Positions 1-56,320 of a stretch of 56,320 bases of DNA are shown in pieces. The DNA is from Gemmatimonadota bacterium (GTDB lineage Bacteria; Gemmatimonadota; Gemmatimonadetes; Gemmatimonadales; Gemmatimonadaceae), in NCBI GenBank assembly GCA_016871895.1, contig VHBO01000011.1, forward strand, positions 1-56,320, in the 5' to 3' direction. Numbering within the stretch: the stretch's first letter is position 1; each line of letters begins with the position of its first letter. The notes beneath the pieces are model-generated. The model did no database searches. It was not told where the DNA came from and saw nothing but the letters and a program-made list of their open reading frames with translations. Position numbers and translations under genes: made by a program.

Positions 1-1
1 C

Positions 2-43
2 GCCGACGCGGGCGGAGCGCGCGTGGCGCGTTCGGGCGGCTGA
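2..43 (+). CDS. Possible C-terminal tail of an upstream gene (partial)
   Basis: An open frame enters from the left edge and ends at a TGA at positions 41-43. That TGA shares its A with the ATG of priA, giving a TGATG junction typical of translational coupling. Only about 13 residues are visible (Ala, Gly and Arg rich), too few to identify a family. The coupling geometry is the only support, so this may be chance. Confidence 0.35.
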   Translation, partial: ADAGGARVARSGG

Positions 44-2316
44 TGTCCGCGATCCCCTCGGGGCCGCCGCGCCTCGTCGAGGTCGCGCTCCCTCTCCCGC
101 TGCGCCGGACCTTCACCTACGCCGTGCCCGAGCCGCTGGCGGGGCGGGTGGTGCCCGGTGCGCGCGTGGTGGTGCCGGTGCGCGGTCGTCGCGTCATCGG
201 GTTCTGCGCGGGGCGGAGCGATGGCACGTCGCTGGGCGCGGCGGAGGCCAAACCGATCCTCGACGCACCGGATGCCGAGCCCGCGCTCCCGCCCGATCTG
301 CTCGCGGCGTGCCGCTGGATCGCGGACTACCACGTCACCGCGCTGGGGCTCGTCTGTCGCGCAGCGCTCCCCGCCGCGCTCGGCGTCGCTCGCCGTCCCG
401 ACGCCCCGGGCCGGACCGCGCGGCTGCTCGTCCTGACCGATGCGCTCCCCTCGCTCCTCGAGCGCGACCGGGTGTTCGGGCGCGCGGCGCAGCAGCGGGC
501 GCTCTACGAACTCGTCGAACAGCTCGGCGGATCGGCCGACCTCGCCGCGGTCACCGCGCAGCTCGGGTGTACCCCGTCGGTGGTGGAGGGGCTCGTGCGG
601 CGCGGTGTCGCGCGCATCGATACGGCCGACCGCCCGCGCGATCCCTTTGCCGCGCAGCCGCCGTCCCCCGCCGCCACGCACGCACCGACGGCCGCGCAAC
701 GGGAGGCGGTCGCGTCGATCCTCGCCCTCCCGCCCGGGGGCGCGGCGCTCCTGCACGGCGTCACCGGGAGCGGAAAGACGCTCGTGTACCTGGAGGTGCT
801 GGAGCAGGTGGTGCGTCGCGAGGGGCGCACGGCGATCGTGCTCGTCCCCGAGATCGCGCTCACCCCGCAGACGGTGGATCGCTTCCGTGGACGGTTCGGC
901 GATCTCGTCGCGGTGCTCCACTCGGGGCTCTCCGATGGGGAGCGGCTCGATGCCTGGCGCGCGCTGCGTGCCGGCACCAAGCGCATCGCGGTCGGGGCGC
1001 GGTCGGCGGTCTTCGCGCCGCTGCCGGACCTCGGCGCGATCATCGTCGACGAGGAGCACGAGGCGAGCTACAAGCAGGCGGAGGCGCCGCGCTACCACGC
1101 GCGCGAGGTCGCGCTGATCCGGGCGCGCGAGACGGGGGCGCGGTGCGTGCTCGGGAGCGCGACGCCGAGCCTCGAGAGCTGGCGGAACGCGCAGCAGGGG
1201 CGGCTCTCGCTCCTGTCATTGCCCGCGCGCGTCGGGGGCGGGACGTTGCCGGCGGTACGGGTCGTCGACCTGCGGCAGGAGCGGCGCGCCTCGCTCCCCG
1301 ATGAGATCGCGCGGCGGCAGGTCATCTCCGTCGCACTCGAGGCGCTCGTCCGCGACCGGCTCACGCGCGGCGAGCAGGCGATGCTCCTCCTCAACCGCCG
1401 GGGATACGCGGCCTTCGTGCAGTGCGCCGAGGGACACGTCGCGGCCTGTCCGCACTGCTCGATCTCACTGACCTATCATCGGACCCCAGAGCGGCTCGTC
1501 TGTCACTACTGCCAGCATCAGGAGCCGGCGGGAAAACGGTGCCCCGACTGCGACGCGCCGATGGAGCGGCAGCGCGGGCTCGGGACGCAGCAGGTGGAAC
1601 GGCTCCTCGTGGAGCGGTTCCCGACGGCGCGGATCGCGCGGATGGACGTCGACACGACGAGCGGGAAGTGGGCGCACGCGCGGATCCTCGAGCGCTTCGG
1701 TCGTGGGGAGATCGACCTCCTTCTTGGCACGCAGATGATCGCGAAGGGGCTCGACTTCCCGAACGTCACGCTGGTGGGGGTGATCGACGCGGACGTCGGG
1801 ATCAATCTCCCCGATTTCCGGGCGAGCGAGCGGACCTTCCAGCTGCTCAGTCAGGTGGCGGGGCGCGCGGGCCGCGGACCGCGGGGCGGGGAGGTGGTGA
1901 TCCAGACGCGGACGCCGGGGCATCACGCCGTGCGGCACGCGGCGTCGCACGATTTCCTCGGGTTTGTCGCGGAGGAGCTCGCGGCGCGCGAGGATCCGCC
2001 GTACCCGCCGACGCTCCGCCTCGCGAATGTCGTGGTGAGCGGGCTCGACGAAGGGGGGGTGGCCGACTTCGCCGAGCGCGTCACGCGCTGGCTCGTCGGC
2101 GCGGATGCGCGCTTCGGGCTCGGTGTGACGGTGTTGGGGCCGGCGCCCTGTCCGATCGAGCGGGTGAAGACGCGGTATCGCTGGCACGTCATCCTGAAGT
2201 CGGCGCAGGCGGCCCCGCTGACGCGATTGCTGGCGGGGCTCGTCGATGGCGTCGAGGTACCCGCCGCCGGGGCGATGCGGCTCGCGGTGGACCGGGACCC
2301 CGTCGCGCTGCTGTAG
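43..2316 (+). CDS. priA: Primosomal replication-restart helicase PriA
   Basis: PriA is the cytoplasmic superfamily-2 DNA helicase that reloads the replisome at collapsed forks. The 757-residue length is normal. The N-terminal region (to about 110) is the 3'-DNA-binding domain. The helicase core has Walker A GVTGSGKT at 239-246, a DEEH box at 336-339 and a GRAGRG motif VI. A Cys-rich zinc insertion spans 461-503, with C461, C469, C472, C487, C490, C500 and C503. The first Cys pair is altered: where the family usually has CxxC, this protein has C461-A-E-G-H465, so His465 may replace a ligand. The ATG start lies in a TGATG junction with the preceding frame. The next gene begins about 60 bp downstream. 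Confidence 0.97.
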   Translation: MSAIPSGPPRLVEVALPLPLRRTFTYAVPEPLAGRVVPGARVVVPVRGRRVIGFCAGRSDGTSLGAAEAKPILDAPDAEPALPPDLLAACRWIADYHVTALGLVCRAALPAALGVARRPDAPGRTARLLVLTDALPSLLERDRVFGRAAQQRALYELVEQLGGSADLAAVTAQLGCTPSVVEGLVRRGVARIDTADRPRDPFAAQPPSPAATHAPTAAQREAVASILALPPGGAALLHGVTGSGKTLVYLEVLEQVVRREGRTAIVLVPEIALTPQTVDRFRGRFGDLVAVLHSGLSDGERLDAWRALRAGTKRIAVGARSAVFAPLPDLGAIIVDEEHEASYKQAEAPRYHAREVALIRARETGARCVLGSATPSLESWRNAQQGRLSLLSLPARVGGGTLPAVRVVDLRQERRASLPDEIARRQVISVALEALVRDRLTRGEQAMLLLNRRGYAAFVQCAEGHVAACPHCSISLTYHRTPERLVCHYCQHQEPAGKRCPDCDAPMERQRGLGTQQVERLLVERFPTARIARMDVDTTSGKWAHARILERFGRGEIDLLLGTQMIAKGLDFPNVTLVGVIDADVGINLPDFRASERTFQLLSQVAGRAGRGPRGGEVVIQTRTPGHHAVRHAASHDFLGFVAEELAAREDPPYPPTLRLANVVVSGLDEGGVADFAERVTRWLVGADARFGLGVTVLGPAPCPIERVKTRYRWHVILKSAQAAPLTRLLAGLVDGVEVPAAGAMRLAVDRDPVALL

Positions 2317-2376
2317 GCGGGGCGCCGAGCCCCTCCGCGGGTGGTGGCTGGGCGCCGCCCCGGCGATCTTTCCCCG

Positions 2377-2784
2377 ATGGACCAGCCGACCCTCGCCCTC
2401 GCCGCGGACGCCCGCGAGCGGTTCCTGCTTGACATCGCCGAGGTCGTGCCCGACGCACGGCTCGCCGAGCTCCATTTCTTCCCGCCGCTGAGGCAGGGGG
2501 CGTTGGAGACGGGGGTCGCGGTCATCGCGGCGGAGCCCGAGGACCCGGCGCGGACCCGGCACGTCGTCTTCAGCGCCCGCTACCGCTGGACCCGGAAGGG
2601 CCCGGACCGTGGGAAGTGGGAGCACGAGGTGGTGGCGGAGGCCGACGCGCCGCTCATCACCGTCGAGGCGGTGGTGCAGGGGGTGAAGGCGCGCGCGCAC
2701 GAGATGGTGGAGCCCGAGCGGATGTCGGGCGACGAGGCGCGCACGCGGATCGCGGAGCTGCGGTGTCGGAGCACCCCGCAGTAG
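2377..2784 (+). CDS. Small acidic protein of unknown function
   Basis: This 135-residue soluble protein has no signal peptide or membrane segment, and I do not recognise its family. It is rich in Glu, Ala and Arg and has a WTRKGPDRGKWEHEV segment followed by a helical C-terminal half. The ATG at 2377 is preferred; an in-frame GTG at 2341 would add 12 residues that look like noncoding leader. Its last 22 bp overlap the start of the Fur-family gene, which suggests the two are co-transcribed and translationally coupled, possibly with linked roles in metal or peroxide response. That link is inference from position only. Confidence 0.7.
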   Translation: MDQPTLALAADARERFLLDIAEVVPDARLAELHFFPPLRQGALETGVAVIAAEPEDPARTRHVVFSARYRWTRKGPDRGKWEHEVVAEADAPLITVEAVVQGVKARAHEMVEPERMSGDEARTRIAELRCRSTPQ

Positions 2785-3215
2785 CGCGGTTCGTCGCCTA
2801 CCTCCGGGAGCAGAACCTCCCGGTGACGGCGCAGCGGTTGGCGGTCGCGGAGGCGCTGCTCACCTCGGAGCGGCATCTCTCCGCGGAGGAGGTGGCTGCG
2901 GAGGTTGCCCGCGGCGGGGCGCGGGTGGGGACGGCGACGGTCTACCGTACCATCGACACCCTCCTTGCGAGCGGGCTGCTCGTCGAGCGCGACTTCGGCG
3001 AGGGGTTCCGCCGCTTCGAGCCGGCGCGCGACATCCCGCATCACGAGCATCTCGTCTGTGACCAGTGCGGCCGCGTCGAGGAGTTCCGTGATGAACGCCT
3101 CGAGCGGATGACGACGATCGTAGCCGAGTCGCGTGGCTTCGCGCGGCAGCGGCATCGATTGGTGATCCACGGGATCTGTCGGGACTGCCAGCGGGGCGGT
3201 CCCCGGCGCACGTAG
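2763..3215 (+). CDS. Fur-family metal-dependent transcriptional regulator
   Basis: This 150-residue protein has the Fur/PerR/Zur layout. An N-terminal winged helix (about 1-80) carries the family's TVYRTIDTL recognition-helix sequence. The dimerisation domain has HHEH at 93-96 and two CxxC pairs, C99/C102 and C139/C142, which form the structural zinc site. Whether it senses Fe(II), Zn(II) or peroxide cannot be told from sequence. The start is taken as GTG at 2763, giving the usual family length; the frame stays open upstream without homology. It overlaps the preceding small gene by 22 bp. The next gene, ccdA, starts 63 bp downstream on the same strand, so the three may be one transcript. Confidence 0.93.
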   Translation: MSEHPAVARFVAYLREQNLPVTAQRLAVAEALLTSERHLSAEEVAAEVARGGARVGTATVYRTIDTLLASGLLVERDFGEGFRRFEPARDIPHHEHLVCDQCGRVEEFRDERLERMTTIVAESRGFARQRHRLVIHGICRDCQRGGPRRT

Positions 3216-3278
3216 CGCCGCGCGCCGCACCATCAATCGCCGCATCACTCGGCTCATCTCTCTCGCCAGGACCCCGCC

Positions 3279-4010
3279 GTGTCCGGATTCGAATCCCCCC
3301 TCTCGCTCGGCATCGCCTTCACCGCTGGGGTGCTCAGCTTCCTGAGCCCCTGCGTGCTGCCGCTCGTGCCGAGTTACGTGACCTTCATCACGGGGATGTC
3401 GCTCGAGGACCTGCGGCACACGCGGCGCGAGGCGATGGTGCACGCCGTCCTCTTCGTGATCGGCTTCTCGATGATCTTCCTGGCGCTCGGCGCGGGCGCG
3501 ACGGCCTTCGGGCAGCTGATGATCCGCAACCGCGATCTCATCAGCCGGATCGGTGGCGTGATGATCATCGCCTTCGGCCTCTACCTGCTCGGAGTGTTCA
3601 ACCTCGGGCTGCTCGCACGTGACACGCGGTTGCATCTGGCGAACAAGCCGCTCGGCTACTTCGGCACCGTGCTCGTGGGGATCGCGTTCGGCGCGGGATG
3701 GTCCCCGTGCATCGGCCCGATCCTCGGCGCGATCCTGACGATGGCCGCGAACGAGGGGGACCTCGGCCGGGGCCTCCAACTGCTCGGGGCGTACTCGGCC
3801 GGCCTCGCGGTGCCGTTCCTGCTGGCCGCGCTCGCGGTCGATCGGTTCCTCGACCTCTTCGCGCGGGTGCGACACCGGATGGTGTGGGTCAATCGCGTGG
3901 CCGGGGTGCTCCTGCTCTGCGTGGGGCTCCTGCTCGTGAGCAATCGGTTCACCGTGCTCTCGAGCTGGTTGCAGGATCTCACCCCGGCCTTCATCCGCGA
4001 CCGGATCTAG
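3279..4010 (+). CDS. ccdA: CcdA-type cytochrome c biogenesis / thiol-reductant transmembrane protein
   Basis: CcdA proteins pass reducing equivalents from cytoplasmic thioredoxin across the inner membrane, to keep apocytochrome c or other exported thiols reduced. The 243-residue protein has about six hydrophobic segments. It has the two family cysteines in the hallmark Ser-Pro-Cys contexts: LSPCVLPLVPSY (C25) and GWSPCIGP (C144). The start is GTG at 3279. No thioredoxin-like partner lies beside it, but the window encodes two periplasmic cytochromes c that would need such a pathway. Its TAG stop is interleaved with the stop of the convergent gene: the four bases CTAG at 4007-4010 end both frames, leaving no room for a terminator between them. 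Confidence 0.9.
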   Translation: MSGFESPLSLGIAFTAGVLSFLSPCVLPLVPSYVTFITGMSLEDLRHTRREAMVHAVLFVIGFSMIFLALGAGATAFGQLMIRNRDLISRIGGVMIIAFGLYLLGVFNLGLLARDTRLHLANKPLGYFGTVLVGIAFGAGWSPCIGPILGAILTMAANEGDLGRGLQLLGAYSAGLAVPFLLAALAVDRFLDLFARVRHRMVWVNRVAGVLLLCVGLLLVSNRFTVLSSWLQDLTPAFIRDRI

Positions 4011-4534
4011 AACTTCCAGCCCAGCACGATCGGCATCGAGTGCATCTCGGGGTCGAGCTGGATCGACTGGTAGCGCGCCTTGAGAAACCAACGCCCGCGG
4101 CCGACGCCGGCGCCGAAGGTGTAGGCGAGATCCGACTCGGCGTCGCTCCCCGACGCGTTGCTGTCCATCTGGTAGAAGCCGAGGCCACCGAGCAGGTACA
4201 CGCCCGTGGTCTGGACCGGGACGATCGCGCTCGCCATCACCCCGATCTGCGTCCAGTGCCCATCGCCGACGACGTCGGCGAGGTCGTTCGAGAAGGCGTA
4301 GCGAGCGTAGTCACCGCTGATGCGCGCGGTGAATCGGTCGGTCACGGGCATTTCGACCTGCGCGCCGATCACATAGCCGGTCTTGGCGGCATCGCCCATA
4401 TCCCCGATGGGGACGCCCGCGCCGAGCGTGACGGCGAAGCGGGGGGCGTCGCTCCGCTGGGCGGCGGCCGGTACGGCGAGCAGGGAGACGAGGGCCGTGA
4501 CGAGGGTGGCGACACGGACGGGGGAAGCGGACAT
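4007..4534 (-). CDS. Small outer-membrane beta-barrel protein
   Basis: This 175-residue protein starts at an ATG (4534) followed by a clear Sec signal peptide, with likely cleavage after an AAAQ-like site near residue 24. The mature part consists of alternating, aromatic-flanked beta strands (for example FAVTLGAGVPIGDMG, GVYLLGGLGFYQM, RGRWFLKARYQSIQ). It ends in a terminal Phe (VLGWKF), the usual recognition signal for the BAM machinery. It resembles small eight-stranded OmpA/OmpW-like barrels, but the ligand is unknown. It lies 88 bp downstream of the ABC transporter on the same strand, with a hairpin between them. Its stop shares CTAG with ccdA's stop on the other strand. Confidence 0.8.
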   Translation of the reverse strand: MSASPVRVATLVTALVSLLAVPAAAQRSDAPRFAVTLGAGVPIGDMGDAAKTGYVIGAQVEMPVTDRFTARISGDYARYAFSNDLADVVGDGHWTQIGVMASAIVPVQTTGVYLLGGLGFYQMDSNASGSDAESDLAYTFGAGVGRGRWFLKARYQSIQLDPEMHSMPIVLGWKF

Positions 4535-4562
4535 CGCGAGCTCCTGTGAGGGTGAGGTGTGA

Positions 4563-4582
4563 CGGGCGGACGATGCCGCCCG
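4563..4582 (-). terminator. GC hairpin between ABC transporter and barrel gene
   Basis: A perfect 7-bp inverted repeat (CGGGCGG, 6-nt loop, CCGCCCG) lies in the 88-bp gap. There is no U-tract, so it may be a weak or Rho-assisted terminator that lowers read-through from the ABC gene into the barrel gene. Confidence 0.45.
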
Positions 4583-4622
4583 GCGCCCTCTCCACTCAAT
4601 CAGCGTTTCGCCCGGTGCCCCG

Positions 4623-6398
4623 TCAGGCGCCGCCCGGCACTGCCGTCGGGCCCTCCGCAGCCGCGAGCTCCTCTTCGAGGCGCTGACGGTCGAGCAGCGT
4701 CCAATAGCGACCGCGCGCGGCGAGGAGCGTCTCGTGGCGCCCCTGCTCGACGATGCGCCCTTCATCGAGAACGAGGATCCAGTGCGCATCGCGCACCGCC
4801 GTGATGCGATGGCTCGCGATGATCGCGGTCCGGCCGGCGAGCGCCTCGCGGAGGCCGCGGAGGATGGCGGCCTCGGTCTGCGTGTCGACGGCGGCGAGGG
4901 CATCGTCGAGGATCACGACGGCGGGGCGGCGGGCGAGCGCGCGGGCGAGCGCGGCGCGCTGCCGTTGACCGCCGGAGAGGTTGACGCCGCGCTCCCCGAG
5001 CATCGTCTCCCAGCCATCCGGGAGCGCCTCGATGGTGTCAGTGAGTTGTGCGACTCCCGCCGCCCAGTGTGCGGCCTCGCCGTCGCCGGTGCCGTACTCG
5101 AGGTTCGCGCGGATCGTCTCACTGAAGAGCACGCTCTCCTGCGGGACGAAGCCGATCTCGGCGCGCAGGACGTGGAGCGGGATCTCGCGGAGGTCGATGC
5201 CGTCGAGGAGGATCCGCCCCCGTGTCGGGTCGGTGAGCCGCGGGAGCAGCTCGAGCAGGGTGCTCTTCCCGCTCGCCGTCGCGCCGACGATGCCGAGGGT
5301 CGTCCCGGCGGGGACGTCGACGGTGATGTCGTGCAGCACCTCGCGCGTGGTACCTGGATAGGTATAGCTGACCTGCTCGAGGGTGAGGCGCCGGCCGCCA
5401 CCGGCGGCGGGGAGCGGCGTGCCGGGCGCCTCGGCGTCGCGGAGCGTGGGCTCGGCGTCGAGGACGTCGAGCACGCGGCGCATTGAGGCGGCGCCGCGCT
5501 GGAAGAGGTTCGTGACCCACCCGAGCGCGATGAGCGGCCAGGTGAGGTTGGCGAGGTAGAGGCCGAACGCCACGAAGGTCCCGACGCTCATCCGCCCCTC
5601 GAGGACCATCCCGCCGCCGACGCCGAGGACGATGGCGGCGCCGAGTCCGGCGAGGAGGGTGAAACTCGGGTTGAAGAGCGCATTGAGTCGCGCGAGGCGC
5701 ATGTTCCGCGCGAGGTACTCGTCGCTCAGCGCGGCGAAGCGCGCGGACTCAGCCTCCTCCTGCGCATAGGCGCGGACGACGCGCACGCCCGAGAGATGCT
5801 CCTGCGTCATGGTCGTGAGGTCGCCGAACTGGGCCTGCACCCGCTCGAACCGGTCGTGCGTGGCTCGCCCGAGGGTCCACATCACCCACGGCAGCGGCAC
5901 CATCGGGAGGAGCGCGAGGAGGGTGAGGCGCGGGCTGATCTGCACCATATAGACGAGCGCGAAGAGCGCGCCGAAGATGGTGTTGGTGAGGTACATGATC
6001 GCCGGCCCGACGGCCATCCGGACGGCGCCGAGGTCGTTGGTGAGCCGCGCCATCACCTCACCGGTGCGGGTGCGGCCGTACCAGGCGGCGTCGAGGGTGG
6101 TGCACCGCGTGAAGGCGGCGTCCCGCAGGTCGGTCTCGACGATGCGCGAGACCCCGTTGAGGATCTCCCGCATCTGGAAGCGGAAGACCGCCATCGTGAG
6201 CGTGACCGCGACCATCGTCGCGCCGATGCGGACGACGGCGGCGACGCCCGCCCCGCTCCCCAGCGCATCGATCGCCTGGCGGAGCAGGGTGGGGATGACG
6301 CTGTTGATCGCGGTGGAGAGGACGACGCAGGCGAGCCCCGCCGCGAACCGCCAGCGGTACGGCCGCATCCACGGGAGCAGCCGGAGGAGGAGGCGCAT
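4623..6398 (-). CDS. ABC exporter half-transporter, MdlA/YheI type
   Basis: This 591-residue half-transporter has an N-terminal six-helix exporter domain (about 15-310) and a C-terminal ATPase domain. The ATPase has an intact signature LSGGQRQR starting at 474, but two active-site features are non-standard. Walker A reads GATASGKST (372-380), with Ala in place of the third conserved Gly. Walker B ends in D498-D499, with Asp where the catalytic Glu normally sits (ILDDALAAVD). This is the pattern of the degenerate subunit in heterodimeric exporters such as MdlA or YheI/BmrC. No MdlB/YheH-type partner is in the window. It lies 32 bp downstream of the gamma-glutamyltransferase gene, probably in the same operon. 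Substrate unknown. Confidence 0.93.
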   Translation of the reverse strand: MRLLLRLLPWMRPYRWRFAAGLACVVLSTAINSVIPTLLRQAIDALGSGAGVAAVVRIGATMVAVTLTMAVFRFQMREILNGVSRIVETDLRDAAFTRCTTLDAAWYGRTRTGEVMARLTNDLGAVRMAVGPAIMYLTNTIFGALFALVYMVQISPRLTLLALLPMVPLPWVMWTLGRATHDRFERVQAQFGDLTTMTQEHLSGVRVVRAYAQEEAESARFAALSDEYLARNMRLARLNALFNPSFTLLAGLGAAIVLGVGGGMVLEGRMSVGTFVAFGLYLANLTWPLIALGWVTNLFQRGAASMRRVLDVLDAEPTLRDAEAPGTPLPAAGGGRRLTLEQVSYTYPGTTREVLHDITVDVPAGTTLGIVGATASGKSTLLELLPRLTDPTRGRILLDGIDLREIPLHVLRAEIGFVPQESVLFSETIRANLEYGTGDGEAAHWAAGVAQLTDTIEALPDGWETMLGERGVNLSGGQRQRAALARALARRPAVVILDDALAAVDTQTEAAILRGLREALAGRTAIIASHRITAVRDAHWILVLDEGRIVEQGRHETLLAARGRYWTLLDRQRLEEELAAAEGPTAVPGGA

Positions 6399-6430
6399 TC
6401 GCGTCGGGTCGGGCCGTCGCGGCCCCGCCC

Positions 6431-8191
6431 TCAGTAGCCGACCGCGGCGCCCGAGCCGCGCGGCTCGCGGACGCCGTGCCAGCCGCCGGGGACGCGCATG
6501 ATCGCGTTCACGTTGGCGATCGCCCCCTGCTTGCCGAGCGCGTGTCCCATCCCCTCAAGCTTCGCGAGCTCCTCGTCGGCGAAGCCCTGACTCTCGACGC
6601 GGATCTGGTCGGGGAGCGACTGGTGGTGCAGGCGCGGCGCGCGCATCGCGTCGCCGAGCGTCATGTGGTGCTCGATCACGTTCAGGATCACCTGCGTCAC
6701 CGCCGTGATGATCGTCGGGCCACCCGCCGCGCCCACCACGAGCAGGACCTGCCCCTGCGGATCGAGCACGATCGTTGGCGACATCGCGGAGAGCATCCGC
6801 TTGCCGGGCTGCACCGCGTTCGCCTCCCCCTGCACGAGGCCGAACATGTTCGGCGTGCCCGGCTGCGCGGCGAAGTCATCCATCTCGTTGTTCAGGAAGA
6901 AGCCGCCGCCCGGCACCCAGACCGCCGAGCCATAGCCGCCGTTGATGGTCGTCGTCGTGGCGACGGCATTGCCCGCGGCGTCGACGACGCTGTAGTGCGT
7001 CGTGTGCTCGGGCTCGCGGCCCTGCGGCGCGAACGCCGGGGTCTTCGAGGCCCGTGTGGAGTCGATCGTCGCGGCGAGCGTGGCGGCGTACGCCTTGCTC
7101 ACGAGCTCGGCGCGCGGGACGGGGACGAAGTCGGGGTCGGCGAGCTTCGCGTTGCGGTCCTGGAAGCTCCGGCGGAACGCCTCGGCGAGGAGGTGCATAT
7201 ACGGCGCCGTGCCGAAGGCGGGGAGCGGGCCGAAGGTCTCGAGGATGTTGAATGTCTCGGTCATCGTGATCCCGCCCGAGGAGGAGGGGGGCATCGTGAT
7301 GAGCGTGTAGCCGCGGTAGGTCGAGATCACCGGTTCGCGCCACTTCGCCTCATACCGGCGCAGGTCCTCGTGGGTGATGATCCCGCCGCCGCGCGCCATC
7401 TCCGCCACCAGGGTCTCGCCCACCGGCCCATCGTAGAAGGCCGAGGGCCCGCGTTCCGCGATGAGCTGCAGCGACCGCGCGAGATCGCCCTGCACGAGCC
7501 GCTGGCCGGGCGGGACGGCCTCGCCGCCGGGGAAGAAGAGTGCGCAGCCGGCGAATCGGCAGAGCCGCTCCTGCGACCCGCGCAGGGAGCGCCAAAGGCT
7601 GCTGTCGACGGCGAAGCCGTCACGCGCGAGCCGGATCGCCGGGGCCATCACCTGCGCGAGCGACATCGTCCCGTACTTCTGGAGCGCCGCGTCGAGGCCC
7701 GCGACCGCGCCGGGGACGCCGGAGGCGAGATGCCCGACGACGCTGCGGTCGGTGAGACGGCCCGTCGCGTCGACGAACATATCGCGCGTCGCGGCGAGGG
7801 GTGCGACCTCGCGATAGTCGAGCGCGGCGGTGCGGCCGTCCGCCATCCGGATCGTCATGAAGCCGCCGCCGCCGATGTTCCCGGCGAAGGGATACGTCAC
7901 GGCGAGCGCGAAGCCGACTGCGACGGCGGCGTCGACGGCGTTCCCGCCTGCGCGGAGGATCTCGACCCCGGCCTCGCTCGCGAGATCGGAGTTGCTGGCG
8001 ACCATCGCCGACGGGCCGAAGGTGGCTTCCCGCGCCTCGGGGTACCGCCACCCGCCGGCATACGTCCCGGAGTAGCGGGCGTCGGATGGGGCGGGGGTCG
8101 GCGACGCGGCGCCGGGCCGGCAGGCTTGGAGCGTGAACGTCGCGAGGAGGAGCGCGCCGATGGCGCGGCGGGGGAGGTGGGCGGAGGTCAT
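6431..8191 (-). CDS. ggt: Gamma-glutamyltransferase (exported, probable lipoprotein)
   Basis: GGT cleaves or transfers the gamma-glutamyl group of glutathione and related peptides in the periplasm. It is made as a proenzyme that self-cleaves before a Thr. The protein (586 aa from ATG 8191) has that site in TTHYSVVD, with the nucleophile Thr near residue 397, and the downstream small-subunit motif FFLNNEMDDF. The N-terminus has a hydrophobic signal ending in LQAC-RPG, so lipid anchoring at that Cys is likely, though the lipobox is imperfect. Upstream in-frame codons (to 8299) look non-coding (Ala/Ser/Pro rich). It sits 31 bp after the barrel gene and 32 bp before the ABC transporter, consistent with one operon. 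Confidence 0.95.
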   Translation of the reverse strand: MTSAHLPRRAIGALLLATFTLQACRPGAASPTPAPSDARYSGTYAGGWRYPEAREATFGPSAMVASNSDLASEAGVEILRAGGNAVDAAVAVGFALAVTYPFAGNIGGGGFMTIRMADGRTAALDYREVAPLAATRDMFVDATGRLTDRSVVGHLASGVPGAVAGLDAALQKYGTMSLAQVMAPAIRLARDGFAVDSSLWRSLRGSQERLCRFAGCALFFPGGEAVPPGQRLVQGDLARSLQLIAERGPSAFYDGPVGETLVAEMARGGGIITHEDLRRYEAKWREPVISTYRGYTLITMPPSSSGGITMTETFNILETFGPLPAFGTAPYMHLLAEAFRRSFQDRNAKLADPDFVPVPRAELVSKAYAATLAATIDSTRASKTPAFAPQGREPEHTTHYSVVDAAGNAVATTTTINGGYGSAVWVPGGGFFLNNEMDDFAAQPGTPNMFGLVQGEANAVQPGKRMLSAMSPTIVLDPQGQVLLVVGAAGGPTIITAVTQVILNVIEHHMTLGDAMRAPRLHHQSLPDQIRVESQGFADEELAKLEGMGHALGKQGAIANVNAIMRVPGGWHGVREPRGSGAAVGY

Positions 8192-8222
8192 CGGTCGGTC
8201 CTCGGTGGAGGCGCGGGGGAAG

Positions 8223-8948
8223 TCAGCGGGTGCCGGTGAAGCGATAGCGGACGCCGACGCGGGTGACGTACTGGCGGACGGCGCGCGTCTCGCCGGCACG
8301 GAGCCCCTCGCCGGGGCCCCAGAGCGTGGCGTAGTCCTGCACGAGGGTCAGCGTCGCGCGCTGCCCCAGCGTGAAGCCGAAGCCGTAGCCGACGATCAAC
8401 GTGAGCGCGGTCCGCGCCTTGGCCTCGTCGGCCGTGAGCGGGTCGGTGCCGCGGTAGTTGGCCCATTGCGAGAGCCCACCACCGAGCTCGACGATCTGGT
8501 GCGCGCCCTCGGTCTCCCGGCTGCGGAAGGTGACGAGATAGCTGCGCTGGGCGATGTCGCCGTCGCTGTTCGCGAGGGCGCTCCCCCCACTGCGGCGGAG
8601 TGGGAGCCGCGCGTCCACGAGGGCGACGCCGAGGGCGCCGCTGCGGAGCCCCACATCGAGCGCGACGCGGCGCTGCACCGCCTCGCCGAGGGACCAGATG
8701 GCGCCGCTCTGACCGTCGACGCGTCCCTGGCTCTGCAGGAACCCCACCGTGGCGGAGAGGGTGACCGGGCGTGTCGCCTCGCGCGGCGCCGGCACCTTGA
8801 TGAGCTGCGCCGATGCCGGGATCGCCGCGAGCACGACCGACGCAACGGCGGCACCGGTGAGCGCCAGGACGGCGCGGAGGCGTGGGCCGCGGGTGGTGGC
8901 CGCGGCGAGCCGATGGATGACGGGACGGAGAATGCGGCGGTGGAGCAT
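8223..8948 (-). CDS. Secreted beta-strand-rich protein, probable outer-membrane barrel
   Basis: A basic N-terminus is followed by a hydrophobic stretch (about 25-47) ending in PASAQ, a convincing signal peptide. The mature part has repeated amphipathic strands (VTLSATVGFLQSQ, HQIVELGGGLSQW, LTLIVGYGFGFTLGQ, TRVGVRYRF) as in small outer-membrane barrels, though it ends in TGTR and not in an aromatic residue. The family is unknown. It is the first gene of a likely minus-strand operon with ggt and the ABC half-transporter. Its start codon is only 19 bp from that of divergent murQ, and the sequence between holds a back-to-back promoter element 7 nt from each start. Confidence 0.72.
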   Translation of the reverse strand: MLHRRILRPVIHRLAAATTRGPRLRAVLALTGAAVASVVLAAIPASAQLIKVPAPREATRPVTLSATVGFLQSQGRVDGQSGAIWSLGEAVQRRVALDVGLRSGALGVALVDARLPLRRSGGSALANSDGDIAQRSYLVTFRSRETEGAHQIVELGGGLSQWANYRGTDPLTADEAKARTALTLIVGYGFGFTLGQRATLTLVQDYATLWGPGEGLRAGETRAVRQYVTRVGVRYRFTGTR

Positions 8949-8954
8949 CGCTCA

Positions 8955-8961
8955 TAAGTTA
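8955..8961. promoter_or_regulatory. Shared divergent -10 element, leaderless geometry
   Basis: The 7-bp near-palindrome TAAGTTA reads TAAGTT toward murQ and TAACTT toward the barrel gene. Each hexamer ends exactly 7 nt before the ATG it faces (8968 and 8948). With normal -10 to start-site spacing, both mRNAs would begin at or within a base or two of the AUG. Confidence 0.55.
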
Positions 8962-8967
8962 CACCCC

Positions 8968-9885
8968 ATGCTCGATCCCCGGGTCACCGAGCGGCGGAAC
9001 CCCCGCACCGCCGACATCGATCTCGCCTCCCCGCTCGAGATCGTCGATCTGATGTCGGCCGAGGATCGCTCGGTCGCCGACGCCGTGGCCACACAGCGTG
9101 AGCCGATCGCGCGGGCCGTCGCGCTGATCGAAACGGCGTTCCGCGAGGGGCATCGGCTCCTCTACGCCGGCGCGGGCACCTCGGGACGGCTCGGCGTACT
9201 CGACGCGTCGGAGTGCCCGCCGACCTTCGGCAGCGATCCCGCGCTCGTGCGTGGCATCATCGCGGGTGGCACGGCCGCGATGTTCCGGTCGCAGGAGGGG
9301 GCGGAGGATGCCCCGGAGGGCGGGCGCGCCGACCTCGAGGCGGAGGGGCTCGTCGCGGGGGACGTGGTGGTCGGTATCGCTGCGAGCGGGACCACGCCGT
9401 ATGTGCGAGGCGCACTCGCCCACGCGCGCGCTGTCGGGGCGCACACGGTGCTCGTCGCCTGCTCGCCGCCGCCTCCCGAGTTCGCGGAGACCGTCGACGT
9501 GCTCATCCTGCCGATCACCGGGCCGGAGGTGGTGACGGGCTCCACGCGGCTCAAGGCGGGCACCGCCACGAAGATGGTGCTGAACATGCTCACCACGGGC
9601 GCGATGATCCGCGTGGGGAAGACGTACGGGAACCTGATGGTGGACCTGCAGGCGACGAACGCGAAGCTGCGGGATCGCGCGGAACGCCTGCTGATGGTGA
9701 CCTGCGGGCTCGGCCGGGATGAGGCGCGCCTCGCGCTCGACGCTGCCGACGGACGCGTGAAGGTCGCGATCGTGATGCGCCAACTCGGGATCGATCGCAC
9801 GACGGCGCTCGCGCGGCTTGACGCCGCGGGCGGGATCGTGCGGCGCGTGCTACCGGGCCCGCCGCCCCCGGTGAGCGGCGCGTGA
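8968..9885 (+). CDS. murQ: N-acetylmuramic acid 6-phosphate etherase
   Basis: MurQ removes the lactyl ether from MurNAc-6-phosphate to give GlcNAc-6-phosphate, a step in recycling cell-wall amino sugars in the cytoplasm. The 305-residue length matches the family. The SIS fold shows the sugar-phosphate loop GAGTSGRLG. The two family catalytic Glu positions are present: E82 in ASECPPTF and E113 in EGAED. The start is ATG at 8968; a TANNNT element 7 nt upstream suggests a leaderless mRNA, and no Shine-Dalgarno is visible. Its TGA overlaps the GTG of anmK (GTGA at 9882-9885), so the two are translationally coupled. AnmK supplies MurQ's substrate. Confidence 0.96.
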   Translation: MLDPRVTERRNPRTADIDLASPLEIVDLMSAEDRSVADAVATQREPIARAVALIETAFREGHRLLYAGAGTSGRLGVLDASECPPTFGSDPALVRGIIAGGTAAMFRSQEGAEDAPEGGRADLEAEGLVAGDVVVGIAASGTTPYVRGALAHARAVGAHTVLVACSPPPPEFAETVDVLILPITGPEVVTGSTRLKAGTATKMVLNMLTTGAMIRVGKTYGNLMVDLQATNAKLRDRAERLLMVTCGLGRDEARLALDAADGRVKVAIVMRQLGIDRTTALARLDAAGGIVRRVLPGPPPPVSGA

Positions 9886-11009
9886 CCGTCCTCGTCGGGG
9901 TGATGTCGGGCACCTCGCTCGACGGCGTCACCGCGGCCGTGGTGCGCTTCGTCGAGGACGAGGTGGGGCGCGTGACGCCGCAGCTCCTCGCCCATCGCAC
10001 GCTCGGGTACGCGCCGGCGATGCGGGACCGGCTCGCCGCGGCGCTCGTCGGCGCCTCCCCCGCCGAATACACCCGACTCGATTTCGACCTCGGTGCGGTG
10101 CTCGCGGACGCCGCCGTCGCGGCGATCGCCGAGGCGGGGGTCCAGCGCGATGAGATCGCCGCGATCGCCTCGCACGGGCACACCGTCTGGCACGAGCCCC
10201 CGCACGCGACGTGGCAGTTCGGACAGCCGGCGGTGATCGCCGAGCGCACGGGACGGCCGGTGATCGCCGACTTCCGTGTGCGCGACGTCGCCGCGGGGGG
10301 ACAGGGCGCGCCCCTCGTGCCAATCGCCGACGCGATGCTCTTCGCCGCCGACGATCGCTGGCGCCTGCTCCAGAACCTCGGCGGGATGGGGAACCTCACC
10401 GTGGTCCCGCCGCGCGGTGCACTGGAGGGAGTGCGCGCCTTCGACACCGGCCCCGGCGTCGCGGTCCTCGACGGCGTGACGCGGGTGCTCCGCCCGGCGC
10501 TGCCGTACGACGTGGACGGTCGACTCGCTGCGCAGGGGACGCCGATCGAGCCCGTCCTCGAGGCGCTCCTCGCGGATTCCTGGTTCGCCGCGCCGCCACC
10601 GAAGTCGACCGGGCGCGAGCGCTACACCGCCGCGTACATCGCGGACGTCATCGCGCGCTGTCGCGCCGCACGCCCCGACGCCACCGACGCGGACATCGTG
10701 AGCACCGCCGCCTGGCTCACCGCGCGGAGCATCGGTCTCGCCGTCGAGTGCTTCGTCCCGGAACCGGTCGAGGAGGTGCTCCTCTCCGGCGGTGGTGCGC
10801 ACCACCCCGTGTTGCGCGAGGCGATCGCGATGACGCTCGCGCCGCGCACCGTTCATCGGTTCGACCGGCTCTACTTCGACGGTGATGCGAAGGAGGCGGT
10901 CGCCTTCGCCTTCCTCGGCTGGCTCCATCTGCAGGGACGGCCGGGCAACGTGCCGACCGCCACCGGCGCGCGCGGCCCGCGCGTGCTCGGGACGTACACC
11001 CCCGCGTGA
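9882..11009 (+). CDS. anmK: Anhydro-N-acetylmuramic acid kinase
   Basis: AnmK hydrolyses and phosphorylates 1,6-anhydroMurNAc to MurNAc-6-phosphate, which MurQ then uses. The 375-residue protein has the ATP-binding start VGVMSGTSLDGV, the GHTVWHEP segment, FDTGPGVAVLDGV and a C-terminal LSGGGAHHPVL, all in the expected order. The GTG start at 9882 is fixed by the 4-bp GTGA overlap with murQ. A second GTGA overlap (11006-11009) joins it to the next gene. The order murQ-anmK-GH3 is a complete-looking cassette for anhydro-muropeptide sugars, except that the GH3 member has lost catalytic residues. Confidence 0.96.
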   Translation: MTVLVGVMSGTSLDGVTAAVVRFVEDEVGRVTPQLLAHRTLGYAPAMRDRLAAALVGASPAEYTRLDFDLGAVLADAAVAAIAEAGVQRDEIAAIASHGHTVWHEPPHATWQFGQPAVIAERTGRPVIADFRVRDVAAGGQGAPLVPIADAMLFAADDRWRLLQNLGGMGNLTVVPPRGALEGVRAFDTGPGVAVLDGVTRVLRPALPYDVDGRLAAQGTPIEPVLEALLADSWFAAPPPKSTGRERYTAAYIADVIARCRAARPDATDADIVSTAAWLTARSIGLAVECFVPEPVEEVLLSGGGAHHPVLREAIAMTLAPRTVHRFDRLYFDGDAKEAVAFAFLGWLHLQGRPGNVPTATGARGPRVLGTYTPA

Positions 11010-12472
11010 TCCATCCGCTCGCGGGACTCCTGGTCCCTGAGCTCTGGTGGGATGCCCGCGCGGGGTTTGGACACCTCGACGCGCTCATCGAGGATGCGCT
11101 CGAGATCGGCGTAGGGGGCTTCGTGGTCCGCGATGGCCCGCGCGAGGCGGTGCAGGCGCTGACGCAGGCGCTCCGGCGGGAGGCGCCGCATCCGCTCTTA
11201 CTCGCGTCGGAGGTGGAAGCCGGCGTCGGCGGGTCTTTCGCGACGGGTACCGCGCTCCCGCCACTTGGCGCGCTCGGCGCGCTGCGCGACGCGGACGCGT
11301 TCCGCCGCGCGGCGAAGCTGACCGCACGCGAGCTCGGGGCGCTCGGTCTCAATTGGGCGCTGGCCCCCGTCGCGGAGCTTGCGGGGCATCCCGCGAACCC
11401 TGTGCTTGGTGCGCGTGCCGCGGGCGACGACGCGCAACGGGTGGCGGAATGGCTCGTCGATTGGGTCGATGCCTGTCAGGCCGAGGGGATTCTCGCCTGC
11501 GCGCGTGGCTTCCCCGGGGCGGGGCGTGCGGCGGTCGATCCGTGGGCGGATGGCGCCGCCGATGGGGTCGCGGTCGACGCGGACGCGGCGCTGCTCTGGG
11601 CGACCGACCTCGTCCCGTATCGCGGGCTCACCGATGCCGGCGTCGCGAGCGTCAGCGTGTCGCCCGTCGCCTTTCCGGGGCTCGACCGCAGCGGCGTCCC
11701 CGCCTGCCACTCGGAGGCCCTCGTGACGACCTTCCTGCGGGGTGAGCTCCGGTACGACGGCCTCATCGTCGCCGAGGCGACGCGGTCGCCCACCGCCCGG
11801 CGTGGTGGCGGTGAGGGGCCGTCGGTCGTGGCCGCCGTGCGCGCCGGCTGTGATCTCATCCTGGCGCCGCACGATCTGCACGAGGTGCTGACGGCCCTCG
11901 AGGCGGCGAACGATGCGGGCGCGCTCGACCTCGAGGCACTCGAGGCGATGCGGGCGCGTCGACGCTTCTGGGCCGACTGGGCCGCCCCGCGCCCGATGCG
12001 GGAGCCGACGCTCGACGATGTGCTCTGGGCGCGGCAGGTGGCGGACCTCCTCGTGCACCCGGTGCGCGGCGTCATCCCCGCGCTCGACGCGGCCCCGGAG
12101 GTGGTGTTGTTGGACGATGCGTCTCGCGGGGGCTGGGCGCCGCCTGCGGGCGCACCGCTGCTCGAGGCGCTCCGCGCGCTCGGTCTCGCTCCGCGGCTCG
12201 TCGAGGCCCCCACGGCCGACGGACGCGGGCCGGTGCTGGTGGCCCTCTTCGGCGGGCCCGCGGCCACCGCGGGCCGCGCGGCGTGGCGCCCGGAGACGCT
12301 CGCCGCCATCTGCACGCTACACGAGGGTGCGCGGGCATTGCACCGCAGTCTCGTCGTCGTGGCGTTCGCGCCGCCTGCGCTCGCGGCGGCGGTGCCGGAC
12401 GCACCGCACGTGCTCTGTGCGTGGGGTGCGGCGCGTGCGATGCAGGACGGGGCGGCCCGCCGGCTCGCCTGA
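11006..12472 (+). CDS. GH3 / NagZ-like protein with degenerate active site
   Basis: The 488-residue protein follows the NagZ-type glycoside hydrolase family 3 barrel, including the NPANPVLGARAAG region. In a recycling operon one expects NagZ, the beta-N-acetylglucosaminidase that frees anhydroMurNAc. The catalytic motifs are eroded. The family KHFPGHG-xxx-DSH becomes R167-G-F-P-G-A172-G ... D178-P-W180, losing the His of the acid/base dyad. The nucleophile-Asp region reads YDGLIVAEATRS, with Glu257 at the Asp position. The DQEGG substrate motif becomes EVEAG. The region after about 320 resembles the GH3 C-terminal domain. The start is GTG in a GTGA overlap with anmK. It may be a pseudoenzyme or have a different activity. 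Confidence 0.85.
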   Translation: MIHPLAGLLVPELWWDARAGFGHLDALIEDALEIGVGGFVVRDGPREAVQALTQALRREAPHPLLLASEVEAGVGGSFATGTALPPLGALGALRDADAFRRAAKLTARELGALGLNWALAPVAELAGHPANPVLGARAAGDDAQRVAEWLVDWVDACQAEGILACARGFPGAGRAAVDPWADGAADGVAVDADAALLWATDLVPYRGLTDAGVASVSVSPVAFPGLDRSGVPACHSEALVTTFLRGELRYDGLIVAEATRSPTARRGGGEGPSVVAAVRAGCDLILAPHDLHEVLTALEAANDAGALDLEALEAMRARRRFWADWAAPRPMREPTLDDVLWARQVADLLVHPVRGVIPALDAAPEVVLLDDASRGGWAPPAGAPLLEALRALGLAPRLVEAPTADGRGPVLVALFGGPAATAGRAAWRPETLAAICTLHEGARALHRSLVVVAFAPPALAAAVPDAPHVLCAWGAARAMQDGAARRLA

Positions 12473-12475
12473 CGC

Positions 12476-13840
12476 TCAGCGCAGCGCGGCCGTCGCGTCG
12501 CCGGTGAGCTGGGCCGCGAGTCGCGCCGAGGGGACAGTGTAGATGATGCGCCCGCCGCTCTCCGCGGCCGCGCCGTAGAGCACGCCGATCACGAGCCCCC
12601 GCGCGTCGAACACCGGAGAACCGCTGGAGCCCTGCGCAGCATAGGCGTCGAGCTGGATGTTCTCGGCGAGGGTCTTACTCACGGTGCCGATGCCGAGCGT
12701 CGCCACGGGGCGGAGCTGGTCGATCGCCCCTTCGTTCCCCGCCGTCGCCGTCCCGAGCGGAAAGCCGAGGATCGCCACCGGGTCGCCGAGCTTCACGCCC
12801 TCACTGTCGCGGGCGATCCCGTTCACGGTCGGGTACGGGCCTGGGCGGACGAGCCGCAGCGTGGCGAGTTCGTCGGTGGGGCTCACGTACACGATCTCCG
12901 CCATCCGCCATTCGCCCTGCGTCCCTTCGAACGCCACCGCGACGCGCGCGGCGCGCACGCCGGCAGCCGACTGCACGACGTGGCGGTTGGTGACGATGAG
13001 GCCGGTCGGGAGGATGTTGAACCCGGTGCCACTCTCCGCGCGCCCGTCCGGCATCTCCACCGCGACGAAGACGACGGCGGCCTTGTTCGCGGCGAGGATC
13101 GCTGAGTAGTCGGTGCGCGCGAAGGAGGCGGTGCGCCGCTGCCGCTCACGCATCTCGGCGGCGAGCGCGGTCACGTTCCCGCCCGCGGCCGACCGGGCGC
13201 GCAGCTCGCCGGTCATCCGGTCCATCTCAGCCCGGGCCTCCTCGAGTGCCGCGTCGGCGACGCCGGTCTCCGCCAGTCGCGCCGAGAGCGCACGCGCCAG
13301 GGAATCGTTCGACGCGATGAGCTGAGCCACCTGCGACCGCCCCGCCCGTTGCGTGCGCATCACCACGCCAACGGCGAGCCCGCCGCCGACGATCACGAGG
13401 ACACCGAGGCCGACGATCATCCGGCGCAACGTCCCGGTCTGCTGCTGTACCGCCTCGGCGATGCGCGCCTCGGTGTTCTTCGGGGTCATCGCCGGCCGGT
13501 CCTTCGTCGTGCCGACCCGACCCATCGTGGCCGCGGCGAGATCGACGCGCACCTTCGGGCCACCGAGGCCGAACTCGATCACGTCACCATGCGCGAGGAT
13601 GTGTGTGCCGCCGAGCTTGAGGCCGTTGACGTAGGTGCCATTCGTCGAACCGAGGTCGACGAGATGCGCCTCCTCGCCGTAGATGCGGACCTCGGCGTGG
13701 CGCGAAGAGGCGTCGCGGTCGCGCTCAGCGTCGAGCGCGAGGTCGTTGCTCGGGTGCCGTCCGATCGTGATGACGGCTCGTTCGAACCGATCCATCCGGC
13801 CGGCGTACGCGCCGTGGAGGAAGGTGAATTCGACGACCAT
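12476..13840 (-). CDS. FHA domain - membrane helix - coiled coil - trypsin-like serine protease
   Basis: The 454-residue protein begins with a forkhead-associated domain (about 1-100) that binds phosphothreonine; its motifs are IGRHPSND, SSRH (45-48) and GSTNGTYVNG. A membrane helix follows (141-161), then a predicted coiled coil (about 170-245). The C-terminal S1-type protease domain has a recognisable triad: H287 in NRHVV, D323 in TDELATL and S406 in GSSGSP. The topology puts FHA in the cytoplasm and the protease in the periplasm. It is the last gene of an operon with a kinase and a PP2C phosphatase. The start is ATG 13840, in a TGATG junction with the PP2C stop; GTG 13843 is also possible. 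Its stop lies 3 bp from that of the convergent GH3 gene. Confidence 0.93.
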   Translation of the reverse strand: MVVEFTFLHGAYAGRMDRFERAVITIGRHPSNDLALDAERDRDASSRHAEVRIYGEEAHLVDLGSTNGTYVNGLKLGGTHILAHGDVIEFGLGGPKVRVDLAAATMGRVGTTKDRPAMTPKNTEARIAEAVQQQTGTLRRMIVGLGVLVIVGGGLAVGVVMRTQRAGRSQVAQLIASNDSLARALSARLAETGVADAALEEARAEMDRMTGELRARSAAGGNVTALAAEMRERQRRTASFARTDYSAILAANKAAVVFVAVEMPDGRAESGTGFNILPTGLIVTNRHVVQSAAGVRAARVAVAFEGTQGEWRMAEIVYVSPTDELATLRLVRPGPYPTVNGIARDSEGVKLGDPVAILGFPLGTATAGNEGAIDQLRPVATLGIGTVSKTLAENIQLDAYAAQGSSGSPVFDARGLVIGVLYGAAAESGGRIIYTVPSARLAAQLTGDATAALR

Positions 13841-15003
13841 CACCAGAGGAACCAGAGCGCGAGGAGCAGGGCGCCGACCCCGAGGAGCGCGAGCGCGGTC
13901 TTGGGGCTGAGGAGCGCCTCGTCTTCGGCCTCAAGCATCTCGCTCGTACGCCGCCGCGGGCGGTCCGACGGCTCCAGCTCGTCCGCGCTGCCCTTCGAGT
14001 CGCCGGCCGGTGCGTGTGACGTCGAGGCCGCGGTCGTTCCCGCGGCGCTGTGCGTCGTCGGTGCGGCCTCGCCGAGCGCGGCGGTTGCGGCAATGGCCGC
14101 GAGCGAGGCGCGATCGACACGCTGCGTGGCCCGCGCCGCCTGCTCGCCGACATACGGTCGGTGCCCCGGCGGCACCGCCGCCTGTGTCGGGAGCGCGTCG
14201 CCCTCCATCCGGGCGGCAACCACCGTGATGTTGTCGGGGCCGCCGGCGGCGTTCGCCCGGGCGATCAGCGCGGCACACGCGGCACCGAGGTCCGTGGCAC
14301 CGGCAATCTCCTCGGCGATCTCTGACGCGCGCACCTGGCCAGACAGCCCATCCGAGCAGAGGACGAGGACGTCGCCGCGGCAGAGGTGTTGCGCCGTGAG
14401 GTCCACCCGTACCCGCGGCTCCGGCCCCAACGCCTGCAGGATGATGTTGCGGCGTTCCGAGACTGACGCCTCCTCCTCCGTGAGTTCGCCCGCGTCGATC
14501 AAGCGCTGCATTAGCGACTGATCCTTCGTGAGCTGCGTCGCGACCCCGGCGCGCACGAGGTAGGCGCGGGAGTCGCCGACCTGCGAGAGGAAGGCCCACG
14601 GGCCAAGGAGGCCGACGAGCGTCGCCGTCGTGCCCATCCCCTTCATCCCCGGCTGGCTCCGCGCGTGTTCGTGGATGCGCTGGTTCGCAGCCTCCGTCGC
14701 CTCGCGCAGCGCGTGCGCGAAGTGGTCGGCATCATCGGCGTGTGAGGCCATCCACCGGGACCGCATCACGTCAAGGACGGTCTCGATGGCCATCGCGCTC
14801 GCCACCTCACCCGCTGCGGCGCCCCCCATCCCGTCGGCCACCATCAGGAGGGCGCCGCGTGGCCCGAGCGGCGCCGCGGTCACACCGGGGGGCGCACCAT
14901 CGGCGGAGAGGTCGGCGACGAGGAAGGCGTCCTCGTTGTGGTCACGCATCCGCCCGACATCGGTGCGCCCGGCGATGGTGATCGTGATTCCCTCGGTCGT
15001 CAC
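13840..15003 (-). CDS. PP2C-family Ser/Thr phosphatase with C-terminal membrane anchor
   Basis: This 387-residue protein has the PP2C metal-site motifs in order: RDHNEDAF, VADGMGG, GDSRAYLV, CSDGLSG and GGPDNITV. The catalytic domain occupies about 1-255. A low-complexity linker leads to a hydrophobic tail helix ending the protein (ALALLGVGALLLALWFLW), so it is tail-anchored and faces the cytoplasm. It probably reverses phosphorylation by the kinase encoded just upstream. The GTG start at 15003 forms a GTGA overlap with the kinase stop and has a G-rich ribosome site a few bases upstream; GTG 15021 is the alternative. The downstream protease starts at the base where this gene ends. Confidence 0.94.
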   Translation of the reverse strand: MTTEGITITIAGRTDVGRMRDHNEDAFLVADLSADGAPPGVTAAPLGPRGALLMVADGMGGAAAGEVASAMAIETVLDVMRSRWMASHADDADHFAHALREATEAANQRIHEHARSQPGMKGMGTTATLVGLLGPWAFLSQVGDSRAYLVRAGVATQLTKDQSLMQRLIDAGELTEEEASVSERRNIILQALGPEPRVRVDLTAQHLCRGDVLVLCSDGLSGQVRASEIAEEIAGATDLGAACAALIARANAAGGPDNITVVAARMEGDALPTQAAVPPGHRPYVGEQAARATQRVDRASLAAIAATAALGEAAPTTHSAAGTTAASTSHAPAGDSKGSADELEPSDRPRRRTSEMLEAEDEALLSPKTALALLGVGALLLALWFLW

Positions 15004-16724
15004 GGCGCGCCCCCACCGCACTGCATCACGTCGGTGGCGCGACGTGCGAGCTGCACCCGGGCCGCCGTCGCGTGACGCGCGATGACCTGCTTCGCCGCGG
15101 CACAGGCGCCGTCTTGGTCCTCGAGCGCGGTGTACGCGATCATCTGCACGTAATACGACTCGGCGAGGGGCTGGCCGGAGAGGCGCGGCTGTAGTGCGGC
15201 GAGTTCGCGCAGCACGCGGGCGCCGTTTCCGCCCTGCGCCTCGCGCAGGGGGGTCTGGAGGCGCGCGGCCGACTCCGCGTCCGAAGGCTCGGCTGAGGTC
15301 GTCGGCGTCGGGTCGGGCGGTACGGCGGTCGTCGTCCCCCCCGTCGTGCCACCGCCGGTCGTCAGGTTCCGCGCATCGGTCCGACCGCCGTCGGTGCGTC
15401 GCGCCGGGTTCTGAGCGGGGGCAACGGTGGGGCCGGTCGAGGTCGGCGCGGTCACCGGCGCACCGGGGGTCGTCGGCGCGGGGACCACCGTGGAATCGCC
15501 CGAGGGGGCGGCCGTCGCACCGCCCCCGACGCCGAGCTTCCAGGCGAGCCCGGCGACAAGTAGCGTCGCGCCGATCCCGCCACCGATGAGTGGTGCACGC
15601 GACCGCCCGCCCGCTACCGGCGCGGGGGCCGCCGCCGGCGTCGCGTCACGCGCGCCGGCGCGCGTCCCGGCCCGCGCGCCGGCGGCGCCCCCCGGCCGCG
15701 CGACGCGGGTCGACGGAACCTCCGCGGCACTGAGCACCATCGTCCCCGCTTCGGCACTCGGCCCGTCGGGCAGGAGGGCGCAGGCCGCCGCGAACTCTCG
15801 CCCGAACTGCGCCGCGCTCTGGTAGCGGTCCGTCGCATCGCGGGCCAGCGCGCGGTCGAGGGTGGCCTGCAGCTCGGCGGGCCACGCGACCTCGGGTCGC
15901 ACCTCCGCGAGCGTACGCGGCAGATCGGTGAGGCGCATGATCATCGCCTCCTGCGCCGAGTTCGCCGCGAACGGAAGGGCGCCGGTGAGGCAGTTGAAGG
16001 CGACGAGCCCAAGGGCGTAGATGTCGGAGCGACCGTCGAGGCGATCCCCGGCGAGTTGCTCCGGGCTCATGTACTCCGGCGTTCCGACGACGAGCCCGGT
16101 CTTCGTCACCTTCTGCGCGTCACTCGAACTCGCCTTCGCGATCCCGAAGTCGACGACCTTCACGAGGTCGGAGCCGTCACGGTTTCGTGCGACCATGATG
16201 TTGTCGGGCTTCAGGTCCCGGTGCACGATTCCCGCGTCGTGCGCGACCTGCAGCGCGTCGGCCGTCTGATGCACGAGGCTTCCGGCTCGGCTCGGTGCGA
16301 GCCCCCCCGCCTGCTCGACGACGTCGGTGAGCGAGGCGCCCTCGATGAATTCCATCGCGAGGTAGATCGTCCCGTCAGGCGTCTCGCCGAAATCGTAGAT
16401 GCCGCAGACGTTCGGGTGGTTGAGCCGCGAGGCGTTCGCCGCTTCGCGATTGAAGCGCGCGATCGCGTCGGGGTCCGCATTCATCCCCGGGTTCATCACC
16501 TTGAGTGCGCTCTTCCGGCCCATCTTCACGTGCTCGGCGAGATACACCGTCCCCATCCCGCCGGCCCCGAGCTTCTTGAGGATGTGATAGCGGTCGGCAA
16601 CGACGGTGCCGAGGAGGTCGCCCTGGCCGGTGGCCGACCGCAGCGCCGTGCCATCACGCGGACAGAAGCGCTCGGAGAGAGGATACTCGCTCCCGCAGGT
16701 CGGACAGATCTTTTGGTCGCTCAC
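15000..16724 (-). CDS. Transmembrane Hanks-type Ser/Thr protein kinase
   Basis: The 574-residue protein opens with a ribbon-like motif, CPTC (C7, C10) and CPRD (C21), whose expected fourth Cys is Asp. The kinase domain follows (about 45-310): Gly loop GAGGMGTV, Lys75, catalytic HRDLKPDN at 168-175, DFG at 192-194 and the GTPEYMSPEQL segment. After a linker there is one membrane helix (about 379-400). The Pro/Thr/Gly-rich exterior ends in a helical, TPR-like tail. The start is taken as GTG 16724, because the upstream in-frame sequence is Arg/Pro rich and covers the promoter. It heads an operon with PP2C and the FHA-protease, a full write-erase-read set for phosphothreonine. Confidence 0.94.
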   Translation of the reverse strand: MSDQKICPTCGSEYPLSERFCPRDGTALRSATGQGDLLGTVVADRYHILKKLGAGGMGTVYLAEHVKMGRKSALKVMNPGMNADPDAIARFNREAANASRLNHPNVCGIYDFGETPDGTIYLAMEFIEGASLTDVVEQAGGLAPSRAGSLVHQTADALQVAHDAGIVHRDLKPDNIMVARNRDGSDLVKVVDFGIAKASSSDAQKVTKTGLVVGTPEYMSPEQLAGDRLDGRSDIYALGLVAFNCLTGALPFAANSAQEAMIMRLTDLPRTLAEVRPEVAWPAELQATLDRALARDATDRYQSAAQFGREFAAACALLPDGPSAEAGTMVLSAAEVPSTRVARPGGAAGARAGTRAGARDATPAAAPAPVAGGRSRAPLIGGGIGATLLVAGLAWKLGVGGGATAAPSGDSTVVPAPTTPGAPVTAPTSTGPTVAPAQNPARRTDGGRTDARNLTTGGGTTGGTTTAVPPDPTPTTSAEPSDAESAARLQTPLREAQGGNGARVLRELAALQPRLSGQPLAESYYVQMIAYTALEDQDGACAAAKQVIARHATAARVQLARRATDVMQCGGGAP

Positions 16725-16808
16725 ACACGCTCCGGACGGACGGGCCTCGAGGCCGCCGGCGGGCCCCGCTGGCGCGTGCCCCGCGCCCGCCCGGACCGAC
16801 GACGTACC

Positions 16809-16826
16809 GAGCCGAATATACGGCTC
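16809..16826 (-). promoter_or_regulatory. Inverted repeat enclosing a TATATT -10 element, kinase promoter
   Basis: On the minus strand a perfect 6-bp inverted repeat (GAGCCG ... CGGCTC) exactly encloses TATATT. It lies about 90 nt before the kinase start, in an otherwise G+C-rich 206-bp divergent region. A dimeric regulator bound here would cover the -10. The 10-mer CCGTATATTC recurs upstream of the M20 gene at about 29154-29163. Confidence 0.5.
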
Positions 16827-16914
16827 CACGCGGAAGGGCCGGAAGACGCACGTCGGGTGTGGCGCGGGGTGACCATCCGGTGTCGGTGCGCCCGGTGCGA
16901 GGCCCGTCGGCCGA

Positions 16915-16927
16915 CGATAGACTATCG
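16915..16927 (+). promoter_or_regulatory. 13-bp palindrome containing a TAGACT -10 element
   Basis: CGATAGACTATCG is a perfect 13-bp palindrome (6-bp arms, central A). It contains TAGACT at 16918-16923, which ends exactly 7 nt before the ATG at 16931. This fits a leaderless promoter that may also be an operator. Confidence 0.5.
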
Positions 16928-16930
16928 GCG

Positions 16931-19852
16931 ATGCTCGGGCCGATGCGCGGACTCCTCGCCGTTGGATGCGTCGCGATCGCGTCGGTCGCCGCGGCGCAGG
17001 CCACCGTGCGCCCCGATCTCGCGTGGCAGGCACTTGAGGCCCCCCACCTGCGCGTGGTGTTCGAACCCGCACTCGAACCGATCGCCCGACGGGTGGTCGT
17101 CGTCGCCGAGTCCGCGTACGTCGCCCTGGCGCGCGAACTCACGCCGCCCCGCGGTCGTATCGATCTCATCCTCGCCGACAACGTCGATTACGCGAATGGC
17201 GCGGCGACGCCCTTCCCGTCGAACCGGATCGTGCTCTACGCCCGCCCGCCGGTGGAGCAGCTCGCGCTCCGGCCGCACGAGGATTGGATGCGACTCCTCG
17301 TCACCCACGAGATGGCGCACATTTTCCATCTCGACCGGGTGCGCGGCCTCTGGGCGCTCGGTCAGCGCGTGTTCGGGCGCGCCGCGCCGCTCTTCCCGAA
17401 CGCGTATGCTCCCTCGTGGGTCCTCGAGGGGCTGGCGGTGCACTACGAGTCACGCCTCGGCGGCGGCGGACGTCTGCGCGGCAGCGAGTTCCCCGCCGTC
17501 GCGCGCGCCGCAGCGCTCGACGGGGTTCTGCCGACCCTCGACGCTCTTTCCGCCGACGCGCCGCGCTTCCCGCTCGGCCACACCGTGTATGTGTATGGCG
17601 CGTTCGCGATGACGCGCGGCGACACCACGGTGATGCGGCGCTACATCGAGGAGTCGAGCACCCGGCTCTTCGTCTCGCGGTTGGATGCCCGGGCGCGTGT
17701 CGCCTTCGGGCTCTCCTTTCGCGCCCACTGGGAGGCGTGGCGAGATTCGGTCTCCCGGGACGCGGCGGGGCTCCCCGAGGCGCCAACCGTCTCGGTCCGC
17801 TCCCGTGAGGGGTACACGGCCCGGTATCCACGCTTCGTGGACGACACCGTGCTCCGCTTCGTCGCCGACGAGGGGCGGCGTGTCCCGGGCTTCTATGAAA
17901 CGCGAGAGGCCGGCCGCGCGCGGCGGCTTGGGCGCCGGAACTCCGTCGACGTGAGCGCGCTCGCGGGGGCGACCACCAGCATCGCTGCCGAGCTGGATTA
18001 CGTCGACCCGTACACCCTGCGGTCCGAGCTCTATTTGGAGCGGGATGACGCCGAGGGCGGTCGCCGGCGGTTCAGCGACGGCCAGCGACTCACGCAGCCG
18101 GACGTGCATCGCGGGTCGGGGTACGTCGTCGCGGTGCGGACTCGGCCGGGGACCACCGATCTTGTGACGCTCGAGGGCCCTGAGGCGCGGGAGCGCCCGC
18201 TCGCGCTCGGGTCGCTGGATGAGACGTGGGGGGATCCGCGGTGGTCGCGCGATGGGGCGCGGATCGCCGCGGTCCGGTGGCGACGCGGGGGGACGCTCGC
18301 GATCGTCGTCCTCGATATCGCCGGGGCGGCTCGGATGACCTTCGCGCCGCGCGCGCAGGTCCCCGGGTGGCGCACCGTTGTCTCGTCACCCGTCTGGGAG
18401 CCGGGGGACACCACGCTCCTCTTCGTGAGCGATCACGAGGGACGCGCGATGGTGTATCGTGGCGACGTGCGGACGGGGGCGATGGGACTCGTCTGGGCGA
18501 CGCGGACCGCGCTGCAGACGCCGGATGTCTCGCCGAGCGGGGCGCGGATGGCGGCGGTCGAATTGCGCGGTGACGGCTTCCACGTGGTGACGCGCGAGAC
18601 GCCGGTTGTGCCGCTGCGCGCCGAGCCATCGGGGGCGGGGGACTCGGTGGCGCCTCCGCTGATGGCGTCGGATGCGGAGGGGGCGGCCGTGCCATATGAG
18701 CCGGCGGGTGAGCTCGTCCCGACTTGGTGGCTGCCAGTGGCGGGGCCATCGGGGCCCGGGAGCTGGTCCCTCGGGGTCATGACGAGCGCACGCGACCTCG
18801 TCGGGCGGCACGCATACGCGTGGACGTGGGCGCGAGATCTGGAGCGCCCGGAGGTCTCGTCGACCTTCTCGTATCAGTACGCCGGGTTCGGGAATCCGGT
18901 GGTGGGGGTGACCTATGCGAGTGCGTGGCAGCACCTCCCGGTGCGGCAGTCGGATGGGCGTGTCGCGGGATGGCTCGGCGAACGAACGCGTCGCGGCGGG
19001 GTCCAGGTCACGCGGCAGCGGATCGGTGTGCGGTGGAGTGGGTGGGCCTCCATCGGCGGGGAGGTGGAGGCCGTGGATTATCGGACCGACCCCGAGCCAT
19101 TGCGGGCGCGGCTGACGAACCCGCGGTTCCGCGAGACGACCGTCTCACCGGTTGCGCAGCTCTCGACCGGATTCAGCACGATGCAGCGGCCGACGCTCAG
19201 CGTGTCGGTGGAGGATGGGGTGACCGCGAGTGCGGTCCTACGGCGTCGGTTCGGCGGGGCGGAGGGGGGTGGGGATGTGGGGGAGGCGATCGGGGCGGCG
19301 ACGGGCGCGATCGCCGTGCCGTGGCCCGGATATGCGCGCGCGGTGCTCGCGGGCCGCGTGGCGGGCGGGTGGACCGCGTCAGAGTCGCAGACCGGATTCT
19401 CCGTCGGCGGAGTGAACGGCACCTCGGTATCGCTGCTGCCGGGTCTGGTGATCGGTGGGTCGCCACGGACCTTCGGGGTGCGCGGGTTCGACACCGGCGC
19501 GCTGAGCGGGACGCGTGCGGCCGTGACGAGTCTCGAGGCGCGGCTGCCCTTGGCGCTGGTTGGTCGCGGGGTCCGCGGTACGTCGGTGTTCGTGCAGAAG
19601 GGATCGCTCGCGGCGTTCGTCGATGGTGGGGCGGCGTGGTGCGACCGGGCGGTGGCGGGGTCGCTCGTCTGTCCGGCGCCGGTGGTGCCGCGGCGATGGC
19701 TCGGCTCGGTGGGTGGCGAGCTCGGGGTGGACGCGGCGCTGCGGTACGACGTCGTGTATCGGTTCCGCTTCGGCGCGGCGCATCCGGTGCGCGGGCTGGG
19801 GACGGCGCCGTCGCGAGTAGTGCTCTACTTCTCGATGGGGAGCACGTTCTGA
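16931..19852 (+). CDS. Secreted HExxH protein with beta-propeller and C-terminal beta-barrel
   Basis: The 973-residue protein starts with a Sec signal (GLLAVGCVAIASVAAAQA). A domain with HEMAH at 126-130 and a downstream Glu-rich helix (WVLEGLAVHYES) matches the layout of MA-clan metallopeptidases. From about 300 to 600 there are WD40/TolB-like propeller blades with repeated SPSG/SRDGARIA-type turns. From about 610 to the end there are long alternating strands, and the protein ends in Phe (YFSMGSTF), as in surface-antigen-type barrels. It may thus be anchored in the outer membrane with a peptidase-propeller part. The ATG at 16931 is chosen for signal-peptide position and the TANNNT element 7 nt upstream; ATG 16943 is possible. 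Substrate unknown. Confidence 0.82.
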   Translation: MLGPMRGLLAVGCVAIASVAAAQATVRPDLAWQALEAPHLRVVFEPALEPIARRVVVVAESAYVALARELTPPRGRIDLILADNVDYANGAATPFPSNRIVLYARPPVEQLALRPHEDWMRLLVTHEMAHIFHLDRVRGLWALGQRVFGRAAPLFPNAYAPSWVLEGLAVHYESRLGGGGRLRGSEFPAVARAAALDGVLPTLDALSADAPRFPLGHTVYVYGAFAMTRGDTTVMRRYIEESSTRLFVSRLDARARVAFGLSFRAHWEAWRDSVSRDAAGLPEAPTVSVRSREGYTARYPRFVDDTVLRFVADEGRRVPGFYETREAGRARRLGRRNSVDVSALAGATTSIAAELDYVDPYTLRSELYLERDDAEGGRRRFSDGQRLTQPDVHRGSGYVVAVRTRPGTTDLVTLEGPEARERPLALGSLDETWGDPRWSRDGARIAAVRWRRGGTLAIVVLDIAGAARMTFAPRAQVPGWRTVVSSPVWEPGDTTLLFVSDHEGRAMVYRGDVRTGAMGLVWATRTALQTPDVSPSGARMAAVELRGDGFHVVTRETPVVPLRAEPSGAGDSVAPPLMASDAEGAAVPYEPAGELVPTWWLPVAGPSGPGSWSLGVMTSARDLVGRHAYAWTWARDLERPEVSSTFSYQYAGFGNPVVGVTYASAWQHLPVRQSDGRVAGWLGERTRRGGVQVTRQRIGVRWSGWASIGGEVEAVDYRTDPEPLRARLTNPRFRETTVSPVAQLSTGFSTMQRPTLSVSVEDGVTASAVLRRRFGGAEGGGDVGEAIGAATGAIAVPWPGYARAVLAGRVAGGWTASESQTGFSVGGVNGTSVSLLPGLVIGGSPRTFGVRGFDTGALSGTRAAVTSLEARLPLALVGRGVRGTSVFVQKGSLAAFVDGGAAWCDRAVAGSLVCPAPVVPRRWLGSVGGELGVDAALRYDVVYRFRFGAAHPVRGLGTAPSRVVLYFSMGSTF

Positions 19853-19960
19853 GCGGTCGTCGGTGCGGTGTCGTCGACGCGGCGTGATTTAGAGTCATTT
19901 CGTTACGAATTACGGTGCGGACGTACCCGTGCTCGCGAGTCCGGGCAAGGACTGGCGCGA

Positions 19961-20011
19961 ACGTTTGGTCTGGGGTATCATGCCTCCCCTTCGCTGATGT
20001 GACGTTTGGTC
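19961..20011 (+). repeat. Pair of 10-bp direct repeats, possible regulator sites
   Basis: ACGTTTGGTC occurs at 19961-19970 and again at 20002-20011. The copies start 41 bp apart, close to four DNA helix turns, so they face the same side. They lie in the AT-richer leader before nrdJ. Confidence 0.45.
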
Positions 20012-20208
20012 GCTATCTGTCGTCAGGCGTCCAAGTTGTTTATCGGCAATGGTTTAGCCGGTGCCGTGGTGCGGCTGACCGGTGTCGCGACGGTGTAGTG
20101 AAGGTGCTGGTCCGATTGCTGTTCGCGCTCGCGTGGAAACAGTCTTCCTGCGATCGTTTCGTGATGCCTCGCGCGGAAGTCGTTGTCCTGTAATGCCTTG
20201 ATTTGTTC

Positions 20209-20236
20209 TTGCGCGGTCTCACGTGGCCCGTAGCTT
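20209..20236 (+). promoter_or_regulatory. Possible sigma70-like promoter of nrdJ
   Basis: TTGCGC (20209-20214) and TAGCTT (20231-20236) are separated by 16 bp. Transcription would start near 20243 and give a leader of roughly 95 nt. Both hexamers are imperfect matches. Confidence 0.3.
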
Positions 20237-20336
20237 GAACCCCCTCGTCCCCTGAATCGGCCGGGATCTCCTGTGAGACCCGGTGTCGATGTCGCTCAGG
20301 TTCGGCCTCATACCCTTCAGTTGGAGAAGTACGCAG

Positions 20337-22820
20337 ATGGCGCTCCCGTCCACCCCCCCCAACACGCCGGCCACCCTTTCCCAGAACGCTCGGACTGTGC
20401 TGGACAAGCGCTATCTGGTGAAAGACAAGAGCGGCAAGTCGGTGGAGACGCCGGAGGATATGTTCTGGCGCGTCGCGACCGCGGTCGCGGAGCCGGAGCG
20501 GCGGTATGGCGCGACGGAGAAGCAGGTGGAGAAGGTCGCGCGCCAGTTCTACGAGCTGATGACGCAGCGGCGCTTCGAGCCGAATTCCCCGACGCTCATG
20601 AACGCGGGGCGTCCGCTCGGCCAGCTCTCGGCGTGCTTCGTGCTCCCCGTCGACGATGCGCTCTCTAACGGGCACAGCGGCATCTACGACACGTTGCGCT
20701 CGATGGCGCTCATCCATCAGAGCGGCGGCGGCACGGGGTTCTCCTTCTCGCGTCTCCGCGCGAAGGGTTCGATGGTGCGGTCGACGACGGGCGTCGCCAG
20801 CGGACCGATCTCCTTCATGCAGCTCTACGACGCGTCCACGGATGCGGTGAAACAGGGCGGGACGCGCCGCGGCGCGAACATGGGGATCCTCCGGGTCGAC
20901 CACCCGGACGTGATGGAGTTCATCACGTGCAAGGAGGACCTCACGAAGATCACGAACTTCAACATCTCGGTCGCGATCACGACGAAGTTCATGGAGGCGT
21001 TGTCGGCCGGGGCGTCGTACGACATCATCGACCCCATCTCGAAGCAGGTCGTCGGCCAGCTCGACGCGCGCGCGGTGTGGGACAAGATGATCGAGGGGGC
21101 GTGGCGCACCGGTGAGCCGGGGGTCTTCTTCATCGACGAGGCCAACCGGTACAACCCGGTCCCGCACCTCGGCGCGTACGAGGCGACGAACCCCTGCGGC
21201 GAGCAGCCGCTCCTGGCGTACGACGTCTGCAACCTCGGCTCCATCAACGTCGGCTACTATGTCGTCGACGGGGAAATGGATTGGAAGGCGTTCGCGAAGG
21301 ACATCCATCTGTCCACGCGGATGCTCGACAACATCATCGACGCGAACAAGTACCCGCTCCCGGAGATCGATGCGCTCGCGAAGCGGATCCGCCGGATCGG
21401 TCTCGGCGTGATGGGCTTCGCCGATGCGCTCATCCGTCTCGGCATCACGTACGACAGCCCCGAGGGCGTCGCGTTCGGCAAGCAGGTGATGGAGTTCCTC
21501 GACGTCGAGGGGAAGAAGGAGTCGGCGCGGCTCGCCGAGGAGCGCGGGGCGTTCCCGGAGTGGGAGCGCTCGATCTGGGGGCCCGACGCGACCTGTGCGC
21601 GTGACGAGTCCGGCGCGCGAATCCGGCCCGAGCTCAAGCTCCGCAACTGCAACGTCACCACCGTCGCGCCGACCGGGACCATCTCGATCATCGCCGGGTG
21701 CTCGTCGGGGCTCGAGCCGCTCTTCGCGGTCGCGTTCATGCGGAATCAGGCCGGCGTGATGATGCCGGACGTGAACGAGGACTTCGTCGCGATCGCCAAG
21801 AAGGAGGGGTGGTTCTCCGACGCCCTGATGGAGCGGATCGCCAAGACGGGCTCGGTGATCCAGCCCGAGGTGCCGGCGAAGTGGCAGCAGGTGTTCGCCA
21901 CGGCAAACAACATCGCGCCCGAGTGGCACATCCGGATGCAGGCGGCGTTCCAGGAGCACTGCGACTCCGCGATCTCCAAGACGACCAACTTCGCGCACAC
22001 CGCGTCGCGCGAGGACGTGCGGGCGATCTACGAGCTCGCCTATCAGATGAAGTGCAAGGGTGTCACGGTGTACCGCGACGGCTCGCGTGACGGCCAGGTG
22101 CTCTCGACCGGCGCCACGGCCGAGGCGGCCGCCAAGCGTGCCGGTGGGGCTGAAGACGCGGCGTCGAAGCGCGAACTCGGTGAGCTGAAGGGTCAGCTCG
22201 CGGAGCTCACCGCCGACAACGACCGCCTCAAGACCCTCCTGTTCGACGCTGAGGCCGAGAACCTCCAGCGCCGCCAGAAGCGCTCGCGCCCGGACATCCT
22301 CAAGTCGACGGCCATCCGCAAGGAGACCCCGCTCGGCACGATGTTCGTCCACATCACCGAGGACGATAAGGGCCAGCCGTTCGAGGTCTTCATCAACCTC
22401 GGCAAGGCCGGTGGCCCGGCGATGGCCGATGCCGAGGCGGTCGGGCGCCTGATCTCCCTCGCGCTCCGTTCCGGCATCTCCATCCAGCAGGTGCACCGCC
22501 AGCTGCGCGGCATCTCGTCGGATCGCGCGGTCGGCCTCGGGGCTAACAAGGTCCTCTCCGTGCCGGACGCGATCGGCATCGCGCTCGAGGATTGGATGCG
22601 CTCAAAGCAGGGGGTCCAGCAGGAGCTCCTCGCCGGTGCCACGCCGACGGCCGCTCCGGCGCCGGCCCCGATGGTCACCGCCGGTGCGGCCCAGGTGCAG
22701 TTCGAGTCGGTCTCCGGCGGTGACGCCTTCATCGGCACCTGCCCTGACTGCGGCTCGCAGCTCGAGTTCGCGGAAGGGTGCGTGAAGTGCCACGTCTGTG
22801 GTTTCTCGGAGTGCGGCTGA
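20337..22820 (+). CDS. nrdJ: Class II (adenosylcobalamin-dependent) ribonucleotide reductase
   Basis: NrdJ reduces ribonucleotides to deoxyribonucleotides using adenosylcobalamin, independently of oxygen. The 827-residue protein has the active-site Cys in SACFVLPVDD and the thiyl-radical Cys287 in NPCGEQ, followed by YDVCNLGSIN. A charged coiled-coil-like segment (about 605-650) links to a TSCPD-type domain. A C-terminal zinc-ribbon-like tail (CPDCGSQ ... CHVCGFSECG) probably holds the redox Cys pair. The start is ATG 20337, with a good Shine-Dalgarno GGAGAAG at 20323-20329; an in-frame ATG at 20283 lacks both a ribosome site and homology. No class I or III reductase is nearby. A hairpin follows the stop. 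Confidence 0.96.
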   Translation: MALPSTPPNTPATLSQNARTVLDKRYLVKDKSGKSVETPEDMFWRVATAVAEPERRYGATEKQVEKVARQFYELMTQRRFEPNSPTLMNAGRPLGQLSACFVLPVDDALSNGHSGIYDTLRSMALIHQSGGGTGFSFSRLRAKGSMVRSTTGVASGPISFMQLYDASTDAVKQGGTRRGANMGILRVDHPDVMEFITCKEDLTKITNFNISVAITTKFMEALSAGASYDIIDPISKQVVGQLDARAVWDKMIEGAWRTGEPGVFFIDEANRYNPVPHLGAYEATNPCGEQPLLAYDVCNLGSINVGYYVVDGEMDWKAFAKDIHLSTRMLDNIIDANKYPLPEIDALAKRIRRIGLGVMGFADALIRLGITYDSPEGVAFGKQVMEFLDVEGKKESARLAEERGAFPEWERSIWGPDATCARDESGARIRPELKLRNCNVTTVAPTGTISIIAGCSSGLEPLFAVAFMRNQAGVMMPDVNEDFVAIAKKEGWFSDALMERIAKTGSVIQPEVPAKWQQVFATANNIAPEWHIRMQAAFQEHCDSAISKTTNFAHTASREDVRAIYELAYQMKCKGVTVYRDGSRDGQVLSTGATAEAAAKRAGGAEDAASKRELGELKGQLAELTADNDRLKTLLFDAEAENLQRRQKRSRPDILKSTAIRKETPLGTMFVHITEDDKGQPFEVFINLGKAGGPAMADAEAVGRLISLALRSGISIQQVHRQLRGISSDRAVGLGANKVLSVPDAIGIALEDWMRSKQGVQQELLAGATPTAAPAPAPMVTAGAAQVQFESVSGGDAFIGTCPDCGSQLEFAEGCVKCHVCGFSECG

Positions 22821-22832
22821 TCCGATCCCACC

Positions 22833-22847
22833 CCGGGCGTCGCCCGG
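22833..22847 (+). terminator. GC hairpin after nrdJ
   Basis: CCGGGCG, a single T, then CGCCCGG form a perfect 7-bp palindromic repeat 13 bp after the nrdJ stop. The effective stem is shorter because of the tight loop. No U-tract follows. Confidence 0.45.
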
Positions 22848-23014
22848 CGCGCTAGACTTCGAGTGGGTCGTCTTCCGACGGGAGACGGCCCACTCCGCGT
22901 TTGGCCGTCCCCGTCGGCGCGGCCCGGTGTTCCCATCCGCGATGCGTGCCTGTTACTGCTGCCCGCCACCGTGGCGGGTCGTCCAGACTCTCACACCTTC
23001 GCCCGACCCTCACG

Positions 23015-23677
23015 ATGACCGCACGACGACTTCTGGGTGGCCTCACCGCCCTCCTCGCCTGGACCGCCCTGATCGTCCAGTTCGGTCTGCATCTGACCAG
23101 CGGGGTCGACATCACCGGTGCGCCCCGGAGCGTCACGATGTCGATCGTGGACTACTTCGGCTATTTCACGATCCTCACCAACCTGCTCGTCGCCATCGTC
23201 CTCACCGGGCCGATGCTCGCGCCGGGCGGCGCGTGGGCGCGCTGGGCGGATGACCTGCGGACCACCTGGACCACCGCTGCGGCGATCCTTGTGGTCGGGG
23301 TCGCGTACCACGTCCTACTGAGTGCGACGTACGACCCCGTGGGGCTCGCCGCCGTCACCGACCTCCTCTTCCACTACATCGTCCCCGCGCTGTACGTGGT
23401 GTATTGGATCGCCTTCACCGACGTCCGCGAGGCGCGATGGACGCGCTTCGCGCCGATCCTGAGCGTGTATCCCACGGCGTATTTCATCTACCTCGTCGTG
23501 CGCGGGCAGGTGATCGGGACCTATCCCTACTTCTTTGTCGACGTCAGGACGCTGGGGCTGCTGGGGGCGTTCCGGAATGCGATGGCGATCCTCGCGTTCT
23601 ACCTGTTCGTGGCGTGGGTGATCGCCGTGGTCGCGGGCCGGGTCGGTTCGCGGCGCCACACGACGACCGGGCGCTGA
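23015..23677 (+). CDS. Pr6Pr / FAR-17a-AIG1-like integral membrane protein
   Basis: The 220-residue protein has about six membrane helices. It matches the Pr6Pr/AIG1-like pattern: YFGYFTILTN near 48-56 and LFHYIVP with His120. In the eukaryotic AIG1/ADTRP relatives a Thr and a His in equivalent segments form the catalytic pair of a fatty-acid-ester hydrolase. Thr52 or Thr55 with His120 could do the same here, but bacterial members have no settled function, so this is inference. ATG 23015 is chosen because the upstream in-frame sequence is Cys/Arg rich and lies in the intergenic region. A TAGACT -10-like element at 22853-22858 could drive it, with a long leader. The MatB-like gene follows 46 bp downstream. 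Confidence 0.8.
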   Translation: MTARRLLGGLTALLAWTALIVQFGLHLTSGVDITGAPRSVTMSIVDYFGYFTILTNLLVAIVLTGPMLAPGGAWARWADDLRTTWTTAAAILVVGVAYHVLLSATYDPVGLAAVTDLLFHYIVPALYVVYWIAFTDVREARWTRFAPILSVYPTAYFIYLVVRGQVIGTYPYFFVDVRTLGLLGAFRNAMAILAFYLFVAWVIAVVAGRVGSRRHTTTGR

Positions 23678-23680
23678 GCC

Positions 23681-23710
23681 ACGCCCGCCCGCGCCCGCCC
23701 GCGCCCTCCC
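23681..23710 (+). repeat. Three 10-nt C-rich tandem units before matB-like gene
   Basis: A 10-nt unit close to GCGCCCGCCC occurs three times in a row (units two and three differ by one base, the first by one) in the short gap between the two genes. It may be slippage-prone low-complexity DNA; no function is evident. Confidence 0.5.
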
Positions 23711-23723
23711 CAGCCTGTCTCCC

Positions 23724-25199
23724 GTGTCCCTCCTCGCCCTCTACGATCCCGCGCTCCGCGGTCGCGCCGACGCGTCCGCCCTCGAGGTCGAGGATGTCAC
23801 CGGGGTGCGCACCTTCACCTTCGGGGCACTCGATGCGCGGAGCGACCGCCTCGCCGCGGCGTTCCGAGCCCGAGGCGTCGGGGCTGGGGACCGGGTCGCG
23901 CTGCTGCTGGCCAACCGGCTCGAGTTTCTCGACGCCTGGCTCGCCCTGATGAAGCTCGGCGCCATCGCGGTGCCGATGAACGTCCTCTACAAGGGGCGGG
24001 AGATCGGCCACATCGTGAACGACGCAGCGCCCGTGGCGGTGGTGACCACGCCCGATCGCGCGGCGGACCTCCCGGTGGGCGCGGTCCTCTGGGATGTGGA
24101 TACGCTCACGAGCGAGGCGGACGGGCTTGCGACCCAGCGGCCGACGGTGTCGCTGGAGGAGGGGACGCCGGCCGCGCTCGTCTATACCTCCGGCACGACG
24201 GGGCTCGCGAAGGGCGCGGTGCTGACGCACGGCAACTTCGCCGCGAACGCCCGCGCGCTCGTCTCCGCCTGGCGGATCACCGCCGAGGACCGCTATCTCG
24301 CCGTGCTCCCGCTCTTCCACGTGCACGGCCTCGGGAACGGGATCCAGAGCTGGCTCGCGACCGGCTGCCATCTGCGGCTCGCCACGCGCTTCCGGCAGGA
24401 GGCGGCGCTCGACTGGTTCGAGGGATACCGACCGACGCTCTTCTTCGGCGTGCCCACGATGTACGTGCGGCTCTTGGAGGCGCCGATCGACCGGGCGCGG
24501 GCGATCGGCGCCGGGGTACGGCTCTTCGTCTCCGGCTCCGCGCCGCTGCCGGCACAGGTGCTGGAGGAGTTCGCCGATCGGTTCGGGCACCGGATCCTCG
24601 AGCGGTACGGGATGACCGAGACGTTGATGAACGTGAGCAATCCGTATGACGGTGAACGCCGCGCCGGGACGGTGGGGCACCCGCTGCCGGGCGTCGACGT
24701 GGAGATCCGTGACGCGTCGGGCGGGGCCGTCCCCGATGGGACGTCCGGGGAGCTCTGGGTGCGCGGCCCGAACGTCTGCGCCGGCTACTGGCAGCGCCCG
24801 GACGCCACGGCGGCGGCGTTCGTCGATGGCTGGTTCCGGACCGGGGATCTGGGCGTCCGGGATGCCGCCGATGGGTACATCACCTTGCAGGGGCGCCGGA
24901 GCGACGTGATCATCTCGGGCGGCTTCAACATCTATCCCCGCGAAGTGGAGGAGCTCCTGACGACGATGCCTGGGGTACGGGAGGCGGCGGTGGCGGCGCG
25001 GCCCGACGCAGTGCGCGGCGAGGTCCCGGTGGCGTACGTCGTCTGCGACGACGCGGTCGATCTCGCCGAGGTCGAGGCGTGGCTGCGCGAGCAGGTGGCG
25101 TCGTTCAAGGTTCCGCGCGCCTTCCATCGCGTGATGGCCCTCCCGCGGACGGCGCTCGGCAAGGTGCAGAAGCACCTGCTGGCCGGCCTCGTCTCGTGA
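23724..25199 (+). CDS. Malonyl-CoA synthetase-like acyl-CoA ligase (MatB type)
   Basis: This is an ANL-superfamily ligase: it adenylates a carboxylic acid and then transfers it to CoA. The 491-residue protein has the P-loop YTSGTTGLAKG (from 154), A5 YGMTET (from 295), GWFRTGDLG, GRRSDVIISGG and the C-terminal catalytic Lys480 in TALGKVQKHLL. The segments LPLFHVHGLGNG and ETLMNVSNPYDGERRAGTVG are very like those of malonyl-CoA synthetases, which suggests malonate as substrate. The next gene, 67 bp downstream, is a MatC-like carrier, as in mat operons. No malonyl-CoA decarboxylase (matA) is visible. The start is GTG 23724. A role with other short acids remains possible. Confidence 0.88.
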   Translation: MSLLALYDPALRGRADASALEVEDVTGVRTFTFGALDARSDRLAAAFRARGVGAGDRVALLLANRLEFLDAWLALMKLGAIAVPMNVLYKGREIGHIVNDAAPVAVVTTPDRAADLPVGAVLWDVDTLTSEADGLATQRPTVSLEEGTPAALVYTSGTTGLAKGAVLTHGNFAANARALVSAWRITAEDRYLAVLPLFHVHGLGNGIQSWLATGCHLRLATRFRQEAALDWFEGYRPTLFFGVPTMYVRLLEAPIDRARAIGAGVRLFVSGSAPLPAQVLEEFADRFGHRILERYGMTETLMNVSNPYDGERRAGTVGHPLPGVDVEIRDASGGAVPDGTSGELWVRGPNVCAGYWQRPDATAAAFVDGWFRTGDLGVRDAADGYITLQGRRSDVIISGGFNIYPREVEELLTTMPGVREAAVAARPDAVRGEVPVAYVVCDDAVDLAEVEAWLREQVASFKVPRAFHRVMALPRTALGKVQKHLLAGLVS

Positions 25200-25266
25200 G
25201 CCGGCGTGCGCGTCGTCTCGACGGCCGTCGGGCGCGCTGTCTCACGCGCCGACGGGTGAGCGGCGG

Positions 25267-26511
25267 ATGACCGCAGCGCAGCTCTCGGTGGTCGCGCTGG
25301 CCGTCGTGATCGCGGCGAGTTTCTTCTCGCGTATCAACGTCGGGATCCTCGCCGTCGCGCTCGCCGGCCCGGTGGCGCTGCACGCGGCCGGCTGGTCACC
25401 GGATGAGGTGCTCAGGCTCTTCCCCGCGCCGCTCTTCCTCACGCTCCTCGGCGTGACGCTGCTCTTCGGCGTCGCGCAGGCGAATGGGGCGATGGCCGCG
25501 TTGACCCACGGGATGCTGCGGTTGGCGGGGGGGCGGGCGCGCTGGGTCCCGGCGCTCTTCTTCCTCCTCGCCTGCGCGGTCAGCACCGTGGGTCCAGGGG
25601 CGATCGCGACACTCGCGTTGTTGGCCCCCCTCGGGATGGCGGCGGGGGTACGAGCGGGGATTCCGCCGTTGCTGACCGCCCTGATGCTCGGGAATGGCGC
25701 GAATGCCGGGAACCTCTCGCCCTTCAGCGCCGTCGGGGTGATCGTCGCGGACGGGATGGGCGCCGCCGGGCTGACGGGGCACCAGTGGACCGTCTGGGCC
25801 GCGAACTTCACGGCGCACCTCTTGGTCGCGCTCGTGGCGTGGGCGCTGTTCGGCGGGCCGCGGCTCTGGCGCGAGACCACGCGCGTGGCGCTCGACGCCG
25901 CCGTGCCGTTCGACGGCCGGCATCGCGTCACGCTCGCGGTGATCGCCCTGTTCGTGCTCGCGGTGACGGTGCTCAAGGCCCACATCGGCCTCACCGCCTT
26001 CGCCGGCGTGGCGTTCCTCCTGCTCGTCGGGGTGGGGGACGATGCGGCGACGCTCAAGCAGGTGCCGTGGGCGGTGCTGGTGATGGTCTGCGGGGTCAGC
26101 GTCCTGATCGGCGTGCTCGAGAAGACCGGGGGGATGTCGCTCTTCTCCGACCTCCTCGCGCGCATCGCGACGCCCGCGTCGGTGAACGGGGTGATCGCCT
26201 TCGTGACCGGCACGATCTCCACCTACAGCTCGACCTCCGGCGTGGTCTATCCGACCTTCCTCCCGACTGTGAGCGACGTGGTCGCGCGGCTCGGCGGCGG
26301 GAGCGCGCTCGAGGTGGCGTTGAGCATCAACGTGGGGGCGGCCCTCGTGGACGTGTCCCCGCTGTCGACCCTCGGGGCGCTCTGCATCGCCGCGCTTCCG
26401 AAGGGTGGGGATGAGAAGCGGCTCTTCCGGCAGCTCCTCCTCTGGGGAACGTCGATGACTGTCGTCGGCGCCCTCTTCTGTCAGTTCTGCATCGGTTGGT
26501 TCATCCGTTGA
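25267..26511 (+). CDS. MatC-like dicarboxylate (malonate) carrier
   Basis: This 414-residue inner-membrane protein has about 10-12 helices and resembles the MatC/SLC13 group. Two related halves carry the re-entrant-loop signatures: one around STVGPGAIATLALLAPLG and GNGANAGNLSPFSAVG, the other around TYSSTSGVVYPTFLP and VDVSPLSTLGALC. MatC proteins import malonate or similar dicarboxylates. Its place directly after the MatB-like ligase supports an uptake-and-activation pair: import, then CoA ester formation. The serine-hydrolase gene begins 19 bp downstream, so the three genes are probably one operon. The ATG at 25267 follows a GGCGG-containing ribosome site. Confidence 0.88.
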   Translation: MTAAQLSVVALAVVIAASFFSRINVGILAVALAGPVALHAAGWSPDEVLRLFPAPLFLTLLGVTLLFGVAQANGAMAALTHGMLRLAGGRARWVPALFFLLACAVSTVGPGAIATLALLAPLGMAAGVRAGIPPLLTALMLGNGANAGNLSPFSAVGVIVADGMGAAGLTGHQWTVWAANFTAHLLVALVAWALFGGPRLWRETTRVALDAAVPFDGRHRVTLAVIALFVLAVTVLKAHIGLTAFAGVAFLLLVGVGDDAATLKQVPWAVLVMVCGVSVLIGVLEKTGGMSLFSDLLARIATPASVNGVIAFVTGTISTYSSTSGVVYPTFLPTVSDVVARLGGGSALEVALSINVGAALVDVSPLSTLGALCIAALPKGGDEKRLFRQLLLWGTSMTVVGALFCQFCIGWFIR

Positions 26512-26530
26512 CCATCATCCCGGAGTGCTG

Positions 26531-28114
26531 ATGCGCCGCCCCGTACCCGTCCTGCCTCTCGCCGTCGCATCCGTGCAGTCGATTCCCCGCGCGATGGCGT
26601 CCGTTGTTCACGTCGCTCTGCTTGCGACGGTGGCGGCGCTCTCGGCGCTGGCTCTGCTCGCGCGACCAGTCGAGGCGCAGGAGGAGGCCGCCTCGCTCCG
26701 CGCCCGCGTGGTGGCGCGCGGCACGTCCCTCGAGCTGCCGGGTGCGTGGACGCCGCCGCCGGGCGATGCGCTCACGCATCACACGTCGGGCTTCGCCAAG
26801 ACGCTCTGCTCCGCGGTCTTCATCACGGGGCTCGATCCGCAGGACGCCGCTGCGAACGTCGGCTTCTTCACGGGCCCACTGGAGTATCGGCGCTTCGTCG
26901 TCGACACCGTGATCGACCGCGCGCGGCAGGAGGTGCGCCTGACGCTGGCGAACGGCGTGACGCGCGTGGCGCGGAAGGTCGGGAGCCAGGGCTGCGTCAC
27001 GCTCCCGGTGGGGCAAGACTCGCTCTTCTTCCGTCCGTCGATCGTCCGGCCGAATCTCCCCGAGGCGGCCAGCACCCCGTGGCCGATGGGCGACGTCCTC
27101 CCGCGGACGGCGTTCCCGGCGGGGCTCGATTCCGCCGCGATCGCCGCGGCCGCGGATGCGGCGTTCGGGCCGCCGGAGGCGATGACGCTCGGACTGGTGA
27201 TCACCTATCAGGGGCGGATCGTCGCGGAGCGGTACGCACCCGGGATCGGCATCCACACGCCGCTCGAGAGCTGGTCGATGGGGAAGAGCCTCACTGGGAC
27301 GCTGATCGGTCGGCTGATGCGGATGGGCGTGTATACGCTCGAGCAGCCGGCGCCATTTCCCGAGTGGCAGACGCCGGGCGACCCGCGGCAGCAGATCCGC
27401 ATCGTGGACATCATGCGGATGTCGAGCGGGCTACGGATCCGCGCCCCGCAGGATCCCGACTGGAACGATGCGTATGGCTATCCCGACCATCTCTACCTCT
27501 ACACGGGCGGGGTGAACTCTTACCAGTACGCCGCCACGCGACCGCAGCAGTGGCAGCCGAACACGGTGGGGCGCTATCGCAACGTCGATCCCGTCCTCGC
27601 GAGCTACCTCGTCCGCCTCGGTGTGCAGCGGCTCGGGCAGGACTACCACAGCTTCCCGCAGCGGATGCTCTTCGACAAGCTCGGGATGCGCGACGCGGTG
27701 CTCGAGACGGATCCGTACGGCAACTTCCTCGGGCAGGGCTATGAGATGATCGCCGCGCGCGACTGGGCGCGACTCGGCAACCTCTACCTGCAGGACGGCG
27801 TCTGGAACGGCGAGCGGCTGCTCCCGGAGGGGTACGTGGCCCACGTGAAGACGCTCGCCCCCGCGTGGGTGGCGGACGGGCGCCCCGTGTACGGCGGCGG
27901 CTTCTTCTGGGTCAACGGCGATGGCGCGACGCCCGTCCCGACGGACGCCTACTCGATGCAGGGGGCGGGTGGGCAGAGCGTGACGATCATCCCGACGCAC
28001 GGCCTCGTGGTCGTGCGGATCGGGAAGTACCGTGGCGCCGGTGCCGGCGGCCGCGCCCTCAACGAGGGGTTCCGCCGCCTCCTGCGCGCCGTGCCGCCGG
28101 TCACGCGCCCGTAG
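26531..28114 (+). CDS. Secreted serine hydrolase of the beta-lactamase / DD-peptidase fold
   Basis: The 527-residue protein has an N-terminal hydrophobic export segment (about 22-48, ending near VEAQ). A variable domain of about 130 residues follows, then a class-C beta-lactamase-like domain. The SxxK motif is SMGK at 249-252, a YxN-type motif is in GRYRNVDP, and a GAGGQ segment near the C-terminus replaces the KTG triad. Such proteins are mostly esterases or D-peptidases and rarely true beta-lactamases. ATG 26531 is preferred because GGAG lies 5 nt upstream; GTG 26525 and ATG 26594 are alternatives. It follows matC-like by 19 bp, which may indicate a role in freeing small acids from esters, but that is inference. 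Confidence 0.88.
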   Translation: MRRPVPVLPLAVASVQSIPRAMASVVHVALLATVAALSALALLARPVEAQEEAASLRARVVARGTSLELPGAWTPPPGDALTHHTSGFAKTLCSAVFITGLDPQDAAANVGFFTGPLEYRRFVVDTVIDRARQEVRLTLANGVTRVARKVGSQGCVTLPVGQDSLFFRPSIVRPNLPEAASTPWPMGDVLPRTAFPAGLDSAAIAAAADAAFGPPEAMTLGLVITYQGRIVAERYAPGIGIHTPLESWSMGKSLTGTLIGRLMRMGVYTLEQPAPFPEWQTPGDPRQQIRIVDIMRMSSGLRIRAPQDPDWNDAYGYPDHLYLYTGGVNSYQYAATRPQQWQPNTVGRYRNVDPVLASYLVRLGVQRLGQDYHSFPQRMLFDKLGMRDAVLETDPYGNFLGQGYEMIAARDWARLGNLYLQDGVWNGERLLPEGYVAHVKTLAPAWVADGRPVYGGGFFWVNGDGATPVPTDAYSMQGAGGQSVTIIPTHGLVVVRIGKYRGAGAGGRALNEGFRRLLRAVPPVTRP

Positions 28115-28158
28115 TGCGCGACGGGCGCGCTGCGCTCACCCACGGGGTCACCGCGGGG

Positions 28159-29130
28159 TCAGTAGCCTCGGGTGCGGTCGATCGCCCACCGTGGTCGCTC
28201 GCCGCGCTCGAGCAGCGCCAGGCACTCGAGAAACCCGTCGGCGGCGCCCTCGACCGTCGTGAGGCCAGAGCAGTGCGGGGAGATCATCACACGCGGATCG
28301 CGCCAGAGTGGTGAATCGGGCGGGAGCGGTTCCGTCACGAACACATCGAGTGCTGCCCCGCGGAGACACCCCGCCTCCAGTGCCTCAGGGATCGCCGACT
28401 CCTCGACGGTCGCGCCGCGGCCCGCATTGAGCAGCACCGCGCCGCGGCAGCACGCGAGCAGTTCGTGCGAGATGAGCCCGCGGGTGGCCGGCGTGTCGGG
28501 GACCACGACGATGAGCCAGTCGCAGTGTGGCACGAGTTCGGGGAGCGCCTCGGTGCGATGCACGGCCGTGAAGCGCTCCTGGCTCGCGCCGCCGGTGCGT
28601 GAGACCCCGGTCACCTCGACCCCGAGCGGCGTGAGCACGCGGGCGATCGCGCGGCCGATGTCGCCGGTGCCGACGATCAGGGCGCGGGTGCCAGCGAGCG
28701 GGCGGACCGACGGTTCTGCCCAGCGTGCGACCGCTTGGGCGGCGGCGAGCATCGGGAGCGCCTGTGTGAAGGCGAGCATCCGCGCGAGGGCCCACTCGGC
28801 GATCGGCGCGCCGAACGATTGGGGCGAGCGCGTCAGCAGGATCGTCTCGGGGAGTGCGCCCGGCGCGAGCCAGGGGTCCACGCCGGCCCCGGTGGAGTGG
28901 ACCCAGCGGACCCCACCGAGGTCGGCCGCTGCCGGCCGCCGGAAGCCGACGTAGGCATCGGCCCAGGCGAGGTCTTCGGCAGTGATCGCCGGGTGCGGCA
29001 CCGCGCGGAGTTCGAGTGCCGGTCGCGCGGCGTGGATCCGTGCCGCGACGGCCTCGGCGGACGAGGCGCCGACGAGGATGCGGCGGGGCGGGGCGGGGAG
29101 CGGGGCGGCGGTAGGATCGAGGGCGGGCAT
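28159..29130 (-). CDS. D-2-hydroxyacid dehydrogenase
   Basis: This 323-residue NAD(P)-dependent oxidoreductase of the D-isomer-specific family interconverts 2-keto and D-2-hydroxy acids. The Rossmann motif is VGTGDIGRAIA. The catalytic trio is in place: Arg238 in NAGRGAT, Glu in DVFVTEPLP and His in SPHCSG. The divergent N-terminal catalytic half resembles the GhrA/glyoxylate-reductase-like subgroup. ATG 29130 gives the usual length; ATG 29169 is possible but would overlap the promoter element of the divergent M20 gene. It converges on the serine-hydrolase gene, with 44 bp between stops. Confidence 0.92.
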   Translation of the reverse strand: MPALDPTAAPLPAPPRRILVGASSAEAVAARIHAARPALELRAVPHPAITAEDLAWADAYVGFRRPAAADLGGVRWVHSTGAGVDPWLAPGALPETILLTRSPQSFGAPIAEWALARMLAFTQALPMLAAAQAVARWAEPSVRPLAGTRALIVGTGDIGRAIARVLTPLGVEVTGVSRTGGASQERFTAVHRTEALPELVPHCDWLIVVVPDTPATRGLISHELLACCRGAVLLNAGRGATVEESAIPEALEAGCLRGAALDVFVTEPLPPDSPLWRDPRVMISPHCSGLTTVEGAADGFLECLALLERGERPRWAIDRTRGY

Positions 29131-29156
29131 ACGAGGGGAAAGGTGCGTGCCGCCCG

Positions 29157-29162
29157 TATATT
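29157..29162 (+). promoter_or_regulatory. TATATT -10 element of the M20 gene
   Basis: TATATT stands out in a GC-rich divergent region, 42 nt before the ATG at 29205. The surrounding CCGTATATTC is identical to that in the kinase promoter (16813-16822, minus strand), which suggests a common promoter type. Confidence 0.45.
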
Positions 29163-29204
29163 CCGACATCCCTCCACCGGCCCGCGCGCCGAGAGACCGC
29201 TCCG

Positions 29205-30680
29205 ATGAAACGCGTCCTCCTGACCCTCGTCTCGTTGCTCGCACTCCTCGTCGGCGTGCTTGTCGTCGGCGCGCTCCGTGTGCCCGCGCCGGCCCCGGCC
29301 GCATCGGCGGGGACGGCGGTGACGATCGACTCCGTCCGTGCCGTGGAGCGTCTCGCGAAGGCGGTGCGCCTGCAGACCATCTCGTATGGCTCCGGTCAGC
29401 CGATCGACACAGCGGCGTTCCTCGGGTTCCACGCGCTGGTGGCGAGCGAGTTCCCGCGCGCGCACGCCGCGCTCACGCGCGAGGTGGTGGGTGGATTGAG
29501 CTTGCTCTACACCTGGCGCGGACAGGACACGACGAAGGCGCCGGTGGTCCTGATGGGGCATATGGATGTGGTGCCGGTCCCCGAGGCGAACTTGGCCGAG
29601 TGGTCGCAAGCGCCGTTCTCCGGCGCGGTGGCGGAGGGTTACGTGTGGGGGCGCGGCACGCTCGATGACAAGACGACGGTGCTCTCCACCCTCGAGGCGG
29701 TCGAGGGGTTGATCGCCGCGGGCTATACGCCGCCGCGGACGGTCTACCTCACCTTCGGGCACGACGAAGAGGTCGGCGGGTTGTACGGCGCGAAGGCGAT
29801 CGTCGACACGCTGGTGGCGCGCGGTGTGCGGCCCGCGATGGTCATCGATGAAGGAGGCTTCATGGCGAGCGGGCTCTTGCCCGGTCTCGCGGGGCGCTCG
29901 GCGATCGTCGGCATCGCGGAGAAGGGGTATGTCTCGCTCAAGCTGACGGCGATCGCGAAGGGTGGGCACTCGTCGATGCCGACCGAGCGCACCGCGGTCG
30001 GCGCACTCGCCCGGGCGGTGGCGCGCCTGGAGGCGACGCCGTTCGACGACCGCTTGGACGGCCCGACCCGCGCGATGCTCGAAGCGCTGGCGCCGTATTT
30101 GCCGTTCTCCCGCCGGCTCGTCCTCGGGAACCTCGGACTCACCGCGCCGCTGATGACCCGGATGCTGCGGAGCTCGCCGTTGGGCGGTGCGCTCCTGCAC
30201 ACGACGATCTCCCCGACAATGCTCAATGCCGGGGTGAAGGACAATGTGTTGCCGCCGGAGGCGACGGCGGTGGTCAACTTCCGTATCCTTCCCGGCGAGA
30301 CGGTCGCCAATGTCATCGCGCACGTGACGGCGGCCGTCGCCGACACCCTCGTCCGCATTGAGCCGCTCGATCGGGTGCAGGTGGATCCCTCCCCCGTCTC
30401 CGATGTGCACTCCGAGGCGTATCGTCTCATCGAGGCGACGATCCGGGCGATGTCGCCCGGAGTCGCGTTGCCGGTGGTGCCGTATCTCGTGCCCGGCGGG
30501 ACGGATGCGAAGCATTGGAGCGCCCATTCGGATCGGGTGTTCCGCTTCCTCCCTGTCCCGCTCGGTGACGGCGACCAGGCGCGCATCCACGGCGTGAACG
30601 AGCGCATCAGCGTCGCGGACTATGCCAGTGCCGTCGGCTTCTTCACTGGCCTGCTCCGTGGCATCGACCGCCTGCCCTGA
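29205..30680 (+). CDS. M20-family peptidase, PM20D1 / carboxypeptidase-S like
   Basis: This 491-residue protein has an N-terminal hydrophobic anchor or signal (about 3-25), as in the PM20D1 group, whose animal member condenses or hydrolyses N-acyl amino acids. Metal and catalytic residues are conserved: H119 in GHMDVVP, D154 in GRGTLDDK, the E188-E189 pair in GHDEEVGG, D in VIDEGG and a late His in RIHGVNE. The dimerisation insert spans about 245-390. Substrate cannot be read from sequence; a dipeptide or N-acyl amino acid is likely. It is divergent from the 2-hydroxyacid dehydrogenase and followed 82 bp later by the DUF4399 gene. Confidence 0.93.
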   Translation: MKRVLLTLVSLLALLVGVLVVGALRVPAPAPAASAGTAVTIDSVRAVERLAKAVRLQTISYGSGQPIDTAAFLGFHALVASEFPRAHAALTREVVGGLSLLYTWRGQDTTKAPVVLMGHMDVVPVPEANLAEWSQAPFSGAVAEGYVWGRGTLDDKTTVLSTLEAVEGLIAAGYTPPRTVYLTFGHDEEVGGLYGAKAIVDTLVARGVRPAMVIDEGGFMASGLLPGLAGRSAIVGIAEKGYVSLKLTAIAKGGHSSMPTERTAVGALARAVARLEATPFDDRLDGPTRAMLEALAPYLPFSRRLVLGNLGLTAPLMTRMLRSSPLGGALLHTTISPTMLNAGVKDNVLPPEATAVVNFRILPGETVANVIAHVTAAVADTLVRIEPLDRVQVDPSPVSDVHSEAYRLIEATIRAMSPGVALPVVPYLVPGGTDAKHWSAHSDRVFRFLPVPLGDGDQARIHGVNERISVADYASAVGFFTGLLRGIDRLP

Positions 30681-30762
30681 GCGGCCGTTCCCATCGCGCT
30701 CGTTCTCACCCCGTGGATGTCTGTGTGATGCCCAGTGCTTCCTCCCTCTGCCTTCGACTCCG

Positions 30763-31227
30763 ATGACCTCGCCTTCGATTCGCTCCATCGCCCTCGCCGG
30801 TCTGCTCGCGCTCGGCGCGCCCGTCGCCGTCCTCATCGCGCAGAACGCGCCGACCCCTGCGCCTGCCGTCACGCCCGCGGCGCTGGCCCCGGAGATTTTC
30901 TTCCGTGCACCGGCGAACGGGGCGACGGTCGGGCCGACCTTCCCTGTGGTCTTCGGGCTTCGGAACTACGGCGTCGCGCCCGCTGGGGTGCGGATGTCGA
31001 ACACCGGGCATTTCCACGTGCTGATCGATACCGAGGTCCCCGCCGCCGGCGTGGTGATCCCCGGTGATTCGCTGCACCGGCACTTCGGGGCGGGGCAGAT
31101 CGAGACGACGCTGACGCTCTCACCTGGGACGCACACGCTTCGCCTGGTGCTCGGGGATGCCGACCACAAGGTCATCGGGCCGGCGTTGGTGAGCGCGCCG
31201 ATCCGTGTGACGGTCCGGCCGCGCTGA
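30763..31227 (+). CDS. Secreted DUF4399 protein
   Basis: The 154-residue protein has a signal peptide ending around VLIAQNA, then a small beta-rich domain matching the DUF4399 pattern (IFFRAPANGATVGPTFPVVFGL ... GHFHVLID ... LSPGTHTLRLVLGD). It has clustered His residues (GHFH, LHRHF, GTHT, DADHK) that could bind a metal, although no biochemical role is established for the family. The ATG at 30763 sets the signal peptide; upstream in-frame residues are noncoding in character. Its TGA lies in the left arm of a hairpin shared with the convergent gene. Confidence 0.85.
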   Translation: MTSPSIRSIALAGLLALGAPVAVLIAQNAPTPAPAVTPAALAPEIFFRAPANGATVGPTFPVVFGLRNYGVAPAGVRMSNTGHFHVLIDTEVPAAGVVIPGDSLHRHFGAGQIETTLTLSPGTHTLRLVLGDADHKVIGPALVSAPIRVTVRPR

Positions 31228-31247
31228 GCGGCCAGGCCGAAGCTCAG
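31224..31247. terminator. Bidirectional hairpin carrying both stop codons
   Basis: CTGAGC (31224-31229) pairs with GCTCAG (31242-31247). The loop contains GGCC-A-GGCC. The two convergent TGA stops lie inside the two arms. No U-tract flanks it. Confidence 0.5.
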
Positions 31248-32446
31248 GAGCGCCGGACCGGCTCCAGTCGCACGAGCTTCGACGGACCACCACCGGCATC
31301 CTCGAAGGCGATGTAGAGGAAGCCGTCGGGCCCCTCGCGGAGGCCGCGGATGCGGCCCATCCCCTGCACGAGGTTCTCGACGTTCTTCACCGTGCGGCCG
31401 TCGATCGTGAGGCGCACGAGGCGCTGACCGGCCATCCCGCCGACGAAGAGGTCGCCACGCCAGCCGGGGAACTTGTCGCCCCCGTAGACGACGAGCCCAG
31501 AGGTCGCGATCGACGGCACCCAGACGTGCACCGGCTGCTCCATCCCTTGGCGGGTCGTCCCGATGTGGATGTTCGTCCCGCTCCGATAGTTGACGCCGAA
31601 CCCGATCACCGGCCAGCCGTAGTTCTTTCCGGCCTCGTCGATGTTGAGTTCGTCGCCGCCCTGCGGTCCGTGCTCGTCGGTCCAGACCTGATTGGTGCGC
31701 GGGTCGATCGCGATCCCCTGCACGTTCCGGTGGCCGTAGCTCCAGATCTCCGGGAGCGCGCCTGGGGTGTTCACGAACGGATTGTCGGGCGGGACACTGC
31801 CGTCGTCGCGGAGGCGGACGACCTTGCCGTGATGAGTGCCGAGGTCCTGCGCGGGGTGCTTGAGCAGCGAGTCAATCGGCCCCGCCGGCATCACTTGACG
31901 GTCGCCAAGGGTGACGAAGAGGTAGCCATCGCGGTCGAAGGCGAGTCGCGACCCGTAGTGCCCCATCCCGCGCGACCAGTTCTTCGCGACGAAGATCTCC
32001 TGCACGTCGGTGAGCTGGTCATTCGCGAAGCGCGCGCGGACGACAGCCGTCGCGCTCTGCGTCCCATCCTCGCTCGGCTTGGAGAAGCTGAGGTAGATGA
32101 AGCGGTTCTGCGCGAAGCGCGGGTGCGCGATCACGTCCAGGAGGCCACCCTGACCGCCGACGCGGACCTTCGGGACGCCGGGGACCGCGGTGGGCAGGAG
32201 ACGACCGCCGCGGATGATCCGGAGCGTGCCGCTGCGCTCGGTGACGAGGAGGTCACCGCCGGGGAGGAAGGCCATCGACCAGGGGCTGACGAGCCCCTCG
32301 GCGACGGTGACGATGCGGTAGTCGTGCTGTGTGGAGCGCTGCACGTCTTGGGCGTGCAGCGTCGGTGAGGCGAGCAGCGCGAGCAGCGCGAGGAGGGCGA
32401 GGCGGGCGAGCGAGCGACGGCGGGGCGCGGTGTGGCGTGCGGGCAT
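31244..32446 (-). CDS. PQQ-dependent aldose (sugar) dehydrogenase
   Basis: This 400-residue periplasmic quinoprotein of the soluble glucose/sorbosone dehydrogenase family (YliI/Asd type) would oxidise aldoses with PQQ and pass electrons to the respiratory chain. It has a clear Sec signal ending LHAQ. The six-bladed propeller includes GGLLDVIAHPRFAQN, RLAFDRDGYLFVTLGDR, the active-site-like SYGHRNVQGIAIDP and the Ca/PQQ region WTDEHGPQGGDELN. The ATG at 32446 is chosen by signal-peptide position. It is divergent from the interrupted DUF5916 gene. No PQQ synthesis genes are in the window. Confidence 0.92.
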   Translation of the reverse strand: MPARHTAPRRRSLARLALLALLALLASPTLHAQDVQRSTQHDYRIVTVAEGLVSPWSMAFLPGGDLLVTERSGTLRIIRGGRLLPTAVPGVPKVRVGGQGGLLDVIAHPRFAQNRFIYLSFSKPSEDGTQSATAVVRARFANDQLTDVQEIFVAKNWSRGMGHYGSRLAFDRDGYLFVTLGDRQVMPAGPIDSLLKHPAQDLGTHHGKVVRLRDDGSVPPDNPFVNTPGALPEIWSYGHRNVQGIAIDPRTNQVWTDEHGPQGGDELNIDEAGKNYGWPVIGFGVNYRSGTNIHIGTTRQGMEQPVHVWVPSIATSGLVVYGGDKFPGWRGDLFVGGMAGQRLVRLTIDGRTVKNVENLVQGMGRIRGLREGPDGFLYIAFEDAGGGPSKLVRLEPVRRS

Positions 32447-32569
32447 AGGGCCGGTCGGAGGGGGTTCGCGGAGACGAGCGTCCGTGCAAGTTGGCCGCCG
32501 CCGGCGGGCGGGCGCAACATTCCCGCCCCGTGGCGCGTTTCCTCCTTCGGATGCGACCTCCTCTCCCGC

Positions 32570-32575
32570 TAAGGT
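32570..32575 (+). promoter_or_regulatory. TAAGGT element 8 nt before the GTG start
   Basis: TAAGGT ends 8 nt before the GTG at 32584, the same geometry as at murQ, the 16931 gene and the HupE-like gene. AAGG could instead act as a weak Shine-Dalgarno. Confidence 0.35.
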
Positions 32576-32583
32576 TCCTCGAC

Positions 32584-34770
32584 GTGTCGCGTCGCGCCCG
32601 CTGCTGCAGCCTCCTTGCCTCGGCCGTGCTCTCCGTGGGTGCCCTTGCGCAGACACCGGTGCCGGCTGGGGGATGGCCCTCCGTTCGGCGAACCACCGCC
32701 GCGATCCGTCTCGATGGGCGTCTCGACGAGGCGGACTGGACACTCGCCGACTCGATCTGGGACTTCAAGACGAAGGAACCGACGGAGGGCGGCACGCCGA
32801 GCGAGCGCACGGTGGTGCGCCTCCTCGCGACGCCGCAGGGGCTCGCCGTGGGGTGGTGGAACTATGATCGCGACGTCGCCGGGCGTCGGCGGTCCCAGCT
32901 GCGGCGTGACGCCGAGCTTCGGTCCGATGACTACGTGAGCCTGATGGTGGACGGGCTCCGCGATATGCGGAGTGCCTTCTACTTCCGTACCAATTCCAAT
33001 GGTGCGCTCTGGGATGGCGAGCATATCAACCAGGAGCGCGGCAACGAAGAGTGGGACGGTATCTGGGACGCGCGGACCGATGTGTTCGACGGTGGGTGGA
33101 CGGCGGAGATGCTGATTCCGTGGGGTACGCTCCGCTATCCCACGGATGTGTCGACGATGGGGATGAACTTCCGGCGATTCCTCCCGCGCACCAACGAGGA
33201 AGTGCTCTGGCGCGCGTGGAAACGTGGGCAGGGGTATCGGTTCCTTGAGGATGAGGGGGTCGTCGACGGGTTCGCCGATCTGCCGCGCCGACCGCGGGCG
33301 GAGTTCCGCCCCTTCGTGCTTGGCGAGGCCGCGCTCCCGGAGCGGACCCTCGCGGCCGACGGCTCCCTCCCCGAGAGTACGCCCGGCCGAACCGCGCTCT
33401 CCACCGGGCTCGATATGAAGGTGGCGGTCACGAACACGCTCACCGCCGACGTGACCATCTTCCCCGACTTCGCGCAGGCCGAGGTGGACCGGCAGGTAGT
33501 CAACCTGACGCGATTCCCGCTCTTCTTCCCTGAGCAGCGCCCCTTCTTCACGGAAGGTGCGGCGATCTTCGCCTTCGGGCGGGAGCAGCAGGCGCAGCTC
33601 TTCTATTCGCGCCGCGTCGGGCTCGGCGCGGGCGGGACGCCCGTCGCGATTCCGTTCGGCGCGCGGATGCAGGGTCGTGTCGGCCGGAACCAGCTGGGGT
33701 TCCTGGCGGTGCGGACGGGGGACGATGAGCGTGCGACGGACCTCGTGGTACGCGTGCGTCACGACGTCCTCGGACGTGGGTACGTCGGGGCGATGACGAC
33801 TTACAGTGACCGAGAGACGCGACCGGGGGCGCTCGGGATGGGCGTGGACTTCGAGCTGCCGTTCATCCTGCGTGAGCGGGACAATCTCATCCTGCTCGGG
33901 AATGCGGCGTGAAGCCGTGACAGCGTCGGGGGGCCTGGTGGCGCGCATTATCGGTTCGTCATCGACTATCCCAACGATCACGCCGACCTTGTGACGCGCT
34001 TCGATCGGGTGGAGACGGGGTACGATCCGGTCCTCGGGTTCGTCTCGCAGCGCGGGATCCAACGGTGGGCCGGCCAGTTCGCGATCACACCGCGGCCCGC
34101 GCAGTCGTCGCCCATCCGTCGCTGGGAGTTCAACCTGCTCGGATATGATCTCGTCTGGGACCTTGCCGGGCCCCTCGACAATGCCTCGCTCTCGGTGAAA
34201 CCGCTCGGGGCACAGTTGCAGAGTGGCGATCGGTTCGAGCTCAATCTGATCCGGCGGTTCGACGGGCCGACGGCGGATTTCACGCTCGTGCCCGGCACCA
34301 CGATCGCGGCCGGGGAGTATTGGTTCGATCGCGCCGAGTTTCGATTCACCGGGGCGAACGTGCGGCCCTGGTCGCTCGGGGGGTCGGCGAGCACGGGGAG
34401 ATTCTACGATGGAACCCGCATCGATCTCTCGGTCAATGCGCGGGTCCGCGTCCAGCCGCATTGGGAGTTCTCGCTCGACCTGACGCGGAACGACGTGACG
34501 CTCCCGACGCGCGCCTTTGTCGCGAACACCGTCCGTTTCCGAGGGGACTACGCGTATTCCCCGCGCCTCACCGGGACGCTCTTCGCGCAGTACGATGACC
34601 AGTCGGACCGGGCCGCGGTGAATGCGCGTCTCCGGTGGACGACCTCACCGGGGAGCGATCTGTACGTCGTGTGGAATTCCACCTGGCCGACGGGGTTGGA
34701 TCGGGGGATCCCGTGGGGGGAGCCGCTGCGCGGCGGGCTGATCGCGAAGTACGTGCGCTACCTGCGCTGA
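32584..34770 (+). pseudogene. DUF5916 family protein interrupted by an in-frame TGA
   Basis: This gene encodes a secreted protein with an N-terminal CBM9-like domain (IRLDGRLDEADWT ... WTAEMLIPWGTLRY) and a long DUF5916 beta-barrel-like region, about 728 codons in total. A TGA at 33910-33912 (codon 443) stops the frame after GNAA. The same frame then continues without interruption (SRDSVGGPGGAHYRFVIDYPNDHADL) to 34770, so only one base change is needed to repair it. The two parts are plainly halves of one family member. The GTG start at 32584 gives a classic signal peptide ending GALAQ; ATG 32551 and GTG 32530 are alternatives. A recent nonsense mutation, a sequencing error or read-through are all possible. 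Confidence 0.85.
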
Positions 34771-34785
34771 GGCGCGCCGCCCGCA

Positions 34786-35715
34786 TCAGTCGTGGACGAA
34801 GGTCAGCCAGCCGTGGGTGTCGGGAACGCGGCCCTTCACGGTGTCGAGATAGCGCTCCTGAATGGCGCGTGTCACCGGGCCGACCGTCCCATCGCCCACC
34901 GGCAGTCGGTCCACGGAGCGAACGGGCGTCACCTCGCTCGCCGTGCCGCAGACGAAGACTTCATCGCACGTGTAGAGCGACTCGCGCGTGAGCGGCCCGA
35001 TGACCGTCTCGACGCCGAGGTCCTTGGCGATGGTGAGCACCGAATGCCGGGTGATCCCGGGGAGGAGCGTGCCATCGATCGGCGGCGTGTAGAGGACGCC
35101 GCCCGAGACGAGGAAGACGTTCTGTCCCGAGCCTTCGGAGAGCATCCCGTCGGGCCCGAGGGCGATCGCCTCATCGAAGCCGTTGCGGAGCGCTTCCATC
35201 TTCACGAGCTGCCCGCTCAGGTAGTTGCCGGCGATCTTCGCGGCGGCCGGAATCGTGTTGGGGGCGACGCGGTTCCAAGTGGAGATGCAGGCATCGACGC
35301 CGTCGCGGAGCGCGGCATCGCCGAGGTACGCCCCCCAGGGCCAGCAGGGGACGAAGGTTTCGATGGGGGAGTCGAAGGGCACCATCCCCGCTGCCCCATA
35401 GCCGCGGACCACCATCGGCCGGATGTAGCACTCACGCAGGCCGTTCTTGGCGATCGTGGCCCGATGCGCCTCGATCAGCGTCTCGAGCGAGTGGGGCGGG
35501 TCCATCCGGTAGATCTTGCAGCTGTCGAGGAACCGCTTGAGGTGCTCGCGCAGGCGAAAGATGGCCGGGCCCTTCGGGGTGTCGTAGCAGCGGATCCCCT
35601 CGAAGACGGCGGAGCCGAACTGCATCGAGTGGCTGAGGACGTGCATCGTGGCGTCGTGCCAGCGGATGAATTCGCCGTCGCGCCAGATCCACTCGGATTC
35701 GCCGATCTTCGCCAT
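34786..35715 (-). CDS. ilvE: Branched-chain amino acid aminotransferase
   Basis: IlvE is the PLP enzyme for the last step of Leu, Ile and Val synthesis and the first of their breakdown. The 309-residue protein is full length. The PLP Lys is K160 in AAKIAGNYL, and FEGIRCY, YIRPMVVRGYG, EGSGQNVFLV and GTASEVTPV are all family motifs. A GGTGAGG ribosome site lies 6 nt before the ATG. It is on the same strand as the M20 gene upstream (80-bp gap holding an inverted repeat and an AT-rich patch that could be its own promoter), and it converges on the interrupted DUF5916 gene. Confidence 0.96.
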   Translation of the reverse strand: MAKIGESEWIWRDGEFIRWHDATMHVLSHSMQFGSAVFEGIRCYDTPKGPAIFRLREHLKRFLDSCKIYRMDPPHSLETLIEAHRATIAKNGLRECYIRPMVVRGYGAAGMVPFDSPIETFVPCWPWGAYLGDAALRDGVDACISTWNRVAPNTIPAAAKIAGNYLSGQLVKMEALRNGFDEAIALGPDGMLSEGSGQNVFLVSGGVLYTPPIDGTLLPGITRHSVLTIAKDLGVETVIGPLTRESLYTCDEVFVCGTASEVTPVRSVDRLPVGDGTVGPVTRAIQERYLDTVKGRVPDTHGWLTFVHD

Positions 35716-35725
35716 CGTGACCTCA

Positions 35726-35748
35726 CCGCCAGGGGGCGCCCTGGGCGG
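35726..35748 (-). repeat. Imperfect inverted repeat upstream of ilvE
   Basis: CCGCCAGGG and CCCTGGGCGG flank a 4-nt centre, one unpaired base apart from perfect. It lies 10-33 bp before the ilvE ATG. The AT-rich AAGAAAGTTAACC (35763-35775) next to it could contain a minus-strand -10. The repeat may be an operator or a weak terminator of the upstream gene. Confidence 0.4.
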
Positions 35749-35795
35749 TGCGCCGGGGGCCCAAGAAAGTTAACCGCGGCTCCCCGGTGGGAGGG

Positions 35796-37208
35796 TCAGG
35801 TCCCGGGGCTTGCGGTGACCTTCTTCACGAGGCGGTACATGAATTCCAGACCGTCATAGAAGGCCTTGGACGAGACGTGCTCGTTCATCCCGTGCGCATT
35901 CGGGGTGTCGTAGAAGAGGCCGGAGACGCCGTACACCGGGATCCCCGCGTTCCGGAGGATCCGGCCATCCGTGGCTCCGGTGCTCATCGTCGGGACCACG
36001 GGGATCCCCGGGAAGACCTCCTGCGAGGCCGACTCGATTGCGGCGACGAGGGCAGGGGTCAGCGGGCTCGGCGGGCTGTCGTTCGCGCCACGCTGGGTGC
36101 TCACCTTGATCCCGGTATCGGCGACGGCCGCCACGATCCGCGCCTGCACCGATTCGGTCGTCTCGTCCGGGAGGATGCGGCAGTTCACGGTCGCGCGCGC
36201 GCGCTGCGGGAGGGCGTTCGACGCGTGGCCGCCCTCGAGCATCGTCGCGACGCAGGTGGTGCGGAGGCGGGAGTTGTTGGCCGGATCCTTCGAGATGAGG
36301 GCCGCGGCCGCGGCGTCGCGCTCGTTCGCGACGATCCGCGTCATCGCACGACCGACCTCGCCGCCGGAGATCGCCGCCTGCCGGCGGAAGTATTCGCGCG
36401 TCACCTCGTTCAGGTGCACGGGGAAGGCGTACTGGCCGAGTCGGTCGAGCGCGGCGGCGAGTTGGTAGATGGCGTTGTCGGGGCGGGGCTGCGAGCTGTG
36501 GCCGCCGGGGTTCGTAGCCTCGAGGGTGAAGTTCGCGACCTTCTTCTCGCTCGCCTGCGTCTCGTTCGCGACGCGGCGCCCCTCCTCGACGCGACCACCG
36601 CCCCCCTCGTTGAAGGCGAACTCCGCCTGGATGAGGTCAGGACGATTCCGCACGAGATAGTCGACGCCGTTCGCCGAGCCGCCCTCCTCGTCCGCGGTGA
36701 GCGCGACGATGATGTCGCGGTCGGGGACGTAGCCCTCTGCCTTCATCCGGAGCAGCAGCGTCAGGTGGATCGCCCCCTCGTCCTTGTCGTCGGCGACGCC
36801 GCGGCCATAAAAGGTCCCGTCGCGCTCGATGAACTGGAATGGCGGGAGGGTCCAGTCTTGGGGTTCGCCTTCCACCACGTCGATGTGCGAGAGGAGGAGG
36901 ATCGGCTTCCGGTTCGGGTTCCGACCGCGATAGCGGACGACGAGGTTCCCCTTCCGCGGCGCGTTCTCCACGACCACGACATCCTGTTCCGAGAAGCCGG
37001 CGGCGCGCATCCGGTGCGCCATCGCCTCGGCGGCAGCGACGGTGCTCCCGGTGCTGTGCGTCGTGTTGATCTCCACGAGCTCCTTCAGGAGGTCGCGCGC
37101 CTGCGCCTGCCAGCGGGTGAGAGCGGGGGCGTTCTGCGCAGTGAGCGCGACGGGGAGGGCGAGCGCCAGGAGGGCGCGACGCACGGCGTGCAGGGGAGAG
37201 GTCGTCAT
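35796..37208 (-). CDS. Secreted M20-family metallopeptidase
   Basis: The 470-residue protein has a signal peptide ending near LTAQN. Di-zinc site motifs are SHIDVVEGEP, RGVADDKDEG, LTADEEGG and a late NAHGMNEH. The dimerisation domain lies between about 205 and 335. Such enzymes remove amino acids from dipeptides or acylated amino acids in the periplasm. It differs clearly from the PM20D1-like paralogue at 29205, as it has a cleavable signal and other spacing. ATG 37208 is chosen for signal position. ilvE lies 80 bp downstream, and liberated amino acids could feed it; this link is only positional. Confidence 0.92.
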   Translation of the reverse strand: MTTSPLHAVRRALLALALPVALTAQNAPALTRWQAQARDLLKELVEINTTHSTGSTVAAAEAMAHRMRAAGFSEQDVVVVENAPRKGNLVVRYRGRNPNRKPILLLSHIDVVEGEPQDWTLPPFQFIERDGTFYGRGVADDKDEGAIHLTLLLRMKAEGYVPDRDIIVALTADEEGGSANGVDYLVRNRPDLIQAEFAFNEGGGGRVEEGRRVANETQASEKKVANFTLEATNPGGHSSQPRPDNAIYQLAAALDRLGQYAFPVHLNEVTREYFRRQAAISGGEVGRAMTRIVANERDAAAAALISKDPANNSRLRTTCVATMLEGGHASNALPQRARATVNCRILPDETTESVQARIVAAVADTGIKVSTQRGANDSPPSPLTPALVAAIESASQEVFPGIPVVPTMSTGATDGRILRNAGIPVYGVSGLFYDTPNAHGMNEHVSSKAFYDGLEFMYRLVKKVTASPGT

Positions 37209-37364
37209 CAGGCCAAGTTGCGGTGCGCGGAGGGGGACCGCAACTTCGCCGCGTCCATCACGGAGAGCGACCGCGTGCGGAGTGGCTGTGTAGCGCAGGG
37301 CCGAGGGACTCGGAGTCAGCGGCCGCGACGGGATCCTGCCGGGCGGATCAGCCTCGTCCGTCGC

Positions 37365-38318
37365 GTGTGGCACGCGTGGTGGCTCACGAGCGTCACCACC
37401 GGTCTCCTCGCTGCACAGCAGGTGCCCGATCGCGCGTTCCAACCCCCGGTCACGCGTCCGGCGTTCGCCGAGGGGGCCGGGTCGCGGCTCTGCCTCGATG
37501 AGGGGCACCACAACTTTCACACGCTCGACAACCGCTTCTGGGCGTTCGGCGAGCTTGCCCGCCGTGACGGTTTCCGGGTGCGTCCGCTTCGAGACGCCTT
37601 CGACGCCGACGCGCTCGCCGCCTGCGACCTGTTGGTCATCTCTAATGCGCAGCCGAACGATCGACCGTGGACCGAGTATCCGCTCCCCACGCCCTCCGCG
37701 TTCACGCCGGCAGAGATCTCGGCGGTGCGCGCGTGGGTCGCCGAGGGGCGTGCGCTCCTGCTGATCGCCGACCATATGCCGCTCGCGGGCGCCGCGAGCG
37801 ATCTCGCGGCGGCGTTCGGGGCTGCGTTCACGAACGGCTTTGCCTATCAGACTGCGCTCGGGGCTGACGGTTCCCCGACGGTGGAACGGGTCCGTGACGT
37901 ACCGACGACCTTCGTGCTCGCCGAGGGCACGCTTCGGCGGCACGCGATCACCGCCGGGCGTGATGCGGCGGAGCGTGTCACGCGCATTCGCAGCTTCACC
38001 GGACAGGCATTCCGCTTCGACGCACCCGATGTGGAGCCGGTGATGGTCCTTCCGGAGGGGTTCGTCTCGCTCGAGCCGCGCATCGCGTGGCAGTTCACCC
38101 CGGAGACGCCGATGCGACCGGTCGGCGGCTGGCTCCAAGGCGCGACGCGCCGGGTGGGACGTGGGCGCGTCGCGCTCTTCGGGGAGGCCGCGATGTTCAG
38201 CGCACAGGTCGCCGGCGCCGAGCGACGTCCGATGGGGATGAACGCGCCCGGCGCGGAGCAGAACGCCCAGTTCGTCCTGAACGTCCTGCGTTGGCTCTCA
38301 GGGGTCCTCGACCCCTGA
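37365..38318 (+). CDS. Secreted DUF4350-like protein of unknown function
   Basis: The 317-residue protein (GTG 37365 start) has a short hydrophobic export segment (WWLTSVTTGLLAAQ). The body resembles glutamine-amidotransferase-like DUF4350 folds: CLDEGHHNFHTLDNRF at the start, ALAACDLLVISNAQ, FTPAEISAVRAWVAEGRALLLIADHMPLAG, and a C-terminal GRVALFGEAAMF with QFVLNVLRWLSG. No catalytic Cys is obvious. The start is uncertain; GTG 37275 would add about 30 Arg-rich residues. The last 21 bp overlap the convergent amidohydrolase gene, inside a perfect 10-bp inverted repeat. Confidence 0.78.
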   Translation: MWHAWWLTSVTTGLLAAQQVPDRAFQPPVTRPAFAEGAGSRLCLDEGHHNFHTLDNRFWAFGELARRDGFRVRPLRDAFDADALAACDLLVISNAQPNDRPWTEYPLPTPSAFTPAEISAVRAWVAEGRALLLIADHMPLAGAASDLAAAFGAAFTNGFAYQTALGADGSPTVERVRDVPTTFVLAEGTLRRHAITAGRDAAERVTRIRSFTGQAFRFDAPDVEPVMVLPEGFVSLEPRIAWQFTPETPMRPVGGWLQGATRRVGRGRVALFGEAAMFSAQVAGAERRPMGMNAPGAEQNAQFVLNVLRWLSGVLDP

Positions 38319-38319
38319 G
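38297..38319. terminator. Bidirectional terminator-like hairpin inside overlapping coding ends
   Basis: CTCAGGGGTC (38297-38306), loop CTC, GACCCCTGAG (38310-38319) form a perfect 10-bp stem. Each arm contains one of the convergent TGA stops. The hairpin therefore encodes both C-termini, SGVLDP on plus and SGVEDP on minus. Confidence 0.7.
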
Positions 38320-40316
38320 TGTGGATGGGCGGCGGGGTCATCCCCCTCTGCCCCGGCGGCGCCCGAGGAGCCGAGGGCGGTGCGCAGCTCCCTGACCTGA
38401 TAGAGTCGGCCGCCGCGGACGACGGTCTCCAGCTTCGCGAGATCGCCGATGCGCTCGGTCGGTCGCCCATCGACGATGAGCAGGTCGGCGACCTTCCCCA
38501 CCGCGAGGGAGCCGTACTCCTCCGACTGACGCATATGACGGGCGGCATCGATGGTCGCGATCTGCAGGATCTTCGTGCGCGGGAGACCCGCGAGCTCATA
38601 CATCTCGAGCTCGCGTCGGAAGGTGCTGCTCGACGAGTTGTCGGTGCCAGCAATCAACGGGACGCCCGCGGCGTACAGGCGCTGGATGATCCGGAGATAG
38701 GTGCTGTCGGCTCGGCGCAGGTCCGGAGACCCCCCGGCGCCGACGAGGGCGCCGCCACCACCGATCCAGAGGTTGAAGGTGCCGTCGACGGCGGTGCCGT
38801 GCGCGCGCAGCGTCGCGATCAGCCGCGTCATCCCCGCACCATCGGCGTCGAAGGTCGGCGCAACCGCGGTCGCCACCTGCGAGTAGGCCCGCATCCGCGG
38901 GAGGTAGAGCGAGTCGGGGAAGAAGTCAGAGAGGAGGAAGGCGGCGTGCTGGATCTCGTCGTAGCCGAGGGCGACGGCGGCGGCGACGCTCATCCCCCGC
39001 GGGATGTGGCCACTGAGTCGCATCCCGCGCCGCTTCGCCTCCGCGGCGATCACGGGGACGAGGTCGGGGTGGACGACGTTGTACAGCTTGATCTGCACGT
39101 ACCCGAGGGAGTCGTAGCGCGCGACCCACGCACGCGCCTCAGCCTCATCCCGGACGATCGCTTCACTCGGGCCGGCCCACGCGAGTGGCCCCTCGATGAA
39201 ACCGCCGAGCACAGCGCGAGGTGCAGCGAGCCGGCCGGCGGCTTCCCGGTCGCGGATCGACGTGGCGACGTCGAGGTCGGAGGCGAGGTCGCGCGAGGTC
39301 GTGATCCCGTTCGCGAGCTGGCTGACGCCGAGCCCCGATTGACTCGCCACCTGCAAATGGCCGTGCATATCCCACATCCCCGGCATCACGGTCTTGCCGG
39401 CGGCGTCGATCACGGTCGCGCCGGCGGGGACGGCGATCGTCGAGGCGTCACCGACGGCGACGATGCGGTCGCCGCGGATGACCATCGTCTGCCGTGGGCG
39501 AAGCGTCCCCGCGTCGGCGTCGAAGAGGTCGCCATTCGCGATGACGAGCGTCCCCGACGTCGCGCTGCGGACCCGTGCCGCGAGCGCTTCCCCGCGCGCG
39601 GCTCGCCAGGCGAGCTCGGCCCGGCGCAGCACGGGGAGCTGCGGGCGGACGTCTTCGCGGACCGTGATGAACCACTGCACGTCAGTGGCGAGGAGCGCAC
39701 CGCGGTCATCGAGCCAGACGCCGGTGGGGTCGGGTTGCGTGCCGACCGTGACCACGACGAAGCGTGCGCGGGGGCGGCCCCGGACGCCATCGAGGGTCAG
39801 CGTGAGCGCGACCTCCGCACGGGCGCTCGCACCGGAGAGCAGGGTCCCACGACCATCCGGGCGCGCGAGGAGGGTGCGGGCGAGCTCGGCGGCATCGAGC
39901 GGGGTGCCGGTGCGCAATGTGAGGAGGAGGTCGGGCGTGCGGGCGATCGCACGCGTCGTGCCGTTGGCGCCGGTGATCCGGACCGAGTCGCCGACCACCT
40001 CGAGGCGTTCCACGAGGGTGCCGGCGCGGCCCTCGGCATCGATTGTCCGCTGTTCGGCGGAACGGAGGCTCCCGTCGAGCGCGCGGACGAGGCGGGTCTC
40101 GACGCGGCCGCCGCGATTGCGGTCGGTGTAGAGCCACCGCGCGACGGCGGTGTCACCGCGCTGGGCGAGGGTGAGGTCCCCGGCGCGGCGGCCGTGATTG
40201 TCGACGCTCCAGGTCGGGGTCGACTGCCCGCCGAGGTGGAGCGGCGTGATCGCCGCGAGGATGGCGAGACGGCAGAGCAGGGGGCAGTGCGCGCGGCGGG
40301 GGGGATAGCTGGTCAT
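38298..40316 (-). CDS. Secreted metal-dependent amidohydrolase
   Basis: The 672-residue protein begins with a hydrophobic signal (about 13-30). A roughly 230-residue beta-rich N-terminal domain of unclear role precedes an amidohydrolase-superfamily barrel. Metal ligands seen are HGH in MPGMWDMHGHLQ, Lys in QIKLYNVVHP, His in LSGHIPRG and DEIQHAAFL, and Asp in AGTDNSSSS. The composite beta-sandwich returns at LAVGKVADLLIVDGRP. Substrates of this group are imidazolones, dipeptides or cyclic amides; the exact one is unknown. ATG 40316 fits the signal peptide. The 3' end overlaps the convergent gene by 21 bp. Confidence 0.9.
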   Translation of the reverse strand: MTSYPPRRAHCPLLCRLAILAAITPLHLGGQSTPTWSVDNHGRRAGDLTLAQRGDTAVARWLYTDRNRGGRVETRLVRALDGSLRSAEQRTIDAEGRAGTLVERLEVVGDSVRITGANGTTRAIARTPDLLLTLRTGTPLDAAELARTLLARPDGRGTLLSGASARAEVALTLTLDGVRGRPRARFVVVTVGTQPDPTGVWLDDRGALLATDVQWFITVREDVRPQLPVLRRAELAWRAARGEALAARVRSATSGTLVIANGDLFDADAGTLRPRQTMVIRGDRIVAVGDASTIAVPAGATVIDAAGKTVMPGMWDMHGHLQVASQSGLGVSQLANGITTSRDLASDLDVATSIRDREAAGRLAAPRAVLGGFIEGPLAWAGPSEAIVRDEAEARAWVARYDSLGYVQIKLYNVVHPDLVPVIAAEAKRRGMRLSGHIPRGMSVAAAVALGYDEIQHAAFLLSDFFPDSLYLPRMRAYSQVATAVAPTFDADGAGMTRLIATLRAHGTAVDGTFNLWIGGGGALVGAGGSPDLRRADSTYLRIIQRLYAAGVPLIAGTDNSSSSTFRRELEMYELAGLPRTKILQIATIDAARHMRQSEEYGSLAVGKVADLLIVDGRPTERIGDLAKLETVVRGGRLYQVRELRTALGSSGAAGAEGDDPAAHPHSGVEDP

Positions 40317-40344
40317 CGGGCGGCTCGAGGTGGACGGGTCATTG

Positions 40345-40359
40345 GGAATGTGCTATTCC
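40345..40359. promoter_or_regulatory. Inverted repeat GGAAT-N5-ATTCC in divergent region
   Basis: A 5-bp inverted repeat with a 5-nt spacer lies 29 bp before the amidohydrolase start. It overlaps an extended -10-like TGCTATTCC reading toward the plug-domain lipoprotein gene. It may be an operator; the arms are short. Confidence 0.35.
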
Positions 40360-40472
40360 TCGTAGCAGGACGCACGGTACGGGGTAGCTCTGCGCAGGCA
40401 TCCCGTCCCGATGCTTCCGCGATTCGTTCCCTCGATCGTTGCCGCGCCCTCACCGCTTCCACCGCCGCCGCT

Positions 40473-41054
40473 ATGACCGCTCCCGTCTTCGCCCCGCGCA
40501 CCAGCGCCATCCTCCGCCCGCTGGTCCTCGCCGTGCTCGTGTTCTCTGCGATCGCCTGCGACGGCCGCACCCCGACCGCCGCCGACGTCCGCGCGCTCGA
40601 CGCGCGCCAGGCCGAGCGCGGCGCGGCCTTGATGCTCGGCGACGGCGACGGGCCCACCAGCTACTTCGTCGATGGCGTCTCGGCCACGCGCGAGGCGGCG
40701 CAGGCGATCGCGCCCGATCAGATCGCGGCGGTGAACGTCAACAAGATGGTGAACGGGACGACGGCCACGACCGAGATCCGTCTCATTACGAAGGCCGGCG
40801 CGGCGCGCGGGCTCCTCGTCGAAGAAGGGGAAGGGCCGCGTGTCGTGGTGCGAGGCGCCACCGCGACCGGATCCCCGCTGATCCTCATCGATGGGCGCCG
40901 CGCGACGAAGGCGGAGATGGATGCGCTGCAGCCGTCGGGAATCATCTCCGTCGAGGTGCTGAAGGGAGAGGCCGCCGTGCGCGAGTACGGTGAGGCGGCC
41001 AAGGACGGCGTGATCAAGGTGACGACGAAGCCGGCCCCGTCGCCGACCCGCTGA
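40473..41054 (+). CDS. Lipoprotein with two TonB-plug-like segments and no barrel
   Basis: The 193-residue protein has a hydrophobic signal followed by AIACDG, so lipidation at that Cys is likely. It carries two related segments. The first (about 60-110) reads YFVDGVSATREAAQAIAPDQIAAVNV and ends in EIRLITKAG. The second (about 135-190) reads LILIDGRRATKAEMDALQPS, then IISVEVLKGEAAVREYGEAA, and ends in GVIKVTTK. The second is the core plug motif found in TonB-dependent SusC-type receptors and in some M56 signalling peptidases. With no 22-strand barrel it may be a periplasmic interaction module. ATG 40473 sets the signal; a nested hairpin follows the stop. Confidence 0.82.
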   Translation: MTAPVFAPRTSAILRPLVLAVLVFSAIACDGRTPTAADVRALDARQAERGAALMLGDGDGPTSYFVDGVSATREAAQAIAPDQIAAVNVNKMVNGTTATTEIRLITKAGAARGLLVEEGEGPRVVVRGATATGSPLILIDGRRATKAEMDALQPSGIISVEVLKGEAAVREYGEAAKDGVIKVTTKPAPSPTR

Positions 41055-41066
41055 CGACCGGTGTCG

Positions 41067-41107
41067 CGGCGGCACGCCGCTCGCGCGCGGTTCGCGCGTC
41101 GCCGCCG
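41067..41107 (+). terminator. Nested GC hairpin after plug-domain gene
   Basis: Outer arms CGGCGGC (41067-41073) and GCCGCCG (41101-41107) enclose an inner CGCGCG/CGCGCG pair (41082-41087 and 41093-41098). The structure lies 12 bp after the stop and has no U-tract. Confidence 0.5.
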
Positions 41108-41134
41108 GTGCGAGCGGTCCCCGGGGCGAGATGG

Positions 41135-41163
41135 TTGACATAGGGGGTGGGGGTACCTAGCCT
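41135..41163 (+). promoter_or_regulatory. Strong promoter with G-tract operator in its spacer (CsoR-type)
   Basis: A perfect -35 TTGACA (41135-41140) and TAGCCT (41158-41163) are 17 bp apart. The spacer is TA-GGGGG-T-GGGGG-TACC. CsoR/RcnR-family repressors bind operators made of G/C tracts flanked by TA-rich ends, so this is a likely autoregulatory site. Transcription would start near 41170, 22 nt before the regulator's ATG. Confidence 0.7.
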
Positions 41164-41191
41164 CTCGCGGGGACCCTCTCGGGGAGGACGG

Positions 41192-41539
41192 ATGGGCGCG
41201 AGGAAGCCAGCGACCGCGAGCTGTGGCTGCGGCGTCACGGTGGGTGCGGGACGGACGGCGGTCGCCGTGGATGCGGACCGCAAGGCACGCAACCTCACGC
41301 GGCTCCGTCGTATCGAGGGGCAGGTGCGCGGGCTCCAGCGGATGGTGGAGGAGGACCGCTACTGCGCCGACGTTGTCACGCAGATCGCCTCGGTGCAGGA
41401 GGCGCTACGCGGTGTGAGCCGCGAGCTGATGCGCAATCACCTCAAGCACTGCGCCGCCACCGCGATCCGGCAAGGGGACGCCGCCGCCGACGCGATGTAC
41501 GACGAGTTGCTCGACCTCATGTTCACGGGACGCCGATGA
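41192..41539 (+). CDS. CsoR/FrmR-family repressor, Cu(I)-type ligand set
   Basis: This 115-residue all-helical repressor has the family core RLRRIEGQVRGLQRMVEED. C58, H83 and C87 have the same spacing (25 and 4) as the C-H-C copper ligands of CsoR. CstR-type persulfide sensors lack the His, and FrmR lacks the last Cys. An extra N-terminal Cys pair (C11, C13) could add metal or thiol sensing. ATG 41192 follows GGGGAGG by 4 nt; GTG 41147 lies inside the promoter. The TGA overlaps the ATG of the next gene (ATGA at 41536-41539), so it is co-translated with a threonine-dehydratase-like enzyme. No copper exporter or chaperone gene is nearby, which is unusual for a copper regulator. Confidence 0.93.
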   Translation: MGARKPATASCGCGVTVGAGRTAVAVDADRKARNLTRLRRIEGQVRGLQRMVEEDRYCADVVTQIASVQEALRGVSRELMRNHLKHCAATAIRQGDAAADAMYDELLDLMFTGRR

Positions 41540-42492
41540 TCACCTTCGACGATGTGCTCGCCGCCGAGGCGCGAATCCGTCCGCACCTCGCCCCCACGCC
41601 GATGCGGCACTACCCGCGCCTCGATGCCCTCGTCGGGCACGGGATCGAGGTGTGGGTCAAACACGAGAACCATCATCCCACGCAGAGCTTCAAGATCCGG
41701 AACGGGCTCAATGCGGTGCTCGGGCGGGACGAGGCGGCGCGGCGTCGCGGGATGATCGCCGCGAGTACGGGCAACCACGGGCAGGGCGTCGCGTATGCGG
41801 GCCGACTGACGGACACCCCCGTCGCCATCTGCGTCCCCGAGGGGAACAATCCCGAGAAGAACGCCGCGATCCGCGCGCTCGGCGCGGAACTGATCGAAGT
41901 CGGTGTGCACTACGACGGCACCATCGCCGCCTGCGCCGCGCTGGCCGTCGAGCGGGGGATGACGCTCGCGCACTCGACGAACGACCCGCTTGTCGTCGCG
42001 GGAGCGGGGACGATGACGCTCGAGATCGTCGCGCAGGCGCCGCCGCTTGACGCGCTGGTGATCGCGCTGGGGGGCGGCTCGCAGGCGGTGGGCGCGCTCA
42101 CGGTGGCGGCGGCCCGTCACCCCGCGCTCCGGGTCTATGCGGTGGGCGCGGCCGGGGCGCCGGCGCAGTACGAGAGCTGGCGGCGTGGCGAGCGGCTCAC
42201 CGGGCAGCCCGTGGAGACCTTCGCCGAGGGGATTGCGACCGGTGCGGCGTATGTGGAGACGTTCGACGCGCTGCGCGCGGGGCTCGCGGGCTTCGTCACC
42301 GTCCCGGATGATGCGATCTACGCGGCGATCCGCGACCTCATCCGGATCACGCAGAACCTCCCCGAGGGCGCGGGGGCGGCGGGTCTCGCCGCGCTCAAAG
42401 ACCTTGCGCCGCAGTTGGCGGGGCAGCGCGTCGGGATCGTAATGTGCGGCGGGAACCTGGCGGAGCGGGATCTGCGAAAGGCGTTAGGCTGA
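41536..42492 (+). CDS. PLP-dependent threonine/serine dehydratase-like enzyme
   Basis: The 318-residue protein is a fold-type II PLP enzyme of the threonine dehydratase/serine racemase group. The PLP Lys is K53 in QSFKIRNG, the substrate loop is ASTGNHGQG, and the C-terminal pyridine-binding segment is MCGGN. The phosphate loop, usually GGGGL-type, reads GGGSQAVG here, a less common variant that may mean a different amino or hydroxyamino acid. There is no C-terminal ACT domain, so no Ile feedback. It is translationally coupled to the CsoR-type regulator and would be induced with it. The convergent neighbour encodes a RidA-family protein, whose usual job is to clear the reactive enamines such dehydratases make. 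Confidence 0.88.
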   Translation: MITFDDVLAAEARIRPHLAPTPMRHYPRLDALVGHGIEVWVKHENHHPTQSFKIRNGLNAVLGRDEAARRRGMIAASTGNHGQGVAYAGRLTDTPVAICVPEGNNPEKNAAIRALGAELIEVGVHYDGTIAACAALAVERGMTLAHSTNDPLVVAGAGTMTLEIVAQAPPLDALVIALGGGSQAVGALTVAAARHPALRVYAVGAAGAPAQYESWRRGERLTGQPVETFAEGIATGAAYVETFDALRAGLAGFVTVPDDAIYAAIRDLIRITQNLPEGAGAAGLAALKDLAPQLAGQRVGIVMCGGNLAERDLRKALG

Positions 42493-42496
42493 GGAC

Positions 42497-42573
42497 GGGG
42501 TGACAGGGGCCAGGTATCAGGTATGAGGTATTGCCGTGCCCGAATTTCTGACCCCTGACCCCTGACCCCTTTT
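42497..42573. repeat. Heptanucleotide repeats forming a terminator between convergent genes
   Basis: The 79-bp gap contains AGGTAT plus one variable base three times (42512-42532) and TGACCCC three times (42549-42569), followed directly by TTTT. GGGGTGACAGGGG (42497-42509) can pair with the TGACCCC array in two registers 7 nt apart. The T-run makes this an intrinsic terminator for the plus strand. The RidA stop codon begins inside the T-run. Confidence 0.65.
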
Positions 42574-43009
42574 ACCTCACCGCCATACACTCGATCTCGA
42601 GCTTCGCGTTCGGGACCACGAGCGCCTTCACGACGACCGTCGTGCGCGCCGGCGGGGCGGAGGGCCAGAACTTCGCGTAGGCCTCGTTCATCCCGCGGAA
42701 GTCGGCGCCATCCACGAGGAAGACGGTGCACTTCACCGCGTTCTCGATCGTCGTGCCCGCCGATTCGAGGGTGCGCCTGATGCTGTTCAGCGTGCTCGTC
42801 GTCTGGCTCTGGATCGTCGAGTCGGCGTCGCGGCCGGGCAGGGCCCCCGAGGCGAAGACGAGGTTCCCGACGCGGATCGCGGGGGTGAGGGTCGCGGTGG
42901 ACTGACCGAGCGCCTCACGGGCCTGCGCGCGCGCGGCGGCGGGGAGCGTCAGGGCGAGCACGGCTAGGACGAGGCGGGTGGTACGCAGGGGCGTGGCGAG
43001 GCGTAGCAT
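42572..43009 (-). CDS. Exported RidA-family (enamine/imine deaminase) protein
   Basis: The 145-residue protein is a full RidA/YjgF/UK114 domain (about 33-145). It keeps the catalytic Arg (R122 in PPARTTVVV) and the ending LEIECMAV. Before it is a typical Sec signal (basic N-terminus, LVLAVLALTLPAAARAQA). RidA proteins normally act in the cytoplasm on 2-aminoacrylate and related enamines; an exported version would need periplasmic imines, for example from the Tat-exported amine-oxidase-like enzyme encoded nearby. It lies 109 bp downstream of a cytochrome c gene on the same strand and converges on the dehydratase gene. Confidence 0.9.
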   Translation of the reverse strand: MLRLATPLRTTRLVLAVLALTLPAAARAQAREALGQSTATLTPAIRVGNLVFASGALPGRDADSTIQSQTTSTLNSIRRTLESAGTTIENAVKCTVFLVDGADFRGMNEAYAKFWPSAPPARTTVVVKALVVPNAKLEIECMAVR

Positions 43010-43118
43010 CGGTGGGCGGGGTGTGTGGTGAGAGGGTGTGGCGACGCGTCCTGTGCGGTGGCAGAGTGATGCGTGGTGCCGGCTGACGGGTCGTCGTGTG
43101 ACGGCGGACCGGGTCGAC

Positions 43119-43604
43119 TCAGCGCGGTGTCGCGGGGAACGCGAGCCGGACGCCGCCCAAGGCGGTAGAATCGGCGGCGAGCGGCGCGGAGGCGACGGGC
43201 ATCCCGTTGAGCTTCAGCAGGTACGCCGTGATCGCGAGATAGGCGCCGCGGCTCAATGATCCAGGGTCGCCGTCCGGCATCGTGCGCGAGATGAGGTCGA
43301 AGAGGTCCTGCGCCGTGCGGCCGCCCCACTTCAGGCGGAAGTCGGGGTTCGACACGGCCCCGATCGCGTGACACTGGAGGCAGGCAGAGCGGAACCACTG
43401 CTCGCCACGCTCGACCTGCCGGGCGGCGAGGGCCGCCGGGTCGGTCGGCGCCGCGGTGTCCTGCGCCGCGGCCGTGGCGAACGGGCCGAGCGCGAGATAG
43501 ACAATGAGGAGTGCGCGCGCGAGGCGTCGCACCGCGTCGACGGGGCGCGGGTGATGGCCCGGCACGGGCCGCTCGTTCACAAGAGGGGAGAGCACGGGCG
43601 TCAT
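43119..43604 (-). CDS. Periplasmic mono-haem cytochrome c
   Basis: The 161-residue protein has a hydrophobic export segment (about 28-47, ending ATAAAQ) and one haem site, C75-LQ-C78-H79. The likely Met ligand is in RTMPDGDPGSLS. Its C-terminal part (YLLKLNGMPVASAPLAADSTAL) is strikingly like that of the cytochrome at 50445-50870, which neighbours a PQQ dehydrogenase, so the two are paralogues. Here the divergent neighbour is a Tat-exported FAD oxidoreductase, a plausible electron donor. ATG 43604 is one of several possible starts. Confidence 0.88.
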   Translation of the reverse strand: MTPVLSPLVNERPVPGHHPRPVDAVRRLARALLIVYLALGPFATAAAQDTAAPTDPAALAARQVERGEQWFRSACLQCHAIGAVSNPDFRLKWGGRTAQDLFDLISRTMPDGDPGSLSRGAYLAITAYLLKLNGMPVASAPLAADSTALGGVRLAFPATPR

Positions 43605-43792
43605 CGTGGCCGGAAGCTGAGTCACGGTCTCAACGCATGCAACCCGGTCCGCGTTGGTCGCCGGGGTCGCTGGAGCCTCCCTGCCGCGACCACCGATGCA
43701 CCCCGTCGCGGTCACCGGGGGCGCCGATTCATTGCGCGTCCCCCGTCGCCGGCGGCATCTTCGCGCGTCGCCTCTCACCCACCAGGTTCCCT

Positions 43793-45277
43793 ATGAGCGC
43801 GTCCCTTCCCCCCGCCTCTGAATTCCCGCAGCCCGCGTCGGCCGACTCGGCCGCGTCGAGCACCGCCGGCCTCGAGGCCGGCGCCGAGCTCCCGCGGCGC
43901 GATTTCCTGCGCCTCGCCGGTGCAGGGACCGGCGCGCTCCTCGCCGGCGCGGCTCTCACGCCTGAGACGCTTGACGCGCAGCCGCAGCCCCCACGCGGGA
44001 TCCGTCGACGCTTCGGCCGCGCCTCCGGCCACGTGGCGGTCGTCGGGGCCGGCGCCTGGGGGGCCTTCACCGCGTATCACCTCCGGCAGCAGGGGATGAA
44101 GGTCACCCTCGTCGACCAGTACGGTATCGCGAACTCGCGCGCGACCAGCGGCGATGAGACGCGCGGCATCCGCTCCTCGTATGGCGACCGCACCATCACC
44201 GCCGACCTGTGGGTTCGCTGGGCGCGCCGCTCCATCGAGAAATGGCGCGCGTTCGACGCCGAGCACGGGAAGCGCTTCGGGACGCGGTTCTTCTACACGA
44301 CGGGCGACGTCATCATCCGCGAGAAGCCGGAACCGTTCACGACGCGCACCGCCGAGCTCTGGACGGCGCAGGGGGTGCCGTTCGAGACTCTCACCGCCGA
44401 CGAGGCGCGCCGCCGCTGGCCGCAGTTCGTGAGCGAGGGGAGTCAGGTCGCGCTCTACGAGCCGGACGCTGGAGTCGCGCGGGCACGCGACAGCGTGCAG
44501 GCGGTCGGCGCGCTCGCTCGTGACGCGGGGGTCGAGTTCAAGCTCGGTAGGATCCGGCCGGGTGCCGTCACCGCCGGCAAGATGGAGGCGCTGACCTTCG
44601 ACGACGGGAGCACCCTCGCCGCCGACGCCTACGTGTTCTGCTGCGGTCCCTGGTTCCCGAAGCTCTTCCCCTCGCTGATGCAGACGCGGATGCGGATCCC
44701 GATGGGGCACGTCTGCTACTTCGGCACGCCGGAGGGCGACACGCGCTTCCAGTTCCCGAACATCCCGAGCTGGAACGTGCCCGGGGTGACGGGGTGGCCC
44801 TCGCATCCGATCGATAATCGCGGCTTCCGGGTGCGCGGCGCCTTCGCGCCCCCCGCGCCGCCGCGCGCCGCGGACGATGATGCGCCGCCGCCCCCGGCGC
44901 CGGTCGCCCCCGACCCGCGGCTGCAGGATCCCGATCTCAGTTCGCGCTGGTCGTCACAGGAGCGCATCGATGGATCACGCCGCGTCCTGCAGAAACACTT
45001 CCCCGCGCTCGCCGAGGCGCCGATCGTCGAGACGCGGTCGTGCCACTACGAGAGCAGTGTCAATCGCAACTTCATCGTCGACCGGCTCCCGGGCGCCGAC
45101 AACGCGTGGATCGCCGGCGTGGGGCAGGCGGAGGGATTCAAGTTCTCGATCGTGATGGGCGAGTACGTCGCGTCGCGCGTGATCGGTGAACCGGGGGACG
45201 CGGTCATCGCCGAAGCGTTCCGGCTCCCGACGGCGGAATACGACCCGAATGCCCCGAGCCGGTGGGAGGAGGAATGA
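43793..45277 (+). CDS. Tat-exported FAD-dependent amine/amino-acid oxidoreductase
   Basis: This 494-residue protein of the DAO/sarcosine-oxidase-like superfamily oxidises C-N bonds. Residues about 34-55 form a twin-arginine signal (PRRDFLRLAGAGTGALLAG), so it is exported folded with FAD. The dinucleotide motif is VVGAGAWGAFTAYHL, and a C-terminal FAD segment reads WIAGVGQAEGFKFSIVMGE. A low-complexity Ala/Pro/Asp insertion (near 350-375) is unusual and probably a surface loop. ATG 43793 fits the Tat signal. Its TGA overlaps the ATG of the NHL-DUF885 gene (ATGA at 45274-45277). The periplasmic location, adjacent cytochrome c and exported RidA suggest periplasmic amine oxidation with imine clean-up (inference). 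Confidence 0.9.
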   Translation: MSASLPPASEFPQPASADSAASSTAGLEAGAELPRRDFLRLAGAGTGALLAGAALTPETLDAQPQPPRGIRRRFGRASGHVAVVGAGAWGAFTAYHLRQQGMKVTLVDQYGIANSRATSGDETRGIRSSYGDRTITADLWVRWARRSIEKWRAFDAEHGKRFGTRFFYTTGDVIIREKPEPFTTRTAELWTAQGVPFETLTADEARRRWPQFVSEGSQVALYEPDAGVARARDSVQAVGALARDAGVEFKLGRIRPGAVTAGKMEALTFDDGSTLAADAYVFCCGPWFPKLFPSLMQTRMRIPMGHVCYFGTPEGDTRFQFPNIPSWNVPGVTGWPSHPIDNRGFRVRGAFAPPAPPRAADDDAPPPPAPVAPDPRLQDPDLSSRWSSQERIDGSRRVLQKHFPALAEAPIVETRSCHYESSVNRNFIVDRLPGADNAWIAGVGQAEGFKFSIVMGEYVASRVIGEPGDAVIAEAFRLPTAEYDPNAPSRWEEE

Positions 45278-48054
45278 GGATGCCGCATCGCACAACAGTC
45301 CCGTGCATTTCATCGCCCCGCGCGGCGCGGTCGCACGTCGTCGCGTGGCTCGCCCTCACCGCCGTCGTCACCTCGCCGCTGGCGGCGCAGATGGGCGGAA
45401 CGGCGGAGATGCCGGGCGTCAACGACCGGCCCAATCCGTACCGGACCGTCGAAGGCTGGGCCACGCTCCCGAGCGGCCGCGTCTGGGGCTCGACGAGCGC
45501 AGTCGCGATCGACCGGGACGGTACGAGCGTCTGGGTTGCCGAGCGGTGCGGGCAGAACAGCTGCGTCGGCTCCGACCTCGATCCGATCCTCCTCTTTGAC
45601 CGCTCGGGGCGACTCGTCCGCTCGTTCGGGAAGGGGATGATCAACTGGCCGCACGGCATCCACGTCGACCGGGACGGGAACGTCTGGGTGGTCGATGGGC
45701 GGGACAACCGTCCGGCGACGCGTCCCGGCGAGTCGGCGGTCGCGGCACCGGCGCGGATCTTCGGCCATCAGGTCATCAAGTTCTCACCGACCGGACAGGT
45801 GCTCCTCCGGCTCGGCACCGATGGCGGCGGCCGTGATCGCTCGTACTTCTTCCAGCCGAACGCGGTGATCACCGCGCCGAACGGTGACATCTACGTCGCG
45901 GAGGGGCACGCCTCCGGCCCGACCGCGAGCGCGCGGATCCTGAAGTTCGACCGGACCGGGCGCTTCCTGGCGAGCTGGGGGAAGAAGGGAACGGGTCCAC
46001 TCGAATTCGATCAACCGCACGCCCTCGCCTTCGACAGCCGGGGTCGGCTCTTCGTCGGGGACCGCACCAACAACCGGATCCAGATCCTCTCGCAAGACGG
46101 CCGACTGCTCGACACCTGGTACCAGTTCTCACGCGCGAGTGGGATCTGGATCGATGCGAACGACACCCTCTACGTCGCCGATTCCGAGTCGGGATCGATC
46201 GAGCCGTCGCGGACCGGCTGGCAGCGCGGCATCCGGATCGGCAGCGCGCGCACGGGCGCGGTGACGGCGTTCATCCCCGACCCGGTGACCTCCACGCGCG
46301 GCACGAGCGCCGCCGAGGGGGTCGCGGTGGCCCGCGACGGCACCATCTACGGCGCCGAGGTCGGCCCGCGCGCGCTCAAGCGCTACGAGCGGAGCCAGCC
46401 GATCCCGGTCGGCGCGAGCGAGCTCCGCGACAGCATCGCCCTCTACAGCACCGACCGCGCGGCCCTCGGCCGCCGGTGGACGGTGGAATACTCGCCGGCG
46501 CGCCGGGCGCGGTTAACCCGCTTCCATACGGAATGGCAGCAGCGCCTCGCGCGCGTCGATTTCGATCGACTGAGCCAGGAGGGGAAGATCGATTACCTCC
46601 TCCTCGCGAGCCGGGTGCAGGCGGATCTCGATCAGCTGGGGCGTGAGGAGCGGCTCGCCCGCGAGATGGCGCCGTATGTGCCGTTCGCGGCGACCATCAC
46701 GGGGTTCGAGGAGGCGCGTCGGCGCTTCGAGCGCGTCGATCCGCAGGGCTCGGCGAAGGCCCTCGCCGCGATGGCCTCGCAGCTCGACAGCCTCACCCGC
46801 GCCGTTCGTGCGCGACCCGCGGGGAGCGCCACGCGCGCCGACCGCATCGTCGGGCTCCGCACGGTCGCGTATCTCGATGAGCTCACCACAACGCTGCGGG
46901 ATTGGAACCGGTTCTCCAGCGGATACGATCCGGTCTTCTCGTGGTGGACGGCCGACCCGTATCGGCGCGTCGGGACGGCGATGACCCGGTATGCCGCGGC
47001 GATCCGCGAGGTCGTGGTCGGGCAGAAGCCGGGCGAGGAGGAGCCGATCATCGGTGATCCGATCGGGGCCGAGGGGCTGGCGCAGGACCTTCGCGCCGAG
47101 ATGATCGCGTACACGCCGCAGGACCTGATCGCGCTCGCCGAGCGCGAGTTTGCGTGGATCGAGGCCGAGCAGAAGAAGGCCTCACGCGAGATGGGGTTCG
47201 GTGACGACTGGCGGGCCGCGCTCGAGGCCGTGAAGCAGGCCTATGTGCCGCCCGGCGAGCAGCCGGAATTGGTGCGTCGGCTCGCGCGCGAGGCCGTCGC
47301 CTTCATCACGCAGCGGGATCTGATCACCGTGCCGCCCCTCGCCGATGAGATCTGGCGGATGGAGATGATGTCCCCGCGGCAGCAGCTCGTGTCTCCGTTC
47401 TTCCTCGGCGGGGAGATCATCCAGGTCTCGTACCCGACCGATTCGATGGCGCACGACGACAAGCTGATGAGCATGCGGGGGAACAATCCGCATTTCTCGA
47501 TGGCGACCGTGCACCACGAGCTGATCCCCGGGCATCATCTGCAGGGGTATATGACGGCACGGTACAACACGCATCGCAATCTCTTCGGGACGCCGTTCTG
47601 GACGGAGGGGTGGTCCCTCTACTGGGAGATGCTCCTCTGGGACCTCGGCTTCCCGAAGACGCCGCAGGATCGGATGGGGATGCTCTTCTGGCGATCGCAC
47701 CGCCTCGCGCGGATCATCTTCTCGTTGAAGGTGCATCTGGGGCAGATGACGCCGCAGGAGGCGGTCGACTTCCTCGTCACGCGCGTCGGTCACGAGCGGG
47801 CGAACGCGGAGGCGGAGGTTCGGCGCTCGTTCAACGGCACGTATTCGCCGTTGTATCAGGCGGGCTATATGATCGGCGGCCTGCAGATCCGGGCCCTACA
47901 TCGGGAGCTCGTGCAGTCCGGCCGGATGACGAATCGTGACTTCCACGATGCGATCATGCAGGGCGGCCGGATGCCGATCGAGATGGTGCGGGCGCGGCTG
48001 ACCGGGACGGCGCTCACGCGGGATCAGCGCGCCAGTTGGAAGTTCATCCAATAG
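45274..48054 (+). CDS. NHL beta-propeller fused to a DUF885 metallopeptidase-like domain
   Basis: The 926-residue protein has a signal peptide (about 20-40, ending SPLAAQ). A six-bladed NHL propeller (about 55-380) resembles peptidyl-alpha-hydroxyglycine lyase-like proteins (INWPHGIHVDRDGNVWVVDG, DQPHALAFDSRGRLFVGDRTNN). A DUF885 domain follows (about 385-926) with the family motif HHELIPGHH at 747-755, a probable zinc site. DUF885 proteins are usually separate secreted peptidase-like proteins with their own signal; here none precedes the domain, so the join is a real fusion. The start is ATG 45274 in an ATGA overlap; ATG 45280 has better spacing to the GGGAGGAGG ribosome site. It ends at a repeat-rich terminator. 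Confidence 0.9.
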   Translation: MRMPHRTTVPCISSPRAARSHVVAWLALTAVVTSPLAAQMGGTAEMPGVNDRPNPYRTVEGWATLPSGRVWGSTSAVAIDRDGTSVWVAERCGQNSCVGSDLDPILLFDRSGRLVRSFGKGMINWPHGIHVDRDGNVWVVDGRDNRPATRPGESAVAAPARIFGHQVIKFSPTGQVLLRLGTDGGGRDRSYFFQPNAVITAPNGDIYVAEGHASGPTASARILKFDRTGRFLASWGKKGTGPLEFDQPHALAFDSRGRLFVGDRTNNRIQILSQDGRLLDTWYQFSRASGIWIDANDTLYVADSESGSIEPSRTGWQRGIRIGSARTGAVTAFIPDPVTSTRGTSAAEGVAVARDGTIYGAEVGPRALKRYERSQPIPVGASELRDSIALYSTDRAALGRRWTVEYSPARRARLTRFHTEWQQRLARVDFDRLSQEGKIDYLLLASRVQADLDQLGREERLAREMAPYVPFAATITGFEEARRRFERVDPQGSAKALAAMASQLDSLTRAVRARPAGSATRADRIVGLRTVAYLDELTTTLRDWNRFSSGYDPVFSWWTADPYRRVGTAMTRYAAAIREVVVGQKPGEEEPIIGDPIGAEGLAQDLRAEMIAYTPQDLIALAEREFAWIEAEQKKASREMGFGDDWRAALEAVKQAYVPPGEQPELVRRLAREAVAFITQRDLITVPPLADEIWRMEMMSPRQQLVSPFFLGGEIIQVSYPTDSMAHDDKLMSMRGNNPHFSMATVHHELIPGHHLQGYMTARYNTHRNLFGTPFWTEGWSLYWEMLLWDLGFPKTPQDRMGMLFWRSHRLARIIFSLKVHLGQMTPQEAVDFLVTRVGHERANAEAEVRRSFNGTYSPLYQAGYMIGGLQIRALHRELVQSGRMTNRDFHDAIMQGGRMPIEMVRARLTGTALTRDQRASWKFIQ

Positions 48055-48056
48055 CG

Positions 48057-48170
48057 GCTGAAGGCTGAAGGCGGGACGCTCAAAGCGACGACGGAGCGGC
48101 GCGCACCCTGAGGTGCCACCCCGCTCCGTCGTCACTTTCAGCATTCAGCTTCCAGCGTTCAGCCTTCAGG
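48057..48170. repeat. Heptad-repeat element with long inverted repeats between convergent genes
   Basis: The 111-bp gap contains GCTGAAG twice in tandem (48057-48070) and five 7-nt units of the form nTTCAGC (48136-48170). CTGAAGGCTGAA (48058-48069) is the exact reverse complement of 48158-48169. Inside lies a perfect 13-bp inverted repeat, GACGACGGAGCGG (48087-48099) with 48121-48133, and inside that GCACC-CTGA-GGTGC. The whole gap can fold as one stacked structure, probably a bidirectional terminator. The PQQ dehydrogenase stop codon lies in the last repeat. Confidence 0.75.
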
Positions 48171-50445
48171 GCAGCTTCATCGCCACCAAGCTCGTGTTGC
48201 TCCCCGCGCCGGTCGCGAAGACGATGTACTGCTTCCCCTTGTGGAGGAAGGTCATCGGGACCGCGGTCGTCCGGTCGGGGATCTCCACCGCACCGACCTG
48301 GCGACCCGTCGCCTTGTCGACGGCGAAGAGCATCGGCTTGGTGTTCGGGACACCCCCGGAGCGGCCGGTCCCGTAGATCACGAGCGACTTGGTGTTCATC
48401 ACCTGTGCCTGTCCGCCCGCTGGACGGGGCGGGAGGGTCACCCCGGCGAAGAGGGGGTCGGTGCTGCGCACCGGGATCCACCCACCGTTCGGGATCCACC
48501 ACCGCTTGTCGCCGGCGTTCATATCGTAGCCGGTGATGCCGCCGAGCTCCTTCGGCTTGAGGATCGACACGCCGTGCAGCATCGACGCGTTGCCGCGGCC
48601 CTCGAAGCCGCCGCCGCGTGTGGCGGAGGGCGTGTAGCCGGGCGGGGCGGGGAGCGCGCCGATGAGGCCGCAGTTGTCACGCGGCGAGCTGTAGCGGAAC
48701 TCGCTGCAGGGATCCTTCGCGAGCGACATCGTCGAGAGCCCGCTGAGCGCCGCGACGTACATCATCCCGGTCTCGGGGTCGACCGCGGCACCGCCGTCGA
48801 TGTTCACACCGCCCGAGGCGCCCGGCGCGTACCAGGCGCAACGCAGCCCGGTCGGGCCGGACCCGTCGGCGAGCACGGCGGGGATGTAGTACGGGCCCAT
48901 CCGGCACTTCCGGGCGAGGACGAGCGCCGAATCGCGGATCGCCGGCGTGTACGCGATGAGATCGGCCTCGACGAGCCCCTGCTGCGCGTATGGCGTGGGG
49001 CGCGATGGGATCGGCTGGGTGGCGGCGGCGCGCTCGCCGGGGACGTCGCTGGCGAGGACCGGGGTCTCGACGATCGGCCAGATCGGCTCGCCGGTCGCGC
49101 GATCGAAGGTGTAGATCCACCCCTGCTTCGTGGTCTGCGCGATCGCCTTCCGGCGCCGGCCGTCGACGGTGATGTCGAGGAGGTTCGGCGCCATCGGGGT
49201 GTCATAATCCCAGATGTCGTGGTGCACGAGCTGGTAGTGCCAGCGACGCTGGCCGCTGCGCACATCGAGCGCCACGAGGCTGTTGCCGTACAGGTTGTCG
49301 CCCGGGCGATGGCCGCCGTACTCGTCGAGCAGGGGCATCCCGGTGGGGATGTAGACGAGCCCGAGTTCCGGGTCGGCGGAATAGGTGGCCCAGGGGTCGA
49401 CCTTCCCGACGCCATCCGAGTCGATGCGCGACCCGCGTTCCCACGTCTCGGCGCCGAACTCGCCCGGCTGCGGGATCAGGTTGAACTTCCAGAGCTGGCG
49501 CCCGGTGCGCACGTCGAAGCCGCGGACGTAGCCGGGCAGGTTGTGCGCGCGGATCGGGTAGTAGCCGTGGATCGAGGAGTTGCCGAGCACGACGACATCG
49601 TTGACGATCATCGCGGGGGAGCTGTTCGCGATCTGGCCGTGCACGGGGTCGATGCCGACGCTCCCGTCCGCGCCGATCTTCTTCACGGGGTCCCACCCCT
49701 CACCGGGACGTGCACGACGGAGCGGCGCGGCATCGGAGATGATCAGCGGACCCGAGTCGTCGACCGCGAGCGGGACGAGCGGGAAGCCGAGACCATCCTG
49801 CAGGTCCACGACGCCCCCACGGCCGAAGCGCGGGTCGGGGCGCCCGGTCTTCGCGTCGAGGGAGATGAGGTGATATCCCGGCGTGATGAGGAGCACGCGC
49901 TCCTCGCGACCGTCGGTCCAGTAGGCGAGCCCGCGACCCGCGAACTGCCGCGGCGCCTTCTGCCAGCGGATCCCTTCCTCGAGCCGATACATCCAGAGCG
50001 TCTCGCCCGTCTCGGGGTCGAGCGCCATCGCCGCGCGCCGCGTGGTCGCGACGGTGAAGAGGCGGCCGTTCGCATAGAGCGGCGTGGTGCGGTAGTACTC
50101 GTCGGGGCCGAAGGCGCCGGCGTTCCACTGCCACGCCACCTGCAGCGAGTCGAAGTTGCGCGCGTTGATCTGATCGAGCGGGGAGTAGCGCGTGCTCCAG
50201 GCGTCACCTCCCCAATAGCGCCATTCGCCGGGGACGTTGCCGCGGATGAGGCCGGTGGTGACGGGCGCATCACCGCCCGGGGCGCTGGCCAGACGCGCGG
50301 GCCGCGCTGCGCGGGTCGCCGGGCGCGTCGGTGCGGCGGCGGGGCGTGCGACCGGTGTGCCGGGCCGCGTCGGCGGGCCCTGCGCGATCACGAGGGCGGG
50401 GAGCGTCAGTGCGGCGAGCAGGACGCGGGCGAGGGGACGGGACAT
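48166..50445 (-). CDS. PQQ-dependent dehydrogenase (quinoprotein glucose/alcohol dehydrogenase family)
   Basis: The 759-residue protein has a Sec signal (ending LVIAQG) and an Ala/Pro/Arg-rich linker (to about 55). An eight-bladed quinoprotein propeller follows. Landmarks are GEWRYWGGDAWSTRYSPLDQIN at its start, W-motif blades such as GQRRWHYQLVHHDIWDYDTP (the family's active-site region) and GWIYTFDRATGEPIWP. Two further Cys-containing segments (ARKCRMGPYY, DPCSEFRYSS) could form disulfides. There is no fused haem domain; instead a cytochrome c gene lies immediately upstream, joined by TGATG at 50443-50447. The substrate is unknown. It is the last gene of a HupE-cytochrome-PQQ enzyme operon. 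Confidence 0.92.
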   Translation of the reverse strand: MSRPLARVLLAALTLPALVIAQGPPTRPGTPVARPAAAPTRPATRAARPARLASAPGGDAPVTTGLIRGNVPGEWRYWGGDAWSTRYSPLDQINARNFDSLQVAWQWNAGAFGPDEYYRTTPLYANGRLFTVATTRRAAMALDPETGETLWMYRLEEGIRWQKAPRQFAGRGLAYWTDGREERVLLITPGYHLISLDAKTGRPDPRFGRGGVVDLQDGLGFPLVPLAVDDSGPLIISDAAPLRRARPGEGWDPVKKIGADGSVGIDPVHGQIANSSPAMIVNDVVVLGNSSIHGYYPIRAHNLPGYVRGFDVRTGRQLWKFNLIPQPGEFGAETWERGSRIDSDGVGKVDPWATYSADPELGLVYIPTGMPLLDEYGGHRPGDNLYGNSLVALDVRSGQRRWHYQLVHHDIWDYDTPMAPNLLDITVDGRRRKAIAQTTKQGWIYTFDRATGEPIWPIVETPVLASDVPGERAAATQPIPSRPTPYAQQGLVEADLIAYTPAIRDSALVLARKCRMGPYYIPAVLADGSGPTGLRCAWYAPGASGGVNIDGGAAVDPETGMMYVAALSGLSTMSLAKDPCSEFRYSSPRDNCGLIGALPAPPGYTPSATRGGGFEGRGNASMLHGVSILKPKELGGITGYDMNAGDKRWWIPNGGWIPVRSTDPLFAGVTLPPRPAGGQAQVMNTKSLVIYGTGRSGGVPNTKPMLFAVDKATGRQVGAVEIPDRTTAVPMTFLHKGKQYIVFATGAGSNTSLVAMKLP

Positions 50446-50870
50446 CAGCGTGACCTCGGAGCGGGGGAACGGAGGGAGTCGAGTCGGATGGTGGCGAGCG
50501 CGGCGGAATCGGCAGCGAGCGCCGTGGCGCCCGCCGGCATCCCGTTGATGCGGAGGAGATACGCAATGGACTGCACGTACTCCTCGTCGCTGAGCGAGCC
50601 GGGGTCGGACTTCGGCATCTCCGCGCGAAGATACCCGAAGAGCTCGCCGAGGTCGCGACCATACCACTTGGCCTTGAAGGGCGGGCCCGCGTGGACGGTC
50701 GGGGTGTGGCAACTCTGGCAGGCGCTCGCGAAGAGGTCGCGTCCCGCCGCGGCCTGCGCGGCCGTGTAGACACCGTCCATCGTGGTGCGCTGCGGCGCGA
50801 CGGCGGCGACGGTGACGAGGAGGAGCGGGAGCGCTCCGAGGAGGAGGCGGGGGGGGAGTCGACGCGGCAT
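50445..50870 (-). CDS. Periplasmic mono-haem cytochrome c, partner of PQQ dehydrogenase
   Basis: The 141-residue protein has a signal peptide (about 1-26) and one haem motif, C51-QS-C54-H55. A Met ligand is likely in RAEMPKSDPGSLS. It overlaps the PQQ dehydrogenase gene by one base (TGATG) and begins 3 bp after the HupE-like gene, so all three are co-expressed. It probably accepts electrons from the quinoprotein. It is a paralogue of the cytochrome at 43119-43604; both share the SDPGSLS/GDPGSLS and NGMP-ALAADSxAL stretches. Confidence 0.92.
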   Translation of the reverse strand: MPRRLPPRLLLGALPLLLVTVAAVAPQRTTMDGVYTAAQAAAGRDLFASACQSCHTPTVHAGPPFKAKWYGRDLGELFGYLRAEMPKSDPGSLSDEEYVQSIAYLLRINGMPAGATALAADSAALATIRLDSLRSPAPRSR

Positions 50871-50873
50871 CGG

Positions 50874-52313
50874 TCAGGTGAGACGGAGACGGGGGAGAAG
50901 GTGGCGCAGGAGCAGCCCGAGGGCCAGCGCCACCGAGGCGACGAGGGCGATGCGGAGCAGGCCCAGGAGGGCCAGCGCGTCCCAGGTCGGTGGGGTCGCG
51001 ACGGCGATCGCCGCCCGCAGCGTCTCCCCGCGCGCGAGGAGCCAGTGCCAGGCGACGTCGGCGGCGAGGGCGGCGAGGATGATTGTCAGGAGCTTGGCGC
51101 GCTCCCCCGCGCGCCGCAGCGCCCAGTGCAGGAGGGGGACGGCGATGAGGATCACCGCGAGCTGACCGGCCTCGATCCCGAGGTTGAACGCGGCGAGCGC
51201 ACTCACGCGATGCGCACCGGCGAACTGCAGCCGGTCGCCGAGGGCCATCGCGAAGCCGAAGCCGTGCACGAGCCCGAAGCCGAAGGCGAGCGGCCACCCG
51301 TGCGCCGGACGCGCGGGATCGCGGAGGATCCGTGCGAGGGCGAGCCAGAGCACGGAGGCGGCGATCATCGTCTCGACGAGCGGTCCGAACCACACCCCCG
51401 TCGGGACGAAGCCGAGCGCCGTCGCGCCGATGGTAATGGCGTGGGCGACGGTGAAGGCGGTGACGGTGCCGATCAGCGGGCGCCAGCGCCGTTCGCCGAG
51501 GACGAGGAGGAGCAGAAAGAGGAGGTGGTCGAGCCCGCCGAGGATGTGATGCACCCCCGCGGGGGCGAAGCGACGCAGCGCATCCCAAGCGCGCGGACGG
51601 AGCGGGATCACCTCGGGGTCACCGTCGTAGGTGAGGGTCCGGGTCGTGCCGTCGGCGTCGTGAAACCGCCATTGCGTGGTCGTCCGTACGCCCAGATGCG
51701 CGAAGGCCGGCTCCACCGTGAGACGCTCGTCCGAGGGCACGGCGAGCACCAGCGCGACGTCGAGCCAGGCGCCCTGACGACGGAGCCCCGGGGCGCTGTC
51801 GAGCGTCGCCTCAGCGAAGTGTCGCGTGAGCGCGTCGATCGTATCGAAGCTCCGGTCGGTCGGCACCGCGACGCGGGCGTCGACGACGCGCGGCTCGCGC
51901 CGAGCCCCGGAGGCGCCACGGAACCCGAGGCCCGGGGCGATCCACAACGTCGCGCTCTCGTGTAGGGCGGGGCCGAGACGCCTTAGGTCCAGCGTGCCAT
52001 CGGCGTACTCGGGGACCATCACGTCCCGCATCGCCTCGAGTGGCGCACGGACCCAGAGGCGGAGCGTATCGGCGGTGCGGACCACGTGCACGGTGACCAC
52101 GGCGCGCGCGGGGATCTCGTGCGCCGACACCGGTGGGACGGACGTCAGCACCCAGAGCGATGCGAGCAGGGCGCTGAGGCCCACGCGACGCCGCGGCGAT
52201 CCCGATCGCGACCATCCGAATCGCCTCAACGGCCACGTGGTGGCGCGTCGGGCCAGCCGATGGCCCGCCTTCGCCCAACGTTCCGGCGACCGTTCGCGTC
52301 TCTGGTGCGTCAT
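50874..52313 (-). CDS. HupE/UreJ_2-type membrane protein, possible metal permease
   Basis: The 479-residue protein has an Arg-rich N-terminus and a hydrophobic export segment ending VPPVSAHEIP. An extracytoplasmic beta-rich domain spans about 70-265. A C-terminal membrane part has about seven helices. His-rich helices match the HupE/UreJ_2 pattern: HHILGGLDHLLF (H-x5-DH), FTVAHAIT and FGLVHGFGFA. HupE/UreJ relatives take up nickel, but no hydrogenase or urease is present. In this operon it may supply a metal for the PQQ enzyme or cytochrome; this is inference. ATG 52313 is supported by a TATATC -10 ending 8 nt upstream; GTG 52184 would place the signal peptide at the very N-terminus. Confidence 0.85.
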   Translation of the reverse strand: MTHQRRERSPERWAKAGHRLARRATTWPLRRFGWSRSGSPRRRVGLSALLASLWVLTSVPPVSAHEIPARAVVTVHVVRTADTLRLWVRAPLEAMRDVMVPEYADGTLDLRRLGPALHESATLWIAPGLGFRGASGARREPRVVDARVAVPTDRSFDTIDALTRHFAEATLDSAPGLRRQGAWLDVALVLAVPSDERLTVEPAFAHLGVRTTTQWRFHDADGTTRTLTYDGDPEVIPLRPRAWDALRRFAPAGVHHILGGLDHLLFLLLLVLGERRWRPLIGTVTAFTVAHAITIGATALGFVPTGVWFGPLVETMIAASVLWLALARILRDPARPAHGWPLAFGFGLVHGFGFAMALGDRLQFAGAHRVSALAAFNLGIEAGQLAVILIAVPLLHWALRRAGERAKLLTIILAALAADVAWHWLLARGETLRAAIAVATPPTWDALALLGLLRIALVASVALALGLLLRHLLPRLRLT

Positions 52314-52321
52314 CGCGCCGA

Positions 52322-52330
52322 GATATAGCA
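52322..52330 (-). promoter_or_regulatory. Extended -10 TGCTATATC, leaderless geometry
   Basis: On the minus strand TGCTATATC matches an extended -10 (TGn plus hexamer). The hexamer ends 8 nt before the ATG at 52313, so transcription should begin at or next to the start codon of the HupE-like gene. Confidence 0.5.
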
Positions 52331-52376
52331 TTCCGCGCGCAGTCGCACAGGGCCGACATCCTCACGGAGCACGATC

Positions 52377-53564
52377 ATGCGTCGTCGTACGCTGCTCATC
52401 ACCGGCGCGTTGGGCGCCGCGATCCTCACCCTCGCGGTCGGGCAGTCTCGGCTCGTCGCGTCCCTCGCGCAGCCGGCGGTGCAGGCACCGGTCTTCGAGG
52501 TCGATCCCTTCTGGCCGAAGCCCCTTCCGAACGGCTGGGTGCTGGGGTCGACGATCGGGGTGGGCGTCGATGCCCGCGACCACGTCTACATCATCCATCG
52601 TGGGGGCGCGACGCTCAATGCGCGCACCGAAGCGGGATACGCGCTCGTCGGTCCCTGCTGCACCGCGGCGCCGCCGGTCCTCGAGTTCGACCCCGAGGGG
52701 AATCTGGTGAACTCGTGGGGCGGCCCCGGCGACGGGTACACTTGGCCCGGGAGCAATCACGGCATCTCGATCGATCCGATGGGGAACGTCTGGATCGGTG
52801 GCAACGGCGCGCGCGATTCGGTGAACGCCGCCGATTCGCACATCCTCAAGTTCACGCGGGATGGCCGCTTCCTGCAGCAGATCGGCGTCCCGGGTCGCGC
52901 GACCGACTCGCGGAGTCTCGAGGCGTTCGGGCGCGTGGCGAAGGTCGCCTTCGATCCGTCACAGAACGAGGTCTACGTGGCCGACGGCTACGGCAACAAG
53001 CGCGTCGCGGTGCTCGATATGGCGACGGGGCGGATCAAGCGGTTCTGGGGCGCGTATGGTAATGCGCCGAGCGACTCGAACTACGGCCCTTACGACCCGG
53101 ACAAGCCGCTCATCCCGCAGTTCCGGAATCCGGTCCACTGCGCCGAGCCTTCGGTCGACGGGCTCATCTATGTGTGTGACCGTCCGAACAATCGGATCCA
53201 AGTCTTCCGGCGCGATGGCACCTTCGTGAAGGAGGTTCGCGTCGCCCCGCGCACTCGCGGCGACGGGGCGGTGTGGGACATCGCCTTCTCGCGTGACGCG
53301 CAGCAGAAGTACCTCTACCTCGCGGACGGGAAGAACGAGCGGATCTACGTGATGGACCGGCAGTCGCTCGAGATCCTGACGATGTTCGGCGACGGCGGGC
53401 GTCAGCCCGGACAGTTCTTCGCCGTGCACAGCATCGCGACGGACTCGAAGGGCAACATCTTCACGACCGAGACCTATGAGGGGAAGCGCGTCCAGCGCTT
53501 CGTGTACAAGGGCGTCCGCCCCGTGACGCGCCGTGACCAGGGTACCCCCTGGCCCAGCCGGTAG
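52377..53564 (+). CDS. Secreted NHL-repeat beta-propeller protein
   Basis: The 395-residue protein has an N-terminal hydrophobic signal or anchor (about 5-32). It forms a six-bladed propeller, with blades such as WPGSNHGISIDPMGNVWIGGNG, QNEVYVADGYGNKRVAVLD, DGLIYVCDRPNNRIQVFRRDG and FAVHSIATDSKGNIFTTETYEGKRVQRF. No catalytic residues are evident; such propellers often bind ligands or proteins, and some resemble the peptidyl-hydroxyglycine lyase fold. It is distinct from the NHL part of the fusion at 45274. GGAG sits 10 nt before the ATG. It is divergent from the HupE operon and followed, after a heptad-repeat spacer, by the S9 peptidase. Confidence 0.9.
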   Translation: MRRRTLLITGALGAAILTLAVGQSRLVASLAQPAVQAPVFEVDPFWPKPLPNGWVLGSTIGVGVDARDHVYIIHRGGATLNARTEAGYALVGPCCTAAPPVLEFDPEGNLVNSWGGPGDGYTWPGSNHGISIDPMGNVWIGGNGARDSVNAADSHILKFTRDGRFLQQIGVPGRATDSRSLEAFGRVAKVAFDPSQNEVYVADGYGNKRVAVLDMATGRIKRFWGAYGNAPSDSNYGPYDPDKPLIPQFRNPVHCAEPSVDGLIYVCDRPNNRIQVFRRDGTFVKEVRVAPRTRGDGAVWDIAFSRDAQQKYLYLADGKNERIYVMDRQSLEILTMFGDGGRQPGQFFAVHSIATDSKGNIFTTETYEGKRVQRFVYKGVRPVTRRDQGTPWPSR

Positions 53565-53567
53565 TGC

Positions 53568-53595
53568 GTTCAGCTTTCCGCCTCTAGCCTCCAGC
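53568..53595 (+). repeat. Four degenerate heptads in the NHL-S9 spacer
   Basis: After the NHL stop (53564) there are four consecutive 7-nt units: GTTCAGC, TTTCCGC, CTCTAGC, CTCCAGC. They share the same YTYnnGC pattern as the nTTCAGC units at 48136-48170. Unlike the other two loci, no opposing arm is present. Confidence 0.5.
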
Positions 53596-53602
53596 CCTCT
53601 CC

Positions 53603-55720
53603 ATGCGCTCTCGTCTTCTCCTCGCGCTTCTCGCCCTCCAGGCGCTTCACGCGCTGCCGCTGGCCGCTCAGGACCGCCTCCGCTCGATGCCGGGCTATGC
53701 TCAGTACTCGGCGAATGCGCCACGGATGGCGAGTCTCATCACCTCGGGTGCGATCACGCCGCAGTGGGCGGCGGACGGAAAGTCATTCGAGTTCGTGCGC
53801 GATGGGAAGCGGTTCCAGTGGAGCGCCGCGACGAAGCAGGTCACTGAGGCCGGTGCGTCCAACGCGGGTGGGAATGGGCTCCGGCGTGCCGGCGGGCCCG
53901 CCCGCGGCCGTCAGTTCACGGAGGCGTGGGCGGCCGATTCATCGAAGAAGGCGTTTTATCGTAACCGGAATCTCTGGATCGTGAACCGGGACGGATCCGG
54001 TGAGCGGCAGCTCACCACTGACGGGAGCGAAGCGGGGCGCATCAAGTACGGCACTGCGAGCTGGGTGTACGGCGAGGAGCTCGACCAGATCACCGCGATG
54101 TGGTGGGCCCCCTCGGGCACGCAGCTGGCGTTCTATCGGTTCGATGAGCGCCCGGTGCGCGACTACGTGCTCCAGATGGACCAGACGACGGTCGCCGGCG
54201 CCGCGATGACCGAGGCGTATCCGAAGGCGGGGACGGAGAACCCGATCGTTGACCTCTTCGTGCACGACCTCGCGACCGGGCGTACGATCCGCATCGATGC
54301 GCGCGACGGCCGTCCGCTCACCGATGACGTGGTCGGGCACTACGTCTACGGGATCTCGTGGAGCCCGGATGGGTCCGAGCTCCTGCTCCGGCGCACCAAC
54401 CGCCGGCAGAACGTGATGGAGTTCACCGCCTGCGCGCCGACGACGGGCACCTGCCGCGTGATCGTCCGCGAGGCGTGGCCGGCGAGCTGGACCGAGAACT
54501 CTCCGCCCATCCGCTGGCTCGCCGACGGCAAGCGCTTCATCTGGGAGTCGGAGCGGTCGGGCTTCAAGAACTACTACCTCTACCACATCGACGGCACGCT
54601 CATCACGCCGCTCACGCAGCATCAGGCGGAGGTCGCGGGGATCGTGCAGGTGGACGAGCAGGCGGGGCAGCTCTGGTACTACGCCCGCACCGGCGACAAC
54701 TACATGAAGCTCCAGCTGCACCGCGTCGGGCTGAATGGACGCGGTGACCTTCGCCTCACCGACCCGACGCTCACGCACACCGCCTTCGTCGCCCCCGGCG
54801 GTGCCTATGTGGTCGACGTGGCGCAGGCGCACGACCGCGCGCCGGTCACCCGCGTGCTCGATGCCAGAGGTCGTCAGGTCGGTGCCACCGTCGCCGAGAG
54901 CGATGTGCGCGCCTTCACCGCCGCGGGATTCCGTGCGCCGGAGCGGTTTACCTATCTCGCCGCCGACGGCACCACGCCGCTCTTCGGGATGCTGCACAAG
55001 CCGTCGAACTTCGATCCGTCCAAGCGCTATCCCGTCCTCTTCTCGGTCTACGGCGGGCCGGCGACGAACGGCGCGCGCGAGGTCTTCGGCCCGCCGCTCC
55101 CGCTGGTCGAGTTCGGCTTCCTCGTCGTGACGCTCGATGTCCGCTCCGCGGCGTTCCGCGGGAAGCGGGCGCTCGACGCCATCTACGAGAAGCTCGGCGT
55201 GGTAGAGATCGACGACTTCGCCGCTGCCGCGAAGCATCTCGCCGCCACCTATCCCTTCGTCGACGGTGCGCGCGTCGGGATCTTCGGCACCTCGTACGGC
55301 GGCTATGCCTCCGCGATGGCCCTCCTCCGGCACCCCGACGCCTTCGCGGCCGCCTCGGCCTCTTCCGCGGTCACGAGCTGGCACCACTATGACACCATCT
55401 ACACCGAGCGGTACATGTACACGCCGCAGGTGAACGCCGAGGGGTATCGAGCGGGCAGCGCGATGGAGTACGCCGCGAACCTACAGGGGCGACTCCTCAT
55501 CTACTACGGGACCGCGGACGACAACGTCCACCCGAACAACTCGATGCAGCTCATCCAGGCGCTGCAGCGCGCCGGGAAGAGCTTCGAGGTGCAGGTGGGC
55601 CCCGACCAGGGCCACACCTCCGTGAATCAGCAGCGGATGATGGAGTTCTTCATCGACGCGCTCGTGGTCGGCGCGGTGACGGGAGCGACGGGAGCGACGA
55701 CCAAGACGGGCGGGCGATAG
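53603..55720 (+). CDS. Secreted S9 family prolyl peptidase, dipeptidyl peptidase IV type
   Basis: DPP-IV-type enzymes cut N-terminal X-Pro or X-Ala dipeptides. The 705-residue protein has a signal peptide (ending LPLAAQ). The beta-propeller domain (about 45-460) contains the substrate-binding DQITAMWWAPSGTQLAFYRFDE region. A C-terminal alpha/beta hydrolase (about 470-700) has the triad Ser564 in GTSYGGY, Asp639 in TADDNVHP and His671 in GHTSV. The ATG at 53603 immediately follows the heptad spacer and has no strong Shine-Dalgarno. Together with the M20 and DUF885 proteins it suggests a peptide-feeding lifestyle. Confidence 0.96.
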   Translation: MRSRLLLALLALQALHALPLAAQDRLRSMPGYAQYSANAPRMASLITSGAITPQWAADGKSFEFVRDGKRFQWSAATKQVTEAGASNAGGNGLRRAGGPARGRQFTEAWAADSSKKAFYRNRNLWIVNRDGSGERQLTTDGSEAGRIKYGTASWVYGEELDQITAMWWAPSGTQLAFYRFDERPVRDYVLQMDQTTVAGAAMTEAYPKAGTENPIVDLFVHDLATGRTIRIDARDGRPLTDDVVGHYVYGISWSPDGSELLLRRTNRRQNVMEFTACAPTTGTCRVIVREAWPASWTENSPPIRWLADGKRFIWESERSGFKNYYLYHIDGTLITPLTQHQAEVAGIVQVDEQAGQLWYYARTGDNYMKLQLHRVGLNGRGDLRLTDPTLTHTAFVAPGGAYVVDVAQAHDRAPVTRVLDARGRQVGATVAESDVRAFTAAGFRAPERFTYLAADGTTPLFGMLHKPSNFDPSKRYPVLFSVYGGPATNGAREVFGPPLPLVEFGFLVVTLDVRSAAFRGKRALDAIYEKLGVVEIDDFAAAAKHLAATYPFVDGARVGIFGTSYGGYASAMALLRHPDAFAAASASSAVTSWHHYDTIYTERYMYTPQVNAEGYRAGSAMEYAANLQGRLLIYYGTADDNVHPNNSMQLIQALQRAGKSFEVQVGPDQGHTSVNQQRMMEFFIDALVVGAVTGATGATTKTGGR

Positions 55721-55736
55721 TCGCCGGCGCGCGCGC

Positions 55737-56320
55737 TCAGCGCGCGGCGGTGCGGTAGCGCGCCAACCAGGCGGCGCTCCACGAGGCGAATCGGTCCTCG
55801 CGGAGCGCCGTCCGCGCATCGGCCATCAGCCTGAGCAGGAAGGTCACGTTGTGGAGTGCGAGGAGCCGCAGCCCGAGCATCTCGCCGGCGGCGAAGAGGT
55901 GGCGCAGGTAGGCGCGGTCGTAGCGCGTGCAGGCAGGGCAGGGGCACCCCTCCACCAGCGGTCGCCGATCGGTGCGATGCGCCGCCCGCTTGATCTGGAC
56001 CGTGCCGTCATGCGAGAAGAAGGTCCCGTGCCGGCCCATCCGAGTCGGGGCGACGCAATCGAAGAGATCGACGCCGCGCGCGACCGCCTCCACGAGATCA
56101 TCGGGATGCCCGACGCCCATCAGGTAGCGCGGGCGTTCGCGTGGGAGTTCGCTGTCGCAGACCTCGAGGGTCGCGAGCATCGAGGGCTTCGGCTCGCCGA
56201 CGGAGAGCCCGCCGATCGCGATCGCCTGCCAATCCCCGGTCTGAAGGATCCCACGCGCGGAGGCGCGACGGAGTTCGGCGTGCACCCCACCTTGGACGAT
56301 CGGGAGGAGGAGCTGCGGGG
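55737..56320 (-). CDS. tgt: Queuine tRNA-ribosyltransferase (5'-truncated by window edge)
   Basis: Tgt swaps guanine for preQ1 at position 34 of GUN-anticodon tRNAs. Only the C-terminal half (about 194 residues) is in the window; the frame is open to the right edge, so the start is outside. Visible are the substrate loop IAIGGLSVGEP, the catalytic Asp in LFDCVAPTRMGRHG, the zinc ligands CPCPAC and the His in LLALHNV, with YLRHLF between. This half is intact. It converges on the S9 peptidase gene, with 16 bp between stops. Confidence 0.96.
   Translation of the reverse strand, partial: PQLLLPIVQGGVHAELRRASARGILQTGDWQAIAIGGLSVGEPKPSMLATLEVCDSELPRERPRYLMGVGHPDDLVEAVARGVDLFDCVAPTRMGRHGTFFSHDGTVQIKRAAHRTDRRPLVEGCPCPACTRYDRAYLRHLFAAGEMLGLRLLALHNVTFLLRLMADARTALREDRFASWSAAWLARYRTAAR

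Follow-up and report, generated by a model that had tools for sequence, protein, structure and literature searches.

NagZ-like GH3 domains are known also outside peptidoglycan recycling: Ngs1 of Candida albicans has such a domain, has lost the His residue of the catalytic dyad and acts as a GlcNAc sensor, and according to PMC5063960 it retains the GlcNAc-binding residues D74, R145 and K175-H176. AmpG is described (PMC13046382) as the importer of GlcNAc-anhMurNAc-peptides in E. coli and Caulobacter. Neither a NagZ pseudoenzyme nor a NagZ from a Gemmatimonad was found in the open-access literature searched, which does not prove their absence. Our analysis concerns a window of 56,320 nucleotides (the whole stretch of DNA that was analysed) from a 2.28 Mb Gemmatimonadota genome (G000), in which the position of nagZ in a murQ-anmK operon is occupied by a GH3 gene of unusual sequence (Table 1). 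As argued below, its product is probably a NagZ pseudoenzyme retained for a non-catalytic role, likely as a partner of AnmK or MurQ.

Table 1. Features of the operon and of the GH3 protein in the window
Feature	Position	Strand	Evidence
murQ, N-acetylmuramic acid 6-phosphate etherase	8959..9885	+	TIGR00274, 366 bits vs cut-off 302
anmK, anhydro-N-acetylmuramic acid kinase	9882..11009	+	PF03702, E 6.3e-94; NF007148, 407.5 bits vs cut-off 387
GH3 gene, putative NagZ-derived pseudoenzyme, final operon gene in the window	11006..12472	+	PF00933, E 2e-41; orthologue in 17/17 genus genomes searched
Degenerate DxERG motif, EVEAG, residues 69-73	11210..11224	+	Alignment; Asp69 in 98% of canonical orthologues
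Degenerate catalytic loop, residues 166-184, RGFPGAGRAAVDPWADGA, with 4-residue insertion; canonical KHFPGHGRTxxDSH	11501..11557	+	Alignment
Nucleophile codon, Glu257 replacing Asp	11774..11776	+	Alignment
Residues 331-357, past the barrel domain, with conservation gained in the genus (REPTLDDVLWARQVAD...VHPVRG)	11996..12076	+	Entropy 0.55 vs mean 1.15

The GH3 gene starts with GTG and encodes 488 aa. The GTGA overlaps by which the initial annotation had joined it to murQ and anmK can be read directly in the sequence, at 9882-9885 (murQ/anmK) and 11006-11009 (anmK/GH3), and AnmK and MurQ each score above an NCBIfam equivalog cut-off. The membership of the third protein in GH3 was confidently identified with the profile of the N-terminal barrel (PF00933, 142.9 bits, cut-off 27), and the solved structures closest to it in sequence are those of GH3 beta-N-acetylglucosaminidases (e.g. 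3sql and 6k5j). On the NagZ equivalog PRK05337 it scores 100.5 bits, below the cut-off of 207; since the canonical family orthologues also fall below this cut-off (164-192 bits, 4/4), the test is weak on its own. The nearest named record is a protein of the Gemmatimonadota MAG LOR9m-Oct20 (87% identity), in a search of named genomes that yielded four loci, two of them from the same genus. An AlphaFold2 model of the protein, computed with three further rows, has a mean pLDDT of 38, too low for the model to be usable, and no output or effector domain was recognised in the protein by Pfam. The operon faces a convergent cluster (12476-17072, minus strand) whose genes, judged by eye, may encode an FHA/trypsin-like protease, a phosphatase of the PP2C type and a Ser/Thr kinase that includes a zinc-ribbon-like stretch.

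Alignment with the family orthologues revealed that the canonical motifs DxERGAG, KHFPGHGRTxxDSH, TAH and (S/T)DAxxM correspond in the window protein to EVEAG, RGFPGAG..DPW (residues 167-173 and 178-180), VSP and AEATRS. The motif changes reported in the initial annotation (EVEAG, RGFPGAG..DPW and Glu257) are therefore real, and their extent was even understated, as the canonical Lys167-His168, His220 and Met261 are also gone; of the sequence text quoted there, only NPANP is incorrect, the actual letters being HPANPVLGARAAG. Histidines are present at positions 3, 23, 62, 128, 235, 289, 292, 351, 439, 446 and 468, and since there is none between residues 128 and 235, a shift of the catalytic His to a nearby position, which had been considered as a possible objection, is excluded. 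The protein thus lacks the His of the Asp-His dyad of NagZ and has Glu257 for the Asp nucleophile, while of the GlcNAc-binding set (Glu69 and Arg167-Gly168 in the window protein) only Arg137 is kept. We infer from these replacements that it is catalytically inactive; the loss of catalytic residues in a gene under purifying selection (see below) is the hallmark of a pseudoenzyme.

The canonical motifs are absent from all orthologues in the genus (0/17). In 14/17 the dyad His, the nucleophile Asp or both are gone, and the remaining three (L007, L010 and L011) retain a DPH dyad and the Asp and have lost the PGHG His; at residue 257, 11 of the 17 sequences have Asp, 3 have Glu and 3 have Pro. The place of the gene is conserved together with the gene itself: in 16/17 genomes anmK, on the same strand, immediately precedes it, and the 17th locus lies at a contig edge. 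Assembly error or contamination was rejected as an explanation, since the same state recurs in genomes assembled into 1 and 3 contigs (G016 and G004).

Among 92 family orthologues, which come from the part of those listed that was fetched, 52 are canonical, 16 keep the dyad and the nucleophile with other changes, and 24 are without one or both, a class that includes five sequences scored as lost because they were unparsed by the motif pattern (L091) or poorly aligned in the loop (L089, L095, L096 and L102). Fragments (L127, L139, L141 and L128) and the truncated L123 were dropped before this count, and L034 and L039 are duplicates of L049 and L058. In the outgroup, comprising two sister families (n=20), all 20 sequences have the D-x-H dyad together with the nucleophile Asp, DSH occurs in 19/20, and murQ and anmK precede the GH3 gene in 19/20 loci (anmK alone in one, at a contig edge). 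Because the outgroups keep dyad and nucleophile, the canonical state is ancestral. In a tree computed with the motif columns excluded and rooted with 8 of the 20 outgroup rows (L102, the long branch of g28, was left out), the window genus is nested within canonical lineages and is one of six maximal non-canonical clades, the others being part of g20, g19, g9, g16/g17/g31 and g23. At least five changes of the canonical state are required, all of them forced by well supported branches, and the tree indicates that the lineage started from an active NagZ, with five or more separate degenerations since.

The gene can also be missing altogether. The analysis of 40 further loci around anmK identified GH3 in 18, left no room to tell in 2, and detected none within at least 2.3 kb downstream of murQ and anmK in the other 20; as the murQ-anmK pair persists in these 20 loci, it needs no such GH3 in general. 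In L123 a single, truncated frame of 281 aa is left. Depending on the lineage, the operon GH3 is canonical, altered, dead or gone. Four loci of g5 (L122, L124, L125 and L126) keep AmpG in a murQ-anmK-ampG operon that lacks the GH3 gene.

The genomic context of the change was analysed with respect to muropeptide import and to other NagZ genes. AmpG was not detected in the 17 genus genomes with the TIGR00901 profile, which matched 5/14 control genomes, nor with a family AmpG protein as the query (0/17, in a set without a positive control). Matches with E < 1e-40 were found in 21/148 family genomes, often as the next gene after GH3 (g5 and g7), which yields the order murQ-anmK-nagZ-ampG. In the classified rows AmpG co-occurs with canonical GH3 in 16/52 cases vs 0/40 for all others (Fisher 4e-5, a value inflated by closely related rows and uncorrected for ancestry). 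Loss of AmpG is neither sufficient for nor strictly coupled to the change of GH3, because 36/52 canonical rows are without AmpG and the four g5 genomes have AmpG without an operon GH3.

A second NagZ-type gene with intact motifs, for which the initial annotation had suggested a search, is present on contig C13 of G000, where L083 encodes (1942-5247, minus strand, and 4720-6177, plus strand) a GH3-GH3_C-beta-lactamase fusion and a divergent NamZ exo-N-acetylmuramidase. The fusion is found in 17/17 genus genomes and its motifs are intact in all 13 copies read (12/13 by the pattern; L023 reads LTDAMDM). The G000 copy carries a lipobox-like AIAC, and such a motif was identified by a crude pattern in 11/13; the fusion is probably an exported lipoprotein. 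NamZ is present in 14/14 genus genomes sampled, and the two proteins may together cleave muropeptides outside the cytoplasm. As the sole cause of the loss of the operon enzyme, the second NagZ was rejected, since it is near-universal and does not discriminate between the classes (canonical rows 45/52, lost 23/24 and altered 15/16, scored at a threshold of our own choice, E < 1e-80, with three genus genomes outside the sample judged from a separate search). The third GH3 of the genome (L103, 3632-5485, plus strand, contig C36), with a GH3_C domain and the motifs KHWIGDG and SDWDG, appears from these motifs to be a glucosidase-type enzyme rather than a NagZ. A Hydrogenedentota protein (L063, 5215-7452) exhibits a degenerate GH3 domain without KHFPGHG, followed by apparent LysM repeats; this may be a further GH3 without catalysis that is linked to the cell wall.

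Despite the loss of its motifs, the gene is under purifying selection. Estimates of dN/dS, approximate as they were obtained by simple counting with dS up to about 1, are 0.095-0.204 for GH3 and 0.075-0.142 for anmK in six genus pairs, and 0.053-0.131 for GH3 in nine canonical pairs. The ratio of GH3 to AnmK distances has a median of 2.1 in the genus (120 pairs), whereas the canonical genera span 0.59-1.89 and g23 stands at 0.59. Simulated neutral change of the window gene introduced 3 to 6 stops on average at a distance of 0.25, and random mutation to a distance of 0.5 left 0/300 copies free of stops with either base composition. These values indicate that the protein of the window genus is maintained, under a constraint weaker than in most canonical genera, whereas in g23 the constraint is strong despite the changed PGHG and DSH. 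The constraint has also been relocated. In the genus the mean column entropy is 1.15 and that of the loop 166-184 is 1.20, while residues 331-357 are at half the mean; in five canonical sets (means 0.46-0.71) the loop is at 0.05-0.25 and residues 331-357 at 0.39-0.83, i.e. 0.85 to 1.7 times the set mean. New invariants have appeared, namely Pro179 (17/17), Trp198, Phe321, Glu333, Thr335, Leu336, Leu340, Arg343 and Arg486. Synonymous divergence at 331-357 is ordinary (pS 0.49 vs 0.56), which rules out constraint at the DNA level, so the signal is one of the protein.

These data bear directly on the possibility of slow decay, according to which the gene would be a functionless nagZ relic, in frame and folded owing either to a recent loss of catalysis or to the harm that an unfolded product would do. 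The raised dN/dS, the distance ratio of about 2, the absence of GH3 from 20 loci of related genomes and the truncated frame of L123 are all in keeping with such a relic, but the frame is open in 17/17 genomes although the identity of orthologues falls to about 50%, several stops would be expected from the neutral simulation, and the new invariants argue for acquired constraint; we regard decay as unlikely. The view of the initial annotation that function has changed rather than plainly decayed thus gains from the open frames and purifying selection in all 17 genomes, though the fast evolution of GH3 (~2x AnmK in the genus) also fits partial relaxation.

The protein might instead still be an enzyme, with catalysis or specificity remodelled around Asp178 and Asp/Glu257 and perhaps acting on another sugar. 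Asp178 is indeed conserved in 17/17 orthologues and Arg137 in 88%, DPH and Asp257 are kept together in 3/17, and the parallel lineage g23 (DPH/DVH/DAH), with its low distance ratio, offers an example of what may be an altered working site. Yet the genus shares no single set of catalytic residues, as position 257 is also occupied by Pro (3/17) and Glu (3/17), the dyad His is replaced in 14/17 and the Lys-His pair is changed, which makes an active enzyme distinctly improbable here; for the lyase-like chemistry proposed in the initial annotation no positive evidence was found, and Pro at the nucleophile position speaks against it. In g23 itself (L051, L065, L073, L081, L087, L090, L092, L132, L133 and L134) the PGHG His and the DSH Ser are changed, and the first Asp of DxE is mostly Glu, yet evolution is slow, which suggests an altered enzyme or specificity rather than decay. 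An Ngs1-like sensor that binds GlcNAc or muropeptides without hydrolysis has a precedent in Ngs1 itself (PMC5063960), but is very unlikely, since the equivalents of its D74 (E8/D3/N2/P2/A1) and K175 (R8/M4/K3/S1/L1) vary within the genus, some members lack the His as well and Pfam recognised no output domain. The same drift of GlcNAc-binding residues disfavours a simple sugar sensor, and with it any use of the old pocket for the binding of muropeptide or anhydro sugars that had been put forward for the window protein, Arg137 notwithstanding.

Retention of a NagZ pseudoenzyme for a non-catalytic role is thus the reading that we prefer. The starting point would be a cytoplasmic, active NagZ encoded with murQ and anmK, in an arrangement that would predate the divergence of families in the order. 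In the ancestor of the genus NagZ may have become dispensable as an enzyme, because no AmpG is recognisable and the second NagZ with NamZ could cleave the glycan outside: without AmpG, GlcNAc-anhMurNAc-peptides would not enter the cytoplasm by that route, and cleavage would take place outside it, followed by uptake of single sugars. The active site was probably lost stepwise, with the PGHG His and the DSH Ser changed before the dyad His and, in some lineages, the nucleophile, an order suggested by the intermediates seen. What purifying selection preserves would most likely be a structural or regulatory partner of the co-translated AnmK, or of MurQ; AnmK is a candidate because its gene adjoins and overlaps in translation, and the regulator of AnmK/MurQ envisaged in the initial annotation would be compatible with the data, although the persistence of murQ-anmK in the 20 loci without GH3 counts against a general need for such a partner. 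A bolder version, in which NagZ has joined the machinery that processes anhMurNAc in the cytoplasm as a non-catalytic subunit, has gained in residues 331-357 an interface that probably contacts AnmK, and has met a similar fate repeatedly among Gemmatimonadota after the move of muropeptide cleavage out of the cytoplasm, is speculative and can be offered only tentatively.

The operon gene can be traced from a motif-intact NagZ via altered forms and dead ones to its deletion, in a direction set by the outgroups, and could show the route from a recycling enzyme to a pseudoenzyme. Its annotation in these genomes as NagZ (beta-N-acetylhexosaminidase) would mislead pathway reconstruction, and if the role of a partner were shown, AnmK or MurQ would gain an unrecognised regulator.

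Compared with NagZ (PRK05337/NF003740; PDB relatives 3sql, 6k5j and 4gyj), the window protein belongs to the same fold family, has the same anmK/murQ operon context and is orthologous to motif-intact NagZ-like proteins of sister genera, but is changed at the Asp-His dyad, the PGHG His, the Lys-His pair, the Asp of DxE and the nucleophile Asp. It shares a NagZ-type GH3 domain (about 36% identity over the barrel) with the NagZ-beta-lactamase fusion of the same organism, which in contrast has intact motifs, PF00144 and probable export. Unlike Ngs1, which combines a GlcNAc pocket with a GNAT domain, the window protein has lost pocket residues, these not being conserved in the genus, and carries no recognised effector domain; what the two have in common is a NagZ-like domain without the catalytic His, which in Ngs1 has been retained for a non-catalytic role.
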